Below are positions 1 through 64,000 of a DNA stretch of 64,000 bases, in pieces. The number at the start of each line of letters is the position of its first letter. The stretch's first letter is position 1. The DNA is from Sporosarcina oncorhynchi (lineage in GTDB: Bacteria > Bacillota > Bacilli > Bacillales_A > Planococcaceae). Where the stretch lies: positions 492,001 through 556,000 of the forward strand of contig NZ_CP129118.1 in NCBI RefSeq assembly GCF_033304615.1, in the 5' to 3' direction. A program made the position numbers and the translations under genes. The notes beneath the pieces are model-generated. The model was given only the letters and a program-made list of their open reading frames with translations, searched no databases and was not told the DNA's origin.

Positions 1-182
1 GCACGGCAGGTGTCGGGTATTCACTTCAACAAGGTTATCTTGAATCATCCAATGTCGACGCAGGCAAGACGATGACGGACATGCTGACGGCATATCGTGC
101 TTTTGAAGCAAATCAAAAGATTCTTCAAGCATATGATCGAAGCATGGAAAAAGCGGTAAATGAAATCGGACGCGTCAATTGA
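1..182 (+). CDS. flhO: Flagellar hook-basal body protein FlhO, C-terminal fragment
   Basis: The 5' end is outside the window. The frame is open from base 3 to a TGA at 180-182 and encodes about 59 residues. They contain the typical C-terminal module of flagellar rod/hook proteins: QQGYLESSNVD, then MTDMLTAYRAFEANQKILQAYD, a helix that packs in the coiled-coil core of the basal body. FlhO and FlhP are the paired rod proteins of Bacillus, and the next gene is flhP 28 bp downstream, which supports this name over flgG itself. Confidence 0.85.
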   Translation, partial: TAGVGYSLQQGYLESSNVDAGKTMTDMLTAYRAFEANQKILQAYDRSMEKAVNEIGRVN

Positions 183-210
183 TGATGCGCATTGAAAGGG
201 GCCGGAACAA

Positions 211-1047
211 ATGATACGGTCAATGTCAACAGCAGTCAATACGATGAATCAATTGCAGCACCAAATCGATAATATCGGCAATAATTTATCCAATTCCGCT
301 ACAAACGGCTATAAATCAAATGAAACAAACTTCCAAGAATTGCTCTATCAGCAATTCACTAATGATAAAGCCGATACCGCACAACGGCAAACGCCTGTTG
401 GGATTCGATACGGAGTCGGCGCAATGCTCGGTTCTGCCCAAATGAACTGGAAAGTCGGTTACCTGCAAATGACAGGGCGCGACCTCGATTTTGCATTAAC
501 GGAACCGAAGCAATATTTCAATCTCCTCATGCCTGGTGAAGGCGGCGAGCAGACAGTGTATACACGCGCAGGGAACTTCTATATTTCACCTGTTGACGGT
601 GGCAACGTGATGCTTGTGAACGGTGAAGGATATCCGGTAGCGGACAGTGCTGGTCAACCGATTACATTTGCTGATAATGTGAAAGGGTATACTATGCTAC
701 CCGGTGGTGTGCTTGAAGTGACGCAGAACGACGGCACGACAGACCGTATTCAGATGGGTGTGACGACGCTTGAACGTCCGAACCTTATGACGCGTCTATC
801 ATCAACGGATTTTGCATTACCTGCGAACTTGGCTGACCTCGGCGTGACTGCAGCAGATGTACTGACAGAAATGAATGGGGCAGCGCGCAACCGGATTGGC
901 ATGGAAAATCAGAAGCTTGAAGCATCAAACGTTAATTATGAAAAAGAGATGACAGACTTGATCAATGTCCAACGTTCTTATCAATTCAACGCACGGACAG
1001 TTACACTTGCCGATCAGATGCTAGGGTTAATTAACAGCATCCGATAA
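211..1047 (+). CDS. flhP: Flagellar hook-basal body protein FlhP
   Basis: A 278-residue rod/hook family protein. The N-terminus (MIRSMSTAVNTMNQLQHQID, then NIGNNLSNSATNGYKSNETNF) is the flagellar basal-body rod domain with its conserved NxANxxTxGYK-like segment. The C-terminus (LEASNVNYEKEMTDLINVQR) is the matching coiled-coil module. The middle is the variable FlgE/FlgG-type beta domain. The start follows a GAAAGGGGC site. It lies just downstream of flhO as in B. subtilis and is expected to be part of the distal rod. No signal peptide, as usual for substrates of the flagellar export apparatus. Confidence 0.92.
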   Translation: MIRSMSTAVNTMNQLQHQIDNIGNNLSNSATNGYKSNETNFQELLYQQFTNDKADTAQRQTPVGIRYGVGAMLGSAQMNWKVGYLQMTGRDLDFALTEPKQYFNLLMPGEGGEQTVYTRAGNFYISPVDGGNVMLVNGEGYPVADSAGQPITFADNVKGYTMLPGGVLEVTQNDGTTDRIQMGVTTLERPNLMTRLSSTDFALPANLADLGVTAADVLTEMNGAARNRIGMENQKLEASNVNYEKEMTDLINVQRSYQFNARTVTLADQMLGLINSIR

Positions 1048-1069
1048 GTCGTGCTAGGGAGAAATCGAT

Positions 1070-1408
1070 ATGATAGATGACAAACAAAAAACGCCCCAGT
1101 GGGATCATATGAAGCAGAAGGATGCCACGGAACAGCAAATCGTCGCTTCCAGAATGCAACGAAACCAGCAAAAAAAGAACAACCCCGAAGCCAAAGAGGA
1201 ACAACGTGAAAAATCACGTATATGGGTTCAAATTCGATTATTCCCGATATGGCTACGCATAATCCTCGTTATCGCTATACTTGGGATTGCAGCAGTCCTT
1301 GGGGCAATGGTCGGATACGGCTATATCGGTGATGGACAACCGTCAGATGTACTGAACAAGGACACGTGGACACATATTATCGATATCATAAGCGGGAAAG
1401 AGTCGTAA
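1070..1408 (+). CDS. Small membrane protein of the EpuA / RNA polymerase 'subunit beta' annotation family
   Basis: A 112-residue protein with a long charged, Gln- and Lys-rich N-terminal part (about residues 1-50), a basic stretch ending in WVQIRLFPIWLR, one transmembrane segment (about 58-82, IILVIAILGIAAVLGAMVGYG) and a short tail with GDGQPSDVLNKDTW. This layout and the tail motif are those of the EpuA family, which databases often label DNA-directed RNA polymerase subunit beta; the real role is unknown and the label is probably misleading. It starts 22 bp after flhP, so it is probably cotranscribed with the flagellar genes. The start ATG follows GGGAGAAATCGAT. Confidence 0.75.
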   Translation: MIDDKQKTPQWDHMKQKDATEQQIVASRMQRNQQKKNNPEAKEEQREKSRIWVQIRLFPIWLRIILVIAILGIAAVLGAMVGYGYIGDGQPSDVLNKDTWTHIIDIISGKES

Positions 1409-1425
1409 TGGCTCTTTCGTTTTCA
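1396..1425 (+). terminator. Weak terminator overlapping the stop of the EpuA-like gene
   Basis: GAAAGAG and CTCTTTC pair around the stop codon and are followed by a T-rich stretch (CGTTTTCATTTTT). The short 7-bp stem makes it a modest terminator that may allow read-through into fabZ. Confidence 0.45.
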
Positions 1426-1462
1426 TTTTTATCATCATACATACAAGTTGGAGGTTGAAGTC

Positions 1463-1906
1463 ATGCTAACGGCAGAACAGATTCAACAGATCATTCCGCA
1501 TCGCTACCCATTCCTAATGGTCGATCGGATTACTGAACTGGAAGAAGGAAAACGCGCGGTCGGCTTGAAAAATGTTACCATCAATGAAGAATATTTTAAC
1601 GGACATTTTCCTGGATATCCTGTCATGCCGGGAGTATTGATCGTGGAAGCGCTTGCACAAGTCGGAGCGGTTGCTATGCTTAAAAAAGAGGAAAACCGCG
1701 GCCGTCTGGCATTTTTCGCGGGAATCGACAATTGCCGTTTTAAACGCCAAGTCGTTCCGGGTGATACCCTCAAATTGGAAGTTGAAATTACACGCCTGCG
1801 CGGACCTATCGGTAAAGGGAAGGCGATTGCGACTGTAGATGGTGAAGTTGCATGTGAAGCAGAAATTACATTTGCGCTTGGCCCCGTGGAACAAGCTTCA
1901 AATTAA
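1463..1906 (+). CDS. fabZ: 3-hydroxyacyl-[acyl-carrier-protein] dehydratase FabZ
   Basis: FabZ dehydrates 3-hydroxyacyl-ACP to trans-2-enoyl-ACP in fatty acid elongation (type II FAS, cytoplasm). The 147-residue hot-dog-fold protein has the active-site histidine in [12 protein letters not shown] (His48) and the catalytic glutamate in LIVEALAQ (Glu62), and starts with the typical [20 protein letters not shown]. An upstream in-frame TTG at 1448 overlaps the ribosome binding site TTGGAGGTTG, so the ATG at 1463 is the better start. The position after flhP matches B. subtilis (ywpB). Confidence 0.95.
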
Positions 1907-2033
1907 TTTGCACGCATGCAAAAATTTCGATACAATAGATACAACACGATGAATTCATTTACAACTGTACTAAAACTGAAATGTTTTGTACATCCAATAC
2001 ATGTACGTTTAAAGTGGGAGGTACCAATTAACA

Positions 2034-2426
2034 ATGTACAAAGATCTTTCGCCAAATATAAAGAGCAGTATTACTCGTTCAATCACACAGACATTTGAGC
2101 AATATATGGCAAATATCGAATGGAATGAGAATAAGTATGATATTGCGGACTTTGTGGAAATGTGGCGCGACTATATTACAACAAAAGCGTTATGGTATTC
2201 AAAAATTCCGGATGAAGTGAAAGCGGATTCGAAATTCCATGAAGACCTTGCACAACGAATCAATGAAGTGATTGTACGTATTTTAAACGAACCACCAAAT
2301 GAAGAGCAAATTGCTTCCATTCAGATGCAACAAGAAAAGCTCGACACACATTATAATTATGGCTGTAAAGCGGAAGCTGCATACGTCGAGTCGTTGCTAG
2401 CTGAACACGCTGAAAACATCCAATAA
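2034..2426 (+). CDS. Conserved hypothetical protein, 130 aa
   Basis: A soluble, mostly helical 130-residue protein with no signal peptide or membrane segment. I do not recognise the family. Notable stretches are EWNENKYDIADFVEMWRDYI and a C-terminal helix DTHYNYGCKAEAAYVESLLAEHAENIQ. The ATG is preceded by a strong site (GTGGGAGGTACC). The 127-bp leader from fabZ contains ACATCCAATACATGTAC, a partial palindrome overlapping TGTACA repeats that could be an operator, but this is only a visual impression. Confidence 0.7.
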   Translation: MYKDLSPNIKSSITRSITQTFEQYMANIEWNENKYDIADFVEMWRDYITTKALWYSKIPDEVKADSKFHEDLAQRINEVIVRILNEPPNEEQIASIQMQQEKLDTHYNYGCKAEAAYVESLLAEHAENIQ

Positions 2427-2440
2427 AATTGAATGGATAG

Positions 2441-2509
2441 TTCCCTCCTTTTAAGCCAACCTACATTATCATACGTTTGTATGATAAACGGCTTGTGGAA
2501 AGGAGGGAA
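2441..2509 (+). promoter_or_regulatory. Long leader hairpin that buries the lipoprotein ribosome binding site
   Basis: Three consecutive paired blocks fold the whole leader. 2441-2451 (TTCCCTCCTTT) pairs with 2499-2509 (AAAGGAGGGAA), 2453-2457 (AAGCC) with 2490-2494 (GGCTT), and 2466-2474 (TTATCATAC) with 2479-2487 (GTATGATAA) around a GTTT loop. The 3' arm is the Shine-Dalgarno sequence of the gene starting at 2515, and the 5' arm contains CCTCCTTT, the same as the 16S rRNA anti-Shine-Dalgarno. No T-run follows, so it does not look like a simple terminator. Translational control is inferred. Confidence 0.7.
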
Positions 2510-2514
2510 TTTTC

Positions 2515-2871
2515 ATGTTCAAAAAAGCGATACCACTCGCACTCGTCACAGGACTTGCACTGGCTGGATGTGGCAATAATGATGTACCAAGTAACAACGA
2601 AACACCGATGGAAAGAATTGAAGACGATATGCGTGATGTGACACCGAGAGTGAATAACGGTGCAGGACCGGACATGGATGGCGTTGAGAACGGAAGAGAT
2701 CGCGGGAATGGTGTGAATGACGGGATCATCAATGATGATAACCGAAACAACGGTACGATGGACGGGATGAACAACACCGATGATGGCATCATAAATGATG
2801 ACAACATTACAAACCCGAACAACACAAACAAAAACCGTGATCAAAAAAATGGAATGAATAACAACCGCTAA
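2515..2871 (+). CDS. Small Asn/Asp-rich lipoprotein
   Basis: A 118-residue exported lipoprotein. Residues 1-19 are a type II signal peptide with lipobox LALAGC, so Cys19 should be lipidated and the protein anchored on the outer face of the membrane. The mature part is low-complexity, rich in Asn, Asp and Gly, and contains an imperfect duplication around NDGIINDDNRNNGTMDG and DDGIINDDNITNPN. No enzymatic motif is visible. The unusual feature is the leader: its ribosome binding site lies in the 3' arm of a 69-nt hairpin (2441-2509). A terminator follows directly. Confidence 0.75.
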   Translation: MFKKAIPLALVTGLALAGCGNNDVPSNNETPMERIEDDMRDVTPRVNNGAGPDMDGVENGRDRGNGVNDGIINDDNRNNGTMDGMNNTDDGIINDDNITNPNNTNKNRDQKNGMNNNR

Positions 2872-2882
2872 CCGCAAGCCGA

Positions 2883-2914
2883 AAAAAAACCGCCTCCCAG
2901 GCGGTTTTTCTTTT
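2883..2914 (+). terminator. Rho-independent terminator after the lipoprotein gene
   Basis: AAAACCGCC TCCCA GGCGGTTTTTCTTTT: a 7-bp GC stem extended by A-T pairs and a T-run. The A-run on the left side makes it potentially bidirectional, serving also the ywpF-like gene that converges from 2941. Confidence 0.85.
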
Positions 2915-2940
2915 GAGAAGCTATATGAAAAAGCTACCAG

Positions 2941-3405
2941 TTACGGTAGCTCCACGTCTGTACGATCATCTTGATGCTCGATATCCTTCTTCAATCGCGG
3001 ACGCTCGCGCATATCGGATTCAAACCGCTTTAGCAGCGCGTCACCGCCTAGTCCTTCTGTAATCAATTCTTCCAGGAGATGTTCTGCATATTTCGAGCGC
3101 GCACGTTTCAGACGGCCTTTTAACAAGACGGATATATTGTCGCCAATTTGCTGTATGGCATCGACAGTGACACGGAATCCTGCCGGCTCATTGCCCGGAT
3201 AAGATATGACGACACGCGCTTCCACGAGTTCGTCTGTATCTTTCAAACGTGTGAAAAATGCTTCATGCTCACTTGCGATGAACAACTCAAGAACCCATAG
3301 CCGATGACTGTTCTCCTGGTTGATGATAATGCCGTCGATCAGCGGGAAATCTACTAGTTTCTCCCCATCCAATATGCCAATCGAAATCATTTTAAATGTC
3401 TTCAA
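2941..3405 (-). CDS. ywpF: YwpF-like protein
   Basis: A protein of about 154 residues beginning LKTFKMISIGILDGEKLVDF, which matches the start of the YwpF family (function unknown, Bacillales only). The TTG at 3405 is preferred because GAGGGGTGG lies at the correct distance and homologues begin with MKTFK; the upstream in-frame GTG at 3423 has no such site. The protein is soluble, with a C-terminal charged tail (RPRLKKDIEHQDDRTDVELP). It is transcribed towards the lipoprotein gene and divergently from ssbB, as in B. subtilis. Confidence 0.75.
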   Translation of the reverse strand: MKTFKMISIGILDGEKLVDFPLIDGIIINQENSHRLWVLELFIASEHEAFFTRLKDTDELVEARVVISYPGNEPAGFRVTVDAIQQIGDNISVLLKGRLKRARSKYAEHLLEELITEGLGGDALLKRFESDMRERPRLKKDIEHQDDRTDVELP

Positions 3406-3560
3406 AGCCGCCACCCCTCTCACTTTTTCTCCAAGTATACCATATCGGCAAAAAAACTTCGAAAACTGCCCAATCTTCTATTTTCTTTAAAAAGCGAAAA
3501 ATTCACAAGTCGTCAGCTACCTTAGACAATGTCGAATGAAAGGACTTTCAGCTCATTAAT

Positions 3561-3604
3561 AAATCGTCAAATTCCGGTTTGAAATCTCACGAAAAACGAT
3601 TTTT
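3561..3604 (+). promoter_or_regulatory. Putative ComK box upstream of ssbB
   Basis: ComK binds two AT-boxes of the form AAAA-N5-TTTT separated by 8, 18 or 31 bp. The sequence at 3592-3604, AAAAACGATTTTT, is a perfect AT-box. At 3561-3573, AAATCGTCAAATT is an imperfect one. The gap between them (3574-3591) is exactly 18 bp. B. subtilis ssbB is a known ComK target, which makes the site credible; binding itself is an inference. Confidence 0.6.
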
Positions 3605-3610
3605 CGTCAG

Positions 3611-3640
3611 TTGCCAATTTTCGGACTACAGTTATATGAT
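3611..3640 (+). promoter_or_regulatory. Putative sigma-A promoter of ssbB
   Basis: TTGCCA (3611-3616) and TATGAT (3635-3640) are separated by 18 bp and lie directly downstream of the ComK-like box, the usual arrangement at late competence genes. The gene starts 32 bp further on. Confidence 0.5.
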
Positions 3641-3671
3641 AAGGGCATCACAAATGGAAGGAGGGAAAAAT

Positions 3672-4130
3672 GTGAACCAAGTGGCACTCGTAGGACGAAT
3701 AACGAAAGATCCCGTCTTACGGAAATTATCGGAAGGCAGACTGCAAACAAGCTTCATCCTAGCCGTTAACCGCAACTTTAAAAACCAGCAAGGTGAAGTA
3801 GGGACCGACTTCATACTTTGCACGGCTTGGGGGAAAACGGCGGAAAACACAGCGAAACATTGCGGAAAAGGTTCGTTAGTCGGTGTGGGTGGACGCATCC
3901 AATCGAGAACATACGAACGGGAAGACAATACGCGTGTTTTCGTCACCGAAATAATCGGCGAAGAAATTCGATTCCTTTCGACAAAGCGGCGTGAAAACGA
4001 CAATATGTACGAAGACCACGGGTTCGGAACGAAAGAAGCAAATACGCGGGCCGTTTCAACCGAACAAGATGACGCTCAAAAGAATTTCCATCTGCCACAG
4101 GACGAAAAAGACGGATTGCCTATTTTCTAA
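3672..4130 (+). CDS. ssbB: Single-stranded DNA-binding protein (SsbB/YwpH-like)
   Basis: An OB-fold SSB that coats single-stranded DNA. Residues 1-105 contain the family hallmarks MNQVALVGRITKDPVLR, FILAVNRNF, FILCTAWGKTAENTAKHCGKG and GRIQSRTYE. The GTG at 3672 has a strong site (GGAAGGAGGG) and matches the family start, so the upstream ATG at 3579 is rejected. Gene order and the ComK-like box suggest the competence-induced SsbB. At 152 residues it is longer than B. subtilis SsbB (about 113) and ends in an acidic tip DEKDGLPIF resembling the partner-binding DDDLPF tip of housekeeping SSB, so its role may be broader. It could be a replicative SSB, but the promoter argues for competence. Confidence 0.88.
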   Translation: MNQVALVGRITKDPVLRKLSEGRLQTSFILAVNRNFKNQQGEVGTDFILCTAWGKTAENTAKHCGKGSLVGVGGRIQSRTYEREDNTRVFVTEIIGEEIRFLSTKRRENDNMYEDHGFGTKEANTRAVSTEQDDAQKNFHLPQDEKDGLPIF

Positions 4131-4423
4131 CCTGTCGTTTCCATACATACCGATAGGCTGATCGTAGGTAGCATTGAAAAATGGGATGGAACCGTAAAAA
4201 GTAAGCTTGGAATGCTAGTTACTGCAAAAACGAAGAATGCGTTAAAGGAGAACACCAGATACTGGACAGGTGGGGATCTGTCCGTATCTACACAGATCAG
4301 ATAGGGGAGCATTGTACCAACTGCAATGCTTGCTGCGAATAGGGGTCATGACTATGGCCTACACAAACTTGCGGCGGGACAGACCGCTCCTGCCGCAACT
4401 CCAAAAAAGAAAGGGGTAGTCTG
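4131..4423 (+). other. Gap after ssbB; possible degraded or very small ORFs
   Basis: The frame of ssbB stays open for 57 codons after its stop (to TAG at 4302-4304) and reads like protein (LIVGSIEKWDGTVKSKLG, then ALKENTRYWTGGDLSVST). It has no good start codon or ribosome binding site. A second small frame in 4347-4418 reads MTMAYTNLRRDRPLLPQLQK and sits behind AGGGGTC. Either could be a small gene or a decayed reading frame; I cannot decide. Confidence 0.3.
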
Positions 4424-4585
4424 ATGGAAATACTTGAAAAGAAAATGATTCGGATGGAACTGCAAATCGGTGAACTAATCCGCATCATCGCCAATATGAA
4501 CGAACGCATCATTGAACTAGAAGAGAATGAGCAAGTCAACAACCGCCTATCATTCTTCGCAAACCGCGAGACGAACCGCCTCTAA
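4424..4585 (+). CDS. Small coiled-coil protein, 53 aa
   Basis: A 53-codon frame beginning MEILEKKMIRMELQIGELIR and ending NNRLSFFANRETNRL. It is almost entirely amphipathic helix with heptad-like Leu/Ile/Met spacing, so it probably forms a coiled coil. An AAGGGGT site lies 7-8 bp before the ATG. No family is recognised. It ends just before the convergent terminator of the ywqA gene. Confidence 0.55.
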   Translation: MEILEKKMIRMELQIGELIRIIANMNERIIELEENEQVNNRLSFFANRETNRL

Positions 4586-4614
4586 ATAATGTCTTTAGGA
4601 ATTCTCCGAAAGCC

Positions 4615-4655
4615 AATTAAAAAAGCCTCGGCACCATATAGAAGGCACCGAGGCG
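4615..4655 (-). terminator. Terminator of the ywqB-ywqA operon
   Basis: On the minus strand GCCTCGG and CCGAGGC form a 7-bp stem followed by CTTTTTTAATT. It lies 8 bp beyond the ywqA stop codon. Confidence 0.8.
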
Positions 4656-4662
4656 GAAACGA

Positions 4663-7407
4663 TTATCGTTCAAAAGTCAGCAAGTCATCCAATTCTGTAT
4701 CAGACAACTCTGTAATCCACTGGCTCGACTGGATCAGATCTGCCGATAACGCAGCTTTCTCGACGAGCATTTTATCAATCTTCTCTTCAATGGTTCCCAC
4801 ACTGACGAATTTGTGGACATGGACGAACTTCGTCTGTCCAATCCGGTAAGCCCGGTCTGTTGCCTGATTTTCAACGGCAGGATTCCACCAGCGATCCGCG
4901 TGCAAGACATGATTCGCACCTGTCAAATTCAATCCAGTTCCACCGGCTTTCAGCGATAGTATGAAAATCGGGAACTCTCCAGCCTGGAATGCTTCCACGA
5001 GATGATCCCGCTGTCCCTTCGGCATACTTCCCGATAGGAACGGAACATCGATATCATGCAACTCGGACAAGCATTGACGAATCAGTTGACCCATACCAAT
5101 GTACTGCGTGAAAATGAGACATTGCTCACCGTTCGCCGCTATTTCAGCAGCCATCGAAACAATCCGGTCCAGCTTGATCGACCGTCCAAGCATTTGCTCA
5201 GCAGGAGCACTAGGTTCCTTCAAAAACAATGCTGGGTGGTTACACAACTGCTTCAGTCGGCTCAACATCTTCAAAATAAGCCCTTTACGTTCAAAGCCGG
5301 TTAACGTTTCCAACTTGAACTTCGTATCTTCTATGAAACTTTCGTATAACGCCGCCTGCTCTGTCGTCAACGCTACATATTCATTCTGCTCAAGTTTCTT
5401 AGGCAGATTCAACTGCAAATCAGGATCATTTTTCGTCCGGCGCAATAAAAACGGACGGATCTTTGCCCGCAACTTCCGTTTTTCAAGCTCAGAATCATCC
5501 CGTTCAATCGGAATGATGAACTGCTCCGTAAACGTCCGGAAACTGCCGAAATACCCTTTATGAATAAAGTCGAAAATCGCCCAAAGCTCGGACAATCTAT
5601 TCTCAATCGGCGTCCCTGTCAAAGCAATCTGATGTACACCATGCAATTTACGAATCGCCCGTGACTGTTTCGTCTGCATGTTCTTAATATTTTGCGCTTC
5701 ATCGAGTGTAATACTCGCAAACACCGTGCTACCAAGTGTTTCATCATCTTGCGTCGCCGTTCCGTACGTCGTTAAAATAACATCTGGTTTGCTCTCCGCA
5801 AGCAATTTCACGAACTCCTCGTCTTTCGCCCGCGAAGGACCATAATGCGTGTGCACCGAAAGTGACGGCGCAAACCGTTCAATTTCTTTTTGCCAGTTGC
5901 CGAGCACACTCGTCGGACAAATGATGAGCGAAGGAGAAGACGTCTCGGGACGCGCATGGACATTCAGCAAATACGTAATGAGCTGAACGGTTTTCCCGAG
6001 CCCCATATCATCCGCGAGACATGCACCAAACTTATTATCTCGCATGAAAACAAGCCAGTTATACCCTTCAACTTGGTAGGGTCTCAACTCAGCTTGCAGC
6101 GTTTCCGGTATACCAGCAGCAGGGAGACCGGATTTATCCGATACCATCTCCACGTATTCACGCAATGACTGCTTCATCGAAAACGCAAGCAATGGATCAT
6201 CCGATTCACTATCATCTTCAATCGGGACAATTTCTTCAGGAATCTCTTGGAACAGCAGATCCTTCACCGTCCATTCACCCGCATCCGCCTGCTCCATTAG
6301 CTCTTTAATCCGTTTAAGCCAAAGAGGATCGATATGGAACCACTCATCACCTGAACGGATGAACTCCCGATTCTCATCAACCATCTTCCGGAACGAATCC
6401 TGATCGATCTCCTTGCCTGCAAGCGAGAAGTTCCAATCGAACGACAGTACTTCATCGAGTCCAGCAGCCGAACGGTACGACTGCACATTCGCACTCGTCC
6501 GCACCCGCATCTTGGATTCAGTTACCGTCTTCAACCAAGCGGGCAATATAACCGGATAGCCAAAAGACTGAAACACCGGCAAATCCTCTTGAATGAACTG
6601 ACGCACTTCCGGATCGGACATTGGCATCGACAAAAAGCGCTGGCCCGGTTCCACTTCAGTCGAACGTAAAAATGACACCATTTCGGACTGCTTTTCACTA
6701 ATTTCTGTCGCATACTCTTTCCATTTCGCGGGCAACGCATCTTCAATCGGTGCATTCACCTTGCGCGCAGCAGGCGTCCAATGTGCACCGCGCTCACTGA
6801 CTACCACCGTCTCTAGCAACCATTCTGTATGACCATCTTCAGCAGGCTCCGTTAAACGGAATGCCACACGCACCGGAATGGTCGAAACCGACTCACCCGG
6901 CCAACCAAACTTGCGAAGATGCGGCAATAACGCCGGCAACTGATCGAGTTGAATGGCAGAAGCTTGTATTTTTTCTTTAATCGCATCATGCAAAACCATC
7001 GCAGTAAGATCAGAAATCCCGATTTTTTCTACGTCAAATCGTATTTCGCCTGCGTCCAGCTCAGCGTGTTCCCAGAAATCGGAACGGTTCCACACATCAG
7101 CGGCTTCCTTCAAAGCAGTCAGATGTTCATCGTCAGTAGTCGTTAAGCCGCTGAACGTTGCGTACGGGTGTGTTTTACCGGCAAACACTTGCAAAAATTC
7201 ATTCGTATTCAAATACACCGCTTCGTCATCTGTTGATGACAATAATCCGTACAATGCCTGTTCATTCATGAAAAACAAAAATGTGGACAAGCGTGCAGGG
7301 GAGACGACCCTTTTGGCACCGTCAATTGCGGAAACTTCGTAGCTTCCATCCGCCCCCCGGTGGATACTCAACTGGAAAAGTAGATTCAATGCATCCATTT
7401 TTCTCAT
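4663..7407 (-). CDS. ywqA: SNF2-family DNA-dependent ATPase / helicase (YwqA-like)
   Basis: A 914-residue Swi2/Snf2-type ATPase that would translocate on DNA and remodel protein-DNA complexes. The N-terminal half (1-430) is the bacterial SNF2-associated region. Helicase lobe 1 has motif I DDMGLGKT (about 465-472), motif II DEAQ (about 570) and motif III ALTGTPIENRLSELW. Lobe 2 has SLKAGGTGLNLT and motif VI QATDRAYRIGQ (about 855). All key residues are present. It overlaps the upstream SWIM-domain gene by 4 bp (ATGA), so the two are translationally coupled and probably act together, as with ywqA/ywqB in B. subtilis. The biological role of the pair is unknown; DNA repair or recombination is inferred. 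Confidence 0.93.
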   Translation of the reverse strand: MRKMDALNLLFQLSIHRGADGSYEVSAIDGAKRVVSPARLSTFLFFMNEQALYGLLSSTDDEAVYLNTNEFLQVFAGKTHPYATFSGLTTTDDEHLTALKEAADVWNRSDFWEHAELDAGEIRFDVEKIGISDLTAMVLHDAIKEKIQASAIQLDQLPALLPHLRKFGWPGESVSTIPVRVAFRLTEPAEDGHTEWLLETVVVSERGAHWTPAARKVNAPIEDALPAKWKEYATEISEKQSEMVSFLRSTEVEPGQRFLSMPMSDPEVRQFIQEDLPVFQSFGYPVILPAWLKTVTESKMRVRTSANVQSYRSAAGLDEVLSFDWNFSLAGKEIDQDSFRKMVDENREFIRSGDEWFHIDPLWLKRIKELMEQADAGEWTVKDLLFQEIPEEIVPIEDDSESDDPLLAFSMKQSLREYVEMVSDKSGLPAAGIPETLQAELRPYQVEGYNWLVFMRDNKFGACLADDMGLGKTVQLITYLLNVHARPETSSPSLIICPTSVLGNWQKEIERFAPSLSVHTHYGPSRAKDEEFVKLLAESKPDVILTTYGTATQDDETLGSTVFASITLDEAQNIKNMQTKQSRAIRKLHGVHQIALTGTPIENRLSELWAIFDFIHKGYFGSFRTFTEQFIIPIERDDSELEKRKLRAKIRPFLLRRTKNDPDLQLNLPKKLEQNEYVALTTEQAALYESFIEDTKFKLETLTGFERKGLILKMLSRLKQLCNHPALFLKEPSAPAEQMLGRSIKLDRIVSMAAEIAANGEQCLIFTQYIGMGQLIRQCLSELHDIDVPFLSGSMPKGQRDHLVEAFQAGEFPIFILSLKAGGTGLNLTGANHVLHADRWWNPAVENQATDRAYRIGQTKFVHVHKFVSVGTIEEKIDKMLVEKAALSADLIQSSQWITELSDTELDDLLTFER

Positions 7408-8981
7408 AGATTCAGATTCCCCTTTTCCATTTCCTCAGCTAATGCGCGCAACCGTCTGAACTGTTCACGCACCGTGTCGATGTAATTGTTCCAGAACTCG
7501 ATTTTGCCACTTTTCTTTGCGCCAGTTTTCATGTTCTTAAACAACCGGACGGCGCGGCGATAACTATGTCGGTTCTTCTCCTGAATGAAACGCATCGCAT
7601 ACACATGAAGAAGGGGCATGACTGCTGCAGGATCATTCGACAGCACGAAACGCATCGTATCCGATTCAATGCCGTCATACGGAATATCATATCGGTGCAT
7701 AAGCGCAGCCCATTCCGAAAACCGTTCCCGTTCAATCAGGAAGTCGCCAAATGTACTCACACCCGATTCGCCGTATACCATGAACAATTCTTCACGGCGT
7801 GCTTCCGTAAAGTCGGCAATTTCAAGCAAGCCATCAATTAGGCGGATGAAATGATATTTGTCCGTCGACATTGAAATCTCGTGGAAATACGCACCAATAT
7901 GCGGGTAAATCGTTTCCATAATAATGCGCAATGACTCCATCTCATCAAGATCCGTTGCAAAGTCTGCCAGCGGTAACCAATGATCGACAAGCTCACCGCC
8001 TACTTTTTCAGCAACTTCCGCAAGAGCTTGTACATCGCCTTGCGTTAAATGGAAGTAGGCTGCGAAAAACGGTGCATCAACATCGTCCGTTTCCAGAAGA
8101 AAAGCGAGCTCCTTTTTCTGCGTGGCTGGATCGACATACAACAGCTCCGACACACTCGAATAGATGTCGAGCCTTGATTCGAACAACCCGTCACTGTTTA
8201 GGATGAACCTTCGGACATTCTCCTCGAGAGATTTGTAGAAGGCATCCGTCTCAAACAGCCGCAGTTTATTGCTGAGCGATTGAACTTGGTCATTAATCTT
8301 GTCAATTTGTTCGGTCAGCCACATCTTCACTTGCCATTCGCGATATGACAAATGCTTAACCCCTTCGAGATGACCTTGCAAATACGGCCAAGCCGCTTCG
8401 ACTAAATGCAATCTATAAAACAGTTCAAATAGAGGTTTCCACTCCCATTCGAACGGATATAAAGGAATCACTTTCTGATCCATAAGAGACGTCTCATGGA
8501 TGAACACATTCGGGTTTTCACCCGGTGCCAGTTTGTAAAGAGGTTTCGTCAGTCGATCGAGCACATCATTCCATGCTTCCGGCGTACGTTCTGAAATCGT
8601 TAAAACCATCTGCTCAATTTCCCTCCGCTGCCAGTCATGCAACCATTCCGTCAACGAGTTGAACTGAGAATACAGATGGAATATGACAGCAACTTTATGT
8701 ACGCACCAACCAGGATGAATGCATGTACACATCGCATCCTGCTTAAGAGGATAAAGTTGAACAGTCACATGGTCGGCTTCTATAAACGTAGCGTCAATCC
8801 TTCTTCCATCATTCGCGGATTTATACTCAATCTGTACACCTTTACGGACGATTGCCACCGCATCTCGGATGATCTGCACATCATCTTGATCATCCGGACG
8901 GAATGCATGCTTGATTGCTTTCATAAATTCATCTATTTCATGTTCATGCAAATAAGAAACACGTTCTACTGTCATGTACAT
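7404..8981 (-). CDS. ywqB: SWIM zinc-finger protein (YwqB-like)
   Basis: A 525-residue protein. Its only clear domain is a SWIM zinc finger near residue 85, CTCIHPGWCVHKVAV, with the CxCx(n)CxH metal ligands intact. SWIM domains bind nucleic acid or protein and in bacteria are commonly paired with SNF2 ATPases. The rest is helical and unassigned. I place the start at the ATG at 8981 (MYMTVERVSYL) because GAGGAG lies 7 bp upstream; the longer frame to 9035 runs through the promoter. Its last codons overlap the ywqA start. Confidence 0.85.
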   Translation of the reverse strand: MYMTVERVSYLHEHEIDEFMKAIKHAFRPDDQDDVQIIRDAVAIVRKGVQIEYKSANDGRRIDATFIEADHVTVQLYPLKQDAMCTCIHPGWCVHKVAVIFHLYSQFNSLTEWLHDWQRREIEQMVLTISERTPEAWNDVLDRLTKPLYKLAPGENPNVFIHETSLMDQKVIPLYPFEWEWKPLFELFYRLHLVEAAWPYLQGHLEGVKHLSYREWQVKMWLTEQIDKINDQVQSLSNKLRLFETDAFYKSLEENVRRFILNSDGLFESRLDIYSSVSELLYVDPATQKKELAFLLETDDVDAPFFAAYFHLTQGDVQALAEVAEKVGGELVDHWLPLADFATDLDEMESLRIIMETIYPHIGAYFHEISMSTDKYHFIRLIDGLLEIADFTEARREELFMVYGESGVSTFGDFLIERERFSEWAALMHRYDIPYDGIESDTMRFVLSNDPAAVMPLLHVYAMRFIQEKNRHSYRRAVRLFKNMKTGAKKSGKIEFWNNYIDTVREQFRRLRALAEEMEKGNLNL

Positions 8982-9012
8982 CGGGTCACTCCTCAAAATA
9001 AGCATTCCCTTT

Positions 9013-9042
9013 ATTATAATGCTTGCGGGGCGCAATCGTAAA
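9013..9042 (-). promoter_or_regulatory. Putative promoter of the ywqBA operon
   Basis: On the minus strand TTTACG (9042-9037) and TATAAT (9018-9013) are separated by 18 bp and lie about 30 bp before the ywqB start. The region is divergent with the 9125 gene. Confidence 0.45.
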
Positions 9043-9124
9043 CGAATTCAATTCGAAATGATTTGAACATAACGAACAGAAAAATACACTATGTGAAAAT
9101 AGAGGACAAGAAGGAGGAGGAAAG

Positions 9125-9439
9125 ATGAAAATATTGACTGTACATATGCCAGACTTATATCGCAAGTCCATCTACTGGAGGCAGGACGTTAGGCAAGAAC
9201 GCAGTCTCCGCGGGGAATCCGTACACGAACAACCTGCTTTCAGGCATTCCGAAACCATTCTGTTACGCGATGAACAGATGCTCATCGCTGACTATCAAAC
9301 TGATGAGTTAATCATTCTTCAAAGCACTGCGACAGAACATGATATCATCTGTAAATTGTACGAACGGGATGCCGGTATGGAGCCGCGGCGTATGTCATTT
9401 TTATTGAACAGCCGGTCAAAAGAAAAAATAAACTTGTAA
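9125..9439 (+). CDS. Hypothetical protein, 104 aa
   Basis: A 104-residue soluble protein starting MKILTVHMPDLYRKSIYWRQ behind a strong AAGGAGGAGG site. There is no signal peptide, membrane helix or recognised motif; the middle (LLRDEQMLIADYQTDELIIL) looks like beta-strands. A possible promoter TTGAAC-16-TACACT lies at 9063-9090. Function unknown. Confidence 0.55.
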   Translation: MKILTVHMPDLYRKSIYWRQDVRQERSLRGESVHEQPAFRHSETILLRDEQMLIADYQTDELIILQSTATEHDIICKLYERDAGMEPRRMSFLLNSRSKEKINL

Positions 9440-9552
9440 AACAGAAGCAATTTATAAGTCTCCTCCGAATAAGATAGAAACAAATCATTCACAAAGTACG
9501 AGAGGTTATGATAAACTATAAATAATCGGAATATTCAATGAGGGGGATTAAA

Positions 9553-10002
9553 ATGCTTTCTGTTCAACGCATGAGACCATTTTTCACTAGTCAGGAAGAT
9601 TTCCGTCTACGCCTCGTGTTTGCATACCAATATTTCTCCATTATTAAAGGCGGTGAAGTCTACCAATTTGTCCCGACGGAAGGGAAAGAAATCGTCGTCA
9701 ATGTCAAAAGCCTGCAAGTCGAAAACCTCGGAGAAGTGTTCGTCTTCCAACGGGGAAGTCGCTTCATCCGACTACCGCTCTACCAGCTATTGCTAATTTC
9801 AGACCTGCATCTTCACCTTACGACCTTACTAGAAGGTACGTTAAATCTAAAAATACCGATGCTGGCAGTCGTCACTGAAGAGGCGGCACTGCTCATCGAA
9901 GAACTCGAAGCGCAAAACAGCCTGCGCATGATAGACTATGCACTTGAAACAAACAATGTAGCACTGTTTACTCAGCTGACGGAAGGATTGCATGAATTTT
10001 GA
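9553..10002 (+). CDS. IDEAL-domain protein
   Basis: A 149-residue cytosolic protein. The C-terminal segment SLRMIDYALETNNVALFTQL is an IDEAL motif, a short helical module found in several small Bacillales proteins of mostly unknown function (in MecA-linked and YpiB-like proteins among others). The first 120 residues are mixed alpha/beta without another recognised domain. The ATG at 9553 follows AGGGGGATTA; an upstream ATG at 9538 overlaps that site and is rejected. A strong terminator follows. Confidence 0.65.
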   Translation: MLSVQRMRPFFTSQEDFRLRLVFAYQYFSIIKGGEVYQFVPTEGKEIVVNVKSLQVENLGEVFVFQRGSRFIRLPLYQLLLISDLHLHLTTLLEGTLNLKIPMLAVVTEEAALLIEELEAQNSLRMIDYALETNNVALFTQLTEGLHEF

Positions 10003-10017
10003 TGAAAACTACTTAAA

Positions 10018-10056
10018 AAACACTTATCGTCGATCATTCACGATGAGTGTTTTTTT
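10018..10056 (+). terminator. Terminator after the IDEAL-domain gene
   Basis: AAACACTTATCGT pairs with ACGATGAGTGTTT (one G-T pair) around a 9-nt loop and is followed by TTTTT. Confidence 0.85.
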
Positions 10057-10104
10057 GCGTCCCGTTTCAAAAATAGTAAATAGGGTATACATAGGAAGGC
10101 CCAT

Positions 10105-10206
10105 TTAGTTTGTGAGAAAATGTAACGCCAATACGAATAACGTGGATCCGGTTACGCCGAACAAGAAATCCGCCAAGGTAAATCGATGCCTGTTCTTTTC
10201 ATCCAT
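10105..10206 (-). CDS. Possible 33-aa membrane peptide
   Basis: On the minus strand a 33-codon frame reads MDEKNRHRFTLADFLFGVTG then STLFVLALHFLTN. It has a charged N-terminus and one hydrophobic segment long enough to cross the membrane. AGGAGC lies 8-9 bp before the ATG. No homologue family is recalled, and such a short frame could be chance. Confidence 0.35.
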   Translation of the reverse strand: MDEKNRHRFTLADFLFGVTGSTLFVLALHFLTN

Positions 10207-10501
10207 GCTCATCAGCTCCTATTTCCATTGGGATACGAAGAACCTACTTAGCAGTGTGACTATGTTTTTCAGAAACGAAGGCAGGAAAAAGTTAATGCTT
10301 TTAATAAAGGCATAAAGGCTCAAATATACACACTGGAAGTCAATAATCACTATCCATAACTAGACTCGACGGTTACAATGGAAAGTATACATAGATCATC
10401 GTTTTTCCTTTGGTATCATTGAATAATCCAATGGATTTGATAGAGTAGAAGATAGTAGTTCCATTACAAACCCCATTTAAATAGAAGAAAGGAGCGTCGC
10501 C
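10207..10501. other. Intergenic region, nothing recognised
   Basis: Together with the preceding bases this is a 440-bp gap between the IDEAL gene and the Yip1-like gene. Apart from the small minus-strand frame above I see no gene, terminator or repeat. A promoter for the gene at 10502 is expected here but no convincing -35/-10 pair stands out. Confidence 0.4.
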
Positions 10502-11188
10502 ATGTTTTTTGATTACAGGTTTTGGCACTATGTGACCAGACCTCATGACCTTGCAACAGATATACAAACAGGTGAGATGCGGCAATTCAACAGACGACTC
10601 GCCATCCTTTTCATCACAGGCCTCATTCTTTTTGCTCTTCGCAGTTTATGGGGGATGAACGCCGAATCACTGACCGCTTTACTAACGACAATGTCAACGT
10701 CCGACTACATAATCGCAAGATATGCGTCACTTGCAGGTACGATTATTTGGGCAGTTATATACATAGCATTCCATCTATTCGGTGTCGCTTACATCCTATC
10801 GTTGCTAACGAAAATCCCATACAAGCGACTCGTACCGCTCCAACTGCTCGTTACGGGCTTATTGCTGTTGGAGAAAGCACTTCTGTTCATCGTCTTCGCC
10901 GTTAAAGGATCGACTGTTAGTTTGTCGTTCCTATCATTCGGCCCGCTCGCTGTCACGATTATGGATAACTGGTACCTCATCCTGTTCATGAACCAGCTGA
11001 CGATTTTCAGTGCGCTCATCATCACAGTGCAATACCGTTTCCTGCGCGGTTTCATCATTGATGGAAAACGGAGAGAGCATCTATGGATGTTAATCGGCTT
11101 GCATGTCGCAATGGCACTCGTCACCGCAGCCATCGCATTCATCCCGTTCGACGCTTTATTCAATTCGGTTTTTGGAGGTGGCTTCTAA
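10502..11188 (+). CDS. Yip1-like polytopic membrane protein (YknW-like)
   Basis: A 228-residue integral membrane protein with about five transmembrane segments (near 35-53, 75-100, 110-135, 150-175, 198-222) and a short cytosolic N-terminus (FWHYVTRPHDLATDIQTGEM). Topology and size resemble Yip1-domain proteins such as B. subtilis YknW. The ATG follows AGAAAGGAG. The next gene, an HlyD-like adaptor, begins 1 bp after the stop, so the two form an operon like yknW-yknX, but no ABC transporter genes follow. Family assignment is by architecture only. Confidence 0.6.
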   Translation: MFFDYRFWHYVTRPHDLATDIQTGEMRQFNRRLAILFITGLILFALRSLWGMNAESLTALLTTMSTSDYIIARYASLAGTIIWAVIYIAFHLFGVAYILSLLTKIPYKRLVPLQLLVTGLLLLEKALLFIVFAVKGSTVSLSFLSFGPLAVTIMDNWYLILFMNQLTIFSALIITVQYRFLRGFIIDGKRREHLWMLIGLHVAMALVTAAIAFIPFDALFNSVFGGGF

Positions 11189-11189
11189 T

Positions 11190-12467
11190 ATGAACAAACG
11201 TATGTCCATTACCGTCGCCATCATCATAAGCCTGTTCATCGCAGTGAACGTCCATCTGCTGTATTCACCAAAAAGCACCGTCCCACAATCATTGTATGTC
11301 CACCAGTACGAACGCATGACGACGAACCACTTTGAAGAACAACTTCCCAAAGAAGCACTCGTCTCACCCGAAGCGATCTACACCGTCTATGTCGGCAACG
11401 ACGAAACCATTGACACATGGCTCGTGAAGGAAGGCGATCACGTGCAGGTTGGTGATGAAATCGCGACATTACAGACAGAACGTGCAGAGAGCCAACTCGC
11501 GGCATGGGAAGCGGAACAGGACGCGCTTTACGCACAGCAAGTCGAAATCGAATCGACACTTTATAACTTAGAAGCTGACCGTAGAAACGCCAAAAAAAGC
11601 ACGACAAACGTGAATACGACTGAATCACCGAACAACTCCGATATTGACCTGACCGTTGATGTCCAAGTTGACGTCTCACAAGACGGTGCATTTGCCCAAG
11701 CCATTGCAGAAGCGGAACGGGAACGTGCGGAAATTGGACGTAAACTGACCGTCTTACAAGCACAACTTGCGCAAAACGAATCACGTCCCGCTATGGTTAG
11801 CCCAGTTAACGGCATCGTTTCATCGGTTGATCGGCACGGATACAAACTTGCCGCAGATATCTACAGCACGACAAAAGTAATTACAACGTATGCGCAACTT
11901 GAAGAATGGCAAAAAATTGAACCTGGCAATCTCGTCCGTATTCAACAGAACGGTTTGACGACGGTCATTGATGGATCCGTCCAATCTGTTTCTGAAATTC
12001 CAGCAACGGATTCAAGGTGGCAGGAAGCATTCGAACAGCTCGAACCCGCTGTAAAAGAAGGCAACCCACTAGAATTCTATGAAATCGGCATTGGACCGCT
12101 AGAAGAGTTGACGGCATTACCGTTCGGCGCAAATGTCAACGCAACAATCATCGTCAACGAAGCGGACGCTGTGTCGGTGAAATTGCACTGGCTCGATACC
12201 CCGCACAATGAGCAGGCCACTGCTTGGAAACTGGACAAGACCGGAAAAGGAATCCGTACACAACTAGCGACACCATTCGAAGTGTCTAAACGCGCTGTAA
12301 TAACGGAAGGGTTGGAAAAAGACGATGTCGTTATCTACAACAAAAACATCGCTCAATTCGAAACGCCATTCAGCGTCTTCCTGCCGTTCCCGATGGAAAT
12401 ACCAACAAAGAACCAGTGGCGCACATTCGGCTGGAAGAACTATTTAAAATATGGTTTTCTCGAATAA
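11190..12467 (+). CDS. HlyD-like / periplasmic-adaptor-type membrane fusion protein
   Basis: A 425-residue protein with one N-terminal membrane anchor (about 5-25). It then has a split biotinyl-lipoyl-like domain (residues about 55-105 with WLVKEGDHVQVGDEIATLQT, and about 195-225 with AMVSPVNGIVSSVDRHGYKL) around a short alpha-helical hairpin rich in Glu, Gln and Arg, followed by beta-barrel domains. This is the layout of adaptors that work with ABC exporters such as MacAB or YknXYZ. The ATG at 11190 follows GGAGGTGG; the longer upstream frame overlaps the previous gene. No transporter partner is present here. Confidence 0.75.
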   Translation: MNKRMSITVAIIISLFIAVNVHLLYSPKSTVPQSLYVHQYERMTTNHFEEQLPKEALVSPEAIYTVYVGNDETIDTWLVKEGDHVQVGDEIATLQTERAESQLAAWEAEQDALYAQQVEIESTLYNLEADRRNAKKSTTNVNTTESPNNSDIDLTVDVQVDVSQDGAFAQAIAEAERERAEIGRKLTVLQAQLAQNESRPAMVSPVNGIVSSVDRHGYKLAADIYSTTKVITTYAQLEEWQKIEPGNLVRIQQNGLTTVIDGSVQSVSEIPATDSRWQEAFEQLEPAVKEGNPLEFYEIGIGPLEELTALPFGANVNATIIVNEADAVSVKLHWLDTPHNEQATAWKLDKTGKGIRTQLATPFEVSKRAVITEGLEKDDVVIYNKNIAQFETPFSVFLPFPMEIPTKNQWRTFGWKNYLKYGFLE

Positions 12468-12560
12468 ACAACACAATTGAATACCCCTAGACTTCTATAA
12501 TTAACAGACAGACAATAGAGTGAAAGAGAGATAATCTTTAAACGAAACGGGGAGAAATAG

Positions 12561-13736
12561 ATGAAAAAAATGTATTCGATTCTAGCTATTGCGCTTGGCT
12601 TGTTGCTGTTCATGACAATTGGAACCGGGAAAGCGCAAGCGGCTGTTGGGAACGGTGAACGCGCCATCGGTCTACATGACCGTATTTTGCCAATCAACGA
12701 TATCCGAGTCATTGACGGAGACACGAAAGTGCCGCTTACAGATATGGAAAAGACCTTTTATCTAACAGTGACTACAGAAGACGGTAAAACAACAATCGAT
12801 AAATACGGGAAACAGTTCGTTTTTGATGCCGCTACAGGAATGACGACATTAGATGGCACTGTAGAAGCATGGAAGCCGATTGTTGAGATTGACGGCAACC
12901 TCTTCATCAGCGTGAAATACCTAACGCGGGAAATCGGCTTCAAGATGGAATACTTCACAAGTATCCGTACAATCCGAATCTATCGCGACGACTACGAACA
13001 TATGAATCATGATGCATATGAATTGATGGTGAAAAAAGCAATCGAGGCGGCCAAACCGGCTCCACCTGCGAAGCCTACAAAACCATCAAAACCAGCGAAT
13101 CCGAATAAAAAAGCGGTTGTCTATTTGACATTCGATGACGGCCCGAACCAATTCACATTAAAAAATAACGATACGTTGAATAAATACAAAGCACCAGCGA
13201 CATTCTTCTTCATTGGCAATGAAATGAAACACCAGCCATCCATTGTCAAAAAGATGGCGAAAAGCGATCATTCTATCGGTACACATAGCATGAGCCACAA
13301 TCAGAAACTCGTCTATCAATCTACGAACGGGTTCATTGCGGAAATGAGCGGTGCCGCAGACCTGCTAGCGAAACAATCCGGCAAACAGTCAAAACTCGTG
13401 CGCGTTCCATACGGCAGCGTTCCGCATGTTACACCAGCCATGCAAAAAAGTCTGAAGACAAAAGGCTATAAAATGTGGGACTGGAACGTCGATTCAAACG
13501 ATTGGCAGTACAAAGACACACAAGCTGACCAAATCGTCAAAAACGTCCAGGACGGCGTCACGAAACAAGCCAAAGCAGGCGAAAAACAAATCATCGTCCT
13601 CATGCACGACCGTAGCCAAACCGCCATTGCCTTACCCAAAATCATCGAATGGCTACAAAAAGAAGGCTACGAACTCAAAAAATACGAACCATCCAATCAC
13701 ATCAGCAAAAACTTCCTAAAAGACCCAGAACTCTAA
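12561..13736 (+). CDS. Secreted polysaccharide deacetylase (NodB / CE4)
   Basis: A 391-residue exported enzyme expected to remove N-acetyl groups from peptidoglycan or another wall glycan. It has a signal peptide (1-27, ending AQA) and an N-terminal domain with ISVKYLTREIGFKMEYFT resembling copper-amine-oxidase-type surface domains. A Pro/Lys linker (about 165-185) leads to the NodB domain: TFDDGPN (metal-binding Asp), HSMSH (metal-binding histidines), RVPYGS, DWNVDSNDW and IVLMHD. All five CE4 motifs look intact. It starts behind CGGGGAG and is monocistronic with its own terminator. Confidence 0.92.
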   Translation: MKKMYSILAIALGLLLFMTIGTGKAQAAVGNGERAIGLHDRILPINDIRVIDGDTKVPLTDMEKTFYLTVTTEDGKTTIDKYGKQFVFDAATGMTTLDGTVEAWKPIVEIDGNLFISVKYLTREIGFKMEYFTSIRTIRIYRDDYEHMNHDAYELMVKKAIEAAKPAPPAKPTKPSKPANPNKKAVVYLTFDDGPNQFTLKNNDTLNKYKAPATFFFIGNEMKHQPSIVKKMAKSDHSIGTHSMSHNQKLVYQSTNGFIAEMSGAADLLAKQSGKQSKLVRVPYGSVPHVTPAMQKSLKTKGYKMWDWNVDSNDWQYKDTQADQIVKNVQDGVTKQAKAGEKQIIVLMHDRSQTAIALPKIIEWLQKEGYELKKYEPSNHISKNFLKDPEL

Positions 13737-13742
13737 CAACCC

Positions 13743-13775
13743 AAAGAGCCCAGCCCTCCAAGGCCGGGCTCTTTC
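13743..13775 (+). terminator. Terminator after the deacetylase gene
   Basis: AAAGAGCCC and GGGCTCTTT form a 9-bp stem with a weakly paired apical part; a T-run of three continues into CC. Confidence 0.75.
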
Positions 13776-13784
13776 CTATGTAAC

Positions 13785-14770
13785 CAATCACACAAAAGCC
13801 CTGCAAAAGTCCAAACCCAACGACTAATTTGTAAAGTGCATTCAGCGCGCCAAAGCTCTCCTACTATCTAAAACTCCCCGCGCCCACACCAAGCAAAAGT
13901 CCATATCCTCTTCCAAAAGTCCATACCAGCCCGCAAAAGTCCAAACCTCACCCGAAAAGTCCAAACCCAACGACTAATTTGTAAAGTGCATTCAGCGCGC
14001 CAAAGCTCTCCTACTATCTAAAACTCCCCGCGTCCACGCCCAGCAGAAGTCCATATCCTCTTCCAAAAGTCCATACCAGCCCGCAAAAGTCCAAACCTCA
14101 CCCGAAAAGTCCAAACCCAACGACTAATTTGTAAAGTGCATTCAGCGCGCCAAAGCTCTCCTACTATCTAAAACTCCCCGCGCCCACACCGGGCAAAAGT
14201 CCAACTCCTCTTCCAAAAGTCCATACCAGCCCGCAAAAGTCCAAACCTCACCCGAAAAGTCCAAACCCAACGACTAATTTGTAAAGTGCATTCAGCGCGC
14301 CAAAGCTCTCCTACTATCTAAAACTCCCCGCGCCCACACCGGGCAAAAGTCCAACTCCTCTTCCAAAAGTCCATACCAGCCCGCAAAAGTCCAAACCTCA
14401 CCCGAAAAGTCCAAACCAACCCATTAATTTGTATAGTGCATTCAGCGCGCCAAAGCTCTCCTACTATCTAAAACTCCCCGCGTCCACACCAAGCAGAAGT
14501 CCATATCCTCTTCCAAAAGTCCAAACCAGCCCGCAAAAGTCCAAACCTCACCCGAAAAGTCCAAACCCAACCCATTAATTTGTAAAGTGCATTCAGCGCG
14601 CCAAAGAACTCCTACTACTTAATCTCCTCCGCGCCCAGCAGAAGTCCATATCCTCTTCCAAAAGTCCAAACCAGCCCGCAAAACGCCAAATCTCGCACCA
14701 AAAGTCCAATCACTATCCGCAGAACTCCAAATTCCCCCGCAAAACTCCAAAAATCCAATTCTCCCAAATT
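13785..14770. repeat. Array of ~150-bp tandem units built from 20-bp AAAAGTCCA repeats
   Basis: Five to six units repeat with a period of 150 bp (block starts at 13821, 13971, 14121, 14271, 14421, about 14571). Each unit is a ~70-bp conserved block (CGACTAATTTGTAAAGTGCA, TTCAGCGCGCC, CTACTATCTAAAACTCCCCG) followed by four copies of a 20-bp repeat with core AAAAGTCCA and a C/T-rich tail. The last part (14640-14770) holds degenerate 20-mers only. No ORF makes sense here, because 20 is not a multiple of three. Bases 14771-15000 contain nothing else but the leader of the next gene. Confidence 0.95.
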
Positions 14771-15000
14771 TCCACCATCTAACAACCCAAAACTCCCAAG
14801 CTCAAAAAATAGCTAATATCACACAATTCTATAAAATCACCTGCCGCCTATGAACTACCTGCAGTTAAATTTCCCGGCACCTTTGAACGATTTTTCTGAA
14901 CAATCGATACATTCGACACCAATCGCTATTTTCAAAATAATCACCCTATGATATGTTGGGAAAGGTACAATCTACTAAACTACCAAGGGGGAATTGGAAT

Positions 15001-18000
15001 TTGAAAAAGCACAACTTCACTAAACTGCTAAGCACATTCTTAGCACTCATCCTAGTTCTATCGCTTGCCACTCCATTCTCGGCACTCGCGTCAACAAGCG
15101 CAGATACCGACAATCCAACTGAAGCGACAGCACTAACAAAAGCTTTCAAAGAAAACCTTCCTAGCGAAAGCACACTTCAAAAGAAAGCAGCCATCGCCGA
15201 ACAACTCAACTTGCTTGGGGGCGACGCCAAACTTCATGACCAACTTAAAAACGTAACAGGGAACCAATTAGTTCCTGTTATCATTCACTTCTCGGAACCA
15301 TCTGTAGGATTGGAAACAGGCATCAAGAATCTTGCCGGTAAATCCATCTCCAGTGCTGAAGTACAAGCTGTAAAACAGAAAGTACGCACGCAGCAGATCA
15401 GAGCGAAAAAAGAAATGGTCATCAAAGGCATTCAGTTCAGTGAAGGATTCAGCTATGACACAGTTCTTAACGGTGTATCTGGAACTGTCAAAGCAGATGA
15501 CATTGAAAAACTTCTAGAAATCGACGGCATCACACTTGTTGAGCCCGACACAGAAGTACATGCTTACGAAGACAATAAATCAAAAAGCCTAGCAGCAACA
15601 AAGAACAACTTAAAAAAACCGCTTCCTTCAGACAACAAACTGAAAGATAAAGCGAAAGACGCCATTGTCGAAGCGAAAATGGACACAAGCATCGGCTTCC
15701 TCGGCATCGACGCTCTTTGGGCTGAAGGAATCGAAGGCCAAGGCATTAAAGTCGCAGTCCTTGATACAGGAATCGATGCAAACCACCCGGACTTCCAAGG
15801 GATCTATAAAGGCGGTAAAAACTTCGTACCGCACACTGGCTCCGATTACGCGAGACCACGTGCAGATGACGACGCATCTGAAACATCACCAATGGATCGT
15901 CCATCCAACAAACCAGAATTCAATGCGAATGGAAGCGCTTTCTATACTTCCCACGGTACACACGTAGCAGGAACAATCGCAGCAATCGGCAATAACGAAT
16001 ACGGCATTAAAGGTATTGCACCGAAAGTCGACCTTTACGCATACCGCGTACTCGGCGCATACGGAAGTGGTTCCACATCAGGCATCATCAAAGCCATCGA
16101 CACAGCAGTTATCGAAGGCATGGATGTCATCAACTTATCACTCGGCGGCGGAGCAAACTCCGAAACAGACGGCGCATCATTTGCCATCAACAACGCCATG
16201 TTGGCTGGGACAATTTCAGTCATCGCTACAGGAAACTCAGGTCCGAACCGCGGCACAATGGGCACACCGTCCACATCCCGTCTCGGCATCGCAGTAGCGA
16301 ACACAACAAACCCTGAAGCACATTACAATACTGACGCAACAATCACAATCGGAGACTACAATCTCTCTAAAAAACTAAATCTAATGGGTACAACATTTGG
16401 ACAAGACCTTGCCACACAACTTAACGGCAACTATGCACTAGTCGCAGTACCAGGCGTCGGCAAACCTGCAGATTACGCAGGCGTTGACGTAAGCGGCAAA
16501 ATCGCACTCGTTTCCCGCGGTGAAATCGCATTCGTCGACAAAATCGCAGCAGCCAAAGACAAAGGCGCAATCGGCATTATCGTCCATAACTTCTCGGGCG
16601 GATCGAACGCACCAGGCCCATCCGGCACATTCCTTGGTGACGCATTCGAATTCATCCCAACATTCGATATGTCCGTAACGGACGGCGAAGCAATCCGTGC
16701 AGCACTTGCACAAGCAGAAGGGACAATCTCCTTCGCGAATTTTGATAAAACATTAACAGCAGGCGACGAAGTAAACGACTCCAGTTCACGTGGACCGTCC
16801 ACACCGAACTTCGACATCAAACCAGACGTCGCAGCACCAGGAACAAACATCATGTCAACAATTCCAATGTACAAAGCAGATTACCCGGAAGCTACTTACG
16901 AAAAAGCCTACACGCGTAAAACAGGTACTTCCATGGCTACACCACATATTGCTGGAATCGCGGCACTCGTGAAACAAGCGAATCCATCGTGGAACGCTTT
17001 CGACGTCAAAGTCGCACTATCCAACACAGCCAAAGTTCTTGATACTGGCAAGTACGATGTCTTCGCACAAGGTGCAGGCCGCGTACAGGCATACCAAGCG
17101 GCACATCCTGAAATTCTTGCGTATGCACAAGATACAGCAAATAATGACGGGAAAACGGTTGAAAACATTAAAGGTACCGTCACATTCGGTCCTCAATCTC
17201 TTAAAGAAAACGTCTCAGTCGTCAAACAAATCGTCGTGAAAAACAAGAACGGCAGCGGCGGCACATATAACGCAACAGTTGAAATGTTAAAAGGGTTCGG
17301 TGACGCATCAGTCACAATCGACAAACCGAGCTTCACACTATCTGGCGAAGAAACACTAAACGTCACATTAACAGCATCTGCAAATTCAAACGCTAAACCT
17401 GGTGATGAAGTTCTTGGTTACATTCACATCACAGGTGGCAGCACAACAGCTTCATTGCCATTCGCAGCAGATTTCGGCGGGGCACCTGAAGCCGAAGTGA
17501 AAAACATGGCAATCTCTGAACCAGACCTAAGCTTTAATGGCGACGGTGTGAAAGACGAAGGAATGCTTACATTCACAATCACAGGTGACGTAGGCGTCAA
17601 CTTCATTGAAATCTGGGATATCATGGATCCTGAAGGCGGAGCATATGGCGACGGCTATATCGGCTATTTACACGCAGCTTCAAGTCTAGGAGCAGGTTCT
17701 TACCAGCTTCCAGTCCGTGGACAATATTCGCCATGGGATGCATCGCCGGCAACAACAATTCCTGACGGCTTGTATACAATCGACTTCTCTGCAGAAACGG
17801 TATCAGGCAATCCGCCTGTCATCGGTGACTATGTTGGACCGGTCGTTGTTAAATCCGAAGCTGGAACAGTAACAGGCGCAATCGAAGGTACAACGGCAAC
17901 AGGTGCAATCGAAGACGCATATATTCAGTACCAAGCAGAACTAGTTGGGTACGGTATGGGTTACGACATTAACACGAAACTTAAAGCGAAGTATGAAGTA

Positions 18001-20124
18001 ACAGAAGGCGAAGAAGTCGTCGCTACTGAAACAATCAAACTCGAACAGGACGGTACATTCACTTTCGAACTTCCTGAACTCGACAAGAAAAACAACTCAG
18101 TAACAGTGAAATACGAAGACGCAGCAGGCAATAAAGCTGAAGCAGTCATCTATAACGCTGGCGACCAAGTTGAAGATGAAGTAACGTACACAGTCAATCA
18201 CGAAGCACTTGCTCTTAAAGTAGGCGATGCTGAGCAATTGACAGTAACAGAAACAACAACGAAACCAGACGGCACAAAAGAAGAAAAAGACGTCACAGCT
18301 GAAGCGACATTCGAATCAGCTGACGCAACAATCGCAACAGCAACAAACGGCAATGTAACAGCGATTGCTGCAGGCACAACGAACATTACAGTCACATACA
18401 AAGAGTTCACAGCTACGGTAGCAGTGGAAGTTGCAAAAAAAGACGGAGAAATCGGTGAAGAAAAAGTCACGTATTCCGTCAATAAAACACAACTGAAGCT
18501 AGGTGTCGATCAGCAAGAACAACTATATGTAACGAAAACAACTGTAGCAGCTGACGGTACAGTTACAGAAAAAGACGTCACTGGCCAAATGCGCTACAAC
18601 GCAGTAAATAACAAAATTGCGACATTCCAAAAAGGACTTGTCACAGCAAAAAAAGTTGGTAAAACACAAGTGCGTGTCCTCATTCCAGGTGAAGAAACAA
18701 TCTTCGTCTACGTGGAAGTTGAACCGACACCACAAAACAGCATTTCGTATTCTGTGAATAAAAACCACCTGAACCTAGGCGAAGGCCACCAGGAACAGTT
18801 GTATGTCACAGAAACAACAGTCACACCTGACGGCAACGTCACAGAAAGAGACGTAACAGGCCTTCAATCGTACAAGGTCATCGACAACACAGTAGCAACA
18901 GTCAAAAAGGGACTCGTCACTGCAAGAGAAGTAGGGATGTCACAAGTTGAAATCTCATTAACGAACAATGAAAAAATCTATGTCTACGTAACTGTAGAAA
19001 AACTTCCGCAAGACGTCATCACTTACAGCCTCAACAAAAAGAAGTTGACGATGGCGGCAGGAGAGCAATTCCAACTAAAAGTAACAAAGACAACAGTCAC
19101 TCCATCAGGCAAATCAACTAAAAATGACGCAACAATCGACGCACAATTCAACGTCGTCAACAACACATTGGCGAAAGTCCAACGTGGTCTTGTCACTGCA
19201 CATAATCCAGGCAAGACACAAGTCCGCGTCGTACTTCCTGACGGCGAAGTCACACTCGTCTACCTAGAAGTAACTGGCGAACCAGCACAACCTGAACAAC
19301 CTGAGCAACCGGCAGAACCTGAAACTCCGGAAGTTCCAGACACAATCACATTCACTGTCAATAAAGACCAAGTTGCGCTTACAGTAGGTGACTCGGACCA
19401 ACTGACGGTTAAACAAACAATAACAAAAGCAGACGGCACATCCAGTGACGAAATCGTCACAGCAACATCAACATTCACGTCAAACGATGAAGCAGTCGCA
19501 ACAGTCGCAAACGGAATAATCACAGCAGTTGGCCCTGGCCAAACTGCAATCACAGTAACAAACGGTGACTTCACTGCAACTGTTTCAGTAACTGTCGCAG
19601 CAATCCCTGAACCTGAAGTCGAAGAGCCACAAAGAAATGTCTACACACTAACGGAAGATAATATCGTTGGTCAAAATGGTAACATTAGCGTAGATTTATC
19701 ATCTTTTGATGGTGAAGCTGATATCGAAATTAGTGCGGCTGTCCTAGCAAAGATTGTTGATGCTAACAACGCTATCACTATCCAAAAAGACGGTACAGTT
19801 ATCCTTCTTAATAAAAACAATTTGGAGGGTATTAACACAGACATTACAATCTCTGTTGCAAAAAATGATGCAGCAACTCTCGGTGCCGTATCCGATCTGT
19901 ATACAATTACATTCTGGAGCGGAATCGGAGAAGCAAAGCAACAATTAACAGCACTGAATAATAATAATTTTGAGGTTACGATGTCAGTGAATAGTAACAA
20001 GAAGTTTAATGTCTGGAATATGGTTACAAATAGTAAGGTTGTAAAAAACAAAAAGTCAGACAAAGACGGCAAAATCAACTTCAAAACCATTAATGCCGGC
20101 AGTTTCGTAGCTATCGAAATCTAA
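15001..20124 (+). CDS. Giant Vpr-type subtilisin-like serine protease with Ig-like repeats
   Basis: A secreted S8 protease of about 1707 residues. It has a signal peptide (1-32, ending ALAS) and an inhibitor I9-like propeptide (about 75-185). The catalytic triad is Asp in AVLDTGID (about 255), His in SHGTHVAGT (about 318) and Ser in TGTSMATPHIAG (about 644). A PA domain is inserted before the Ser (about 440-570). Fn3-type and FlgD-like beta domains follow (700-1050), then five BIG2-like repeats, each opening with TYxVNKxxLxLxxG-type strands (about 1060-1540), and a C-terminal beta domain. There is no SLH, LPXTG or other anchor, unlike its paralogue at 59187. The TTG at 15001 follows AAGGGGGA at good spacing and precedes the basic KKHNFTK start of the signal peptide. 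Confidence 0.92.
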   Translation: MKKHNFTKLLSTFLALILVLSLATPFSALASTSADTDNPTEATALTKAFKENLPSESTLQKKAAIAEQLNLLGGDAKLHDQLKNVTGNQLVPVIIHFSEPSVGLETGIKNLAGKSISSAEVQAVKQKVRTQQIRAKKEMVIKGIQFSEGFSYDTVLNGVSGTVKADDIEKLLEIDGITLVEPDTEVHAYEDNKSKSLAATKNNLKKPLPSDNKLKDKAKDAIVEAKMDTSIGFLGIDALWAEGIEGQGIKVAVLDTGIDANHPDFQGIYKGGKNFVPHTGSDYARPRADDDASETSPMDRPSNKPEFNANGSAFYTSHGTHVAGTIAAIGNNEYGIKGIAPKVDLYAYRVLGAYGSGSTSGIIKAIDTAVIEGMDVINLSLGGGANSETDGASFAINNAMLAGTISVIATGNSGPNRGTMGTPSTSRLGIAVANTTNPEAHYNTDATITIGDYNLSKKLNLMGTTFGQDLATQLNGNYALVAVPGVGKPADYAGVDVSGKIALVSRGEIAFVDKIAAAKDKGAIGIIVHNFSGGSNAPGPSGTFLGDAFEFIPTFDMSVTDGEAIRAALAQAEGTISFANFDKTLTAGDEVNDSSSRGPSTPNFDIKPDVAAPGTNIMSTIPMYKADYPEATYEKAYTRKTGTSMATPHIAGIAALVKQANPSWNAFDVKVALSNTAKVLDTGKYDVFAQGAGRVQAYQAAHPEILAYAQDTANNDGKTVENIKGTVTFGPQSLKENVSVVKQIVVKNKNGSGGTYNATVEMLKGFGDASVTIDKPSFTLSGEETLNVTLTASANSNAKPGDEVLGYIHITGGSTTASLPFAADFGGAPEAEVKNMAISEPDLSFNGDGVKDEGMLTFTITGDVGVNFIEIWDIMDPEGGAYGDGYIGYLHAASSLGAGSYQLPVRGQYSPWDASPATTIPDGLYTIDFSAETVSGNPPVIGDYVGPVVVKSEAGTVTGAIEGTTATGAIEDAYIQYQAELVGYGMGYDINTKLKAKYEVTEGEEVVATETIKLEQDGTFTFELPELDKKNNSVTVKYEDAAGNKAEAVIYNAGDQVEDEVTYTVNHEALALKVGDAEQLTVTETTTKPDGTKEEKDVTAEATFESADATIATATNGNVTAIAAGTTNITVTYKEFTATVAVEVAKKDGEIGEEKVTYSVNKTQLKLGVDQQEQLYVTKTTVAADGTVTEKDVTGQMRYNAVNNKIATFQKGLVTAKKVGKTQVRVLIPGEETIFVYVEVEPTPQNSISYSVNKNHLNLGEGHQEQLYVTETTVTPDGNVTERDVTGLQSYKVIDNTVATVKKGLVTAREVGMSQVEISLTNNEKIYVYVTVEKLPQDVITYSLNKKKLTMAAGEQFQLKVTKTTVTPSGKSTKNDATIDAQFNVVNNTLAKVQRGLVTAHNPGKTQVRVVLPDGEVTLVYLEVTGEPAQPEQPEQPAEPETPEVPDTITFTVNKDQVALTVGDSDQLTVKQTITKADGTSSDEIVTATSTFTSNDEAVATVANGIITAVGPGQTAITVTNGDFTATVSVTVAAIPEPEVEEPQRNVYTLTEDNIVGQNGNISVDLSSFDGEADIEISAAVLAKIVDANNAITIQKDGTVILLNKNNLEGINTDITISVAKNDAATLGAVSDLYTITFWSGIGEAKQQLTALNNNNFEVTMSVNSNKKFNVWNMVTNSKVVKNKKSDKDGKINFKTINAGSFVAIEI

Positions 20125-20134
20125 CAGCAACAAT

Positions 20135-20167
20135 AAACAGCCTTTCCAAATCGGAAAGGCTGTTTAT
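20135..20167 (+). terminator. Terminator after the Vpr-type protease gene
   Basis: AAACAGCCTTTCC and GGAAAGGCTGTTT form a 13-bp stem with an AAATC loop, followed by ATTTA. Confidence 0.88.
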
Positions 20168-20240
20168 TTACACTGGAATAGGGAATTGAATAATGAAACA
20201 CTGCGTAATCAGCTGAAAAGAAAAAGGATGTGCATCCAAG

Positions 20241-20846
20241 ATGAACCCAAACCGAAAGGCTTCAGAACTAATAAAGAAAAAAGAAGACATTCAAAATTGG
20301 AACGCTCGGAGAGCCTCCCAAAAAAGAAAATATAAAACAACGACTAAAGCCGTACATGACTATGTTGTCCTCGACTTTGAAACAACAGGCTTTCGCGCTG
20401 GCGCAGACCGCATCATTCAGATCGGGGCCCTCAAATACATTAATCACGAACAGACAGACCTACTCAATTCATTCATCAATCCCGAACGGCATATACCGGC
20501 AACAATCACCAAACTTACAGGCATCTCAAACGACATGGTCCAATGGGCTCCCACAATCGAAAACAAAATCGACGAACTTCTCGAATTCATCGATGACTTA
20601 CCAATCATCGCACACAACGCCTCCTTCGACATGGGCTTCCTCTACGCATTAGACAACCTAGAAGGCATCAGCATCCCAGCATACACCGTCATCGACACTG
20701 TAAAACTCGCACGCAAAAAAATCATCGAAACACCCAATCATAAACTCGGCACACTCGCCGACTACCTACAAATCGAACACGACGCACACGACGCAATCGG
20801 CGACTGCCTAGCAACCGCCGCCATCTACCAATACTGCACGCTCTAA
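20241..20846 (+). CDS. DnaQ-like 3'-5' exonuclease
   Basis: A 201-residue DEDDh exonuclease similar to the epsilon proofreading subunit. Exo I is VVLDFETTGF (Asp and Glu, about residue 45), Exo II is IAHNASFDMGF (about 127), and Exo III is HDAIGDCLATAA (His and Asp, about 185). About 40 basic residues precede the domain. B. subtilis-type PolC carries its own exonuclease, so this stand-alone enzyme is more likely a repair or nucleic-acid processing nuclease. It starts behind AAAGGATG and has its own terminator. Confidence 0.9.
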   Translation: MNPNRKASELIKKKEDIQNWNARRASQKRKYKTTTKAVHDYVVLDFETTGFRAGADRIIQIGALKYINHEQTDLLNSFINPERHIPATITKLTGISNDMVQWAPTIENKIDELLEFIDDLPIIAHNASFDMGFLYALDNLEGISIPAYTVIDTVKLARKKIIETPNHKLGTLADYLQIEHDAHDAIGDCLATAAIYQYCTL

Positions 20847-20870
20847 AAACCGCCAAAAGAGCGGTTTTTT
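20844..20870 (+). terminator. Terminator after the exonuclease gene
   Basis: AAAAACCGC CAAAAGA GCGGTTTTTT, overlapping the stop codon. Confidence 0.85.
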
Positions 20871-20884
20871 CATGTCTCCAAACC

Positions 20885-21190
20885 TAAAACCCCATAATCA
20901 CCACCAAAAGTCCAAACGAGCCCTCAGAAGTCCATAACTCCCACTAAAACTCCAAAAGATCCCGCAAAAGTCCAAAAGCCACCCCCTTTGATTTGTAAAA
21001 ACCATCCAGCGCGCCAACTAATCCCTCCAACCCAAACCCCCCGCGATCATAATAGAGAAAACTCCAAACTCACCATCAAAACTCCAAACGCCTCTCCAAA
21101 AGTCCATAACTCCCACTAAAACTCCAAAAGATCCCGCAAAAGTCCAAAAGCCACCCCCTTTGATTTGTAAAAACCATTCAGCGCGACTCG
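20885..21190. repeat. 20-bp-period repeat array, second locus
   Basis: About a dozen 20-bp repeats with core AAAAGTCCA or AAAACTCCA are interrupted by two copies of the conserved block (TTTGATTTGTAAAAACCAT, then CCAGCGCGCC or TTCAGCGCG) that start 172 bp apart. The block here is followed by five 20-mers instead of four. Up to 21337 there is only AT-rich sequence and the leader of the next gene. Confidence 0.92.
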
Positions 21191-21337
21191 TAAATTCACT
21201 AACATAAAAAATCCCGCGATCTCCGGAATGAAACCAAAATTCAATTTCTCCATATGAAATCCTATCAAAAATCCAATTTATCAAAAACCATTCCTTTGTA
21301 GCCGGTTCCCCGCTAAACTAACGATGAGGTGATAAAA

Positions 21338-22300
21338 ATGATCTATAAAAACCGTACAATGCCAAACATACTCAAAGCACTCCAGGCACTTAACAAACGG
21401 CTACCACGCAATCACACAAAAAAGAACATCATCGAAAAAGAACTGTATAGCTCAAGGGCAGGCTACGCAGGAGAACTCGAGCTCGATACCTATATGACCG
21501 ACTACAATCCGACCCATCCATACGCACTTCTGAATGATCTTTACCTGCACATCAACGGAGTGTATTTTCAAATTGACTCACTCCTCATTACACCCACCGC
21601 CTTTATTGTCATCGAAGTGAAAAACTACGCCGAAAAAACAGTCGTCACCAAAAATCCAATCCAATTCATCAAAGTCTATAAAAACGGCGACCGCAAAGCA
21701 CGACCGAACGTTATTAATGAAGTAAACCGCAAAATCCAACACCTTGAAAAGTGGCTAAATAAAAGAAATATCCAGCCTCACATTGAAGGCCTCATCACAT
21801 TCGCACAAACAAACGAACTATCCTTTGAATCTCCTAATCCGGGCATGAAAATCCTATCCACTGATGAAGCACCCGCATATCTTGAATCACTCTCTACGCA
21901 GTCTTCTACGCTTAATGAAGAAAGTATCCACAACATAGCAATCGATCTGGCCAAACACCATGAAGAATATAATCCATTTCCACTTGTCGCCCGCTATGGA
22001 ATAAAACCATCCGATATAATGCCTGGCGTCTTATGTCCCTCTTGCCTTCAACTCGGCATGAAATGGAACAGAGAGAAGTGGAATTGTCAATGTGGGCACA
22101 AAGGAAAAGTAGAACATTTACACACAATCGGCGAATGGTTCATGCTCATCCAACCAACAATTACCAACCGGGAATTCCGGTATTTCACCAGATTAGCGAA
22201 CCAAAATGTCGCACGTACGCTCCTTAAAAAGTCAGGATTGCAAAAACTAGGTGAAAAAAGAACCTCACATTATATACAACGCAAACAATCCCTAATCTAA
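21338..22300 (+). CDS. NERD-domain protein with C-terminal zinc ribbon
   Basis: A 320-residue protein. The NERD (nuclease-related) domain spans about residues 30-150, with a conserved acidic core: FQIDSLLITPTAFIVIEVKN carries the D...EVK pattern of restriction-type nuclease folds. A C-terminal zinc ribbon (about 230-260) has CPSC and CQCGHKGK. NERD proteins are common in Bacillales and are presumed DNA-processing enzymes, but substrates are not established. The ATG at 21338 is best placed behind GATGAGGTG; a GTG at 21329 is the alternative. It is flanked on both sides by 20-bp repeat arrays. Confidence 0.85.
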   Translation: MIYKNRTMPNILKALQALNKRLPRNHTKKNIIEKELYSSRAGYAGELELDTYMTDYNPTHPYALLNDLYLHINGVYFQIDSLLITPTAFIVIEVKNYAEKTVVTKNPIQFIKVYKNGDRKARPNVINEVNRKIQHLEKWLNKRNIQPHIEGLITFAQTNELSFESPNPGMKILSTDEAPAYLESLSTQSSTLNEESIHNIAIDLAKHHEEYNPFPLVARYGIKPSDIMPGVLCPSCLQLGMKWNREKWNCQCGHKGKVEHLHTIGEWFMLIQPTITNREFRYFTRLANQNVARTLLKKSGLQKLGEKRTSHYIQRKQSLI

Positions 22301-22325
22301 AAACGCTCCAACAAGGAGCGTTTTA
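22299..22325 (+). terminator. Terminator after the NERD gene
   Basis: AAAACGCTCC AACAA GGAGCGTTTTAC, a 10-bp stem directly after the stop codon. Confidence 0.85.
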
Positions 22326-22337
22326 CTTCGCTGTTTT

Positions 22338-22800
22338 CTAAAACTCCAAAATCACCCTCAAAACTCCAAACGCCCCTCCAAAAGTCCATAACTCCCACCA
22401 AAAGTCCAAAAGCACCCGCAAAAGTCCAAAAGCCAACCCCTTAATTTGTAAAAACCATTCAGCGCGCCAAATAATCCCTCCTACTCAAATCACCCGCGGT
22501 CATAACAACACAAACTCCAAAATCACCCTCAAAACTCCAAACGCCCCTCCAAAAGTCCATAACTCCCCGCAGAAGTCCAAACGAGCCCGCAAAAGTCCAA
22601 AAGCCAACCGCTTAATTTGTAAAAACCATTCAGCGCGCCAAATATCCCCTCCGACTCAAATCACCCGCGATCATAACAACACAAACTCCAAACTCACCAT
22701 CAAAACTCCAAACGCCTCTCCAAAAGTCCATAACTGCTCCTAAAACTCCAAACGCCCCTCCAGAAGTCCAAAAGCATCCACTAAAACTCCAAAACCCAAA
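22338..22800. repeat. 20-bp-period repeat array, third locus
   Basis: More than fifteen 20-bp repeats with cores AAAAGTCCA and AAAACTCCA, broken by two conserved blocks (TTAATTTGTAAAAACCATTC, then AGCGCGCC) at 22441 and 22612, 171 bp apart. The array runs up to about 80 bp before the start of the next SLH gene. Confidence 0.92.
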
Positions 22801-22880
22801 AAATCCCCAAAAACTTAACGCCAACTTAACCTCCACCCGATACGATAAGAAAGATTCATATTTTAAGGAGGAAGAAAACT

Positions 22881-24773
22881 ATGAAGTGGCCATGCAAAAG
22901 AAAGATTCTCAGCTGGTGGGCAATCCCCATACTACTCATCGCACTGTTCAGTCCAATAGGATCCATGCCATCAGCAGCAGCACAGAAAACCTACACAGAT
23001 GTCAGTCCATCGAATAGCCATTATCACAGCATCATGGCTGCAATGGAACTGGAATTCATGACCGGCTTTTCAGATGGAACGTTCAAACCGAATGCCAAAC
23101 TGTCCAGAGGGCATGTCGTAAAAGCACTCGGGAAATACGTCGTCAAAACGAGCGGAAAAGACCTGGCGGAATTTGATACGGCAAACGTCCAGCCGTTCAA
23201 CGACGTACCCGCAAACTATCCTGATCATGAACTCTATCGCTATTCACTCATCGTGAAACAAGCGAACATATTCAATGGAAGCAACAACAATCTGATGCCG
23301 AAAGACTTCATCACGAGACAGCAAATGTCCAAAGTGCTCGTCAATGCGTTCAATCTGCAAAACGTCCCAGGCGTCTCATCAAAAGTGACCGACAACAACT
23401 TAGCTACAGCCGAATACAGACCGTATATCGATATCCTTTCCGAAAACAACGTCACATCCGTCGAAAAGTACCGTCCACGCGAACAGACAACACGTGCTCA
23501 ATTCGCATCATTCCTAATCGCAGCACATCATGCATCCAAGAAGAATCCGGCACCATCACCAAATCCAAAGCCGGATCCGAATCCAACACCAGACCCGAAT
23601 CCAACACCGGATCCGAATCCAAAGCCTGACCCGAGCCCAAAACCAGATCCGAATCCAAAGCCCGACCCGAATCCAAAGCCTGACCCGAACCCAAAACCGG
23701 ATCCGAATCCACAACCAGACCCAGTCATTCCCGTCCCGGTTCCAGTCCCTGACCCGCTCCCGGTATCAGTCGAAAGTATAGACGGTATTTCCATTACAAA
23801 TATCCAAATCCCGCAACTGCCTGCAACAGTACTCGTGAAATACGACAATAATTCATTACAAGCACATAATGTCACGTGGAATACAGCTCCTTTCGATTTC
23901 AGAAAGACGGGCATTTACAACGTACAGGGAGCTGTCGACAAAACAGCATTTACAGCAATCATTCAAGTAACCGTCACTGAATTTAACCTCATTCCTTTCC
24001 CAGGATTAAATCCGGGCTTGCCACATGAACAAACAGACAAATATTTCACAGAACTGCCAAATCGCATCAAAGCATCCGACAATGCAATGGCTGCATTCGG
24101 CGTATGGGCGGAAGCATTCAATGAAGTGAACAGACTGAAAAAGTTAGACACGCCTACATCGAAACTTTACGACATCCCAAAATACGAACGGATTCTGGAC
24201 GAACAGCAAGCTGTCATCGGTCAATGGCAAAAAGACATTAACAAAGCTAAAACAGAAGCAATTGAAGCTATTAACAACTTGCCAGGAAAAATTAAGACTG
24301 CAAAATCGGCCACAGAAGCGCGCGTCCTATATCTCGCAGCCAAAGCAAAAATGGATGCTATTCAAAAGCTCGATAAAACGTATAAACCGTCAAAACTAAT
24401 TGACACGTTAACGAATATGCAAAAAGTCATAAACGACTGGACAGAACTCGAAGTCTCCATCAATCAAATGACGATCGAAATTCCTAATCCAACGGCCCAA
24501 AGTCCACATATTAAACTAGGTTGGCCAACCGACAAAAAAGTCGAATCCGCTTGGGCTGTTATTAGCGGCGGAGAAGGCATCAACAAATCGATGGATACAC
24601 TTATCCGGGACACGCGATTCATCCTGCCGGAAAGCAGAATCATCGACTTAACAGCTTCCGTTTCAAAAGGTGCTGTCACCTTAAGCCTGGAATATAGCGT
24701 CGTCCTCAGTCCTAATCCTGAGAAAGGAGCTGGATACAGACCCGCGTTCATCAAAGCTACTATCAATTTATAA
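22881..24773 (+). CDS. SLH-domain surface protein with Pro-Asp linker
   Basis: A 630-residue exported protein attached to the wall through N-terminal SLH domains. It has a signal peptide (about 1-33, ending SAAA) and three SLH repeats (about 37-215), the first with GFSDGTFKPNAKLSRGHVVK and the third with REQTTRAQFASFL. A 65-residue linker of repeated NPKPDP and NPTPDP follows (about 222-285). Then come an Ig-like domain (about 295-375), a helical region (about 395-540) and a beta-rich end. No enzymatic motif is visible, so a structural or binding role is likely. It starts behind AAGGAGGAAG, has its own terminator, and a 20-bp repeat array precedes it. Confidence 0.88.
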   Translation: MKWPCKRKILSWWAIPILLIALFSPIGSMPSAAAQKTYTDVSPSNSHYHSIMAAMELEFMTGFSDGTFKPNAKLSRGHVVKALGKYVVKTSGKDLAEFDTANVQPFNDVPANYPDHELYRYSLIVKQANIFNGSNNNLMPKDFITRQQMSKVLVNAFNLQNVPGVSSKVTDNNLATAEYRPYIDILSENNVTSVEKYRPREQTTRAQFASFLIAAHHASKKNPAPSPNPKPDPNPTPDPNPTPDPNPKPDPSPKPDPNPKPDPNPKPDPNPKPDPNPQPDPVIPVPVPVPDPLPVSVESIDGISITNIQIPQLPATVLVKYDNNSLQAHNVTWNTAPFDFRKTGIYNVQGAVDKTAFTAIIQVTVTEFNLIPFPGLNPGLPHEQTDKYFTELPNRIKASDNAMAAFGVWAEAFNEVNRLKKLDTPTSKLYDIPKYERILDEQQAVIGQWQKDINKAKTEAIEAINNLPGKIKTAKSATEARVLYLAAKAKMDAIQKLDKTYKPSKLIDTLTNMQKVINDWTELEVSINQMTIEIPNPTAQSPHIKLGWPTDKKVESAWAVISGGEGINKSMDTLIRDTRFILPESRIIDLTASVSKGAVTLSLEYSVVLSPNPEKGAGYRPAFIKATINL

Positions 24774-24785
24774 TCAATACAAGAT

Positions 24786-24817
24786 GAAAACCCGCTAAGT
24801 AATCAAGCGGGTTTTTA
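24786..24817 (+). terminator. Terminator after the SLH surface protein gene
   Basis: AAAACCCGCT and AGCGGGTTTT flank a short loop and run into a T-run. Confidence 0.87.
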
Positions 24818-24932
24818 CCTATTTGAGTCCATCCCTCGCTGTACCCGAAAAACCCTCTTCCATCCACCCCTCAATCCTGTATAATCAATCCAACGACACA
24901 AATCGCTCACAAATCAGAAAGGAGCCAACAGC

Positions 24933-25250
24933 ATGTCAATCAATCAAAAAACTCCAGACACATACACACCCGACCCACGATTCAAAATCGCCCATAAAGA
25001 AGCATGGATCGGCGTCGCACTCGCCATCTTCAACTTCATCTGGTGGTTCGGCTTCGCCTTTGGACTCGGCAACCGCCCGCCCGAAGAATACACATACACA
25101 TTCGGTCTGCCCGACTGGTTCTTCTACAGCTGTGTCGTCGGTTTTATCTTAATGTCCATACTCGTTATCATCATCACGAAATTCTTCCTAACCGAAGTCT
25201 CACTCGAAGCCGAACCTGACCAACAAAAGGAGGAATTACCGAAGCTATGA
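24933..25250 (+). CDS. YhdT-like small membrane protein (DUF997)
   Basis: A 105-residue protein with two transmembrane helices (about 27-47 and 66-90), with WIGVALAIFNFIWWFGFAFG and the loop PEEYTYTFGLPDWFFYSCVV. These are the features of the YhdT/DUF997 family, which is encoded next to panF in many bacteria including E. coli. It overlaps panF by 4 bp (ATGA), so it is probably a partner of the pantothenate symporter. The start follows AAAGGAG. Confidence 0.85.
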   Translation: MSINQKTPDTYTPDPRFKIAHKEAWIGVALAIFNFIWWFGFAFGLGNRPPEEYTYTFGLPDWFFYSCVVGFILMSILVIIITKFFLTEVSLEAEPDQQKEELPKL

Positions 25251-26689
25251 ACATCCAAGTCATTATTCCGTTGCTCATCTTCCTAATCGCGATCTTCGCC
25301 ATCGGCTTCATCGCATCCAAACAGATGGGTTCAGGCGGCGGATTCCTCCAAGAATACTTCCTTGGCGGACGCGAACTCGGCGGATTTGTTCTAGCCATGA
25401 CAATGGTCGCCACATACGGCAGCGCATCCAGCTTCCTCGGCGGACCAGGAACCGCCTACACAGTCGGCTTTGGTTGGATTCTTTTAGCCATGAGCCAAGT
25501 CGTCACCGGCTATTTCGTCCTACTCATCCTTGGAAAGAAATTCGCCATCCTAGCACGTAAATACAACGCCATCACAATGATCGACTTCTTGAAAGCGCGC
25601 TACAACAGCCCGTCCGTTGCGATTCTATCAGCCATTGCCATTATCATATTCTTATTCTCCGCCATGACCGCACAATGGGTCGGCGGCGCGCGGCTCATCG
25701 AATCGCTTACCGGACTGCAATACACAACAGCGCTTTTCATCTTCGCGATTTCCGTCCTCGTCTACGTGACAATCGGCGGATTCCGCGCAGTCGCACTGAC
25801 CGACGCCGTCCAAGGCGCCATTATGGTCATCGGAACAACAATTCTCCTCATCGGCGTCATCATCGCCGGCGGGGGAGTACCAGCCATCATGCAAGATTTG
25901 CTCAATGAAAACCCGAGACTCGTCACGCCATACGGGGGAGACGGCACACTCACTCCCGCCTACATATCCTCCTTCTGGATACTCGTCGGTGTCGGTGTCG
26001 TCGGACTTCCGCAAATGGCCGTGCGCGCAATGAGCTATAAAAGCTCCCGCGCCATGCATCGCGCACTCATTATCGGCACAATCGTCACCGGTTTCATCAT
26101 GCTCAACATGCACCTCATCGGCATTTTCGCGCGTCCCGTATTACCCGGAATTGACGTAGGGGACAAAGTCATTCCGCTAATCGCGCTCGAAGTATTGCCT
26201 CCTTGGCTCGCAGGCATCGTCCTCGCGGCACCAATGGCGGCCATCATGTCCACCGTCGACTCACTGCTTCTGCTCGTCAGTTCAGCAGTCGTCAAAGACG
26301 TCTACATCAACTTCATCAAACCCGACGCACCCGAAAAACGCGTCAAACAGATCAGCATCGGGGTCACAGCCATACTAGGAATCATCGTCTTCCTCCTAGC
26401 CCTGCAGCCACCCGACCTGCTCATCTTCCTGAACCTATTCGCCTTCGGAGGGTTAGAGGCCGCCTTCATCTGGCCAATCGTCCTAGGACTGTACTGGAAA
26501 TACGGCAACAAATACGGCGCCATACTCAGCATGCTCACCGGCATCATTAGCTACATCGCGATCCACTTTTACAACGCAGCAAACGGCAACCTATTCGGCG
26601 TACACACAGTAACACTCCCAATCGTACTGTCACTCATCGCCTACATCATCGGCTCCCTCGCCATCCAGCGAAAAGCCTTCAGGTTCTAA
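25247..26689 (+). CDS. panF: Sodium/pantothenate symporter PanF
   Basis: A 480-residue member of the sodium:solute symporter family, with about 13 membrane helices, importing pantothenate for coenzyme A synthesis. PanF-like segments include the early EYFLGGRELGGFVLAMTMVA and TYGSASSFLGGPGTAY, the sodium-site region MAAIMSTVDSLLLLVSSAVV, and a long hydrophobic C-terminal half. Length and the DUF997 partner directly upstream support PanF over other symporters of this family. Its start overlaps the stop of the yhdT-like gene behind GGAGGAATT. Confidence 0.92.
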   Translation: MNIQVIIPLLIFLIAIFAIGFIASKQMGSGGGFLQEYFLGGRELGGFVLAMTMVATYGSASSFLGGPGTAYTVGFGWILLAMSQVVTGYFVLLILGKKFAILARKYNAITMIDFLKARYNSPSVAILSAIAIIIFLFSAMTAQWVGGARLIESLTGLQYTTALFIFAISVLVYVTIGGFRAVALTDAVQGAIMVIGTTILLIGVIIAGGGVPAIMQDLLNENPRLVTPYGGDGTLTPAYISSFWILVGVGVVGLPQMAVRAMSYKSSRAMHRALIIGTIVTGFIMLNMHLIGIFARPVLPGIDVGDKVIPLIALEVLPPWLAGIVLAAPMAAIMSTVDSLLLLVSSAVVKDVYINFIKPDAPEKRVKQISIGVTAILGIIVFLLALQPPDLLIFLNLFAFGGLEAAFIWPIVLGLYWKYGNKYGAILSMLTGIISYIAIHFYNAANGNLFGVHTVTLPIVLSLIAYIIGSLAIQRKAFRF

Positions 26690-26693
26690 AATG

Positions 26694-26729
26694 AAAAGCG
26701 GACCCCCACAACCGGGCGTCCGCTTTTTC
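26694..26729 (+). terminator. Terminator after panF
   Basis: AAAAGCGGAC and GTCCGCTTTT form a 10-bp stem with a CCCCCACAACCGGGC apex, followed by TT. Confidence 0.88.
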
Positions 26730-26734
26730 CATCT

Positions 26735-26815
26735 AAAAGCTCATATAATTCCACAAAACCTCATATCCGCCTCCAAAACCGCATAAAACATTACGAAACT
26801 ATATGGAATCTGCAA
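26735..26815. repeat. 20-bp-period repeat with CTCATA core
   Basis: AAAAGCTCATATAATTCCAC, AAAACCTCATATCCGCCTCC and AAAACCGCATAAAACATTAC follow one another with exactly 20-bp spacing. The period and leading A-run are those of the AAAAGTCCA arrays, but the core is CTCATA. Confidence 0.75.
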
Positions 26816-26941
26816 AACATAAAATCTCGAACGTACTCAGGGAATCTACATGTTTTACACAAAGCAATTTGAGCTGAGTCTATTTCGTTTTTATAAGGCG
26901 TGTTGAGTAATCAGTAATGATTACACCTAATCTCATCGGAT

Positions 26942-26977
26942 AAAAAGCGGACTCTCCACCTGGAGATCCGCTTTTTC
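26942..26977. terminator. Orphan hairpin resembling the panF terminator
   Basis: AAAAAGCGGA and TCCGCTTTTT form a stem continued by CTCCA and TGGAG, with T- and A-runs on both sides. No gene ends here. Its outer stem (AAAAGCGGA) matches that of the panF terminator 250 bp upstream, and the sequence after it (CCAAAAGATTATATATCCTT) resembles the repeat that follows the panF terminator. It may be a duplicated copy. Confidence 0.7.
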
Positions 26978-27055
26978 AATCCAAAAGATTATATATCCTT
27001 ACAAAAGTACAAATCTACTGAAAGCATACATCTGCTAATTAAAAACTCCCCCAAT

Positions 27056-27227
27056 CCCCTCAGTTTTGAGGGGGCTCCCTCGCTGGCAGGCAGGAACAAA
27101 CGTTGTTTGTTCCAAGCCAAGAGGGTCCGGGTGCATCCAATTTGTCAACGGCTTTCAGCTCCTTATGCTCACTCGGGAAGGACACCCTCGCTCCGCTACC
27201 GCAGAAAGCCGTTGACAAATGCAATGT
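27056..27227. other. Cluster of palindromes, possible structured RNA or dispersed repeat
   Basis: Three adjacent folds are visible. 27056-27062 CCCCTCA pairs with 27067-27073 TGAGGGG. 27077-27125 has nested stems CCCTC/GAGGG, TGGC/GCCA and GGAACAAAC/GTTTGTTCC with a 3-nt loop. 27140-27156 ATTTGTCAACGGCTTTC pairs perfectly with 27204-27220. Frames over this stretch on either strand look spurious. Such density of pairing suggests a non-coding RNA or a repetitive palindromic element. Confidence 0.6.
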
Positions 27228-27274
27228 GTATGCGTGCTGCCTGGCGCAACACAACCAATGTCATCCCCAAACAC

Positions 27275-27318
27275 AAAAAAGCCAGGATTCGCAGCAGCTC
27301 TCTCACCGCACATCCTGG
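27275..27318 (-). terminator. Minus-strand terminator, likely 3' end of the toxin mRNA
   Basis: On the minus strand CCAGGAT and ATCCTGG enclose a 23-nt apex and are followed by CTTTTTTGTG. The only minus-strand gene upstream of it is the small toxin at 27535-27648. Confidence 0.7.
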
Positions 27319-27377
27319 TCCACTTACATTATCACTTCTTCACATATACGTAAGTATATTACTTTGTATGATTGTGG

Positions 27378-27383
27378 TATAAT
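27378..27383 (+). promoter_or_regulatory. Extended -10 promoter of the candidate antitoxin RNA
   Basis: TGTGGTATAAT is an extended -10 element (TGnTATAAT) with a second TATAAT at 27389-27394. The -35 region is weak. The near-palindrome ATATACGTAAGTATAT just upstream (27345-27360) could be an operator. Confidence 0.5.
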
Positions 27384-27389
27384 GTGCAT

Positions 27390-27550
27390 ATAATAAGAAA
27401 AGCTGAACGTCTACGAAACGTCCAGCTAATTTCAGTCACATGCCGCATGAAGAGCGGTTGACCAGGTTTTTGTTGGAGAAATGTTTACTCAAAGAGTAAC
27501 CCCCATTTTGTTCCTGTCGAAAGGGAATGGGCGGTTACTTCTTTTTGTTG
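27390..27550 (+). ncRNA. Candidate antisense antitoxin RNA of a type I toxin-antitoxin pair
   Basis: Transcription from the extended -10 at 27378 would give an RNA of about 160 nt. It would begin with a hairpin (AGCTGAACGT ... ACGTCCAGCT, 27400-27426) and end at the hairpin AGTAACCCCCATT ... AATGGGCGGTTACT followed by TCTTTTT (27496-27546). Its 3' part is complementary to the 3' end of the toxin reading frame and mRNA. This convergent 3'-overlap layout is that of TxpA/RatA and BsrG/SR4 in B. subtilis. The ends are predicted from sequence only. Confidence 0.6.
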
Positions 27551-27648
27551 GTAAGGAGCACAATCATGCCAATAATAGCTGTTGCTTTTGTTGCAAATGC
27601 TATAAAAGCTTGAAATAGCATGTTCATTGCCTCGTAAGTTACCATCAT
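27535..27648 (-). CDS. Small holin-like type I toxin candidate, 37 aa
   Basis: A minus-strand frame of 37 residues: MMVTYEAMNMLFQAFIAFAT then KATAIIGMIVLLTNKKK. A short polar N-terminus, one transmembrane helix and a lysine-rich C-terminus are the features of the TxpA/BsrG/BsrE 'holin-like' toxins of Bacillales, which damage the membrane or wall synthesis when expressed. The GAAAGGGGGTG site lies before the two ATG codons and is locked in a 10-bp hairpin (27655-27678). An antisense RNA candidate overlaps the 3' end from the other strand. A longer frame on the same strand in another phase is a shadow. Confidence 0.7.
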   Translation of the reverse strand: MMVTYEAMNMLFQAFIAFATKATAIIGMIVLLTNKKK

Positions 27649-27654
27649 ATATAA

Positions 27655-27678
27655 ACACCCCCTTTCTCAAGGGAGTGT
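27655..27678 (-). promoter_or_regulatory. Hairpin sequestering the toxin Shine-Dalgarno
   Basis: On the minus strand ACACTCCCTT and AAGGGGGTGT pair over 10 bp (one G-U) with a GAGA tetraloop. The 3' arm is the ribosome binding site of the toxin, so translation should be inhibited unless the structure opens, as reported for other type I toxin mRNAs. Confidence 0.7.
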
Positions 27679-27713
27679 CAACCGCCCATCTACTTTATGC
27701 AACTGATGTTCTC

Positions 27714-27741
27714 ATTCTACCATCATTACGGTCTAGTAAAC
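27714..27741 (-). promoter_or_regulatory. Putative toxin promoter
   Basis: On the minus strand GTTTAC (27741-27736) and TAGAAT (27719-27714) are separated by 16 bp, about 65 bp before the toxin start. Confidence 0.45.
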
Positions 27742-27835
27742 AGATATGTATGTAAGAGAATCACTTCAATCTCTATGGAAACGAAATTATGAAATTGCTC
27801 CTAAACAGAAAGGATTTAGCAATGGATCGCTAATC

Positions 27836-27940
27836 TCACAAAACTCCATAACTTCTCGCAAAACCTCATATCTCCAAATAAAAGCTCATATAACGCCCAA
27901 AAAGCTCATATATCCGAAAATAACCTCATAAACCCTCACT
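27836..27940. repeat. 20-bp-period repeat with CTCATA core, second copy
   Basis: Five repeats at 20-bp steps, beginning AAAACTCCATAACTTCTCGC, then cores AAAACCTCATA, AAAAGCTCATA, AAAAGCTCATA and ATAACCTCATA. The first unit still carries the ACTCCA core of the larger arrays, linking the two variants. It ends about 55 bp before the EamA-family gene. Confidence 0.8.
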
Positions 27941-27994
27941 TTCCTGTATAATCAACTCATCAATCACTCACCAAAGAAAGAAGGCACAACAACT

Positions 27995-28909
27995 ATGTGG
28001 AAACTCTACGCACTCCTCACAACAACAATGCTCGTCTGGGGACTAAACCTCCCCCTACTCAAATACATGCTCACATTCATGAATCCCGTCACCATGACAG
28101 CATTCCGCATCCTAACAGCCGGAATCACCGTCTTCATCATCCTAAGCGCATTCAAACTCGTCCGACTCCCAACAAAAAAAGAATGGACATACATCATCGG
28201 AGGAGCCGCACTCAACGTCGTCATGCACCACTACTTCCTCAACATGGGACTCTTCCGCACAACCGGCACAAACGCAGGCCTCATCCTAGGAACCGGCCCC
28301 GTCCTAACAGCCATCCTAACCGCACTCATCCTGCGAAACTACCCGACCAAAATCCAATGGCTCGGCGCCATCACAGGCTTCATCGGCATCGGATCCGTCG
28401 TCCTCGCAGGCGACCAAGGACTATCCGGCCTCAAAATAGGCGACGGCTTCATATTTCTCGCCATCCTTGCCCAAGTCTTTTCGTTTTTGATAATCGCGAA
28501 GGCGGCAAAGACGCTTGACCCAAGGCTTCTCACCGCGTACATGTTAACGACGGGAAGTCTCCTACTCATCATCATCAGCTTCATCCAAGAACCCGGCGAA
28601 ATCGTCAAATTTACAACAGTTCCACCGTCATTCTGGGCAGCCTTCGCCGCCAGTGCCATTCTCGGAACTGCAGTCGGGCACATGCTCTACAACTATTCAC
28701 TTGGAAAAGTCGGCCCATCCAAAGCCGCCATCTTCATGAACTTGAACACATTGTTCTCTCTCATCGGATCCGCACTCTTCCTAGGAGAAATCATCACAAG
28801 CCGTCACCTGATCGGTTTCGCACTCATCATCATCGGCGTCATCCTCGGATCAGGCGCAGCCGAAGACTTATGGAAAAAAAGGAAAAAGAAAAGGGAAGTG
28901 GAGGCCTAG
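27995..28909 (+). CDS. EamA-family (DMT) transporter
   Basis: A 304-residue membrane protein with ten predicted helices in two EamA repeats, about 5-138 (starting TTTMLVWGLNLPLLKYMLTF) and 150-288 (with GTAVGHMLYNYSLGKVGPSK and IIIGVILGSGAAEDL). These transporters export or import small metabolites or amino acids; the substrate cannot be told from sequence. A basic tail (KKRKKKREVEA) follows. The start is behind GAAAGAAGG. Codon use in the first half is strikingly C-ending compared with the neighbours. Confidence 0.88.
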   Translation: MWKLYALLTTTMLVWGLNLPLLKYMLTFMNPVTMTAFRILTAGITVFIILSAFKLVRLPTKKEWTYIIGGAALNVVMHHYFLNMGLFRTTGTNAGLILGTGPVLTAILTALILRNYPTKIQWLGAITGFIGIGSVVLAGDQGLSGLKIGDGFIFLAILAQVFSFLIIAKAAKTLDPRLLTAYMLTTGSLLLIIISFIQEPGEIVKFTTVPPSFWAAFAASAILGTAVGHMLYNYSLGKVGPSKAAIFMNLNTLFSLIGSALFLGEIITSRHLIGFALIIIGVILGSGAAEDLWKKRKKKREVEA

Positions 28910-28926
28910 GCCATCACTTCCTTTTT
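28893..28926 (+). terminator. Terminator overlapping the end of the EamA gene
   Basis: GGGAAGTG and CACTTCC pair around the stop codon and run into TTTTT. Confidence 0.75.
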
Positions 28927-28929
28927 CGC

Positions 28930-28967
28930 TTTTGATTGGTAAAACCTATTCAGGGCGACTTGTACGC
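28930..28967. repeat. Isolated copy of the conserved block of the 20-bp arrays
   Basis: TTTTGATTGGTAAAACCTAT, then TCAGGGCGACTTGTA matches the block TTTGATTTGTAAAAACCAT / TCAGCGCGACTCGTA at 21161-21194 with few changes, but here without flanking AAAAGTCCA repeats. Confidence 0.65.
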
Positions 28968-29107
28968 TAGTAAACTAAGTATCCTCCCAGCAACACAACC
29001 AACCTTCGGTTTTCAAAAGATGCACATAAAGTCCTGTGAAGAAAAAAAGAAATTTGCTCAACAAACTAGTAACAATGGACGATAATAGAAGAAAAGGAGC
29101 GTCCAAC

Positions 29108-30190
29108 ATGAAAAAACAACTCTTGACGACCGCGTTTGCCGCAACTCTACTATTCAGCACGACCTCATTACAAGCTCAAGCAAAATCATTTATAGACGTA
29201 CCGACAACACACTGGGCGCATGCACCCATAGACACCATCTCAAACGCCGGCCTCATTAGCGGCTATGACGACGGTACTTATCGACTCAACCAGCCGGTGA
29301 CTCGTGCTCAATCCGCAAAAATCGTTGCACTCGCAGTCAAAGCAAAGCCGACGGAAGATTACATACTGGCCTACAAAGATGTGACACAAGCACACGGCTC
29401 CTATAATCATATAAAAGCACTCACACAACGCGGTGTGTTCCCGAACAATGAAGCGTTCAACCCGAATACCCCGCTCAAACGGGGCGAAATGGCGAAAATG
29501 ATCGCGATCGCTTACAACATCATTCTGGATGATAACGACCTCATCAGCTTCAAAGACGTCACGAAGACGAACGCCAACCACAAATACATCACAGCAATCG
29601 CTGAACTCGGCATCACGACAACGAAGCAAGGAGGCGAATTCCTTCCGGACGAGCCTGTATCGCGTGCCCATATGGCAGCTTTCGTCACCCGCGCGATGGA
29701 ATTCGATGCCAAACGTAAAACCGGCGAAATCTATTACGACAAGGCGAAAAAACAATACATGGAAAAAGTCTATTCAATTCCTGAAGCGCCACCAGTCGCT
29801 ATGGTAGATTCATATACCATCCAAACCATCACGCTCGTCAATAAAGAACGGCAACAAAAGAAAGCCGCCAAACTCGCACACGACAAAGCACTTTCAGCAA
29901 TCGCTCAAAAGAAAGCGGAAGACATGGCGAACAACAACTACTTCGCCCATCAATCACCGACATACGGGTCCGTCGGCCAAATGCTTGACCGCTTCAAATA
30001 TGACTGGACAGCATACGGTGAAAACATCGCCAAAGGCTACACGACATCTGATTCCGTCGTCGCCGGATGGGTGAACTCGCCAGGTCACTACAAGAACATC
30101 ATGGAAAGTACATTCACGAACATCGGATCAGGCTATGCCACCGACAAAGACGGCACAACGTACTGGGTCCACATCTTCTCAAGAAAATAA
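29108..30190 (+). CDS. SLH-anchored CAP-domain protein
   Basis: A 360-residue exported protein. It has a signal peptide (1-24, ending AQA), three SLH repeats (about 25-200; the first has GYDDGTYRLNQPVTRAQSAK) and a C-terminal CAP/SCP domain (about 235-360). The CAP domain includes LVNKERQQKKAAKLAHDKAL, YFAHQSPTYGSVGQMLDRF, YGENIAKGY and WVNSPGHYKNIMESTFTNIG, so the conserved His and Glu positions are present. YkwD-type CAP proteins are common in Bacillales with unclear function. The ATG at 29108 follows AAAGGAGCG; the longer upstream frame has no export signal at its start. Confidence 0.9.
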   Translation: MKKQLLTTAFAATLLFSTTSLQAQAKSFIDVPTTHWAHAPIDTISNAGLISGYDDGTYRLNQPVTRAQSAKIVALAVKAKPTEDYILAYKDVTQAHGSYNHIKALTQRGVFPNNEAFNPNTPLKRGEMAKMIAIAYNIILDDNDLISFKDVTKTNANHKYITAIAELGITTTKQGGEFLPDEPVSRAHMAAFVTRAMEFDAKRKTGEIYYDKAKKQYMEKVYSIPEAPPVAMVDSYTIQTITLVNKERQQKKAAKLAHDKALSAIAQKKAEDMANNNYFAHQSPTYGSVGQMLDRFKYDWTAYGENIAKGYTTSDSVVAGWVNSPGHYKNIMESTFTNIGSGYATDKDGTTYWVHIFSRK

Positions 30191-30199
30191 GTACAACAT

Positions 30200-30233
30200 C
30201 GAAAAGCAGAGACGCGCTCTTTGCTTTTTTTGC
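30200..30233 (+). terminator. Terminator after the SLH-CAP gene
   Basis: GAAAAGCAGAG and CTCTTTGCTTTTTTT form an imperfect stem with a long T-run. Confidence 0.75.
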
Positions 30234-30384
30234 GCAAATAAATACCGCATAAACTACCACTCTTCAAAACTATTCTTCCGCTCCATGTCTTTAATCCCGT
30301 AAAGTGGGTATAATAAAAGAAGCATACATAAGAAATTTGAACTCTCTACTATATAAGACACCCCCTGGAAGGAGGATCATCGAC

Positions 30385-31548
30385 ATGAAAAAACTGCAAG
30401 CCGTTCTCTACGCCTTTATCGCAATCATCATACTTGCACCAACCGCACTCGCTGCAGACTCTGAAAGCGGCACGAAAGTCGAGGACATCAAATTCTTCGT
30501 CGAAAACTTTTACTACGGTGACATACCGGAAAACCTGCAAGACATGAAGACGATCGAAGAGGTGATGGGTGCACTCGATGATTACTCCAGATATATGACA
30601 GCGACTGAATACAACGATTACGTCGCATCTGTCGGAGCGGACGACTTAGCGTTAGCAGATTTGGACAAGCCTGGTATTACAAGCAGCCTGCTCTACGGCG
30701 ACATCGGCTACATCCGCGTCAAAACCTTCTCCGGCACAATGGACAAAGAAGTCATCAAACATTACTTAAAATTAAAAAAGCAAGGAGCCGACAAACTGAT
30801 TCTCGATCTTCGTTATAACGGCGGCGGCTACGTGGAAAGTGCTGAACAGCTGCTTGGTCACTTCGAAGGTGTCAAAACGGCCTATGAAATGAAGACAAGG
30901 GAAGGGAAGACGACAATCAAGCCGGTTCCCTCTAAAGTGAAATTTCCCGAAAAAACCTACGTCCTCGTTAACCGTTACTCCGCTTCAGCATCTGAAATCG
31001 TGGCGGCATCACTCCAGGATCAGAATGCAGCCATCGTTGTTGGAGAGAAGACAAAAGGGAAAGGCACGATCCAATCATTCTTTGAATTCGAAGACGGATC
31101 GGCACTCAAGCTAACAATCGGCGAATTCACCGGACCAAACCAGAAAAAGATCCATCACGCCGGTGTCATCCCGACAATCAAAGCCGATCATGACAATGAA
31201 CTATCGACCATCCATGAACGGCTCATAAAAGAACGGCTTGCCGACCAGCAGTTTAAGACGCTGGACAACTTGCAAGCCGTCCCGACAGATAAGACATTCC
31301 AAATCCATTTCACACAGGAAATGAACCTTACGGACATTAATACGTCCAGTAAAGTAGAACTCGTCAAAGTGGGCGGCGTCGCAGTCCCGATTGTTGTCAC
31401 ACAAAACGGCAATGACAAACTCGACATCACACCAAATAAGCAAATGCAAAAAGGCGGCAGTTACTACCTTGTCATCCATCCCGGCTTTACAAACACAGTC
31501 GGACGCGCAACGAAAAATGGCGCTTACACATTTATTTCAGTAGAATGA
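30385..31548 (+). CDS. Secreted S41-family peptidase with C-terminal Ig-like domain
   Basis: A 387-residue exported serine peptidase of the C-terminal processing family. It has a signal peptide (1-22, ending ALAA) and an N-terminal helical part with EEVMGALDDYSRYMTATEYN. The S41 core has GDIGYIRVKTFSG, LILDLRYNGGGYVESAEQLL, the serine segment YSASASEIVAASL and the lysine segment VGEKTKGKGTIQSFFEF. The usual PDZ domain between the helical part and the core is almost absent (about 15 residues). The C-terminus (about 295-387) is an Ig-like SbsA/Big5-type domain (FQIHFTQEMNLTDINTSSKV), which in this region is typical of wall proteins. The start ATG at 30385 follows GGAAGGAGG. Confidence 0.88.
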   Translation: MKKLQAVLYAFIAIIILAPTALAADSESGTKVEDIKFFVENFYYGDIPENLQDMKTIEEVMGALDDYSRYMTATEYNDYVASVGADDLALADLDKPGITSSLLYGDIGYIRVKTFSGTMDKEVIKHYLKLKKQGADKLILDLRYNGGGYVESAEQLLGHFEGVKTAYEMKTREGKTTIKPVPSKVKFPEKTYVLVNRYSASASEIVAASLQDQNAAIVVGEKTKGKGTIQSFFEFEDGSALKLTIGEFTGPNQKKIHHAGVIPTIKADHDNELSTIHERLIKERLADQQFKTLDNLQAVPTDKTFQIHFTQEMNLTDINTSSKVELVKVGGVAVPIVVTQNGNDKLDITPNKQMQKGGSYYLVIHPGFTNTVGRATKNGAYTFISVE

Positions 31549-31819
31549 ACAGCAGAGAACCGGTAAGAAGACAGATGCCTCGTCTCCTTGTCGGTTCTCC
31601 CGCGTCCAAGATCAGTGGCATGCGCGCAACACTTTGTACCAACTAAGCGAATATGCTATAATCAACTAATTATTTAACTTGCTTCAAAAAGCGAGAACAA
31701 GCTAAAACTTCCAGCGGATTCACAAGCAACCTTGAAATGATCCGTACACAAATTACGCCGAGTCGTAATGATTAAAGCGAAACGATAAGCACGTACAAGA
31801 AGAAAGGAACATCATTCAC

Positions 31820-33109
31820 ATGACTAAAAACATTTGCGTAATCGGCCTTGGCTACATCGGACTCCCGACAGCTGTCATGTTCGCCAATAGCGGCGTTCAC
31901 GTCCACGGTGTCGACATTAATGAAAGAGCCGTCAACATGATTTCTAACAAGCAACTTCATATAGAAGAGAACGGATTACAGGAACGCCTCGAGCAAGCAA
32001 TCGACGAAGGCTTTTTCACTGTTTCCACAACGCCGGTAGAAGCAGACGTCTACATCGTCGCCGTTCCGTCACCAATCAATCCTGACAATACAGCGAACTT
32101 GGAATACATCCGCCAAGCAACTGCTTCAATCGTTCCACACTTGACACCGGGTGTACTCGTCATCTTAGAATCGACAGTTCCACCGAAAACCGTCGAAAAC
32201 GTGATGTTGCCGGAACTTCGCAAGTCGAATCTGACTCTCGGTGAAGATCTATTCGTTTCCCACTCACCGGAACGCGTCATCCCGGGCAAAATCTTCGAAG
32301 AACTTGTCAATAACGACCGCATCGTCGGTGGCATTACACCTGAATCTGCGGAAATGACAAAAGCGCTTTACAAAACATTCGTCCAAGGGGAAATCCACCT
32401 AACAGACGCAACGACTGCTGAGCTCGTCAAAGTAATGGAGAACACATACCGTGACGTCAACATCGCATTCGCAAACGAACTGGCAAAAATCGCTGAAACG
32501 ATCGGCGTAGATATATGGGAAGCAATCCGTTTCGCAAACTTCCACCCGCGTGTCAATATCCATACACCAGGTCCAGGAGTAGGCGGACACTGTATCGCCG
32601 TCGACCCGTGGTTCTTAGTAGAGTTAAGCCCTGAAAATGCGGACATCATCCATAAAGCCCGTCTGACAAACGACGCCATGCCGCAATTTGTCGCTCAAAA
32701 AGCGAAAAACATCTTGAATGACATGCAAATTACCAACGGCAAAGTGACTGTCCTTGGCCTGGCATTCAAAGGCGACGTCGACGACATGCGCGAAAGCCCG
32801 TCCGTGAAAGTGATCGAAGCGTTGCAGGCACTCGATATCGAAGTCGCGTCCTACGATCCGCACATCAAACACGTGCAGCACCCTACACAGGTGACGACAA
32901 TGGAAGAAGCGACACAAGATGCGGACATACTCATCCTGACTACGGATCACACCGTGTTCAAACAGCTCAGCCCAAGTACGCTCACAACAAAGGAACCAAA
33001 ACCGTTCATCTTGGATACAAAAAACGCACTTGATAAAAACAAATGGCAGCAAGCCGGTTTCCACTACTTGAAACTTGGAGACGGCTCACCAGTAGGAGTT
33101 ATGAGTTAA
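31820..33109 (+). CDS. UDP-N-acetyl-D-mannosamine dehydrogenase (WecC-like)
   Basis: A 429-residue NAD-dependent nucleotide-sugar dehydrogenase that oxidises UDP-ManNAc to UDP-ManNAc uronic acid. It has the N-terminal Rossmann motif ICVIGLGYIGLPTAVMFANS, the active-site cysteine in GPGVGGHCIAVDPWFLVE (about Cys258) and the C-terminal UDP-binding domain (LGLAFKGDVDDMRESPSVKV). The HCIAVDPWF motif fits the WecC branch better than UDP-glucose dehydrogenases. The next gene starts on the base after its stop and encodes a WecG/TagA-type transferase. The pair may build a ManNAc(A)-containing secondary wall polymer. The start follows AAGAAAGGAAC. Confidence 0.9.
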   Translation: MTKNICVIGLGYIGLPTAVMFANSGVHVHGVDINERAVNMISNKQLHIEENGLQERLEQAIDEGFFTVSTTPVEADVYIVAVPSPINPDNTANLEYIRQATASIVPHLTPGVLVILESTVPPKTVENVMLPELRKSNLTLGEDLFVSHSPERVIPGKIFEELVNNDRIVGGITPESAEMTKALYKTFVQGEIHLTDATTAELVKVMENTYRDVNIAFANELAKIAETIGVDIWEAIRFANFHPRVNIHTPGPGVGGHCIAVDPWFLVELSPENADIIHKARLTNDAMPQFVAQKAKNILNDMQITNGKVTVLGLAFKGDVDDMRESPSVKVIEALQALDIEVASYDPHIKHVQHPTQVTTMEEATQDADILILTTDHTVFKQLSPSTLTTKEPKPFILDTKNALDKNKWQQAGFHYLKLGDGSPVGVMS

Positions 33110-33823
33110 ATGAAAGAACAAGTACTCGGCGTCGACGTCAACACAGAGAACTACGATGAACTCATCCCTAAACTATTTGCGAACATCGACGCTGAAAAGA
33201 AATCACTCGTCGTCGCCATCAATCCCGAAAAGCTCATGAAGGCAAAAGAAGATCCCGAGCTTAAAGCACTCCTGAACCGTGCGGAATTTCAAATTCCGGA
33301 CGGTGTGGGTGTCATAATCGCGTCCAAGCTTCAAAAAGGCAACATCAAGTCCCGCGTAACCGGCGTCGACACAATGGACAGGATCGTAAGAGAAGCCGCA
33401 AGATGCGGCAAGTCCATCTTCCTCTACGGCGCAAAACCCGGCGTAGCGGATGCGGCAGCTAGTAAACTAATCGAAACATACCCGGATCTAATCGTCGCGG
33501 GCACACAAGACGGCTATGAACAAGATACACAAAAAGTCATCGATACGATTAATGAAGCAAAGCCTGAAATTCTTTTCGTTGCGATGGGATCACCGAAACA
33601 GGAACTATGGATCGAACAACATCGCGACAACTTATACCCGACACTCTACCAAGGCGTCGGCGGAACATTCGACGTCCTGGCGGGCAATATTAAACGCGCA
33701 CCAGCCGCTTTCCAAAAAGTCGGCGCCGAATGGTTATACCGTCTATTACTCGAACCAACCCGCATCAAACGGCAAATGAATCTACCGAAATTTTTATTTG
33801 AAATTATAAGGCAAAACAAATAA
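33110..33823 (+). CDS. tagA: WecG/TagA/CpsF-family N-acetylmannosaminyltransferase
   Basis: A 237-residue GT26 glycosyltransferase. Family marks are VVAINPEKLMKAKEDPELK, FQIPDGVGVIIASKL, the SIFLYGAKPGVADAA strand, and the signature VAMGSPKQELWIEQHRDNL followed by GVGGTFDVLAG. TagA adds ManNAc to undecaprenyl-PP-GlcNAc in teichoic acid linkage units; WecG adds ManNAcA in enterobacterial common antigen. Because it is fused tightly behind a UDP-ManNAc dehydrogenase, the ManNAcA reaction is also possible. It acts at the cytoplasmic membrane face. A 114-bp gap precedes a strong terminator. Confidence 0.9.
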   Translation: MKEQVLGVDVNTENYDELIPKLFANIDAEKKSLVVAINPEKLMKAKEDPELKALLNRAEFQIPDGVGVIIASKLQKGNIKSRVTGVDTMDRIVREAARCGKSIFLYGAKPGVADAAASKLIETYPDLIVAGTQDGYEQDTQKVIDTINEAKPEILFVAMGSPKQELWIEQHRDNLYPTLYQGVGGTFDVLAGNIKRAPAAFQKVGAEWLYRLLLEPTRIKRQMNLPKFLFEIIRQNK

Positions 33824-33936
33824 ATGATACTTGTAATCTAGTAATACTGATGATAGAATACGTAAGTGTAAGGATAATTTCCTCTGTAACATATATAATT
33901 AAAGCCACGCAGAACGAAAACGGTTGGTTGACCGCA

Positions 33937-33979
33937 CAAAAGGACTTGAACAGCTCCCATCTGTTCAGGTCCTTTTGTC
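33937..33979 (+). terminator. Strong terminator after tagA
   Basis: AAAAGGACTTGAACAG and CTGTTCAGGTCCTTTT pair over 16 positions with one G-T pair and a CTCCCAT loop. The symmetric A/T runs make it bidirectional. Confidence 0.85.
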
Positions 33980-33988
33980 TGTGGAAAA

Positions 33989-34124
33989 GCTGAAGGCGCT
34001 GTTTAGGAGCGACAGGCATAAGACGAATACGCGCCGTGGCGGTATTTGCCACAGCGCGTATTTGCTTATGACCCGAGCTCCTAGCGCCTGGAGCTAGACA
34101 CTACAACTGCGGAAGTCCTTCAGC
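33989..34124. repeat. Large multi-step palindromic element
   Basis: Nested arms pair in order from outside in: GCTGAAGG (33989) with CCTTCAGC (34117), GGCGCT (33995) with AGCGCC (34083), AGGAGC (34005) with GCTCCT (34077), CATAAG (34017) with CTTATG (34065), AATACGCGC (34026) with GCGCGTATT (34054), and GTGGC (34036) with GCCAC (34048). Small internal bulges separate them. It resembles the dispersed palindromic intergenic elements with GGAGCTAGACA ends that I recall from Bacillales genomes. It sits between tagA and the S-layer promoters. Confidence 0.75.
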
Positions 34125-34333
34125 CTTTAAGAGCAAATCTGAAGACACTCTAATACTAGATTATTAAAGATCATCTTCAAACAACTTCTACTACACTACT
34201 TGTTTACATTTTTACTTAAGTATTTGTTAATTCGAAAAAACTCCTTCTATTTAAATATCACACATCACAATTCCAAAACAATAATCACAAATAGTCAGAT
34301 TGCACGACTTTTCTTGAAACATTGCATAAATAC

Positions 34334-34361
34334 TTGATATTAATCTGAAATGCGATAGAAT
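34334..34361 (+). promoter_or_regulatory. S-layer gene promoter P1
   Basis: TTGATA (34334-34339) and TAGAAT (34356-34361) with a 16-bp spacer, about 180 bp upstream of the S-layer start codon. Confidence 0.55.
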
Positions 34362-34424
34362 GGTAGGAGCAGTGGGTAATTACATAGTTTTTGCATGGCA
34401 ATCTAGCAAAATATCATTAAGTAA

Positions 34425-34453
34425 TTGACAACCCTGCTATTAGTAACTATACT
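34425..34453 (+). promoter_or_regulatory. S-layer gene promoter P2
   Basis: TTGACA (34425-34430) and TATACT (34448-34453) with an ideal 17-bp spacer. The predicted mRNA has a leader of about 75 nt with a small hairpin (ATTTTG 34479-34484 with CAAAAT 34500-34505) and a strong AGAGGAGGA site, features typical of stable S-layer transcripts. Confidence 0.75.
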
Positions 34454-34537
34454 TTACAGTGTAATGGCTTCTACTTCCATTTTGCCGTGGGGTAGATGAC
34501 AAAATTTATTTTTTAAATTAGAGGAGGAAATTATTCA

Positions 34538-37500
34538 ATGGCTAACCAACCAACGAAGTACCGCAAGTTTATCGTGGGAGCTGCTTCAGCTGCACTAGTA
34601 GCATCAGCAGTTGCACCGGTAGCAAGCGCAAAAGATTTCAAAGATACGAAAGGTAACACACATGAAGCAGCAATCGACGCACTATCTGATGCAGGCATCA
34701 TCACTGGTTACGAAGATGGAACATTCAAGCCGAATAAAACATTAACACGTTCTGACGTTGTTAAGATGATGGGTAAATGGCTTGTATCACTAGGACATGA
34801 AGTTCCTGAAGACTACAAAACAAATCCACGTTTTGCGGATCAAACAGCTAAAACAAATGATGAGCTTCTTAAGTACTCAGCTCTAGTTAAAGATCACGGT
34901 GTATTCAACGGATATGAAAACGGTTCTTTGGGCGCTACTGAAGATATCACTCGTGAAAACATGGCAATCGTACTAGTACGTGCATATGACTCTATCAATG
35001 ACACGGACTTGGTTGCTTTCGTAGCAGAACAAGAATTCAAGAAAGATGTTACTGACCGTGCAACAGCAAAAGCGGAAGCACGTCCATACATCGACGTACT
35101 TGATTTCTTCGACATCACGAACCCAGCTGCACCACAATTCAATCCTAAAGCTACAACAACTCGTGGTCAGTTCGCTTCATTCCTTGACAAAACTTCTAAA
35201 GTAGAAACAGAAGCTCCTGAAGAAGAAGTAGTAACAGCTACTAAAGTTGAATCAGTAAGTGCGACTAACCTAAAAGAAATCGTCGTTGCTTTCGACGGCA
35301 CAGTTGATAAAGCTTCTGCAGAAAACTTAGGTTCATATAACTTGAAACTTGACACTTCTAACGTAGCACTTAAATCAGCTCGCCTACAAGAAGACGGCAA
35401 AACTGTAGTTCTTACATTGGATGCAACTCCACTTGATAACCAAGAAGAGTATACTCTAACTGTAACGAACGTAAAATCTTCTGATAAAAAAGTAAACGTG
35501 TCTGCAAAAGACTTTGCATTCACTCCAGTTGATGCTGCACTTCCTACAGTTGTTAGTGTTGAAGGACTTGGGAACAAAGCGATCAAAGTTACTTTCTCTG
35601 AGCCAGTTAAAGTTAATTCAACAGTAGCTGGAACATTCAAATTAGACGACAAAGTAGTATCAGGAATTCTTTCTGGTAACGGAACTCGCACTGTTATCAT
35701 CGAGCTTTTCAATACTATGACTACAGGTAAACACACTCTTGCAATTAATAACCAAGTAGAAGACTTTGCTGGTTACGACTTAGTTGCGACTTCTGTAGAA
35801 TTCGATGTAGTTGAAGATGTAACTGCACCGACTGTAGTTGAAGTTAAAGACGTTACTTTAGAAAGCGCAACTGTGGTATTCAGCGAAGATGTTAAAGATG
35901 CTGAAGCACTAAAAGGAAGCAACTACTACTGGATGAATGGTTCTACTAAACATGCAGCTGATGCGACAGTAGAAAAAATCGACGGTAAAACGTTCAAATT
36001 AACTTTCTCTGGTAACAATAAACTTCCAGCTGTTGCAATTGATTTGTATGTTACAAATGTAGTTGACTACAGTGGAAACAAAATTGCTGCTGATACAAAA
36101 GTAACAATTAGCCCAGTAATTGATCAAACTCGTCCAGAAGTAGTGAGTGCAGTATTTGCTGACACAAATGACAAGTTGACTCTTACTTTCAATAAAAATA
36201 TCAATCCTTCTACGTTCAAAGCTACAAATGTAGTATTAAAAGACGAAGATGGTAAAGTAGTTACAGGTTACGGTTATACAGTTTCAGAATCAGGTTCTTC
36301 AAGCCGTACATTAACTGTGAACTTCTCAGAAGCACTTGATCCAGGAACATATACTTTTGAGTTAACTGGAATTCAAGATACTACAACATTGAAAAACACT
36401 GCACTTCCAATCGTTGAAACATTAGAAGTTGCAAACGTATCAAAACCAAAAGTAACTTCTGTAACTGGTGACAAGAACGTTTACTTCGTAAACTTCAATG
36501 CAGCAATGGATATTTCATCTGATGCTTCGGTGTTAAATCCTGAGAACTACTATGTGAAGTATGTGCAAAGTGGAGTTACAAGAACTGGTAAACTACCTGC
36601 AAGTACAAATATTACTCCAATAAACGGTAACAGAGGAGTTATTATTACTCTTCCAGCATCTGTATCTTCACTAGAAGAAATCACAATTCAAGGTGTTAAA
36701 GGTGCTAATGGTGTCTACCTTGATGGATTCTCAGTTAAATATGGTGATTCTACTAACCCAATCGTTAACACATTCGATATTGATCGGGTAAATGCAACAG
36801 CAAAAGATACATTGTTGGTTAAATTCAATCAACCAGTTGCCTCTGTTGATAGATTACTACTATCAGTTGGTTCTCTAACAGTAACAGATGCTGAAATTCA
36901 AGCTGATAATACTGTAGTGAAATTAACTTTAAGTGGAAAACTAGATACTGATGCTACTGGTGCTACTTTAACTTATTCTGCTAATGCATTTAAGAGCTTA
37001 TCAGATCGTACTGTAACAGGTACTTCTGAAACTGTTCTCGATTCAATTGCACCAGAGGTTAAGAAAGATTCTGATGGTAAAATTACTGTTGCTACTACAG
37101 GTACTTCAACTACACCTGGTATCTTTGTAGATGCAGCTAACGAAAAAATCACTATTAACTTCCAAGAAGCTGTTAAAGCTAAGAATATTGCGGACGTACG
37201 TGATAACTTCAAATTGTATCTACCAAACGGTTTAGCACTTGAGTACGGTGTAGACTTTAAAATTGATAGCACAACAGCTACTGACCTTGTAAGAACAGCT
37301 GGTACTTCTTCTATCGTACTTGATCTTTCAGATGCTACTTATGACGGTGCATTGAATGTTCAATTCGATAATACTAATGCTAACATCGTTGATGCAGATG
37401 CTTACAAAACAAATGGTACAGCTAACACTGCTTTAGCTGCTGCTGGTTTTGATACTCGCACTAGTGGTTCTACTACAGGAACTATCAACACTGGTGTAGC

Positions 37501-38212
37501 ACCAACAATTACAACTGCAGTTTACAATGCTGGTGGTACAGGTTCTCCAGCGCAACCAGAGGTTAAAGCTACTGCTAATGTAGACTTTGGTACTGACGCT
37601 TCTGGTGATACAGATGCTCTTAAACTTACTTCTAAATTAACAGGAACAAGTGGTAATGGCCTAGTTGTGAAATTTGTAAATGCTATTGATAATGCAGCAA
37701 CAACTGTAAATGTTGTCGGCGGTGAATTAGTTGTAGAACTAGCGGATGACGGTAGTGCTGGAACGCCTGGTGCTATTACAGCTACTACAGCACAAGTAGT
37801 TACAGCAATTAATGCGGCTACTGGGGCTAATTCTGTTGTAAGTGCTGCTTTAGTTGGAGATGGTTCAGCAACTGCTGCAACTGCAACTGCAACTACTGCT
37901 GGTGGTATAAATGCAGCACCTGAAGTGCCTGCAGGTACTACAACATTAGTTCTCACATTTAGCGAAGCAATGAATATTGCATCTCTTGATGCTGCTAACG
38001 AAATCGTTATCAAAAATTCAGGTGGTACTGCAGTTCGCTCATTAGGTACTAATCCGACATTCGTGTGGAATACTGCAAAGACTATCCTTACAATTACTCC
38101 AGGAGCATCTCACGATGTAGTCTCAGGTGATGTTATTACATCTACAACGGCTAAAGATGCATCAGGAAATGCTGTTGATTTAACTAATTCTGCCGATAAA
38201 GTTCTTAACTAA
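34538..38212 (+). CDS. S-layer protein, expressed copy
   Basis: A 1224-residue surface-layer protein. It has a signal peptide (1-31, ending PVASA), three SLH repeats (about 32-220; SLH1 has GYEDGTFKPNKTLTRSDVVK) that anchor it to the wall polymer, and a short acidic linker (EAPEEEVVTATKVESV). The body from about residue 240 is a chain of Ig-like SbsB/Big5-type domains, with recurring VTFSEPV-type and DYSGNKIA-type strands. Two promoters, a leader hairpin and an excellent ribosome binding site indicate high expression. Codon use is richer in A/T-ending codons than in the genes upstream. The body has a promoterless homologue at 44312-47165, with an identical 15-bp stretch (35257-35271) at the SLH/body border. 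Four recombinase genes follow. Confidence 0.93.
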   Translation: MANQPTKYRKFIVGAASAALVASAVAPVASAKDFKDTKGNTHEAAIDALSDAGIITGYEDGTFKPNKTLTRSDVVKMMGKWLVSLGHEVPEDYKTNPRFADQTAKTNDELLKYSALVKDHGVFNGYENGSLGATEDITRENMAIVLVRAYDSINDTDLVAFVAEQEFKKDVTDRATAKAEARPYIDVLDFFDITNPAAPQFNPKATTTRGQFASFLDKTSKVETEAPEEEVVTATKVESVSATNLKEIVVAFDGTVDKASAENLGSYNLKLDTSNVALKSARLQEDGKTVVLTLDATPLDNQEEYTLTVTNVKSSDKKVNVSAKDFAFTPVDAALPTVVSVEGLGNKAIKVTFSEPVKVNSTVAGTFKLDDKVVSGILSGNGTRTVIIELFNTMTTGKHTLAINNQVEDFAGYDLVATSVEFDVVEDVTAPTVVEVKDVTLESATVVFSEDVKDAEALKGSNYYWMNGSTKHAADATVEKIDGKTFKLTFSGNNKLPAVAIDLYVTNVVDYSGNKIAADTKVTISPVIDQTRPEVVSAVFADTNDKLTLTFNKNINPSTFKATNVVLKDEDGKVVTGYGYTVSESGSSSRTLTVNFSEALDPGTYTFELTGIQDTTTLKNTALPIVETLEVANVSKPKVTSVTGDKNVYFVNFNAAMDISSDASVLNPENYYVKYVQSGVTRTGKLPASTNITPINGNRGVIITLPASVSSLEEITIQGVKGANGVYLDGFSVKYGDSTNPIVNTFDIDRVNATAKDTLLVKFNQPVASVDRLLLSVGSLTVTDAEIQADNTVVKLTLSGKLDTDATGATLTYSANAFKSLSDRTVTGTSETVLDSIAPEVKKDSDGKITVATTGTSTTPGIFVDAANEKITINFQEAVKAKNIADVRDNFKLYLPNGLALEYGVDFKIDSTTATDLVRTAGTSSIVLDLSDATYDGALNVQFDNTNANIVDADAYKTNGTANTALAAAGFDTRTSGSTTGTINTGVAPTITTAVYNAGGTGSPAQPEVKATANVDFGTDASGDTDALKLTSKLTGTSGNGLVVKFVNAIDNAATTVNVVGGELVVELADDGSAGTPGAITATTAQVVTAINAATGANSVVSAALVGDGSATAATATATTAGGINAAPEVPAGTTTLVLTFSEAMNIASLDAANEIVIKNSGGTAVRSLGTNPTFVWNTAKTILTITPGASHDVVSGDVITSTTAKDASGNAVDLTNSADKVLN

Positions 38213-38283
38213 GAATTAGTTCGGTACAAATTTCTATCACGATTTGATAATTATATTCTATTAAATTGGTGATTGAATGTTAG

Positions 38284-38320
38284 AAACCCTGCAGAGTAAA
38301 ATCTCTGCAGGGTTTTCTAT
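38284..38320 (+). terminator. S-layer gene terminator
   Basis: AACCCTGCAGAG and CTCTGCAGGGTT form a 12-bp perfect stem with a TAAAAT loop and a T-rich tail. Confidence 0.9.
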
Positions 38321-38433
38321 TATTTTTCTATAATTTTGGATACCAGTCATCAATTAACTCTGAATACTTCTGAGCTGAAGGCTCCGTGGAAAGACATATC
38401 TTCGGGGTTTATCTTGTAAATTAGTGTTGTACC

Positions 38434-38512
38434 CTGTACCCTTCAAAAGTATATCCGGAGAAAATTAATACTAATTTCTCGAGATAGGCTAATTTTTTGT
38501 TGTCCCTATTAG
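38434..38512. repeat. Copy A of a recurrent terminator-like hairpin
   Basis: CTGTACCCTTCAAAAGTATA, then TCCGGAGAAAATTA and TAATTTCTCGAG followed by a T-run and TTGTCCCTATTAG. It matches the layout of copies at 47499, 50795, 52234 and 53645. Confidence 0.6.
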
Positions 38513-38816
38513 GTGATTTTGAATGTTGCTTTGCTTTTTTACACAGAGAGATTCATTGTAGTGATTGTTCAAAAATTAATAGTTTAATTCTAATAAAGTA
38601 CAGTTAATTCGAGTTCACTAGAATTTGAATGACTACTAGAATTGCAGAAATCCCCTTGAGTCTTTCGACTCGAGGGGATTTCTTTCTATATCAAGGAAAA
38701 GACAAATATATATTTAGTTTATAGTATTTTGTTTAGAAAAAGAAATATCAGTTAACAATAGCAATATTCATTGATTTGTTCCTATTACAAAAAAAAGGAA
38801 GGAGGTTAATAGCCAT
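38513..38816 (+). other. Leader of the recombinase operon with an orphan terminator
   Basis: A strong hairpin, AGAAATCCCCT with AGGGGATTTCT and TGAGT/GACTC inside, lies at 38646-38684 with a T-run. It isolates the recombinase operon from upstream transcription. The rest is very AT-rich; GGAAGGAGG at 38797-38806 serves the first recombinase. No clear sigma-A promoter stands out between the terminator and the gene. Confidence 0.6.
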
Positions 38817-39701
38817 ATGAATAAGTACTGGATAAGCAATAATCAATCTATCTCTCAAAATAGGAGAACATTATTAAATGAGTATTTGCTGAGTTTGAAA
38901 TTAGAAAACAAAGCAGAGGCGACGATTACAAAGTATAGGAGTATATTAGAGCAGTTTTTTAGTGAATGTACGATTCCATTAGATGAACTAACATCCTCAG
39001 ATGTTTTGACGTGGTTGAATATGTTTTCTGAAGATAAAAAACCAAGAACCATTGATCTTGTTCTCTCAACGCTTTCCTCTTTTTTTAGTTTCTGTCTGGC
39101 GGAGGAATATATGGATACGAGAGTCACTAAGCAACGCTGGCGGCCGAAGATACCGGAGTCCTTGCCTAAATATTTGAATGAACAGGAATATGCAAGGGTA
39201 AAACGAGCAGCTGAACGGTTATCTGTACGGAACCGTGCATTGATCTTGTTTTTATTTTCGTCTGGATGTCGTGTATCAGAGTTATCGAATCTTAATATAC
39301 AAGATGTCGATCTCAAAAAACGGACAGCTGAGGTAAAAGGAAAAGGGGGGAAGATTCGTCATGTTCATTTTTCGGAAGAGTGTGCTATTGTGCTACAGGA
39401 TTACTTAGGAACCCGCGATATTGATCCTACAGCACCTTTATTGATGAATAAATTTGGCAACCGTCTCTTAGGTGGTGGAATTCGCAACGTAACAAATAAA
39501 TTAGGAGTAGAAGCTGGACTTAAACAATCATTACATCCACATAGTTTGCGACATACGTTTGCGACAAATATGTTGGCCAGAGGTGCAGATATTCAATTTA
39601 TCTCAGAAGAAATGGGCCATTCCGATTTGAATACGACACGCATCTATGCACGTATACCAACAGAAGACATGATTTTACAATATCAAAATATTATGGGGTG
39701 A
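38817..39701 (+). CDS. Tyrosine recombinase A1
   Basis: A 294-residue XerC/D-type site-specific recombinase. The N-terminal SAM-like core-binding domain (about 20-110) has NEYLLSLKLENKAEATITKY. The catalytic domain has Arg in SSGCRVSELSNL, Lys in VKGKGGKIRHVHF, HxxR in HPHSLRHTFAT, His in EEMGHSDLNTTRIYAR and Tyr in the same segment, so all six active-site positions are present. It is a clear paralogue of the third gene of the operon (A2). Its stop is 4 bp before the TTG of B1. Location between an expressed S-layer gene and a silent S-layer body suggests it acts on this locus. Confidence 0.92.
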   Translation: MNKYWISNNQSISQNRRTLLNEYLLSLKLENKAEATITKYRSILEQFFSECTIPLDELTSSDVLTWLNMFSEDKKPRTIDLVLSTLSSFFSFCLAEEYMDTRVTKQRWRPKIPESLPKYLNEQEYARVKRAAERLSVRNRALILFLFSSGCRVSELSNLNIQDVDLKKRTAEVKGKGGKIRHVHFSEECAIVLQDYLGTRDIDPTAPLLMNKFGNRLLGGGIRNVTNKLGVEAGLKQSLHPHSLRHTFATNMLARGADIQFISEEMGHSDLNTTRIYARIPTEDMILQYQNIMG

Positions 39702-39705
39702 AGCT

Positions 39706-40539
39706 TTGAATAAAGAAGTTATACAACTCTTCTTCAATGACAATAAGAATAGATTTAGCCCGGAAACCGTACGTGCTTATAATATTGCCCTCACTCAATT
39801 CTTTTCTTGGTGTGAAAAAAATTACGGTGCGGTAAAAACAAAAGATATTCGCGATTGGATGTCTTATCTGACTGACGATGGGTTGAAGCCGCGTAGTGTT
39901 GAATTGAAATTGACAGCTGTTAAATCATTCTATAATTATTGCATGGAAGAGAACATATTGGAAAAAAATCCTGCCCAAAGAGTACGAACACCTAAAAAGG
40001 AGGATTCGCTTCCTTACTATTTGGATAAAAGACAACTCGCATTATTTCAGGAATTACTCAAAGATAATCTGAGGGACCGTGCGATATTGGAAACCCTATA
40101 TGCAACAGGAGTACGTATCAGTGAGCTACTGAATATCAGGTTAGAAGATATAAAATGGGATACTCGCCAGATCTGGATACGAAAAGGGAAAGGAAATAAA
40201 GAACGATTTGTTTTATTTACACATGATTGTGCTGAGCGATTAAAGCCATATTTGGACCAACGTAGTTTTAACAGCGAATACCTCTTTTCAAATAATAGAG
40301 GCGAACCGCTAAGTCGTGATTTAGTAGAGTTGCTTTTTCGAGAATACTCGGCAATTTTAGGATTTAGGGTAACACCACATACCATGCGCCATACATTTGC
40401 CGCGCATTTAGCAGAAAAAGGCATGACCTTTACCTACATTCAGGAATTGCTGGGTCATGCGAATATTAACAGTACGCGTATCTATACCCGCCTCATGAAT
40501 CATGCACGAAAGAAAAAGTATGATCAATTCCAAATTTAA
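39706..40539 (+). CDS. Tyrosine recombinase B1
   Basis: A 277-residue tyrosine recombinase starting at TTG behind GGGGTGAA. The core-binding domain spans about 1-95. Catalytic residues are Arg in ATGVRISELLNI, Lys in RKGKGNKERFV, HxxR in TPHTMRHTFAAHL, and His/Tyr in LLGHANINSTRIYTRL. The HARKKKYDQF tail is shared with B2 (HARKEMYDEW), so B1 and B2 form one subfamily distinct from A1/A2. It is coupled to A1 with a 4-bp gap, suggesting a stoichiometric pair like XerC/XerD. Confidence 0.92.
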   Translation: MNKEVIQLFFNDNKNRFSPETVRAYNIALTQFFSWCEKNYGAVKTKDIRDWMSYLTDDGLKPRSVELKLTAVKSFYNYCMEENILEKNPAQRVRTPKKEDSLPYYLDKRQLALFQELLKDNLRDRAILETLYATGVRISELLNIRLEDIKWDTRQIWIRKGKGNKERFVLFTHDCAERLKPYLDQRSFNSEYLFSNNRGEPLSRDLVELLFREYSAILGFRVTPHTMRHTFAAHLAEKGMTFTYIQELLGHANINSTRIYTRLMNHARKKKYDQFQI

Positions 40540-40557
40540 TAGAAGGAGAAGAGAAAA

Positions 40558-41445
40558 ATGGAAAGGTACTGGGAACTGAAAATACAACTACCGAATGCTG
40601 AGAATCAAAAGGTAGTTAATGAGTATTTATTAAGTTTAAAAGTAGCAAATAGAAGCTTTTACACGATTAATAATTACAGGATTTTCTATCAAACCTTTTT
40701 CAAAGAGGAAAAGGCATCCTATGCAGCCCTCACCTCGGATCATATTCAAAAATGGTTAATTCAAAATGATACGGGGCTTAAAAAAAACAGCATTAAATTT
40801 CATATCAGCGCTCTTTCGACATTTTATAAATTCTGTGTGGAAGAAGAATATATAAAAAAGTCACCAATCAAAAAGCGTTGGTATCCCCGTGCTGAGAAGC
40901 CTATCCCTAAATACCTGACGAAAGAGGAAACTTCGAAAATTCGTCGGCTACTTGAGGATTTACCACTTAGAGATAGGGTAATCTTTGAGTTTACGCTTAC
41001 TTCAGGTTGCCGTATTGGGGAGGTTCATCGTCTGGATAAGGCAGATATCGATTTTGAAAATCGGACGACACGCGTTGGTGGTAAAGGAAAAAAGATTCGC
41101 CAAGTCCATTTTTCTGAAATGACAGCACTTCTCTTAGAACGATACCTCCAATCGCGAAAAGATGACCACCCTGCCCTCTTTGTCACACATAAGGAACCCC
41201 CCACACGTCTATCTGCTAATTGGGTAGGTAGGTCAATGAGGAATTTGGGGGAAAAGGCAGAACTACCGGGTTCTCTCCACCCACATCGACTTCGGCATAC
41301 GTTTGCAACGGTTTTATTAGCAAAAGGGGCTGACATTATGTTTATCGCGGATGAATTGGGTCATTCCGATATCAAGACAACGCAAATTTATGCACGACTA
41401 CCAAAACAACAAATTATTTCAATGTACCGCAAATATATGGGATAA
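40558..41445 (+). CDS. Tyrosine recombinase A2
   Basis: A 295-residue paralogue of A1: both open with a YW motif (MERYWELK / MNKYWISN) and share NEYLLSLK. Active-site segments are TSGCRIGEVHRL (Arg), GGKGKKIRQVHF (Lys), HPHRLRHTFAT (HxxR), and ELGHSDIKTTQIYARL (His, Tyr). It starts 18 bp after B1 behind AGAAGGAGAAG. The enzyme looks complete. Confidence 0.92.
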   Translation: MERYWELKIQLPNAENQKVVNEYLLSLKVANRSFYTINNYRIFYQTFFKEEKASYAALTSDHIQKWLIQNDTGLKKNSIKFHISALSTFYKFCVEEEYIKKSPIKKRWYPRAEKPIPKYLTKEETSKIRRLLEDLPLRDRVIFEFTLTSGCRIGEVHRLDKADIDFENRTTRVGGKGKKIRQVHFSEMTALLLERYLQSRKDDHPALFVTHKEPPTRLSANWVGRSMRNLGEKAELPGSLHPHRLRHTFATVLLAKGADIMFIADELGHSDIKTTQIYARLPKQQIISMYRKYMG

Positions 41446-41457
41446 GGAGGACTGGAG

Positions 41458-42303
41458 ATGGATATAGAAACCATCATCAAGCAATTCCTATTTGATCATC
41501 AATTTCGAATGGAACCAGGTACGTTAAAGCTCTTTAAAACTGCGTTACGACAATTCCAACTTTACTCAGGAAAACCATTTGAAGAGATTACAAAAAGTGA
41601 TATCCGGAGTTGGTTGAATTATCTATCGACAGAAAAAGGATACAAACCAAGTACCCTTAACACTAAGCTAGCCGCTTTAATAAACTTCTATAGATATTGC
41701 ATAGAAGAAGACTTTATCACGCAGAATCCAACCAACAATATTAATTATGTTTATGAAGAAGAAAAACTACCACAGTATTTATCAATGGAACAGCTTGCTC
41801 AGCTTCGTGAATTCTTAAAAGGGCGAATTCAGGAGAGAGCAATCATGGAAGTCTTGTATGCTACTGGTGCAAGAATTAGTGAACTGATTGCAATGAAAAA
41901 AACGGAGATCAACTGGTCAGAACGATATATTGTGATTCCAGAAGGGAAACGAAAAGTAGGGCGTATCGTCTTATTCACAATTGAATGCGCAGAACACTTG
42001 AAGGCATATCTTGACAGTCGGTCGGACGACTCACCATCTGTTTTTTTATTGTTCAATTCAGATGGGACACTTCCGAAAAATTCCAATATGTTAGCAGAGT
42101 GGTTTAGGTATTACTCGAAACGATTAGAGTTTAAGGTAACACCACACACATTGAGGCACACGCTTGCAGCGCACTTGGCAAGAAAGGGTATGCCGCTGGT
42201 ATATATTCAAGCGTTGATGGGCCATGAAAGTTTCCATACAACTCGAATCTATGCCAAATTACATGATCATGCCCGTAAGGAGATGTATGATGAGTGGATG
42301 TAA
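41458..42303 (+). CDS. Tyrosine recombinase B2
   Basis: A 281-residue paralogue of B1 and last gene of the operon, starting behind AAGGAGGACTGG. Active-site segments are ATGARISELIAM (Arg), PEGKRKVGRIV (Lys, less canonical), TPHTLRHTLAAHLA (HxxR), and LMGHESFHTTRIYAKL (His, Tyr). The A-B-A-B order implies duplication of an ancestral pair. A terminator follows at 42350. Confidence 0.92.
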   Translation: MDIETIIKQFLFDHQFRMEPGTLKLFKTALRQFQLYSGKPFEEITKSDIRSWLNYLSTEKGYKPSTLNTKLAALINFYRYCIEEDFITQNPTNNINYVYEEEKLPQYLSMEQLAQLREFLKGRIQERAIMEVLYATGARISELIAMKKTEINWSERYIVIPEGKRKVGRIVLFTIECAEHLKAYLDSRSDDSPSVFLLFNSDGTLPKNSNMLAEWFRYYSKRLEFKVTPHTLRHTLAAHLARKGMPLVYIQALMGHESFHTTRIYAKLHDHARKEMYDEWM

Positions 42304-42349
42304 TCCGTCCCAGAATCCTTGCCAATCAACTATATTGAATATAGTTTTC

Positions 42350-42388
42350 AAGCCTTTTATTAATTATTAAATAGAAGGCTTTTTTATT
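42350..42388 (+). terminator. Terminator of the recombinase operon
   Basis: AAGCCTT and AAGGCTT flank an AT-rich apex and are followed by TTTTTATTTT. Confidence 0.75.
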
Positions 42389-42734
42389 TTGCCTTAACCA
42401 AAACTCCGCGTGTTTCATTTCTCGTAAGAAACCTTAATAGGACATAGCCACTCGACAAAATCTCTTCTAACATTGTTATTGTTTTTAGTCTGTGTCAATA
42501 GTTTCTCTATTGGTAACGTATATTGGTAACCATAAAAGCATCTACAACCATCCTTGCCAATATATCCTCTCTATATACTTCCTGTCACTTATTTATTTTG
42601 AACTACAATAGTTTACAGTTTCTCAGTTTCCCATAGACATGTTTCCTGCATTTCTCTAATCTTTACCAGTCCATTGAGCGTTGTAGTGATAGAATAATGG
42701 GTAATAGCATGGAAATACTCTGGGGGGCAAAATA
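42389..42734. other. Intergenic region, nothing recognised
   Basis: A 346-bp AT-rich gap. I see no gene or clear repeat. TATTGGTAACGTATATTGGTAACC at about 42508-42531 is a short direct repeat (TATTGGTAAC twice, 14 bp apart) that could be a binding site. Confidence 0.4.
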
Positions 42735-42926
42735 ATGAGAAAGCTAAAGAGAAATAGAATTCGATGTACACATTGTGGGGATGTTATTGAGTCGAAAAGT
42801 GAACATGATCTTACTTGGTGTTCTTGTGAAAAGGTAGCGGTGGACGGTGGACTGGAATATAGCAAACGTTTGTATCCCGCAGGAGCTGCAGAGGATCATT
42901 TTGAAGACTTATCGGAATTTGAATAG
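42735..42926 (+). CDS. Small zinc-ribbon protein (DUF7695-like)
   Basis: A 63-residue protein with IRCTHCGDVIESKSEHDLTW followed by CSCEKVAVDGGLEY. The two Cys pairs (CTHC and CSC) suggest a zinc ribbon, and the layout resembles small DUF7695 proteins found in many Bacillales. Function unknown. It starts behind TGGGGGGC. Confidence 0.7.
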   Translation: MRKLKRNRIRCTHCGDVIESKSEHDLTWCSCEKVAVDGGLEYSKRLYPAGAAEDHFEDLSEFE

Positions 42927-43104
42927 TTGATTAGATCGTGTTATAAAAGTCAACATGAAATTGGTGGGTCGCTGTAGGAGGGATACAGCAAAATCAATTT
43001 GGCAATCAAGTAGATGCAACGACCTTTAATAATCTAATCTCAAAATTCAAATGGTTTTGTACGGTGAGCAAGGTTGTTGTTTAAATTCTTCCATAGGTGA
43101 TGAA

Positions 43105-43665
43105 ATGAAGATAACTAAATTAGATATAAATCTAAATAGGCAGATTAATTTGTTTGAGAGAAAATATTCAAGCGAAGATAGGATTCTCTTTGAGGAATTA
43201 CATGATTATATTGTTAGGAATAAATCAATCCAAGGGATCGATATTGAAATACCTCCTATGGATTTCACAGGTGACATTGGATATTTTGTAAATAAAGAAA
43301 AAAAGTACAAATATAAAGGGGGAATTAATTTTTTGTACGGTGAAGATGGAGGCATTCTCAATATTGGAAATACAAATGACTTGTATCTAAGAATCTATCA
43401 GAAATGGATTGGGAAAAACGGAGGATCGAGAGCTGATTATTATTTCAGTGATTACTACAGGGGTGTTTCACTCTTTTGTGAAGAAAGTGATTACAAAAGA
43501 AAATTATATGAACCTTACTTAATAAACAAACTTCAACCACCTCTAAATGATCAGTATAATTACTATAATAAAAGCTTGTATAAAGAACTATTAAAGAAAG
43601 AGGAATTGGCTTCGCCATCAAATCATTACATGGGCTTTGGTTATAAAAGCCCAAATGATTACTGA
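43105..43665 (+). CDS. GIY-YIG-like nuclease domain protein
   Basis: A 186-residue protein. The segment GGINFLYGEDGGILNIGNTN then DLYLRIYQ corresponds to the GIY...YIG core followed by the basic helix, and YEPYLINKLQPPLND resembles the Glu and Asn motifs near the end of such domains. The N-terminal 75 residues are unassigned. The first strand has F-L-Y where GIY is usual, so activity is uncertain. The ATG at 43105 behind ATAGGTGAT is preferred to the upstream GTG-initiated frame. It is probably an accessory gene. Confidence 0.6.
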   Translation: MKITKLDINLNRQINLFERKYSSEDRILFEELHDYIVRNKSIQGIDIEIPPMDFTGDIGYFVNKEKKYKYKGGINFLYGEDGGILNIGNTNDLYLRIYQKWIGKNGGSRADYYFSDYYRGVSLFCEESDYKRKLYEPYLINKLQPPLNDQYNYYNKSLYKELLKKEELASPSNHYMGFGYKSPNDY

Positions 43666-43684
43666 GCTAATAAAATAAAGTGAA

Positions 43685-43999
43685 GTGATAAGAGTGACCG
43701 ATATGTATGATAACATCCTACAAAAAGCAAAGGAATTCAACCTTTCTAAAGTAAGTTACGAGCAATTGGAAAAAGTAATGGCCGTTGCAAGACACGCAAA
43801 GTTACCATTTCGTAAGTCCAATGATCTTGAAATAAAAGACTCATTTGATTTGGCATTAACTCTGACTGGCGCAACGGCATTGTACGAATCATTTCAAGCG
43901 AATGGAGAGGAAGGACGAATTGCGTATCTGAATGAAAAAGGTCAACTCGTTCACCATTATGCCGATGGCAGCATTCAAATCATACAGGAACGAGCTTAA
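43685..43999 (+). CDS. Hypothetical protein, about 100 aa
   Basis: A frame of up to 104 codons with three candidate starts (GTG 43685, GTG 43694, ATG 43703); none has a strong ribosome binding site, the best being AAGTGATAAG. The protein is soluble: a helical first half (NILQKAKEFNLSKVSYEQLE) and a beta-rich end (GRIAYLNEKGQLVHHYADGS). No family is recognised. Confidence 0.5.
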   Translation: MIRVTDMYDNILQKAKEFNLSKVSYEQLEKVMAVARHAKLPFRKSNDLEIKDSFDLALTLTGATALYESFQANGEEGRIAYLNEKGQLVHHYADGSIQIIQERA

Positions 44000-44248
44000 C
44001 TCAACAGGCTGCTTGCATAGCGCCTTTTCCTTCAACCATGTGAAAAGGAATTGGCTGCTGTGATGGGGTAAAGAGTATGTAAGTCCCCCTTACGGGAAGG
44101 GGGTGTATGAAGCCGTTCTCATTTTTGAAGTATAAAGAACCCAACGATTTTACACCGGGAGTTGATTGAGCCTTTGCTCACCGAATTCCCGAATGGGTTC
44201 AGTCCGCATAAACATCCTTAACGTGAATTATAAAATGGTGCAAAAAGA
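44000..44248. other. Region upstream of the silent S-layer cassette
   Basis: No convincing gene. Two hairpins are visible: CCTTTTC with GAAAAGG (44022-44049) and CCCCCTT with AAGGGGG (44085-44103). No promoter reading into the following cassette is evident. Confidence 0.4.
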
Positions 44249-44289
44249 GGCTTCATCCCTTGATACATAAGGGATGAAGCCCCTTTTTT
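44249..44289 (+). terminator. Strong terminator immediately before the silent S-layer cassette
   Basis: GGCTTCATCCCTT and AAGGGATGAAGCC form a 13-bp perfect stem with a GATACAT loop, followed by CCTTTTTTA. Its 3' arm contains the only in-frame ATG of the cassette frame. It should stop any transcript entering from upstream. Confidence 0.92.
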
Positions 44290-47165
44290 ATGGAGGCGGT
44301 ATTGGAACGGAAAGTGCGACTAACCTGAAAGAAGTTGTAGTAGCATTCGACGGTACAGTTGATGAAGATACAGCTACTGACAAAGCGAACTATGCTTTGA
44401 AATCAGGTAAAGCAATTAAATCCGTAGCTATTTCAGCTGATCAAAAATCAGTTACAGTTACATTGGAAGGTACTCTTACAAACAACAAAACAGAAGCAAT
44501 TTCTGTATCCAATGTTAAAGCTGGCGACGTTACAATCAACGAAAAGAATGTTGAGTTTAACGTTTCAGACAACAAACTTCCAGAAGTTACTGAAATCAAG
44601 TCTCTTGGAACTAAATCAGTAAAAGTTTCATTCACTGAGCCAGTTACAGACTTGCAACAAAGCAACTTCACGTTAGATGGCAAAGCATTCTTCGGTAGAA
44701 TCGACATGGGTGCTGGTAATAAATCAGCTATTCTAACACCATTCAGTACTTCTGCTCTTGCAGTTGGCGATCATACACTAACTGTTTCTGGAGTTAAGGA
44801 TTTTGCTGGATTCGTTTCATTGAATTCAACACATGACTTCACAGTTGTTGAAGATAAAGTAGCCCCTACAATCGTTGAAGCAACAGCTACATTGGAAAGT
44901 GTAACAATTACTTTCTCTGAAGACGTTGACGCTTCTACTGTATCGGCTTCAAAAGTTTACTGGAAATCTGGTGACTCTAAGAAAACAGCAACTGGAACTC
45001 CAGAAGCTTTAGCTGATAACAAATACAAATTCACTTTCTCAACATCAAATCCAGATAACTCTCTTCCAACTGGAAAAGTAGATATCTTTGTTGAAGGCGT
45101 GAAAGATTACTCTGGTAACGAAATTGCGAAAGATACAAAAGTTTCAGTAACACCTGAGATTGACCAAACTCGTCCAGAAGTAAGAAAAGTAACAGCTACA
45201 AGTGCAACAGAATTTACAGTTACTTTCTCAAAAGCTCTTGATTCTACAAGTGCTCAAGCAGTAGGTAACTACGTTGTTACTGATAAAAATGGTAAAGTCA
45301 TTTCTGTTAAAGACGCAACATTATCTGCTGATAAAAAATCTGTACACGTTGAATTGTATACAAGCCTATCAGTAGGCGAAAACTCACTTACAGTTAAAAA
45401 TGTTAAGGATGCAACAAAACTTAAAAACACAATGCTAGATTTCACTGGTAAGATTGTTAGAGGAGATCAAACAGGTCCTAAGTTTGATTCTAAAGTTGTG
45501 AATCCAACAAATCTTCGTGTAGTTCTTAAATTCAACGAAAAAATGGATGTTGCAACACTAGCTGATTATTCAAATTACCTAGTTACAATTAACGGCACTT
45601 TACAAACACTAACTGCTGATATGGCAGACATTGCAATTACACAAGACGGCACAGCTGTTATCATTAGCTTTGTTGAAACTTTCAATGGTAAAAAGGTTGT
45701 CTTTACTTCATCTGAATCACCAAATACAAATGAAGTAAATATCAACAAACTTACTGTACTTGGTGTGAAAGATGCTGCAGGTAATCTGTTGCAAGAATTC
45801 ACAAACGTCGGTACTGATAACGAAGTTCCTATCACAAATCAAGCTACTGAATTAAAACTTGTGAAAATTGACAGTGACTATGATGCAGTAGCAGAATTAG
45901 TAGACAGAAGAACTGTAAAAGTTAAGTTCTCTACTGGTATTAACTCAGCATCTTCAGCTGCATTTACAACTGCTAGTGGACCAACAATCAGCTCTATTGA
46001 TGTAGATGGTACATCAATTGTAACGCTTAAATTCAACTCGAACATCGATACAGATGGTAATAATCTAGCACTTAGAGTAAACTATGCTGGACTTGAAGAT
46101 ATTGCTGGAAACAAAGGTGCAACTAGCAACGTAGCCATCACTAAAGGTGATGATCTATTAGACTCTGTAGCTCCAGTATTAGATGGAGATCCAGTATTCA
46201 CAGCTGACGGTAAGATTAAACTTACTTTCTCTGAAGCATTGACTACAACTACTAATGTCGGTGAGCTATTGAATAGCGAAGTTTCTGTTGTCCGTATCTC
46301 GGATAATAAGAAGTTGGATATTAGAAATGGTTATTCTGTAGCTGTTGCTGATGGAAGTAAGGACATTGTAATTGAACTTAAAGATGCGGATGCTCGTGAA
46401 GCTAAAACTGCGTACCGTGTTTCTGTCGATGGTGCTAAATACATCACAGACAAATCAGTTCTAAATAACCCAATTGCTAATTTCAGTGTAACAACTGATA
46501 AAGTTGATCCTGCAGCTAACATCACTGGATCACTCGCTCACACAACTCCTGGTGTTGCAACAAACCCTGGAACACCGGAAGTACTTGGTGAGGATACTGT
46601 AACATTTGCAAACGAATTTAAAGCTAACGATACTGTTACAATTGATGGTGAAGTATTAACACTAACAGCAGACGCGGCTGATGGAACAGAAGCAGCAGCT
46701 GCAGTAAAAACTCTTGTCGAGGCACATGCTACATTAAAAGAAAAGTATACAGTTACTGCTAATGCTGCTGTTTTAACATTTAAAGAAAAAACAGGTAAAG
46801 CAGATGGTGTAGCTTTAACAGCTACTAAATCATCAGCAGCTGGAACTGTTAGTGCTACATCAGTTACTACTGGTGTAAAAGGAGTAGCTGAAACTCCTGG
46901 AACAGCTCAAGTGGAAACACTTACTGTTAGTGGTACTACAAATGCTGATGGTAGCATTAAAGTGAAATTTAACGATGGCACAGAAGTAGAAAAAACTGTT
47001 GCAGTTAAAGCTGGAGATACGAAAACTCAAGTAGCAACTAAAATTGCGAATGCATTCGCTGACTTAGCTGGATGGACTGTAACAAGCACAGAGGATAAAG
47101 TTGTATTCACAGCTAATCCAATTGCTGCTCATAAAGATAATGTTACTGTAACTGTTACAAAGTAA
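44274..47165 (+). pseudogene. Silent S-layer body cassette (no signal peptide, SLH, RBS or promoter)
   Basis: A 963-codon open frame whose protein is homologous to the body of the expressed S-layer protein from residue about 241 on: SATNLKEVVVAFDGTVD here, SATNLKEIVVAFDGTVD there, then matching Ig-like domains (VTPEIDQTRPEV against ISPVIDQTRPEV) that diverge strongly towards the C-terminus. It has no signal peptide and no SLH domains. The only upstream ATG lies in a terminator stem without a ribosome binding site, so it should not be expressed as it stands. Homology starts at base 44312 with a 15-bp identity to 35257-35271 in the same codon phase. The intact 2.9-kb frame suggests it is maintained as a donor. 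A simple 5'-truncated pseudogene is the alternative. Confidence 0.85.
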
Positions 47166-47225
47166 TAAGTTAATTTACATTCAAGCCAATCTATTTCATA
47201 TGCAATAGTTAGCTGAATGGAAATC

Positions 47226-47263
47226 AGCCCTTTAATCCTAATAATGGATTAAAGGGCTTTTTA
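47226..47263 (+). terminator. Terminator after the silent cassette
   Basis: AGCCCTTTAATCC and GGATTAAAGGGCT form a 13-bp stem followed by TTTTT, so the cassette keeps its own terminator. Confidence 0.9.
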
Positions 47264-47498
47264 AGTCTGCTAGGCATGGTCTATAACTTACTGGAGAATG
47301 TAGTTCACTACAAGCCTGGTAGTAGGATTTGTAAGCTGAAGGATGAAGGAAGGGTGTCCAACGTGAGCGGAATTTGAAGAATGCCAGAGGCAAAATCCCC
47401 TAGCGATGGACAGAAACTGCATAAGAGGCTCAATGGGAATGGACGAGTTCGACAAGCAAAATGAAGTCCGATAATGTTCGAGTTTCAGCAGAATGCAG
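47263..47498. other. Unassigned region, possible mobile-element remnant
   Basis: No ORF of note. GAAGGAAGGGTGTCCAACGT and the following GAGGCAAAATCCCC ... GAGGCTCAATGGGA give the impression of the non-coding end of a mobile element, but I cannot name it. Confidence 0.3.
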
Positions 47499-47545
47499 CT
47501 GTCGCCTTCAAAAAGTCCATCCGGACAAAAATTACTACGATTTCT
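47499..47545. repeat. Copy B of the recurrent hairpin, split by IS1182
   Basis: CTGTCGCCTTCAAAAAGTCC, ATCCGGACAAAAATTAC and GATTTCT. The second half (CTCCGGTGGGCTTTTTCTA) is found right of the insertion element at 49416-49436, so the IS interrupted this hairpin. Confidence 0.7.
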
Positions 47546-47656
47546 CGAGGCCACTGAAAAACTTGCGTTTTTAAAGTTGTACTAGGCACAAAAATATAAA
47601 AAGGCGACAAATCGGTTCGATTTCGACCGATTCGTCGCCTTTTTCTTTGTTATTTC

Positions 47657-49117
47657 TTACTCTACTTCCTTCATTAAGGTCAAGATTCGTTTAAGATTTA
47701 CTGCGAATATGGTCATGGCACCTTGCATCTGCATGCCAAATAACCCCGCGTATGTGGCTACATCATACCCGTGTCTTTGTTTTATTTCACTGTTTTTCGC
47801 TTCAACTTTATAACGAGATTTAGCTATCTCTTTGAATTCCTCGCTATTTTGGAACGCTTCCTGTTCTTTATGTTCTGTCGATTTTATCGTCACAGAATAG
47901 GTCTTGCTTTTCGCACCTTCTTTATAACATCCATCCCTAAATGGACATGTTTTACATTTTTCGATGTCAAAATAATAGGTTTGTCGTTGATTCTTTCCTA
48001 CATTCTTTTTATTCGTACGTGCTTTGCGAATGGCCATATGTCCAGCCTTGCAGACATACATGCCAGCATCTTTATTGAACTCGAATTCATCTTCCTTCGC
48101 TCGGCCACCTTGTGTGATGGAAGGATTTAACTTGGCCACCAATTGAAGTTTGTTTTCTTTTGCATAATGGATGTTGTCTTTTTCTGAATAGGCGGTATCA
48201 CCGATGACCGTATCAATTTCCATTCCTGTTCCTTGGCTTTTCTCAATCAGTTCCTGCAGATATTTTCCGTCGCTTTTTTCACCAGTTGTCACAATCGCAG
48301 CTGTAATCAATCGCTCATCATTGATCGCGAGATGTGTTTTGTAACCGAAGAAAGAAGAATCTGCTGTTTTATGTCCGACACGCGCGTCGGGATCTGTTGA
48401 GAAATCGAGCTGTTCTGCGAAATCTTCCACCACTTCTTTTAACACATTCAATTTTTCTTGAACAGCTGGTATACGGGCGATGTGCTCTTCTTTTTCAATG
48501 ACAGTGATGACTTTCTGGCAATAATCCAACTCATCCTGCACTTCGTTGGAAGTGGTTTTGGACGGGAACTTCTCCTTCATTGATTCATCAATTTGATAGA
48601 CTGCCTTTCGTACATTCTTAGACTTCTCCATCAGGAACTCTTTGGGTGATTTTTGGTTATATCTTGATTTCGTATGTGTTGCGTCCACGATAATGGTTTT
48701 ACTCGTTATTAACTTTTTTTCTAGCGCGATATCAACCGTTTTATAGATGAGCATGTCTAATAGACCTACATCTTTAAGACGAAGTTTGCGGAATTTCGTT
48801 AATGAACTCGGGTTGATGACGTCATCTTCCGGCGCCATGTCCAGAAAGAATTTAAAGGACATATCGTATTTAGATCGTTCAACTACATCCACGTCTGAAA
48901 GATCGAAGATCGACTTCAACAATAAATATTTGAACATCCGAATTGGGGGGACTGCATTGCGTCCGTTGTCCAAGCAATACTTGTTTTTCAATTCATCAAG
49001 GATGAATGTGAAATCGACAAGCTCGCCAATCTGGCGTAGCATATTATCTTTTGGGACGACAATATCGTAGATTGCCATGTATGGACTTAGATTCAATGTT
49101 TCTTGGGTTGAAATCAT
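47657..49117 (-). CDS. IS1182-family transposase
   Basis: A 486-residue DDE transposase. It has an N-terminal domain (DUF772-like, about 20-100, with MFKYLLLKSIFDLSDVDVVE) and a DDE catalytic core: TSKTIIVDATHTKSRYN (first Asp), DTVIGDTAYSEKDNIHYAKE (second Asp) and a C-terminal segment RYKVEAKNSEIKQRHGYDVA with the Glu. A Cys-rich insertion (CKTCPFRDGCYKEG) is typical of the IS1182 family. The frame is intact, with a GAGGTGG site before the ATG, so the element may still be active. Confidence 0.92.
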   Translation of the reverse strand: MISTQETLNLSPYMAIYDIVVPKDNMLRQIGELVDFTFILDELKNKYCLDNGRNAVPPIRMFKYLLLKSIFDLSDVDVVERSKYDMSFKFFLDMAPEDDVINPSSLTKFRKLRLKDVGLLDMLIYKTVDIALEKKLITSKTIIVDATHTKSRYNQKSPKEFLMEKSKNVRKAVYQIDESMKEKFPSKTTSNEVQDELDYCQKVITVIEKEEHIARIPAVQEKLNVLKEVVEDFAEQLDFSTDPDARVGHKTADSSFFGYKTHLAINDERLITAAIVTTGEKSDGKYLQELIEKSQGTGMEIDTVIGDTAYSEKDNIHYAKENKLQLVAKLNPSITQGGRAKEDEFEFNKDAGMYVCKAGHMAIRKARTNKKNVGKNQRQTYYFDIEKCKTCPFRDGCYKEGAKSKTYSVTIKSTEHKEQEAFQNSEEFKEIAKSRYKVEAKNSEIKQRHGYDVATYAGLFGMQMQGAMTIFAVNLKRILTLMKEVE

Positions 49118-49246
49118 CGGGACACCACCTCAATGTAATACGGCAATTATACCCCAAATAAAACGAAGTCCACTACCTATTTTTACTGGTAGTGGACTTC
49201 GTCAAGCTAACTTATTCAAAAACCAATTCTGATTCCTGGCAGTCTC

Positions 49247-49388
49247 CGTTGATTGGAGCGTAAGTCGGCGACTCCTGCGGGATAAGCGGGACAGGTGAGA
49301 CCCCGCAGGAAGCAGAGCGAAGCGCCGCGAACGAGGAGGCTCACCGCCCGCGCCGCGGAACGCGTCCGACTGAAGCGCAAATCAACAG
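49247..49388. repeat. Bacillales dispersed repeat with GTTGATT / AATCAAC ends
   Basis: The stretch starts CGTTGATTGGAGCG, contains GACTCCTGCGGG and CCCCGCAGG, GAGGAGGCTCACC, and ends AAGCGCAAATCAACAG. I recall this GC-rich composite palindrome from many Bacillus-group genomes. Here it lies just inside the right end of the IS1182 element. Confidence 0.65.
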
Positions 49389-49566
49389 TATTGTACTTTT
49401 TCAGTGGCCTCGATTTCTCCGGTGGGCTTTTTCTATTCAGCTCTATTTCAGGATTTTTACCATGCAATTTAAGGGAAGAAGAGTGTCGAAATATAGGAGA
49501 AGATAAAGTTGAACATGCCAAATAAGCCTTTTCACAAGGCTTTTGAAAAATATTCAATTGATTCGG

Positions 49567-50667
49567 TTAAGCGGCTTTTTTATAAGTGTGATAGAGACCA
49601 TTTAAGATTGGCGTTGCATCCAATACTGTATCCTCAACTGATGTAGGAAGGTAAACTGGTGAAGGAATCGGCGTCTTGCCGTTAATTCCTTGATATGTTC
49701 GGTCGGTATTGTAATAGCCTTTAATGTATTCCGTAAGCAAACCGCGTAGGTGTTGCTCATTCAGCGGAATCACTTGGTCAACCAACTCTCTTTTGATCGT
49801 ACCAATGACTCTTTCAGCATAGGCGTTTTGCCAAGGTGAGCGGTATGCAGTTTTCTTTGATGTAATGGCTGATGACTGTAAGAAAGCTTGAAATGCTTTG
49901 GAACAGAAAATGGGGTCATTGTCATGAATCAAGTATCTTGGAACTTTACCGTACGGCGTTGCATTTCGGAATTGTTGGATGGTCCATTCCGCTGTTGGAT
50001 TGGTCGTAACATTGAAATGAACAATTTCACGCGTTTTATGGTGGATGATCACTAAGACATGAAGTACGTTAAAGGTAAGTGTAGGAATCGTAAAGAAATC
50101 GGTTGCCCATGTCTCATTCTGATGATTGTGCAAGAAAGTTTTCCAAGATTGTATCTGTTTCTCGGAAGGTGGTTTCCTGGAGCTTGGCAGATACTTAGCA
50201 ATAGTGTTGGGTGCAGGTGGCTTATCGATTCCAAGTAACTGGAGCTTTTCATGAATCTTCTCCGGTGATAATAGTGGATTTTCCTTATGTACTCGTTTGA
50301 TCAGTTGGATTGTTGTAGGCGATATTGTAGGCCGTCCTATTTTTTTCGATTTCTGCTTCCAGTAAAATTTGAAGGCAGTTCGGTGCCACCGAATGACAGT
50401 GTCGGGTTTAACCATCACTAAAGATTTCTTCCAATTCTCCATGTGCTTAGATAGTAACACCCAGAGTTGCCGGAAAGCAGGAGTTGGACGTGGCGTTGGA
50501 ATTTTTTCTTTTTCAAAACGACGGACATACGATGCGAGTTGGCTCCTTAATGCGATGTTTTCCATATTGGTTGTATGCTTGGTCATAAAATTGTTTTTTA
50601 GATATGTAACCAAATAACCTAGCCACTCTTTACTATACTTGTACAGTGATCGTAGAAATGACAACAT
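49567..50667 (-). CDS. Integrase-core transposase, copy 1
   Basis: A 366-residue transposase with a retroviral-type integrase core. The N-terminal third is helical, with an HTH-like region (VKPDTVIRWHRTAFKFYWKQ). The catalytic triad is Asp in TWATDFFTIP, Asp in LIHDNDPIFCSKAF, and Glu in WQNAYAERVIGTIKRE. The ATG at 50667 follows GGAGGG. The gene is followed by a small terminator (AAGCCTT/AAGGCTT at 49524-49542). It is homologous to the copy at 52429 over the whole length and to the remnant at 53768. I cannot find terminal inverted repeats. Confidence 0.88.
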   Translation of the reverse strand: MLSFLRSLYKYSKEWLGYLVTYLKNNFMTKHTTNMENIALRSQLASYVRRFEKEKIPTPRPTPAFRQLWVLLSKHMENWKKSLVMVKPDTVIRWHRTAFKFYWKQKSKKIGRPTISPTTIQLIKRVHKENPLLSPEKIHEKLQLLGIDKPPAPNTIAKYLPSSRKPPSEKQIQSWKTFLHNHQNETWATDFFTIPTLTFNVLHVLVIIHHKTREIVHFNVTTNPTAEWTIQQFRNATPYGKVPRYLIHDNDPIFCSKAFQAFLQSSAITSKKTAYRSPWQNAYAERVIGTIKRELVDQVIPLNEQHLRGLLTEYIKGYYNTDRTYQGINGKTPIPSPVYLPTSVEDTVLDATPILNGLYHTYKKAA

Positions 50668-51156
50668 ACCGAATCCCTCCAAATTGTATAGTTTGGTTTA
50701 GCATCCATTGTATACAAACGGTAGTTGAAGTTCTAGTGAAACCACTATTTGATTGCTAGAGTAATAATATCTAAAAAGTTGCTATTAGAGACGGCTGTCG
50801 CTTTTATATAGTCCATTCCGACAGAAATCCCTGTAGAGGATGTCTTTTTATTATCCTAATCTGTCTAATGAGAGAAAAAGAATGGTATCAGAGCAGTTTA
50901 TGTTTAAGACCGATTGGAAAGGACTAGTTTCTATGGATTGTATGATACCTAATTGGATACCGCCTTAACCGTTGCAGATGAAATAGAAATGTTGAAGAGT
51001 GAAAAAAGCGGTGCTGTATATTGCTTAAATGTTATGGATTTGTATAGCTTAGCGATTAAAATTAGATGAATCGATTCTGATTGCTGGAAAGGACTGGCCT
51101 TCGGGTTGGTTCTTTCTTTTTGGTTTGGTAGAATTGTAGGGAGTGAGGTGAGAAAT
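50668..51156. other. Intergenic region with hairpin copy E and possible gene debris
   Basis: Hairpin copy E is at 50795-50856. Between 50880 and 51070 short frames (for example TVADEIEMLKSEKSGAVYCL) read like protein but are broken by stops, suggesting a decayed gene. No intact gene is visible. Confidence 0.4.
50795..50856. repeat. Copy E of the recurrent hairpin
   Basis: CTGTCGCTTTTATATAGTCC, ATTCCGACAGAAATCC and a T-run after GAGGATGTC. It is diverged from copies B and C. Confidence 0.5.
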
Positions 51157-51672
51157 ATGATTACAAAAGAGCATGATTTAAAGACGACAGCAATTTATTC
51201 TGACAATCAAAAGTACAGATATTCATTAACGAAGATGTGGAATGAGGAGAAACCTAAAGCTACGTTCGTAGGAATAAATCCGAGCGATGCAACAGAATTG
51301 ATAATGGATAAGACAGTTATGAATTTAATGAATCACCTGATTTGCAAAGGCTATGGACAGGTTGAAGTTGTTAATTTGTATGCTTATAGATCAAAAGAGC
51401 AAAACGGATTGATTAATAGAGAAGATAAATTTGAAATGGTTAATGTAGAATATGTTAGACAAGCTATAAAAGGTTCAAAGCTTATAATAGTTGGTTGGGG
51501 AAGAGACGCTGATGGAAAGGCGAAATATAAAGACGCCCTTGACACTGTAAAACGAGAAATATTTTACTTTAAAGACCGAGTAAAATGTTTCCGAGATAAT
51601 AAAGGCAACGTTATCTGCCATTTAAGTATCGGATACAGCGATGAGTGGAGCTTGGTGGATTATCCATTTTGA
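51157..51672 (+). CDS. DUF1643-family protein
   Basis: A 171-residue protein with the family hallmarks QKYRYSLTKMWNEEKPKATF, VGINPSDATELIMDKTV and VEVVNLYAYRSKEQNGL. The function of DUF1643 is unknown; it often occurs in accessory DNA. The ATG at 51157 follows GAGGTGAG, which is preferred to the longer frame from 51106. It stands alone in a mobile-element-rich stretch. Confidence 0.82.
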   Translation: MITKEHDLKTTAIYSDNQKYRYSLTKMWNEEKPKATFVGINPSDATELIMDKTVMNLMNHLICKGYGQVEVVNLYAYRSKEQNGLINREDKFEMVNVEYVRQAIKGSKLIIVGWGRDADGKAKYKDALDTVKREIFYFKDRVKCFRDNKGNVICHLSIGYSDEWSLVDYPF

Positions 51673-51798
51673 TAAAAGAAAAAAGACTAAACCGTGTTTT
51701 AGTCCTCATAGAATGGGAAGTCATCAGTTGAAAGTGCTGTTGCCAGTCACTCACACAATACAGACGCTATCTTTTAATACATAGAAGGAGCACATGAA

Positions 51799-52146
51799 AT
51801 GCCAAAACTCTTTTTGATTGTCGTGATGTTTTTAACGCCTGCTATCCTTTATTTCACTGAGCATCAAATTCTATTCTGGTTGGCTATAATTAACGCGGCG
51901 TCTTATCTCATCATAGGGCTCATAATCCCTAACCTAATCGCCCATTCATCCATGGTATCATTTAAGTCGAAATTGGAGCAGATGGTGCAAGACGGAGCAA
52001 CTGATCAAGAGATTGAGGAGGCATTTGATGAAGAGATATTAATTGCTGAAGAAGATCGTATGGCAGTGCCTCAATGGCTTTACTATTTGACCCTGTTCAA
52101 TATTGTTCTGGCAGTGTCCTTACTTGTAATTGGATTGGTCGTTTAA
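51799..52146 (+). CDS. Small membrane protein, 115 aa
   Basis: Two hydrophobic segments at the N-terminus (about 3-19 and 23-46), an acidic cytosolic loop (about 50-90, ATDQEIEEAFDEEILIAEED) and a third membrane helix at the end (about 92-114). I do not recognise a family. The ATG follows AGAAGGAGC. No transport or enzyme motif. Confidence 0.65.
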   Translation: MPKLFLIVVMFLTPAILYFTEHQILFWLAIINAASYLIIGLIIPNLIAHSSMVSFKSKLEQMVQDGATDQEIEEAFDEEILIAEEDRMAVPQWLYYLTLFNIVLAVSLLVIGLVV

Positions 52147-52233
52147 TCAAAAACCGCTCACTTAAGACTGAGCACTTCATGGATTACGTATTTAGAAATC
52201 CTTAGCCAGCATCAGTTCATCAATGAACCGAAG

Positions 52234-52300
52234 CCTGTCCCCTTCAAAAAGTCCATCCAGACAGAAATCACTCAGATTTCTCGGGATGGATTTTTATATT
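52234..52300 (+). terminator. Copy C of the recurrent hairpin, an intact terminator
   Basis: After CTGTCCCCTTCAAAAAG, TCCATCC (52252-52258) pairs with GGATGGA (52284-52290), and AGAAATC (52263-52269) with GATTTCT (52275-52281), followed by TTTTTATATTTG. This is the best preserved copy and shows that the family can act as a terminator. Confidence 0.75.
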
Positions 52301-52428
52301 TGTCCCCAATTAGTTGCGTAACTTCCTTCTGTATCCTTAATTCGATTTGTAAAAAAGTGAATGCAAAAAAAGAAAGGCATGCTAAATAAGCCTTTCGTCA
52401 AGGTTTTTAAAAATTTCCAGTATCGATG

Positions 52429-53520
52429 TTATGCGATCTTTTTATATGCATGATAGAGCCCGTTTAATACGGGTGTTGCTTCCAGCTTTGTCTTCTCCGC
52501 TGTTGTTGGAAACTGAATTGGAGAAGGAGTCGGCGTCTTGCCGTTGATTCCCTGATGTGGCCGTTCAGTATTGTAATAATTAACATACTCCCGGAGCAGT
52601 GAATGCAGATGCCGTTCATTTATTGGGATAACGTGATCTAGCAATTCTCTTTTGATTGTTCCAATGACTCTTTCCGCATAAGGATTCTGCCACGGAGAGC
52701 GGTATGCAGTTTTCTTTGATGCAATTCCCGATGATTTTAGGAAGGACTGAAACGCCTTGGAACAAAAAATCGGGTCGTTGTCATGTAGCAGATACTTAGG
52801 TACTTCTCCGAAAGGCGTTGCGTTTCGAAATTGCTGTATGGTCCATTGAGCTGTTGGATTCGTAGTGACTGCGAAATAGACGATTTGACGGGTTTGATGG
52901 TGGATGATAACTAAACCATACAGAATCTGAAACTTATATGTTGGAATGGTGAAGAAATCGGTTGCCCATAGTTCATGATGATGGTTATTCAGAAAGGTCT
53001 TCCAAGATTGGATCTGTCGATCAGAAGGCGGCTTTCTGATAACAGGCAGATATTTTGCGATTGTGTTTGGAGCGGGTGCCTGTTCAATTCCAAGTAGCAA
53101 TATTCGTTCATGAATTTTCTCAAGTGACAGCAATGGGTTTTCTATATGTATTCGTTTGATAAGTTGAATGGTAGCCGGAGGTATTGTAGGTCGTCCTTTT
53201 CTTTTTGAGAGTCGTCTCCAATGTAATTTGAAGGCAGTCCGATGCCAACGGATGACAGTCTCTGGCTTTACTAGTAGCAGTACTTCTTTCCAGTGAGGCA
53301 TGCTTTTCGAGAGAAGCACCCAAAGCTGCCGGAATGCTGGAGTTGGCGTCGGTTTTGGAAGATTTTCCTTTTCATATCGTTGGACATATAAAGCCAATTG
53401 ACTTCTCAAGGCGATATTTTCCATCCTAATTGTATGAGTTGATTGGAAGTAGAGTTGCAGAAAGTGAATTGCATACTGAAGCCACTCTATTATATAGCTA
53501 CGTAAATTATATAGTTTCAT
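52429..53520 (-). CDS. Integrase-core transposase, copy 2
   Basis: A 363-residue homologue of copy 1, with the same triad in WATDFFTIPTYK, LLHDNDPIFCSKAF and WQNPYAERVIGTIKRELLDH, and the same HTH-like region (VKPETVIRWHRTAFKLHWRR). The frame is complete, with GAGGGGA before the ATG. Divergence from copy 1 is spread along the protein, so this is an older paralogous copy rather than a recent duplicate. The 3' flank CATGCTAAATAAGCCTTTC is shared with copies 1 and 3. Confidence 0.88.
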   Translation of the reverse strand: MKLYNLRSYIIEWLQYAIHFLQLYFQSTHTIRMENIALRSQLALYVQRYEKENLPKPTPTPAFRQLWVLLSKSMPHWKEVLLLVKPETVIRWHRTAFKLHWRRLSKRKGRPTIPPATIQLIKRIHIENPLLSLEKIHERILLLGIEQAPAPNTIAKYLPVIRKPPSDRQIQSWKTFLNNHHHELWATDFFTIPTYKFQILYGLVIIHHQTRQIVYFAVTTNPTAQWTIQQFRNATPFGEVPKYLLHDNDPIFCSKAFQSFLKSSGIASKKTAYRSPWQNPYAERVIGTIKRELLDHVIPINERHLHSLLREYVNYYNTERPHQGINGKTPTPSPIQFPTTAEKTKLEATPVLNGLYHAYKKIA

Positions 53521-53603
53521 ATAAATTTCCCCTCACCACTAGTATGCCATACAATCTTTAGTATGGAGTGATGGTTGCAATAGGCAAGGGATGTATTGGC
53601 TCG

Positions 53604-53616
53604 GGTGCCTGGCACA
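53604..53616. repeat. GGTGCCTGGCAC palindrome
   Basis: GGGTGCCTGGCACA lies 90 bp upstream of transposase copy 2. A similar GGTGCCTCGCACC lies at 54301-54313, exactly where copy 3 breaks off. It may mark the end of this element family. Confidence 0.45.
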
Positions 53617-53644
53617 GGTATAATTCAGATGCCTCTTACTTAAA

Positions 53645-53690
53645 GCTGTTCCCTTCAAAAGTCTATTCGGAGTGAAATACATAGGTCGAA
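53645..53690. repeat. Copy D of the recurrent hairpin
   Basis: CTGTTCCCTTCAAAAGTCTA then TTCGGAGTGAAATACATAGG: recognisable but degenerate, with the second arm lost. Confidence 0.5.
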
Positions 53691-53767
53691 TTGTGGGTAA
53701 TAAAAAAGTAGGCATGACAAATAAACCTTTCTAGTAAGGTTTTCTAAAGAAACATGGTGGAAGATTA

Positions 53768-54297
53768 ATCCGCCTTCCTGTAAATATGACAGACACCATT
53801 CAATACTTGCCAAGCTTCTAATCTTATTTTCTCCGCTGAAGTAGGAAGGTAAACGGGCGAAGGAATTGGTGTCTTTCCATTTATTCCTTAATGCGTTCGA
53901 TCAGTATTGTAATAGTTTCTAATATATTCTCTTAGAAGAGTATGTAGATGCCGCTCATTCATTGGGATAACTTGGTCTAACAACTTTCTCTTAATCGTAC
54001 CAATGACCCTTTCAGCATAGGGGGTTTGCCAAGGCAATCGGTATTCTGTTTTCTTTGCAATAATACTCGATGATTGTAAAAATGATTAAAATGCCTTGGT
54101 GTAAAAGATTGGATCATTGCCATGAAGTATATATTGGGACTTTGCCGTAAGGTGTTGCATTTCGGAATTGCTAAACTGTCCATTCAGCTGTCGGATTAGT
54201 TTTTACACCAAAATGAATAATCCCATAGGATTCATAATGGCCAATTATCGCATTGACTGTAAAAATGGAAATACTAAAGGAGTCGGTTGCCCATTGT
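53768..54297 (-). pseudogene. Decayed integrase-core transposase, copy 3
   Basis: The sequence follows copy 1 almost base for base in its 3' half (GAAGTAGGAAGGTAAAC, GGTGTCTTTCCATTTATTCC, CCATGACCCTTTCAGCATA-like stretches). It contains stops and frameshifts, and it ends abruptly at GGAGTCGGTTGCCCATTG, so the N-terminal half is missing. The break abuts GGTGCCTCGCACC. The remaining 68-codon frame inside is not a gene. Confidence 0.8.
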
Positions 54298-54361
54298 ATC
54301 GGTGCCTCGCACCCGAACTAATTTAAATCTTTTCCCACCAAGTTTCTCCATTTTGTGCTCG

Positions 54362-54380
54362 ATTGCTATATAATAGCAAT
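54362..54380 (+). promoter_or_regulatory. Palindrome over the -10 region of the SLH surface protein gene
   Basis: ATTGCTATATAATAGCAAT is a perfect palindrome (7-bp arms) that contains TATAAT at 54369-54374, about 40 bp before the start codon. It could be an operator overlapping the promoter. The -35 is not obvious. Confidence 0.45.
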
Positions 54381-54412
54381 TAGGGAAACTTTTAAAAGGG
54401 GGAGTTACAATT

Positions 54413-57388
54413 ATGATAAACCAAAGAAAATTCCTAGCAAGTACCCTTGCTGCTACATTAGTTGCGACGGCTGTTGTGCCTGCCGCGTCTGCTGCAAGTT
54501 TTAAAGATTTGAAAGGCAACACGCATGAAGAGGCCGTTTTGGCGCTTGTAAACGCTAAAGTCATTAATGGGTATCCGGATGGAACGTTTAAGCCGAATAA
54601 GACGTTAACTCGTTCGGATGTTGTGAAGTTGCTTGGCAAATATTTAGTGTCTGAAGGCTTTCAAGTCCCTTCCGATTATAAAACGAAAAGCCGATTCACC
54701 GATGTAACGATGAAGGATTCTGGCGACGAGTTGCTCAAGTATGCGGCGATGGTCAAGGACTATGGAATTTTAGGTGGAAGCAATGGAAAGTTGCTTGCGA
54801 AAGAAGATATGACACGTGAGGATATGGCGATTGCGCTAGTCCGTCTTATTAATGTAGTGGAAGTGATTGATGTCGTCTCTTATGTAGACGGACAGCGGTT
54901 CACTGGCGATGTGACGGATTTGCATGCCGCGAAAGCTTCTGCCCGCCCGTACATTTTAGTGTTGGATTATTTCGATATTACGAATCCTGCACTGGATAAA
55001 TTCAATCCGAAAAGCACGACGACGAGAGGCCAATTTGCGACATTCCTCTTCCGTGTGACAAATCAAAAAATAGGGGATATGGTTGCCCCGAAAGCGGATC
55101 TGACAGACTTCAAAGCGACGGGATCGGATACGTTCACAGTGGTATTCAATCAAGAAGTTGAGCTGAAGAATGCTAAGTACGCGGTGAAAAAGGGCAATTC
55201 CGATGTCGCGATTTCAAGTGTGGAAATTTCAAAGGACAAGAAGTCTGCGAAACTCATCATGTCTTCCAAACTGTCAGAAGGGAACTATACGGTTTCTGTG
55301 TCAGGTGTTGCGGACTCTGTATTCATGAAAACGACAGCTGTAGCGAATGAAAAAGCTGCATCGATCGAATTCCTGAATGAGCATGCCGTACCTGATGCGA
55401 CTGGTAACAAGGTGAGAATTGGGTATAAAGTCATCAACCAATACGGCGAAGATATGACGTCAAACGTCCCGAATGTCGTTGCAAGCTCAAACGTAACGGG
55501 TACCGGCAGTGATACGATCGTGAAGCACGCTGAAGGAATCGTGGAAATCACGAAGGCGACGAGAGCTTCCAACTTCAAACAAGGGGATAAAATTTCGGTT
55601 TCGATAACTGACCGCGCGACTGCCATTACCCAATCGAAAGTCGTGACAGTTGTGAGTAAGTCGAAAGTATCCGAAGTGGATATTACAGGACTTTACAATG
55701 ATATCAATCAATCGGCAACTTTCAATATCGATGCGAATTATGAAGATTTTCATCTCGTGCTGACAGCCAAGGACCAATATGACATGGAAGTACCGGCACA
55801 GGATATTGCAGATGATGTGACTGTTTCCGTATCGGACCGGTCCATTATCGACGTCAATCGCAGTGTAAACACGCCGGTCTTCACACAATTGACAATCGAT
55901 GGTAAAAGACAAACGGTACTTGAGCTAAAAAAACCGAATAATAATAAACAAGGAACAGCGGTCATTTCAATCAGATCCAAATCCACAGGGAAAACGGCAA
56001 CATACGAAGTAACAGTCGCTGAAGGTGTGAAGGCGGATACGATAGCTCTCGGGACGCCGCAATTGACCGTTGCTGATGAAAAAACAGAAGTCCCGTTCCT
56101 CGTATATGGCACTGATGGAAAAGAAATATCGAACACGGCTGTGTTGAATAATGCGAACGGCGTGAACGTGATGACGAATGATCGACTTGTCAAAGCGGTC
56201 ATTGAAAACGATCCACTTACAGGCAAGGCGAAATTGTACTTGATCGATTCGTCAAACGCAACATCAGACCGTCAAGTGCTCATTACAGCAACGACAGCGA
56301 ATAACAAAGCGACGACAATGTATGTAACGATGAGGGCGAAAGCGGAGGCAAGCAGGATTACGGCGATGAAAGATATTGAAACGAATGTTTTTGTCGGAGG
56401 AGTCATTACGCTATCGAAGGATGCCATTGTCGTCATCGATCAATATGGCCGTGACATTGTCTTGAACAATTCGAACATGGCGACAGCAGTGAACACAAGC
56501 AACACCGGGAAGTACGTCATCGATGTGGTAGCATTGGATGACAAAGTAGCGCTTTCTTCAAACAGATTGATTACCGCTACAAATGCGGTCACTGTCACGG
56601 GCAAGAAGAAAGGGTCCGATTACCTAAGGCTTAATTTACAGCAAATCGACTCTAGAGGTGTCGCTAGAAATGTGGATTCAGGTTATGAACTGAATGTGAA
56701 AGTGACGGATAAATCAAGCGTCGTACAGTATGAATTGAAAAATATCGATATCATTTACGATAACCCTGCAAAGACGTCCACGAATAATTATGCCCGAGAG
56801 GTGATCGTCTACGGCCTAACGACGGATGGAAATAGAGTTGTCATTCCGGCATCTGAATATACGGTCATAACGGGACATGAAGATCTGATTTATAATGCAT
56901 CAACGGGCACCATTTACGTTCGCGGGAATAAAGATATTGTCGATAAGGATGATCAGTACATTCCGGTAAAAGTGATCGTCAATGCGGATCGCCAACCTGT
57001 AACTCTTGACCAAACTGTCATCATCACAAAAGCGGAGCCGTATGCAAATACGGTTGAGCTCCAATCATCTATCGGGTTGACAGTGCAGGGTCAGTTCCTG
57101 CATATCCCAGGGACAACGTCGAATGTGAACATCTCTTCTACGGACTTAAAAGCGGTACTCAAAATTACGGACCAATATGGCGAGGATATTTCGAGATCTG
57201 CTTCCGATCGCATTAAACTGACAGCTACAAATCTTGTTAATTCAAACAATGACAGCACAGTCCCGGCGGTCTCAGGCAACGGTACAAACACGCTGACATT
57301 TACAGGTGTTCAACGCGGCGACTCCTTTTTCTTGACGTATTTTGTCGACGGCAAGACATTAACGACACAAGTAGTCGTCGGGCAATGA
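54413..57388 (+). CDS. SLH-domain surface (S-layer-like) protein
   Basis: A 991-residue exported protein. It has a signal peptide (1-27, ending ASA) and three SLH repeats (about 28-215) closely similar to those of the main S-layer protein (SFKDLKGNTHEEAVLALVNA, YPDGTFKPNKTLTRSDVVK, STTTRGQFATFLFRV). The body has several Ig-like or invasin-like domains (VVFNQEVELKNAKYAVKKG, repeated DQYGxDI strands) and no visible enzymatic site. The body is unrelated to the 34538/44274 pair at this level of reading. It starts behind AAAAGGGGGAG with a palindrome over its -10. Its codon use is more GC-rich than the main S-layer gene. Confidence 0.9.
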   Translation: MINQRKFLASTLAATLVATAVVPAASAASFKDLKGNTHEEAVLALVNAKVINGYPDGTFKPNKTLTRSDVVKLLGKYLVSEGFQVPSDYKTKSRFTDVTMKDSGDELLKYAAMVKDYGILGGSNGKLLAKEDMTREDMAIALVRLINVVEVIDVVSYVDGQRFTGDVTDLHAAKASARPYILVLDYFDITNPALDKFNPKSTTTRGQFATFLFRVTNQKIGDMVAPKADLTDFKATGSDTFTVVFNQEVELKNAKYAVKKGNSDVAISSVEISKDKKSAKLIMSSKLSEGNYTVSVSGVADSVFMKTTAVANEKAASIEFLNEHAVPDATGNKVRIGYKVINQYGEDMTSNVPNVVASSNVTGTGSDTIVKHAEGIVEITKATRASNFKQGDKISVSITDRATAITQSKVVTVVSKSKVSEVDITGLYNDINQSATFNIDANYEDFHLVLTAKDQYDMEVPAQDIADDVTVSVSDRSIIDVNRSVNTPVFTQLTIDGKRQTVLELKKPNNNKQGTAVISIRSKSTGKTATYEVTVAEGVKADTIALGTPQLTVADEKTEVPFLVYGTDGKEISNTAVLNNANGVNVMTNDRLVKAVIENDPLTGKAKLYLIDSSNATSDRQVLITATTANNKATTMYVTMRAKAEASRITAMKDIETNVFVGGVITLSKDAIVVIDQYGRDIVLNNSNMATAVNTSNTGKYVIDVVALDDKVALSSNRLITATNAVTVTGKKKGSDYLRLNLQQIDSRGVARNVDSGYELNVKVTDKSSVVQYELKNIDIIYDNPAKTSTNNYAREVIVYGLTTDGNRVVIPASEYTVITGHEDLIYNASTGTIYVRGNKDIVDKDDQYIPVKVIVNADRQPVTLDQTVIITKAEPYANTVELQSSIGLTVQGQFLHIPGTTSNVNISSTDLKAVLKITDQYGEDISRSASDRIKLTATNLVNSNNDSTVPAVSGNGTNTLTFTGVQRGDSFFLTYFVDGKTLTTQVVVGQ

Positions 57389-57393
57389 CGATT

Positions 57394-57428
57394 AGCACTT
57401 ATTCCTTTTGGGGTAAGTGCTTTTTCCT
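57394..57428 (+). terminator. Terminator after the SLH surface protein gene
   Basis: AGCACTTA and TAAGTGCT form an 8-bp stem followed by TTTTCC. Confidence 0.8.
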
Positions 57429-57511
57429 TTTCAATCAAATGGTAGAATGCTAAAGTTACTTTTTTATTAACCGATAATAGGAAGGAATACGTAGACATAG
57501 AGGTGTGCGAA

Positions 57512-58921
57512 ATGAGAAAAAAGTGCCTAGGGATTGTTGTATTTTTACTTGCAATAGGTTTGTCGTTTATAGGCAATGTAGACGTAGCAACAGCTTCGGC
57601 AGAATCGGACAGAGTCATTGTGAAATTGGTAGATGAGGATGGCGTTGAATCAGTAGAAAGTATTTTGCTAGAAGATCTTACGAAATACAACGAAGGACGT
57701 CTTTCGGATAAATCTTCTATCTTATACAAAGTGCAAGACGTAGAGGTTATGCAGCCAGACTTCATTAGGACGATCGCAGTGGAAAAGCCGACGAGCAGTA
57801 AGGCGACATCTTGGGGAACAGAGCGGATTGGAGTAAGGAATTATAAGAATTCCCTTGCTACATCGAAAGGAACTGTAATTGTCGCCACAATCGATACAGG
57901 CGTCGATTACACACATCCGTTTCTAGAAGGCCGGATTACGGATGGATATGATTTCGTCGACAACGATACGGATCCGATGGACATGCACTTTCATGGAACG
58001 CATGTAGCGGGAATCATTGCGGAAACTACCCCGGCAAGTGTGAAAATAATGCCGATCCGCGTCCTGAATGAAGAAGGGAAGGGCTATGATTCAGACGTGG
58101 CAAACGGTATCCGTTATGCGGTCGACAATGGCGCCCGTATTATAAATATGAGTTTTGCCGGAGAAGGGTTTTCCTTTTACTTGGCAGATGCAATCGACTA
58201 TGCTCTTTCCAAAAATGTTCTTGTCATCGTTGCTGCAGGCAATGAAAGTGCGAATACCAATATTTATTTCCCGGCATCCGACAAAAGGGTAATTGTCGTA
58301 TCGGCGACAGACAAAGATGACAAAGTAGCGAGCTTCAGCAATACAGGCGCGACAATCGATGTATCCGCCCCAGGCGTGGACATCCTGTCGAGTGTGCCGG
58401 GCGGACAATTTAAAAGTTTGAGCGGCACATCGATGGCAGCCCCGCATGTTAGCGGCATTACCGCCATGCTGAAACTGGAACAGCCGATCTTGTCTCGTCA
58501 AGGGATTGAACGGTTGTTAAAGAAATATGTCGATGACAAAGGACCGGTCGGATGGGATTCACAATACGGGGAAGGCATTGTCAACGTCGTTTCATTAGGT
58601 GCGGATAATGTATCGACCATCGTAGAGAAATCACCAGTTTCATCGCCAGAATTCATTACGTTACCTGAACACCGGGACGTTCCATTGGATAAAAAATGGA
58701 CGATTGAATTCAATCGACTACTCACCGAACAGGATACGATTGATATAAAAGTATATATGGATGTCAATGAACTTCCGATTCAAGTAACACCGAAAGACGG
58801 AAAGATGGAAATCATCGTTTCGGCCAATCAACTGTATCGTCCAAATACAGCGTATCGGCTAGTTATCTATTCAGGGAAAGAGAATAAATATGAGATGCAT
58901 TTTATGACGGGTTCTAAATAA
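57512..58921 (+). CDS. Secreted subtilisin-family serine protease with Ig-like tail
   Basis: A 469-residue S8 peptidase. It has a signal peptide (about 1-29), a short N-terminal region with DRVIVKLVDEDGVESVESIL, then the catalytic domain with Asp in VATIDTGVDYTHPFL (about 128), His in FHGTHVAGIIAE (about 160), Asn in AAGNES and Ser in LSGTSMAAPHVSG (about 307). The last 90 residues (FITLPEHRDVPLDKKWTIEF) are an Ig-like Big5-type domain as in the S41 peptidase at 30385. No classic I9 propeptide is obvious. The ATG at 57512 follows GAGGTGTG. It is not anchored by SLH. Confidence 0.9.
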   Translation: MRKKCLGIVVFLLAIGLSFIGNVDVATASAESDRVIVKLVDEDGVESVESILLEDLTKYNEGRLSDKSSILYKVQDVEVMQPDFIRTIAVEKPTSSKATSWGTERIGVRNYKNSLATSKGTVIVATIDTGVDYTHPFLEGRITDGYDFVDNDTDPMDMHFHGTHVAGIIAETTPASVKIMPIRVLNEEGKGYDSDVANGIRYAVDNGARIINMSFAGEGFSFYLADAIDYALSKNVLVIVAAGNESANTNIYFPASDKRVIVVSATDKDDKVASFSNTGATIDVSAPGVDILSSVPGGQFKSLSGTSMAAPHVSGITAMLKLEQPILSRQGIERLLKKYVDDKGPVGWDSQYGEGIVNVVSLGADNVSTIVEKSPVSSPEFITLPEHRDVPLDKKWTIEFNRLLTEQDTIDIKVYMDVNELPIQVTPKDGKMEIIVSANQLYRPNTAYRLVIYSGKENKYEMHFMTGSK

Positions 58922-58924
58922 TAG

Positions 58925-58979
58925 GAAAAAAGGCTATCCAACTTGTCGCTTCATAGCGATGAATTGGGTAGCTTTTTTC
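58925..58979 (+). terminator. Terminator after the S8 protease gene
   Basis: AAAAAAGGCTATCCAA and TTGGGTAGCTTTTTT pair around an inner hairpin (GTCGCTTCATAGCGAT). Confidence 0.82.
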
Positions 58980-59186
58980 TATTTTCTTATTTTGATAGTT
59001 CGTGTCATAGCCGAATCTACTTATACATACAGTAGAACAGTATCATATTGGGTTGTCCAAATTGGAAACTCAAAAAAAGATTTGCCGACAAATTGACTGC
59101 CTAGCTAGCAGTCGCGGGAGGGGTTCGACTTAAAAAGGAAAGTGGACAAACCAACGACCAACTATTATGGCCAAGGGGGAAGTTTA

Positions 59187-62100
59187 TTGAAGAAGAAGAA
59201 GAAACAGCTTCATAAGTTATTCAGTGCAATCATGGCATTTGCCATGGTCTTTACGCTGCTAGCGCCGATGAATGCATTAGCGGCTGATGATGCAAAGCCA
59301 GTCCAGCAGAATGGCATTAGTGAAGGCAATATCCAAGCACAAGCTGCAATTGCTGAACAATTGGCTATTCTAGCTGGACCAGCAGTCCTGCACGAGGATT
59401 TACTAGGTTTATCAGGCGAACAAGAAGTGGATGTCATTGTCCATCTATCCGAAAAACCTGTCGCGCTAGAAAAAGGGATTAAAGAGCTGGCGGGCCAGAA
59501 ATTTACTAGCGCTGAAGGAACTTCAGTAGAAAAGAAGGTAAATGTGCAACAAAGTCAAGTGAAAAAAACAATGAAAGTAAAGAACATTAAGTTCAAAGAA
59601 GGTTATTCCTTCGACACAGTCCTTAATGGTTTTGCGGCAACTGTCAAGGCTGATGATTTAGGGAAATTGCTTGAAATCGATGGCGTTGTTCTCGTTGAAC
59701 CAGATGAATTGAGATACGCGGTTGGCAATCCATCAAATATTGATGGACAAGTTGACGCAGCGATGTCTACAAGTATACCTTTTCTTGAAATAGAAAATCT
59801 TTGGGAAAATGGAATTCAAGGTCATGAGATTAAAGTTGGTGTTCTTGATACAGGTATCGACTACACACACCCTGAATTTGAAGGAGTTTATAAAGGCGGT
59901 AAAAACTATGTTTCACATGGTTCCACTTATGCAAGAACTCGTGCGGAGAACGATCCATATGAAACATCACCTTTAGATCGAAAGAGTACAACGCCTGAAT
60001 TCGATTCACAAGGTAACTCTTTCTACACATCTCACGGCACGCACGTAGCGGGTACAATCGCGGCAATCGGGGCAAATGAATACAACATCAAAGGGATTGC
60101 ACCTAAAGTCGAACTGTATGCATACCGAGTACTCGGTGCCTATGGTAGCGGTGCTACAGCCGGTATCATTAAAGCGATTGATGATTCTGTTAAAGACAAA
60201 ATGGACGTCATTAACTTATCACTTGGTGGCTCTTCAAATAGTTCAACTGCATCTGATGCAATTGCGATTAACAATGCGATGCTCGGTGGAACGGTTGCTG
60301 TTGTAGCAACAGGGAACTCGGGACCAAACCGTGGAACAATCGGAAACCCATCAACAGCCGCGCTAGGCATTGCTGTCGGGAACTCGACGAATCCTGAGAG
60401 TATGTACGAAGCTAGTGTTTCTGTTAAGGCTGGATCGTACAACAATACATCTACTATTAAATTGATGGGTGTAAAATTTGGTAAAAATGTAGCAGAAGCA
60501 TTGAAAGGTGAATTTGACGTCGTCGCAATACCTAGCGTAGGAAATCCTAAAGACTTTACAGGTATTGATGTTAACGGCAAAGTAGCACTCATTTCCCGTG
60601 GAGATATTGCGTTTGTTGATAAGATTGCAAATGCAAAAGCTGCAGGAGCGAAAGCTGTGTTAATTCATAACTCAGCAACCGGAACGAATACACCAGGACC
60701 AGCGGATGTATTCCTTGGTGATTCATTCGGCTTCATTCCTGCGTTTGATATGTCTTACACTGAAGGAAAAGCGCTTCGCGATTCATTGGGTTCAGGCACA
60801 GGAAAAGTGTCATTCAGCAATGTTAGATCTACAAAAACGACAGGTGATGAGATGAACTCATCCAGCTCACGAGGACCGGCGAATCCGGATTTTGATATTA
60901 AGCCAGATGTTGTTGCACCCGGAACAAACATCATGTCTTCGGTACCTGCATATGGAAAAGATTTTCCGGACGCAGATTATAGCGAGTCTTATGACAGATA
61001 CACAGGTACTTCCATGGCGACACCACATATTGCAGGTATTGCTGCATTAATCCTTCAGGCAAATCCTACATGGACGCCATTCGATGTGAAAGTGACCCTT
61101 TCGAATACTGCGAAAGTGCTTGATAAAAAGTTTGACGTATTTGCACAAGGACCTGGACGCGTCCGGCCTTACGAAGCGGCATATCCGACAATCCTTGCCT
61201 ATGCACTTGGTAAAACCACATTTAGCGGTAAAGAAGTGGATAACGAAAAAGGTACAGTGACTTTTGGTAAGCAGGGTCAAGTGAGAGACGGAAATGTTAC
61301 AGTTAAAAAGCAGATTCGTGTGGAAGATGTCTCGGGGAAAGGTGGAGACTATTCAGTACGAGTTGAAACGTTAAAAACTTTTGGAGATGCTAAAGTTACA
61401 GTAAACAAATCAACATTTACATTGGATGGCACAGAGATCCTTGACCTAACATTAACTGCATCGAAAGCAACACCAAAATCTGGAGATGAGATTTTAGGTT
61501 ATATTTATATTTCCGGCAACAGCTCTGAAATTTCATTGCCATTTGCAGCCGACTTCTCGCCGTTAGTGTTACCTACGGGTGTGCATTATGTAGAGCTTTC
61601 GGGCCACGATGTATCATTTAACGAAGATGGAGTGAAGGATTCGACATCTCTTTCGTTCCAGTTGGTTGGAAACTATGGTAACAACTATATTGGGTTACAT
61701 GATTTGTTGAGTGAAGACTTTGAAGAGGATATGGGCTATATCGGATATGCCTCAACTCGCAGAGCTGGTACGTACACACTTCCAATTATAAGCACATTTA
61801 CGGATTGGGATAACCAGGAAGCGGGATTAGTGCCGATTCCTGAAGGTGTTTATCTTACTGCGTTTTATGCACAATTATCTACTGGATCAAGAGCTTGGTA
61901 TGGTGATTTGGATTTCGAACCACTTTTCGTAGTAAACAGTCCCGCGACAGTTGGAACGGCTGAATCACATCATACAGTTGGACCGAACTACACGTTCAAC
62001 GGAACAATTGTGGATAAATATATCGATTTTCAAGAACCTCTTGATGAAATTGAATATGGTTTTGATTTATACAAAAAGCTGTTCGTTACGTACGATTTAA

Positions 62101-63716
62101 CAAATGCGAATGGTGACAAAGTAGATGAGGGGTCAGTGAATTTCGCCTTGGACGGTGCTTTCTCACTTAACCTCAGTAAATTAACAGTAGGCAACAATAC
62201 ATTGACAATATACGTTGACGATGCTGCAGGTAATAAAGCGGAATATGAATATACAATTGTCGCTGAAGTAAAATTTGGACTATCTGTATCACCAGAGAAG
62301 TTAGCATTAAAAGTAGGTGACACCGAACAATTAGAGGTTACCGTAACTGAAGAATTTGAAGGGGGCAAAGTAGAATCTACTGATAAAGGAACTGGTACCG
62401 TTGAAGAAGTAATTGTAACGGATACCAATGATATCGGAAGTATTGTGGCAGGAACAGAAATAGAAATAGAACTCGGTGATAGTGGTACCGTTGAAGAAGA
62501 GACGGAAACTGAATCCGATAACAGCGGTACTGTTGAAGAGGGTACAGAACTAGAAGCCGATGACAACGGTACAATAGAAGAAAGAACAGATGGAGATGAA
62601 GTTGAAGTAGTGGACGTTATAGCAGATGCGGATTACTCGAGTGATAATGAGGATGTTGTCATCGTTTCTGATACAGGTTTAGTCACCACAGTAGGAACAG
62701 GAACTGCGACAATCACAGTTTCATACGAAGGCATGGAAGCTACAGTAGCCGTTGAGGTTGCACCAATCGTAACAATTTCAGTAGACAACTCAAATCTTTC
62801 AATTGAAAGAGGAAAAACGGGTTCTGTCAGAGTGACCGAAACAACAAAAACTTCGATTGAAGGCGAGCCAACAGTCACCAATGTAACTGATAATGCGCAA
62901 TACTCTGTCGCAAATAATTCAATGGTAACCGTCGATAAAGGCGTCATAACTGCAAATGCAACTGGTACAACAACTATCACAATTACTCATGGAAAAAATA
63001 CTGTCACAGTAACCGTAACAGTAACAGATCCAGCACCTAACCCAGGAAGTGGTGGGGGTGGAGGTAACAGCGGTGGTGGCGGCGGATACTTCCCGTCAAC
63101 ACCAACAACACCAACAACACCAACAAAGCCAGATCCGGTTAAACCAGATCCAGTCAAACCTGAACCAGTTAAACCTGTGATATTTACGGATGTAACAGAC
63201 CACTGGGCAGAGCTCTACATTCAAAAAGCTGTACAGTTAGGCCTCTTCAAAGGATACGAAGATGGCACATTTAAACCGAACAATCAGTTGACACGTGCGC
63301 AAGCTGTCTCCTTAATTGTCCGTGCATTGGGCTTGGAAACGGATGAAGCAGCACCTTTCAACGACATCGGAAAATATGCCGAAGAAACACAAGCTGAAAT
63401 CGCTGCTGCCTACAAATACGGAATCGTCAAAGGGAATAACGGTAGCTTCAAGCCTGCGGAAAAAGTCACTCGTGCACAAATCGCATTGATGATCTCTCGG
63501 GCATACGAATACAAAATAGGAGAAACTTACACACCAACAGCAATTGCACCATTCTCCGACTATGGCAACTACAATGAGGAAACGGTTAGTGCCATTTCGA
63601 TGCTATACGAATTAAAAATCATAACAGGCTTCGAAGGCAAATTCATGCCACAAGACCCGACAACTCGCGCACAAGCAGCGAAGATGTTTGTCAATATTAT
63701 GGAGCTACTACAATAA
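59187..63716 (+). CDS. SLH-anchored Vpr-type subtilisin-like protease
   Basis: A protease of about 1509 residues and close paralogue of the one at 15001. It has a signal peptide (1-34, ending ALA) and an I9-like propeptide (about 60-165). The triad is Asp in GVLDTGIDYTHPEF (about 221), His in SHGTHVAGT (about 283) and Ser in TGTSMATPHIAG (about 609), with a PA domain before the Ser. Beta domains and BIG2-like repeats follow; an acidic insertion rich in GTVEE and DNGT is at about 1065-1145. A Gly-rich stretch, a PDPVKP linker, and three C-terminal SLH repeats (about 1330-1509, GYEDGTFKPNNQLTRAQAVS) complete it. The SLH anchor would keep it on the cell surface, unlike the paralogue. TTG at 59187 follows AAGGGGGA, the same arrangement as at 15001. 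Confidence 0.92.
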   Translation: MKKKKKQLHKLFSAIMAFAMVFTLLAPMNALAADDAKPVQQNGISEGNIQAQAAIAEQLAILAGPAVLHEDLLGLSGEQEVDVIVHLSEKPVALEKGIKELAGQKFTSAEGTSVEKKVNVQQSQVKKTMKVKNIKFKEGYSFDTVLNGFAATVKADDLGKLLEIDGVVLVEPDELRYAVGNPSNIDGQVDAAMSTSIPFLEIENLWENGIQGHEIKVGVLDTGIDYTHPEFEGVYKGGKNYVSHGSTYARTRAENDPYETSPLDRKSTTPEFDSQGNSFYTSHGTHVAGTIAAIGANEYNIKGIAPKVELYAYRVLGAYGSGATAGIIKAIDDSVKDKMDVINLSLGGSSNSSTASDAIAINNAMLGGTVAVVATGNSGPNRGTIGNPSTAALGIAVGNSTNPESMYEASVSVKAGSYNNTSTIKLMGVKFGKNVAEALKGEFDVVAIPSVGNPKDFTGIDVNGKVALISRGDIAFVDKIANAKAAGAKAVLIHNSATGTNTPGPADVFLGDSFGFIPAFDMSYTEGKALRDSLGSGTGKVSFSNVRSTKTTGDEMNSSSSRGPANPDFDIKPDVVAPGTNIMSSVPAYGKDFPDADYSESYDRYTGTSMATPHIAGIAALILQANPTWTPFDVKVTLSNTAKVLDKKFDVFAQGPGRVRPYEAAYPTILAYALGKTTFSGKEVDNEKGTVTFGKQGQVRDGNVTVKKQIRVEDVSGKGGDYSVRVETLKTFGDAKVTVNKSTFTLDGTEILDLTLTASKATPKSGDEILGYIYISGNSSEISLPFAADFSPLVLPTGVHYVELSGHDVSFNEDGVKDSTSLSFQLVGNYGNNYIGLHDLLSEDFEEDMGYIGYASTRRAGTYTLPIISTFTDWDNQEAGLVPIPEGVYLTAFYAQLSTGSRAWYGDLDFEPLFVVNSPATVGTAESHHTVGPNYTFNGTIVDKYIDFQEPLDEIEYGFDLYKKLFVTYDLTNANGDKVDEGSVNFALDGAFSLNLSKLTVGNNTLTIYVDDAAGNKAEYEYTIVAEVKFGLSVSPEKLALKVGDTEQLEVTVTEEFEGGKVESTDKGTGTVEEVIVTDTNDIGSIVAGTEIEIELGDSGTVEEETETESDNSGTVEEGTELEADDNGTIEERTDGDEVEVVDVIADADYSSDNEDVVIVSDTGLVTTVGTGTATITVSYEGMEATVAVEVAPIVTISVDNSNLSIERGKTGSVRVTETTKTSIEGEPTVTNVTDNAQYSVANNSMVTVDKGVITANATGTTTITITHGKNTVTVTVTVTDPAPNPGSGGGGGNSGGGGGYFPSTPTTPTTPTKPDPVKPDPVKPEPVKPVIFTDVTDHWAELYIQKAVQLGLFKGYEDGTFKPNNQLTRAQAVSLIVRALGLETDEAAPFNDIGKYAEETQAEIAAAYKYGIVKGNNGSFKPAEKVTRAQIALMISRAYEYKIGETYTPTAIAPFSDYGNYNEETVSAISMLYELKIITGFEGKFMPQDPTTRAQAAKMFVNIMELLQ

Positions 63717-63724
63717 TTTGCAAC

Positions 63725-63762
63725 CCCCAGCGCATCTAAACAGATGCAGCTGGGGTATTTAC
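63725..63762 (+). terminator. Terminator after the SLH-anchored protease gene
   Basis: CCCCAGC and GCTGGGG with an inner ATCT/AGAT stem and an AAAC loop, followed by TATTTA. The 220 bp after it hold nothing recognisable except the leader of the next gene. Confidence 0.8.
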
Positions 63763-63982
63763 GTAGGAGCTAGAAAGAGAGTTGGGGGATATTAATTCCA
63801 TTTAGGAACAGGCAGGCATGGCTGAATAATATAATTATCGGCAATATATTAATGGTCAAAAGTACCTATATGTGTATCTGTATTTTCAGAATGAAAAAAT
63901 GATGCGAAATATATAGATATTAACATCCTTTGAAATGGTACTATTGATGTGTGTTTAAAAATAGTTAATTGGAGGTATTAGA

Positions 63983-64000
63983 TTGAAAAAGTATTCACGT
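63983..64000 (+). CDS. First six codons of a further gene, cut by the window end
   Basis: GGAGGT at 63971-63976 lies 6 bp before TTG AAA AAG TAT TCA CGT. The perfect ribosome binding site and the LKKYSR start, like the signal-peptide starts of the Vpr-type genes, suggest another exported protein. Nothing more can be said. Confidence 0.5.

Follow-up and report, generated by a model that had tools for sequence, protein, structure and literature searches.

The window analysed here, a 64-kb stretch (C1:492001-556000) of the complete 3.48-Mb chromosome of Sporosarcina oncorhynchi, carries an S-layer gene, four consecutive tyrosine recombinase genes (38817-42303) and a long reading frame encoding an S-layer body without an anchor (Table 1). 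We call the SLH-bearing N-terminal part of the S-layer protein its head, or anchor, the rest of it body 1, and the product of the headless frame body 2. An earlier note on this DNA had described the S-layer gene with its SLH anchor, the recombinases and a stop-free headless frame, and Pfam matches and open frames agree with it on all of their positions. In the S-layer protein, Pfam recognised one SLH stretch above cut-off (residues 34-73) together with Big_5 domains. A database search found the head to be 68-84% identical to the other 119 proteins among the matches listed. The closest relative of body 1 among 70 matches listed, from searches with queries other than body 1, was 39% identical.

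Table 1. Features of the locus, in coordinates of the window
Feature	Position	Strand	Remark
Two sigma-70-like promoter matches	34334-34361, 34425-34453	+	Consensus match only; upstream of S-layer gene
S-layer gene	34538-38212	+	1,224 aa, SLH at N-terminus
Head (anchor)	34538-35256	+	Signal peptide (by eye) and SLH region
Left core AAGTGCGACTAAC, predicted attL	35257-35269	+	In frame (VESV-SATN), SLH/body border
Segment between cores, predicted integrative element	35257-44311	+	9,055 bp; missing from the corresponding gene of G218
Body 1, predicted cargo of element	35270-38212	+	Presumably expressed
Two terminator-like hairpins 3' of body 1	38283-38316, 38646-38683	+	
R1, tyrosine recombinase	38817-39701	+	294 aa
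R2, tyrosine recombinase	39706-40539	+	277 aa
R3, tyrosine recombinase	40558-41445	+	295 aa
R4, tyrosine recombinase	41458-42303	+	281 aa
Two open frames between R4 and hairpin site	43051-43665, 43685-43999	+	Possible cargo
Outer TTAAC	44218-44222	+	Left end of hairpin unit
Hairpin unit	44223-44311	+	Conserved stem-loop and bases left of core; terminator-like 44249-44281
Right core AAGTGCGACTAAC, predicted attR	44312-44324	+	Start of headless body homology
Body 2, headless and silent; predicted to be the original body, displaced	44312-47165	+	

The earlier note also had the S-layer gene expressed from two promoters. Promoter-like sites do lie at both places: the downstream site scored 11/12, the top score of the scan, and the upstream site 10/12, a score shared by four other sites of the region. 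Since the whole stretch holds 31 such sites against a mean of 42.8 in shuffled sequences, both the promoters and the expression of the gene should be regarded as putative.

No stop interrupts the headless frame between 44274 and 47165, and its first ATG lies within the 3' arm of a hairpin. Homology between the bodies starts at 44312, at the residues SATNLKE, and extends over 941 columns with 30% identity; body 2 is closer to a protein from another genus, P0123 of L. sphaericus (57% identical), than to this neighbour. With the head as reference, codon adaptation was 0.668 in body 2 and 0.663 in body 1, against 0.40-0.47 in nine other genes; measured against body 1, body 2 scored 0.732 and the same nine genes 0.36-0.58. 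The high-expression codon bias that body 2 has kept suggests a body that was, until not long ago, strongly expressed. Downstream of it, IS elements occupy 47657-50682.

All four recombinases possess the catalytic residues R...HxxR..GH...Y. R1 and R3 are 42% identical and R2 and R4 44%, with the remaining pairs at 30-34%, which suggests a duplicated two-enzyme set whose two pairs perhaps act as two different half-site binders. Profile searches placed the proteins among Xer/integron-type recombinases, under the cut-offs for XerC, XerD and the integron integrases. Their scores reached at most 237 against 335 for the XerC equivalog and 222 against 330 for XerD, which separates them from the housekeeping enzymes; with TIGR02249 they gave at most 117 bits against a cut-off of 265, unlike an IntI-type integrase, and with the integron-integrase model PRK15417 they also stayed below cut-off. 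Only the broad XerA/integron-integrase model NF040815 was exceeded, by R1 and R2. The solved structures closest to R1 by sequence are of the XerA and XerD types. The two open frames that follow R4 had no Pfam or NCBIfam match at E 0.01; the first of them is GIY-YIG-like by eye.

Two cores and a hairpin unit

A 13-bp core, AAGTGCRAYTAAC, occurs exactly twice in the 64 kb, at 35257 and 44312, in the same orientation and 9,055 bp apart; in 100 shuffles it averaged 0.02 occurrences and never reached two. The claim that the homology begins at the SLH/body border is thus borne out to the base. Among 10 head genes, the alanine codon of the core is GCG in 7, a codon that makes up only 2-8% of the alanine codons there; these genes are related, so the cases are not independent.

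The right core closes a hairpin unit. In array-bearing relatives this unit spans about 100 bp and consists of TTAAC, a stem-loop with a conserved apex, a T run, about 15 bases and GGAAAGTGCGAYTAAC or a near variant, after which the body begins. The arms of the window's hairpin lie at 44242-44261 and 44269-44288. In a covariance model built from 14 aligned units, the TAAC at both ends is invariant in all 14, and 10 of the 15 stem pairs have changed on both sides, with 40 compensatory cells compared to 12.7 in shuffled alignments and at most 8 in slid controls. Such covariation would suit a folded recombination site like the attC of integrons, and it is also expected from a conserved terminator by itself. 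Folded as DNA, the hairpin is far stabler than shuffles on both strands (z -4.3 and -5.9). Since its sequence is at the same time that of an ordinary terminator, any part that it plays in recombination is inferred.

The model scored the window's unit at 99 bits (44208-44328), the sole strong site in the whole genome; the next independent match had 29 bits. A search of the same genome with body 2, which bodies of other types would escape, returned nothing beyond both bodies of this locus and a single weak match in the tail. The further SLH-less bodies that the earlier note had suspected elsewhere in this genome therefore did not turn up.

Distribution among relatives

A relative of R1 at E 1e-40 was present in 18 of 261 genomes of the family, and we compared 20 stretches around such matches from the 17 other genomes. 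G057 and G140 hold R1 fragments only. The complete set, R1 to R4, was found in 16 of the 261, the window's own genome included, with an interruption between R2 and R3 in G216. In all 16 a hairpin unit of at least 55 bits lies on the same contig as the array: 11-19 kb beyond R4 in G188, G042 and G156, and before or between arrays in G170 and G189; at a second G189 array (C23) no unit was found within the examined part. A headless body stands directly behind the hairpin unit in 13 of the 16 (the exceptions are G215, G157 and G188). Hairpin units of at least 55 bits also occurred in 20 of the 245 remaining family genomes. Solo units without arrays thus exist, several of them beside unrelated genes, and other recombinases may use hairpin sites.

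A head gene with an in-frame core was present in the examined array flanks of nine genomes; the flanks examined in the other seven yielded none. Pfam found SLH in the core-bearing heads of the window's genome, G236, G188, G189, G046 and one of two G186 genes, and did not find it in the other G186 gene or in G227. The heads of G216 and G156 are 71% and 64% identical to that of the window. When each hairpin core was compared with its own stretch, a clear partner (at least 27 of 32 bases, 8-10 kb away) emerged in three of the 16, namely the window, G236 and G046. In G215, where the array lies outside any S-layer gene seen, the match was limited to the core itself.

A class-wide sample gave matches at E 1e-70 in 2 of 398 genomes, the window's own and G227, and in an order-wide sample hairpin matches at E 1e-5 occurred in 22 of 150 genomes, all within the window's family. 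Among the matches listed in an R1-alignment scan of named genomes, Sporosarcina sp. ACRSM (70%) and Peptococcaceae BRH_c8a (50%) ranked highest; identity at the remaining 78 loci kept was 27-36%, and the hairpin site was absent at the 7 of these that were checked. Plasmids had no match to R1 at E 1e-40 or to body 2 at 1e-20, and phage records gave 26 relatives, all below 60% identity (the best 8 of the 26 are listed at 28-32%). Neither plasmids nor phages thus emerged as a vehicle.

Alternative bodies behind conserved anchors

We searched for body 2 in 68 genomes of the genus, and at E 1e-40 two genomes besides its own matched, G218 and G179. In G218 (L221), a different species, relatives of the window's neighbours SLH-CAP, S41, UDP-sugar dehydrogenase and WecG (47-81% identical) lie upstream of one SLH S-layer gene. 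This gene is unbroken: a head 64% identical to the window's is followed by VESVSATNLKE and then by a body of the silent type, about 52-54% identical to body 2. Its core, AAGCGCAACTAAC, has two differences in 13 bases, both synonymous. At the DNA level, window positions 34328-35293 align with L221 7161-8131 (72.7%) and 44312-45649 with L221 8095-9426 (69.0%), and the break in the window is located at the cores. The 60 bases before the G218 core have 32 matches to the left copy of the window and 16 to the right, and the 54 bases after it fit the right copy slightly better (35 matches versus 31). The 18 genomes in which R1 has a relative at E 1e-40 do not include G218, and the hairpin model gave no site above 21 bits in the stretch from G218. 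The genes downstream in G218 had no counterpart in the window, which has IS elements there; synteny is therefore established on the upstream side only. As the G218 anchor is joined to a body of the body 2 type and the break falls at the cores, the segment appears to lie inside a former anchor-body 2 gene. In G179, the relative of body 2 stands behind a different head (33% identical to the window's), without such a core at the border.

Headed relatives with an in-frame core were found for each of three searched silent bodies: in G218 for that of the window, and in G177 (52%) and G181:C44 (60%) for those of G168 and G181. In G177 and G181:C44 the head is shorter, looks exported by eye and gives no SLH match in Pfam; the core thus also serves a second kind of surface gene, and its target is not only SLH genes. 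The remaining matches of the G168 and G181 searches were a headless body in G186 and genes without such a core in G225 and G226.

The same combination of parts recurs among 236 distinct proteins compared from two database searches (best 120 of 696 and best 120 of 276). In P0122, whose N-terminus is cut, 161 residues of the head match that of the window at 82% identity, and the body shares 71% identity with body 2 and 32% with body 1. P0050, P0006 and P0045 likewise join a window-like anchor to the silent body type, at 53-58%. Together with G218, these four support the view that one anchor type is used with alternative bodies joined at the border, as had been supposed from the window. G188 and G189, both with SLH anchors, have heads 81% and bodies 28% identical; their arrays are 90.5% identical as DNA.

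A comparison of G189:C34, from a draft assembly, with G170:C11 located such a change of body precisely. The two differ by one mismatch in 14,833 bp and then diverge from a point five bases upstream of the outer TTAAC in a hairpin unit. Past this boundary both the hairpin unit and the body differ: the bodies mostly have 20-33 matches per 60 bases, slightly more in the first 240, and similarity is back in the C-terminal tail. The array after the G189 body is 89% identical to another array of G170 and 65% to the correspondingly placed one; G170 carries two headless-body-plus-array units in tandem. A boundary within 6 bp of TTAAC is, in these sequences, the clearest sign of what we take to be site-specific exchange. 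Because it lies about 100 bp before the window-type core, it indicates a second usable point and implies that a body can move together with the hairpin unit in front of it. The pair fits a model with the hairpin at the right end of the element only if either TTAAC is usable.

Proposed mechanism, alternatives and known systems

These data make it likely that the 9,055-bp segment is a site-specific integrative element that exchanges S-layer bodies in frame at the SLH/body border. A circle in which the hairpin core is joined to body 1 would recombine with a resident anchor-core/body 2, R1-R4 presumably cutting at the TAAC core, and the product would read anchor-core/body 1, R1-R4, hairpin-core/body 2. 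Integration would replace the exposed body and excision would restore the old one. The hairpin may act as the terminator that keeps the displaced body silent. Successive integrations at the anchor would leave a row of older bodies downstream, with only the most recent one expressed. The earlier note had seen a difficulty in that a crossover between the two copies would excise a 9-kb circle carrying the recombinases and the first body. The direct repeats and the expected excision stand, but they are not a problem for this mechanism, in which the circle would be the element itself.

The recombinases adjoin one expressed and one silent variant that share a core, and the silent body is intact with a high-expression codon bias, as would also be expected of a host phase-variation locus in which host-serving recombinases flip body 1 and body 2 often in culture, like Xer1 at vpma. 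We consider this unlikely: the repeats are direct rather than inverted, so that excision would lose body 1 and the enzymes unless they were re-integrated, the genome showed a single hairpin site and a single body related to the silent one, and complete arrays are patchy in the family, that of G215 lying outside an S-layer gene.

Homologous bodies in tandem, with IS elements downstream, could also have arisen by tandem duplication of the S-layer gene followed by entry of an unrelated recombinase island, the headless copy then being a decaying pseudogene. Yet body 2 is open over 2.85 kb with its codon bias retained, it resembles the L. sphaericus protein more than its neighbour, and in 13 of the 16 array genomes a core of this kind opens a headless frame. 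These points make the explanation very improbable. Hardly any weight can be given to exchange of bodies by general homologous recombination and gene transfer alone, with the array as a bystander mobile element. The bodies do vary over their whole length, and the C-terminal tail shared by G170 and G189 could serve such exchange; against it stand the 5' boundary, which falls at most 6 bp from a conserved site where 14.8 kb of DNA with a single mismatch ends, and the presence of array and site on one contig in every array genome.

The segment may represent a new mobile system, integron-like in logic, in which four tyrosine recombinases and a hairpin site transfer in-frame, domain-sized gene ends from genome to genome and always join them to a resident anchor; the cell would wear the most recent one, with older ones archived downstream behind terminator sites. 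To this broader proposal we give somewhat less than an even chance. Our searches of open-licence PMC papers showed no description of such an element. In many bacteria the S-layer is the outermost coat, and the fast diversification of S-layer bodies behind conserved anchors is an open question for which the locus offers a concrete, testable mechanism, whole-body site-specific exchange where anchor and body meet. It further points to a class of elements with half a gene as cargo, and its core and enzymes are a candidate natural tool for in-frame domain exchange on the cell surface.

In Campylobacter fetus (sap) and Lactobacillus acidophilus (slp), active and silent S-layer variants are switched by inversion of chromosomal segments. 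The window resembles these loci in having active and silent variants and in the DNA rearrangement that we predict; to our knowledge, neither has a four-recombinase element. Prophage e14 integrates in icd and provides this gene with another 3' end. That end is short and nearly identical, whereas the body here has about 980 residues and is only 30% identical. With integrons the locus shares hairpin-bearing sites, the NF040815 scores of R1 and R2 and, in our model, a position effect by which the segment beside a fixed leader is expressed. It differs from them in that the core TTAAC lies inside a reading frame and its segment is the body of a protein rather than a gene. An integron proper was rejected on the TIGR02249 and PRK15417 scores.

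Several tyrosine recombinases per operon and few chosen insertion sites are features of Tn554, SE, GInt and RIT elements, and SEs and Tn554 leave a 6-bp footprint, as summarised in PMC10214605 and PMC5385486. The operon of multiple tyrosine recombinases is common to these and the window; Pfam and NCBIfam recognised no TnpC, Tfp, Srap or GinD partner here, the target is a domain border within a gene, and the element brings a replacement coding end. Each of the four was rejected as an assignment. The Tn554 family has TnpA and TnpB followed by TnpC, whereas the window has four recombinases and then frames that match no family; RIT elements have three tyrosine recombinases in a row. In GInt (ginABCD), as outlined in these sources, ginC lacks catalytic residues and ginD is a different gene, while all four window proteins are complete in this respect; SE elements, in the same outline, are intA-tfp-intB-srap sets of Gammaproteobacteria, and the window differs in gene set and in its Sporosarcina-type host. 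In Mycoplasma agalactiae, a site-specific recombinase of the Xer kind, Xer1, varies the Vpma surface proteins behind one promoter (PMC5634654); by that account the system moves whole lipoprotein genes with a single recombinase, in contrast to the direct repeats and the predicted excision and integration of a large segment here.

The nearest precedent, as far as its descriptions go, is the sllA/sllB S-layer locus of Bacillus (Lysinibacillus) sphaericus JG-A12 / NCTC 9602, reportedly the subject of Pollmann et al. 2005. Work on these S-layers is cited in PMC4902306, and the summary in PMC3573754 has a chromosomal S-layer gene, an insertion element with a putative integrase/recombinase and an S-layer-like gene copy, an arrangement like that in the window. 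Compared by description, the insertion has three ORFs, including a transposase and an HTH protein, versus four recombinases here, and the summary mentions neither an in-frame core nor a hairpin site, both of which are present in the window. The present four-recombinase array also occurs in a Lysinibacillus genome, that of Lysinibacillus sp. KCTC 33748 (G046).

Hairpin units away from the recombinase array

The hairpin unit, a conserved site of about 100 bp with an outer TTAAC and a stem-loop, also occurs apart from arrays of the four tyrosine recombinases R1–R4. Dispersed matches to its covariance model were numerous in two genomes of the family set (11 in G076 and 7 in G075 at E 0.05, scoring up to 86 bits), and neither genome held a relative of R1 at E 1e-40. 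Because these many matches occur without an R1 relative, another recombinase family may use the hairpin site. On contig C12 of G198, three units are spaced at about 7 kb with unrelated genes between them; no recombinase of the R1–R4 type was found around them in the fetched stretch.

The DNA to the left of hairpin units was also examined. Immediately before 15 of 30 units, the opposite strand encodes the C-terminus of a further tyrosine recombinase, with the L-G-H box in frame and the sequence cut exactly at the TTAAC core. Open frames of 378–388 aa in G212, G202 and G186 end in one version of this C-terminus.

Core-bearing genes, R3 and the DNA behind the silent body

The core, the 13-bp direct repeat at the border between SLH head and S-layer body, also stands in frame in genes for exported proteins, where it marks the end of a short head (roughly 120–170 residues); in the four genomes tabulated, these heads had no SLH match. 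R3 carries an N-terminal extension in 14 of 18 arrays (516–749 aa), and the shorter form (295–324 aa) is found in the window, in G215, in G046 and in one array of G170. Behind the silent body of the window lie insertion-sequence frames and a further frame, whose start resembles that of the IS481/IS3-like frame.

Coordinates of the features (L numbers are fetched DNA stretches)
Feature	Location	Remark
Three hairpin units, G198:C12	288423, 295460, 302629	L172, L173
Hairpin units, opposite-strand recombinase end at left flank	L042, L046, L048, L052, L061, L172, L173, L175, L187, L189, L190, L191	examples
Core-bearing short-head gene, G177	L224	
Core-bearing short-head gene, G181:C44	L230	
Core-bearing short-head gene, G186	L054:13188-16250	
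Core-bearing short-head gene, G227	L057:2761-6645	
R3 homologues	L042:7059-8954; L043:11303-13219	examples
IS1182-type transposase and IS481/IS3-like frame; further frame	window 47657-50682 and 52429-53520	behind silent body
Second SLH S-layer-like gene	window 54413-57388	991 aa; downstream of IS elements
Four-recombinase array, G215	L044:3199-13160	

Arrays and hairpin units in other settings

The G215 array lies between direct core repeats of the window's kind, without S-layer genes, and downstream of a gene that by eye is uvrC-like. Solo hairpin units in G171 and G224 are some kilobases away from a uvrC-like gene. A related, partly broken recombinase array is present in a distant lineage, Peptococcaceae bacterium BRH_c8a (L063), together with a hairpin unit at 63 bits, which has TTATCCAAAGT repeats on its flanks; nearby is a gene encoding a protein of 2,343 aa.
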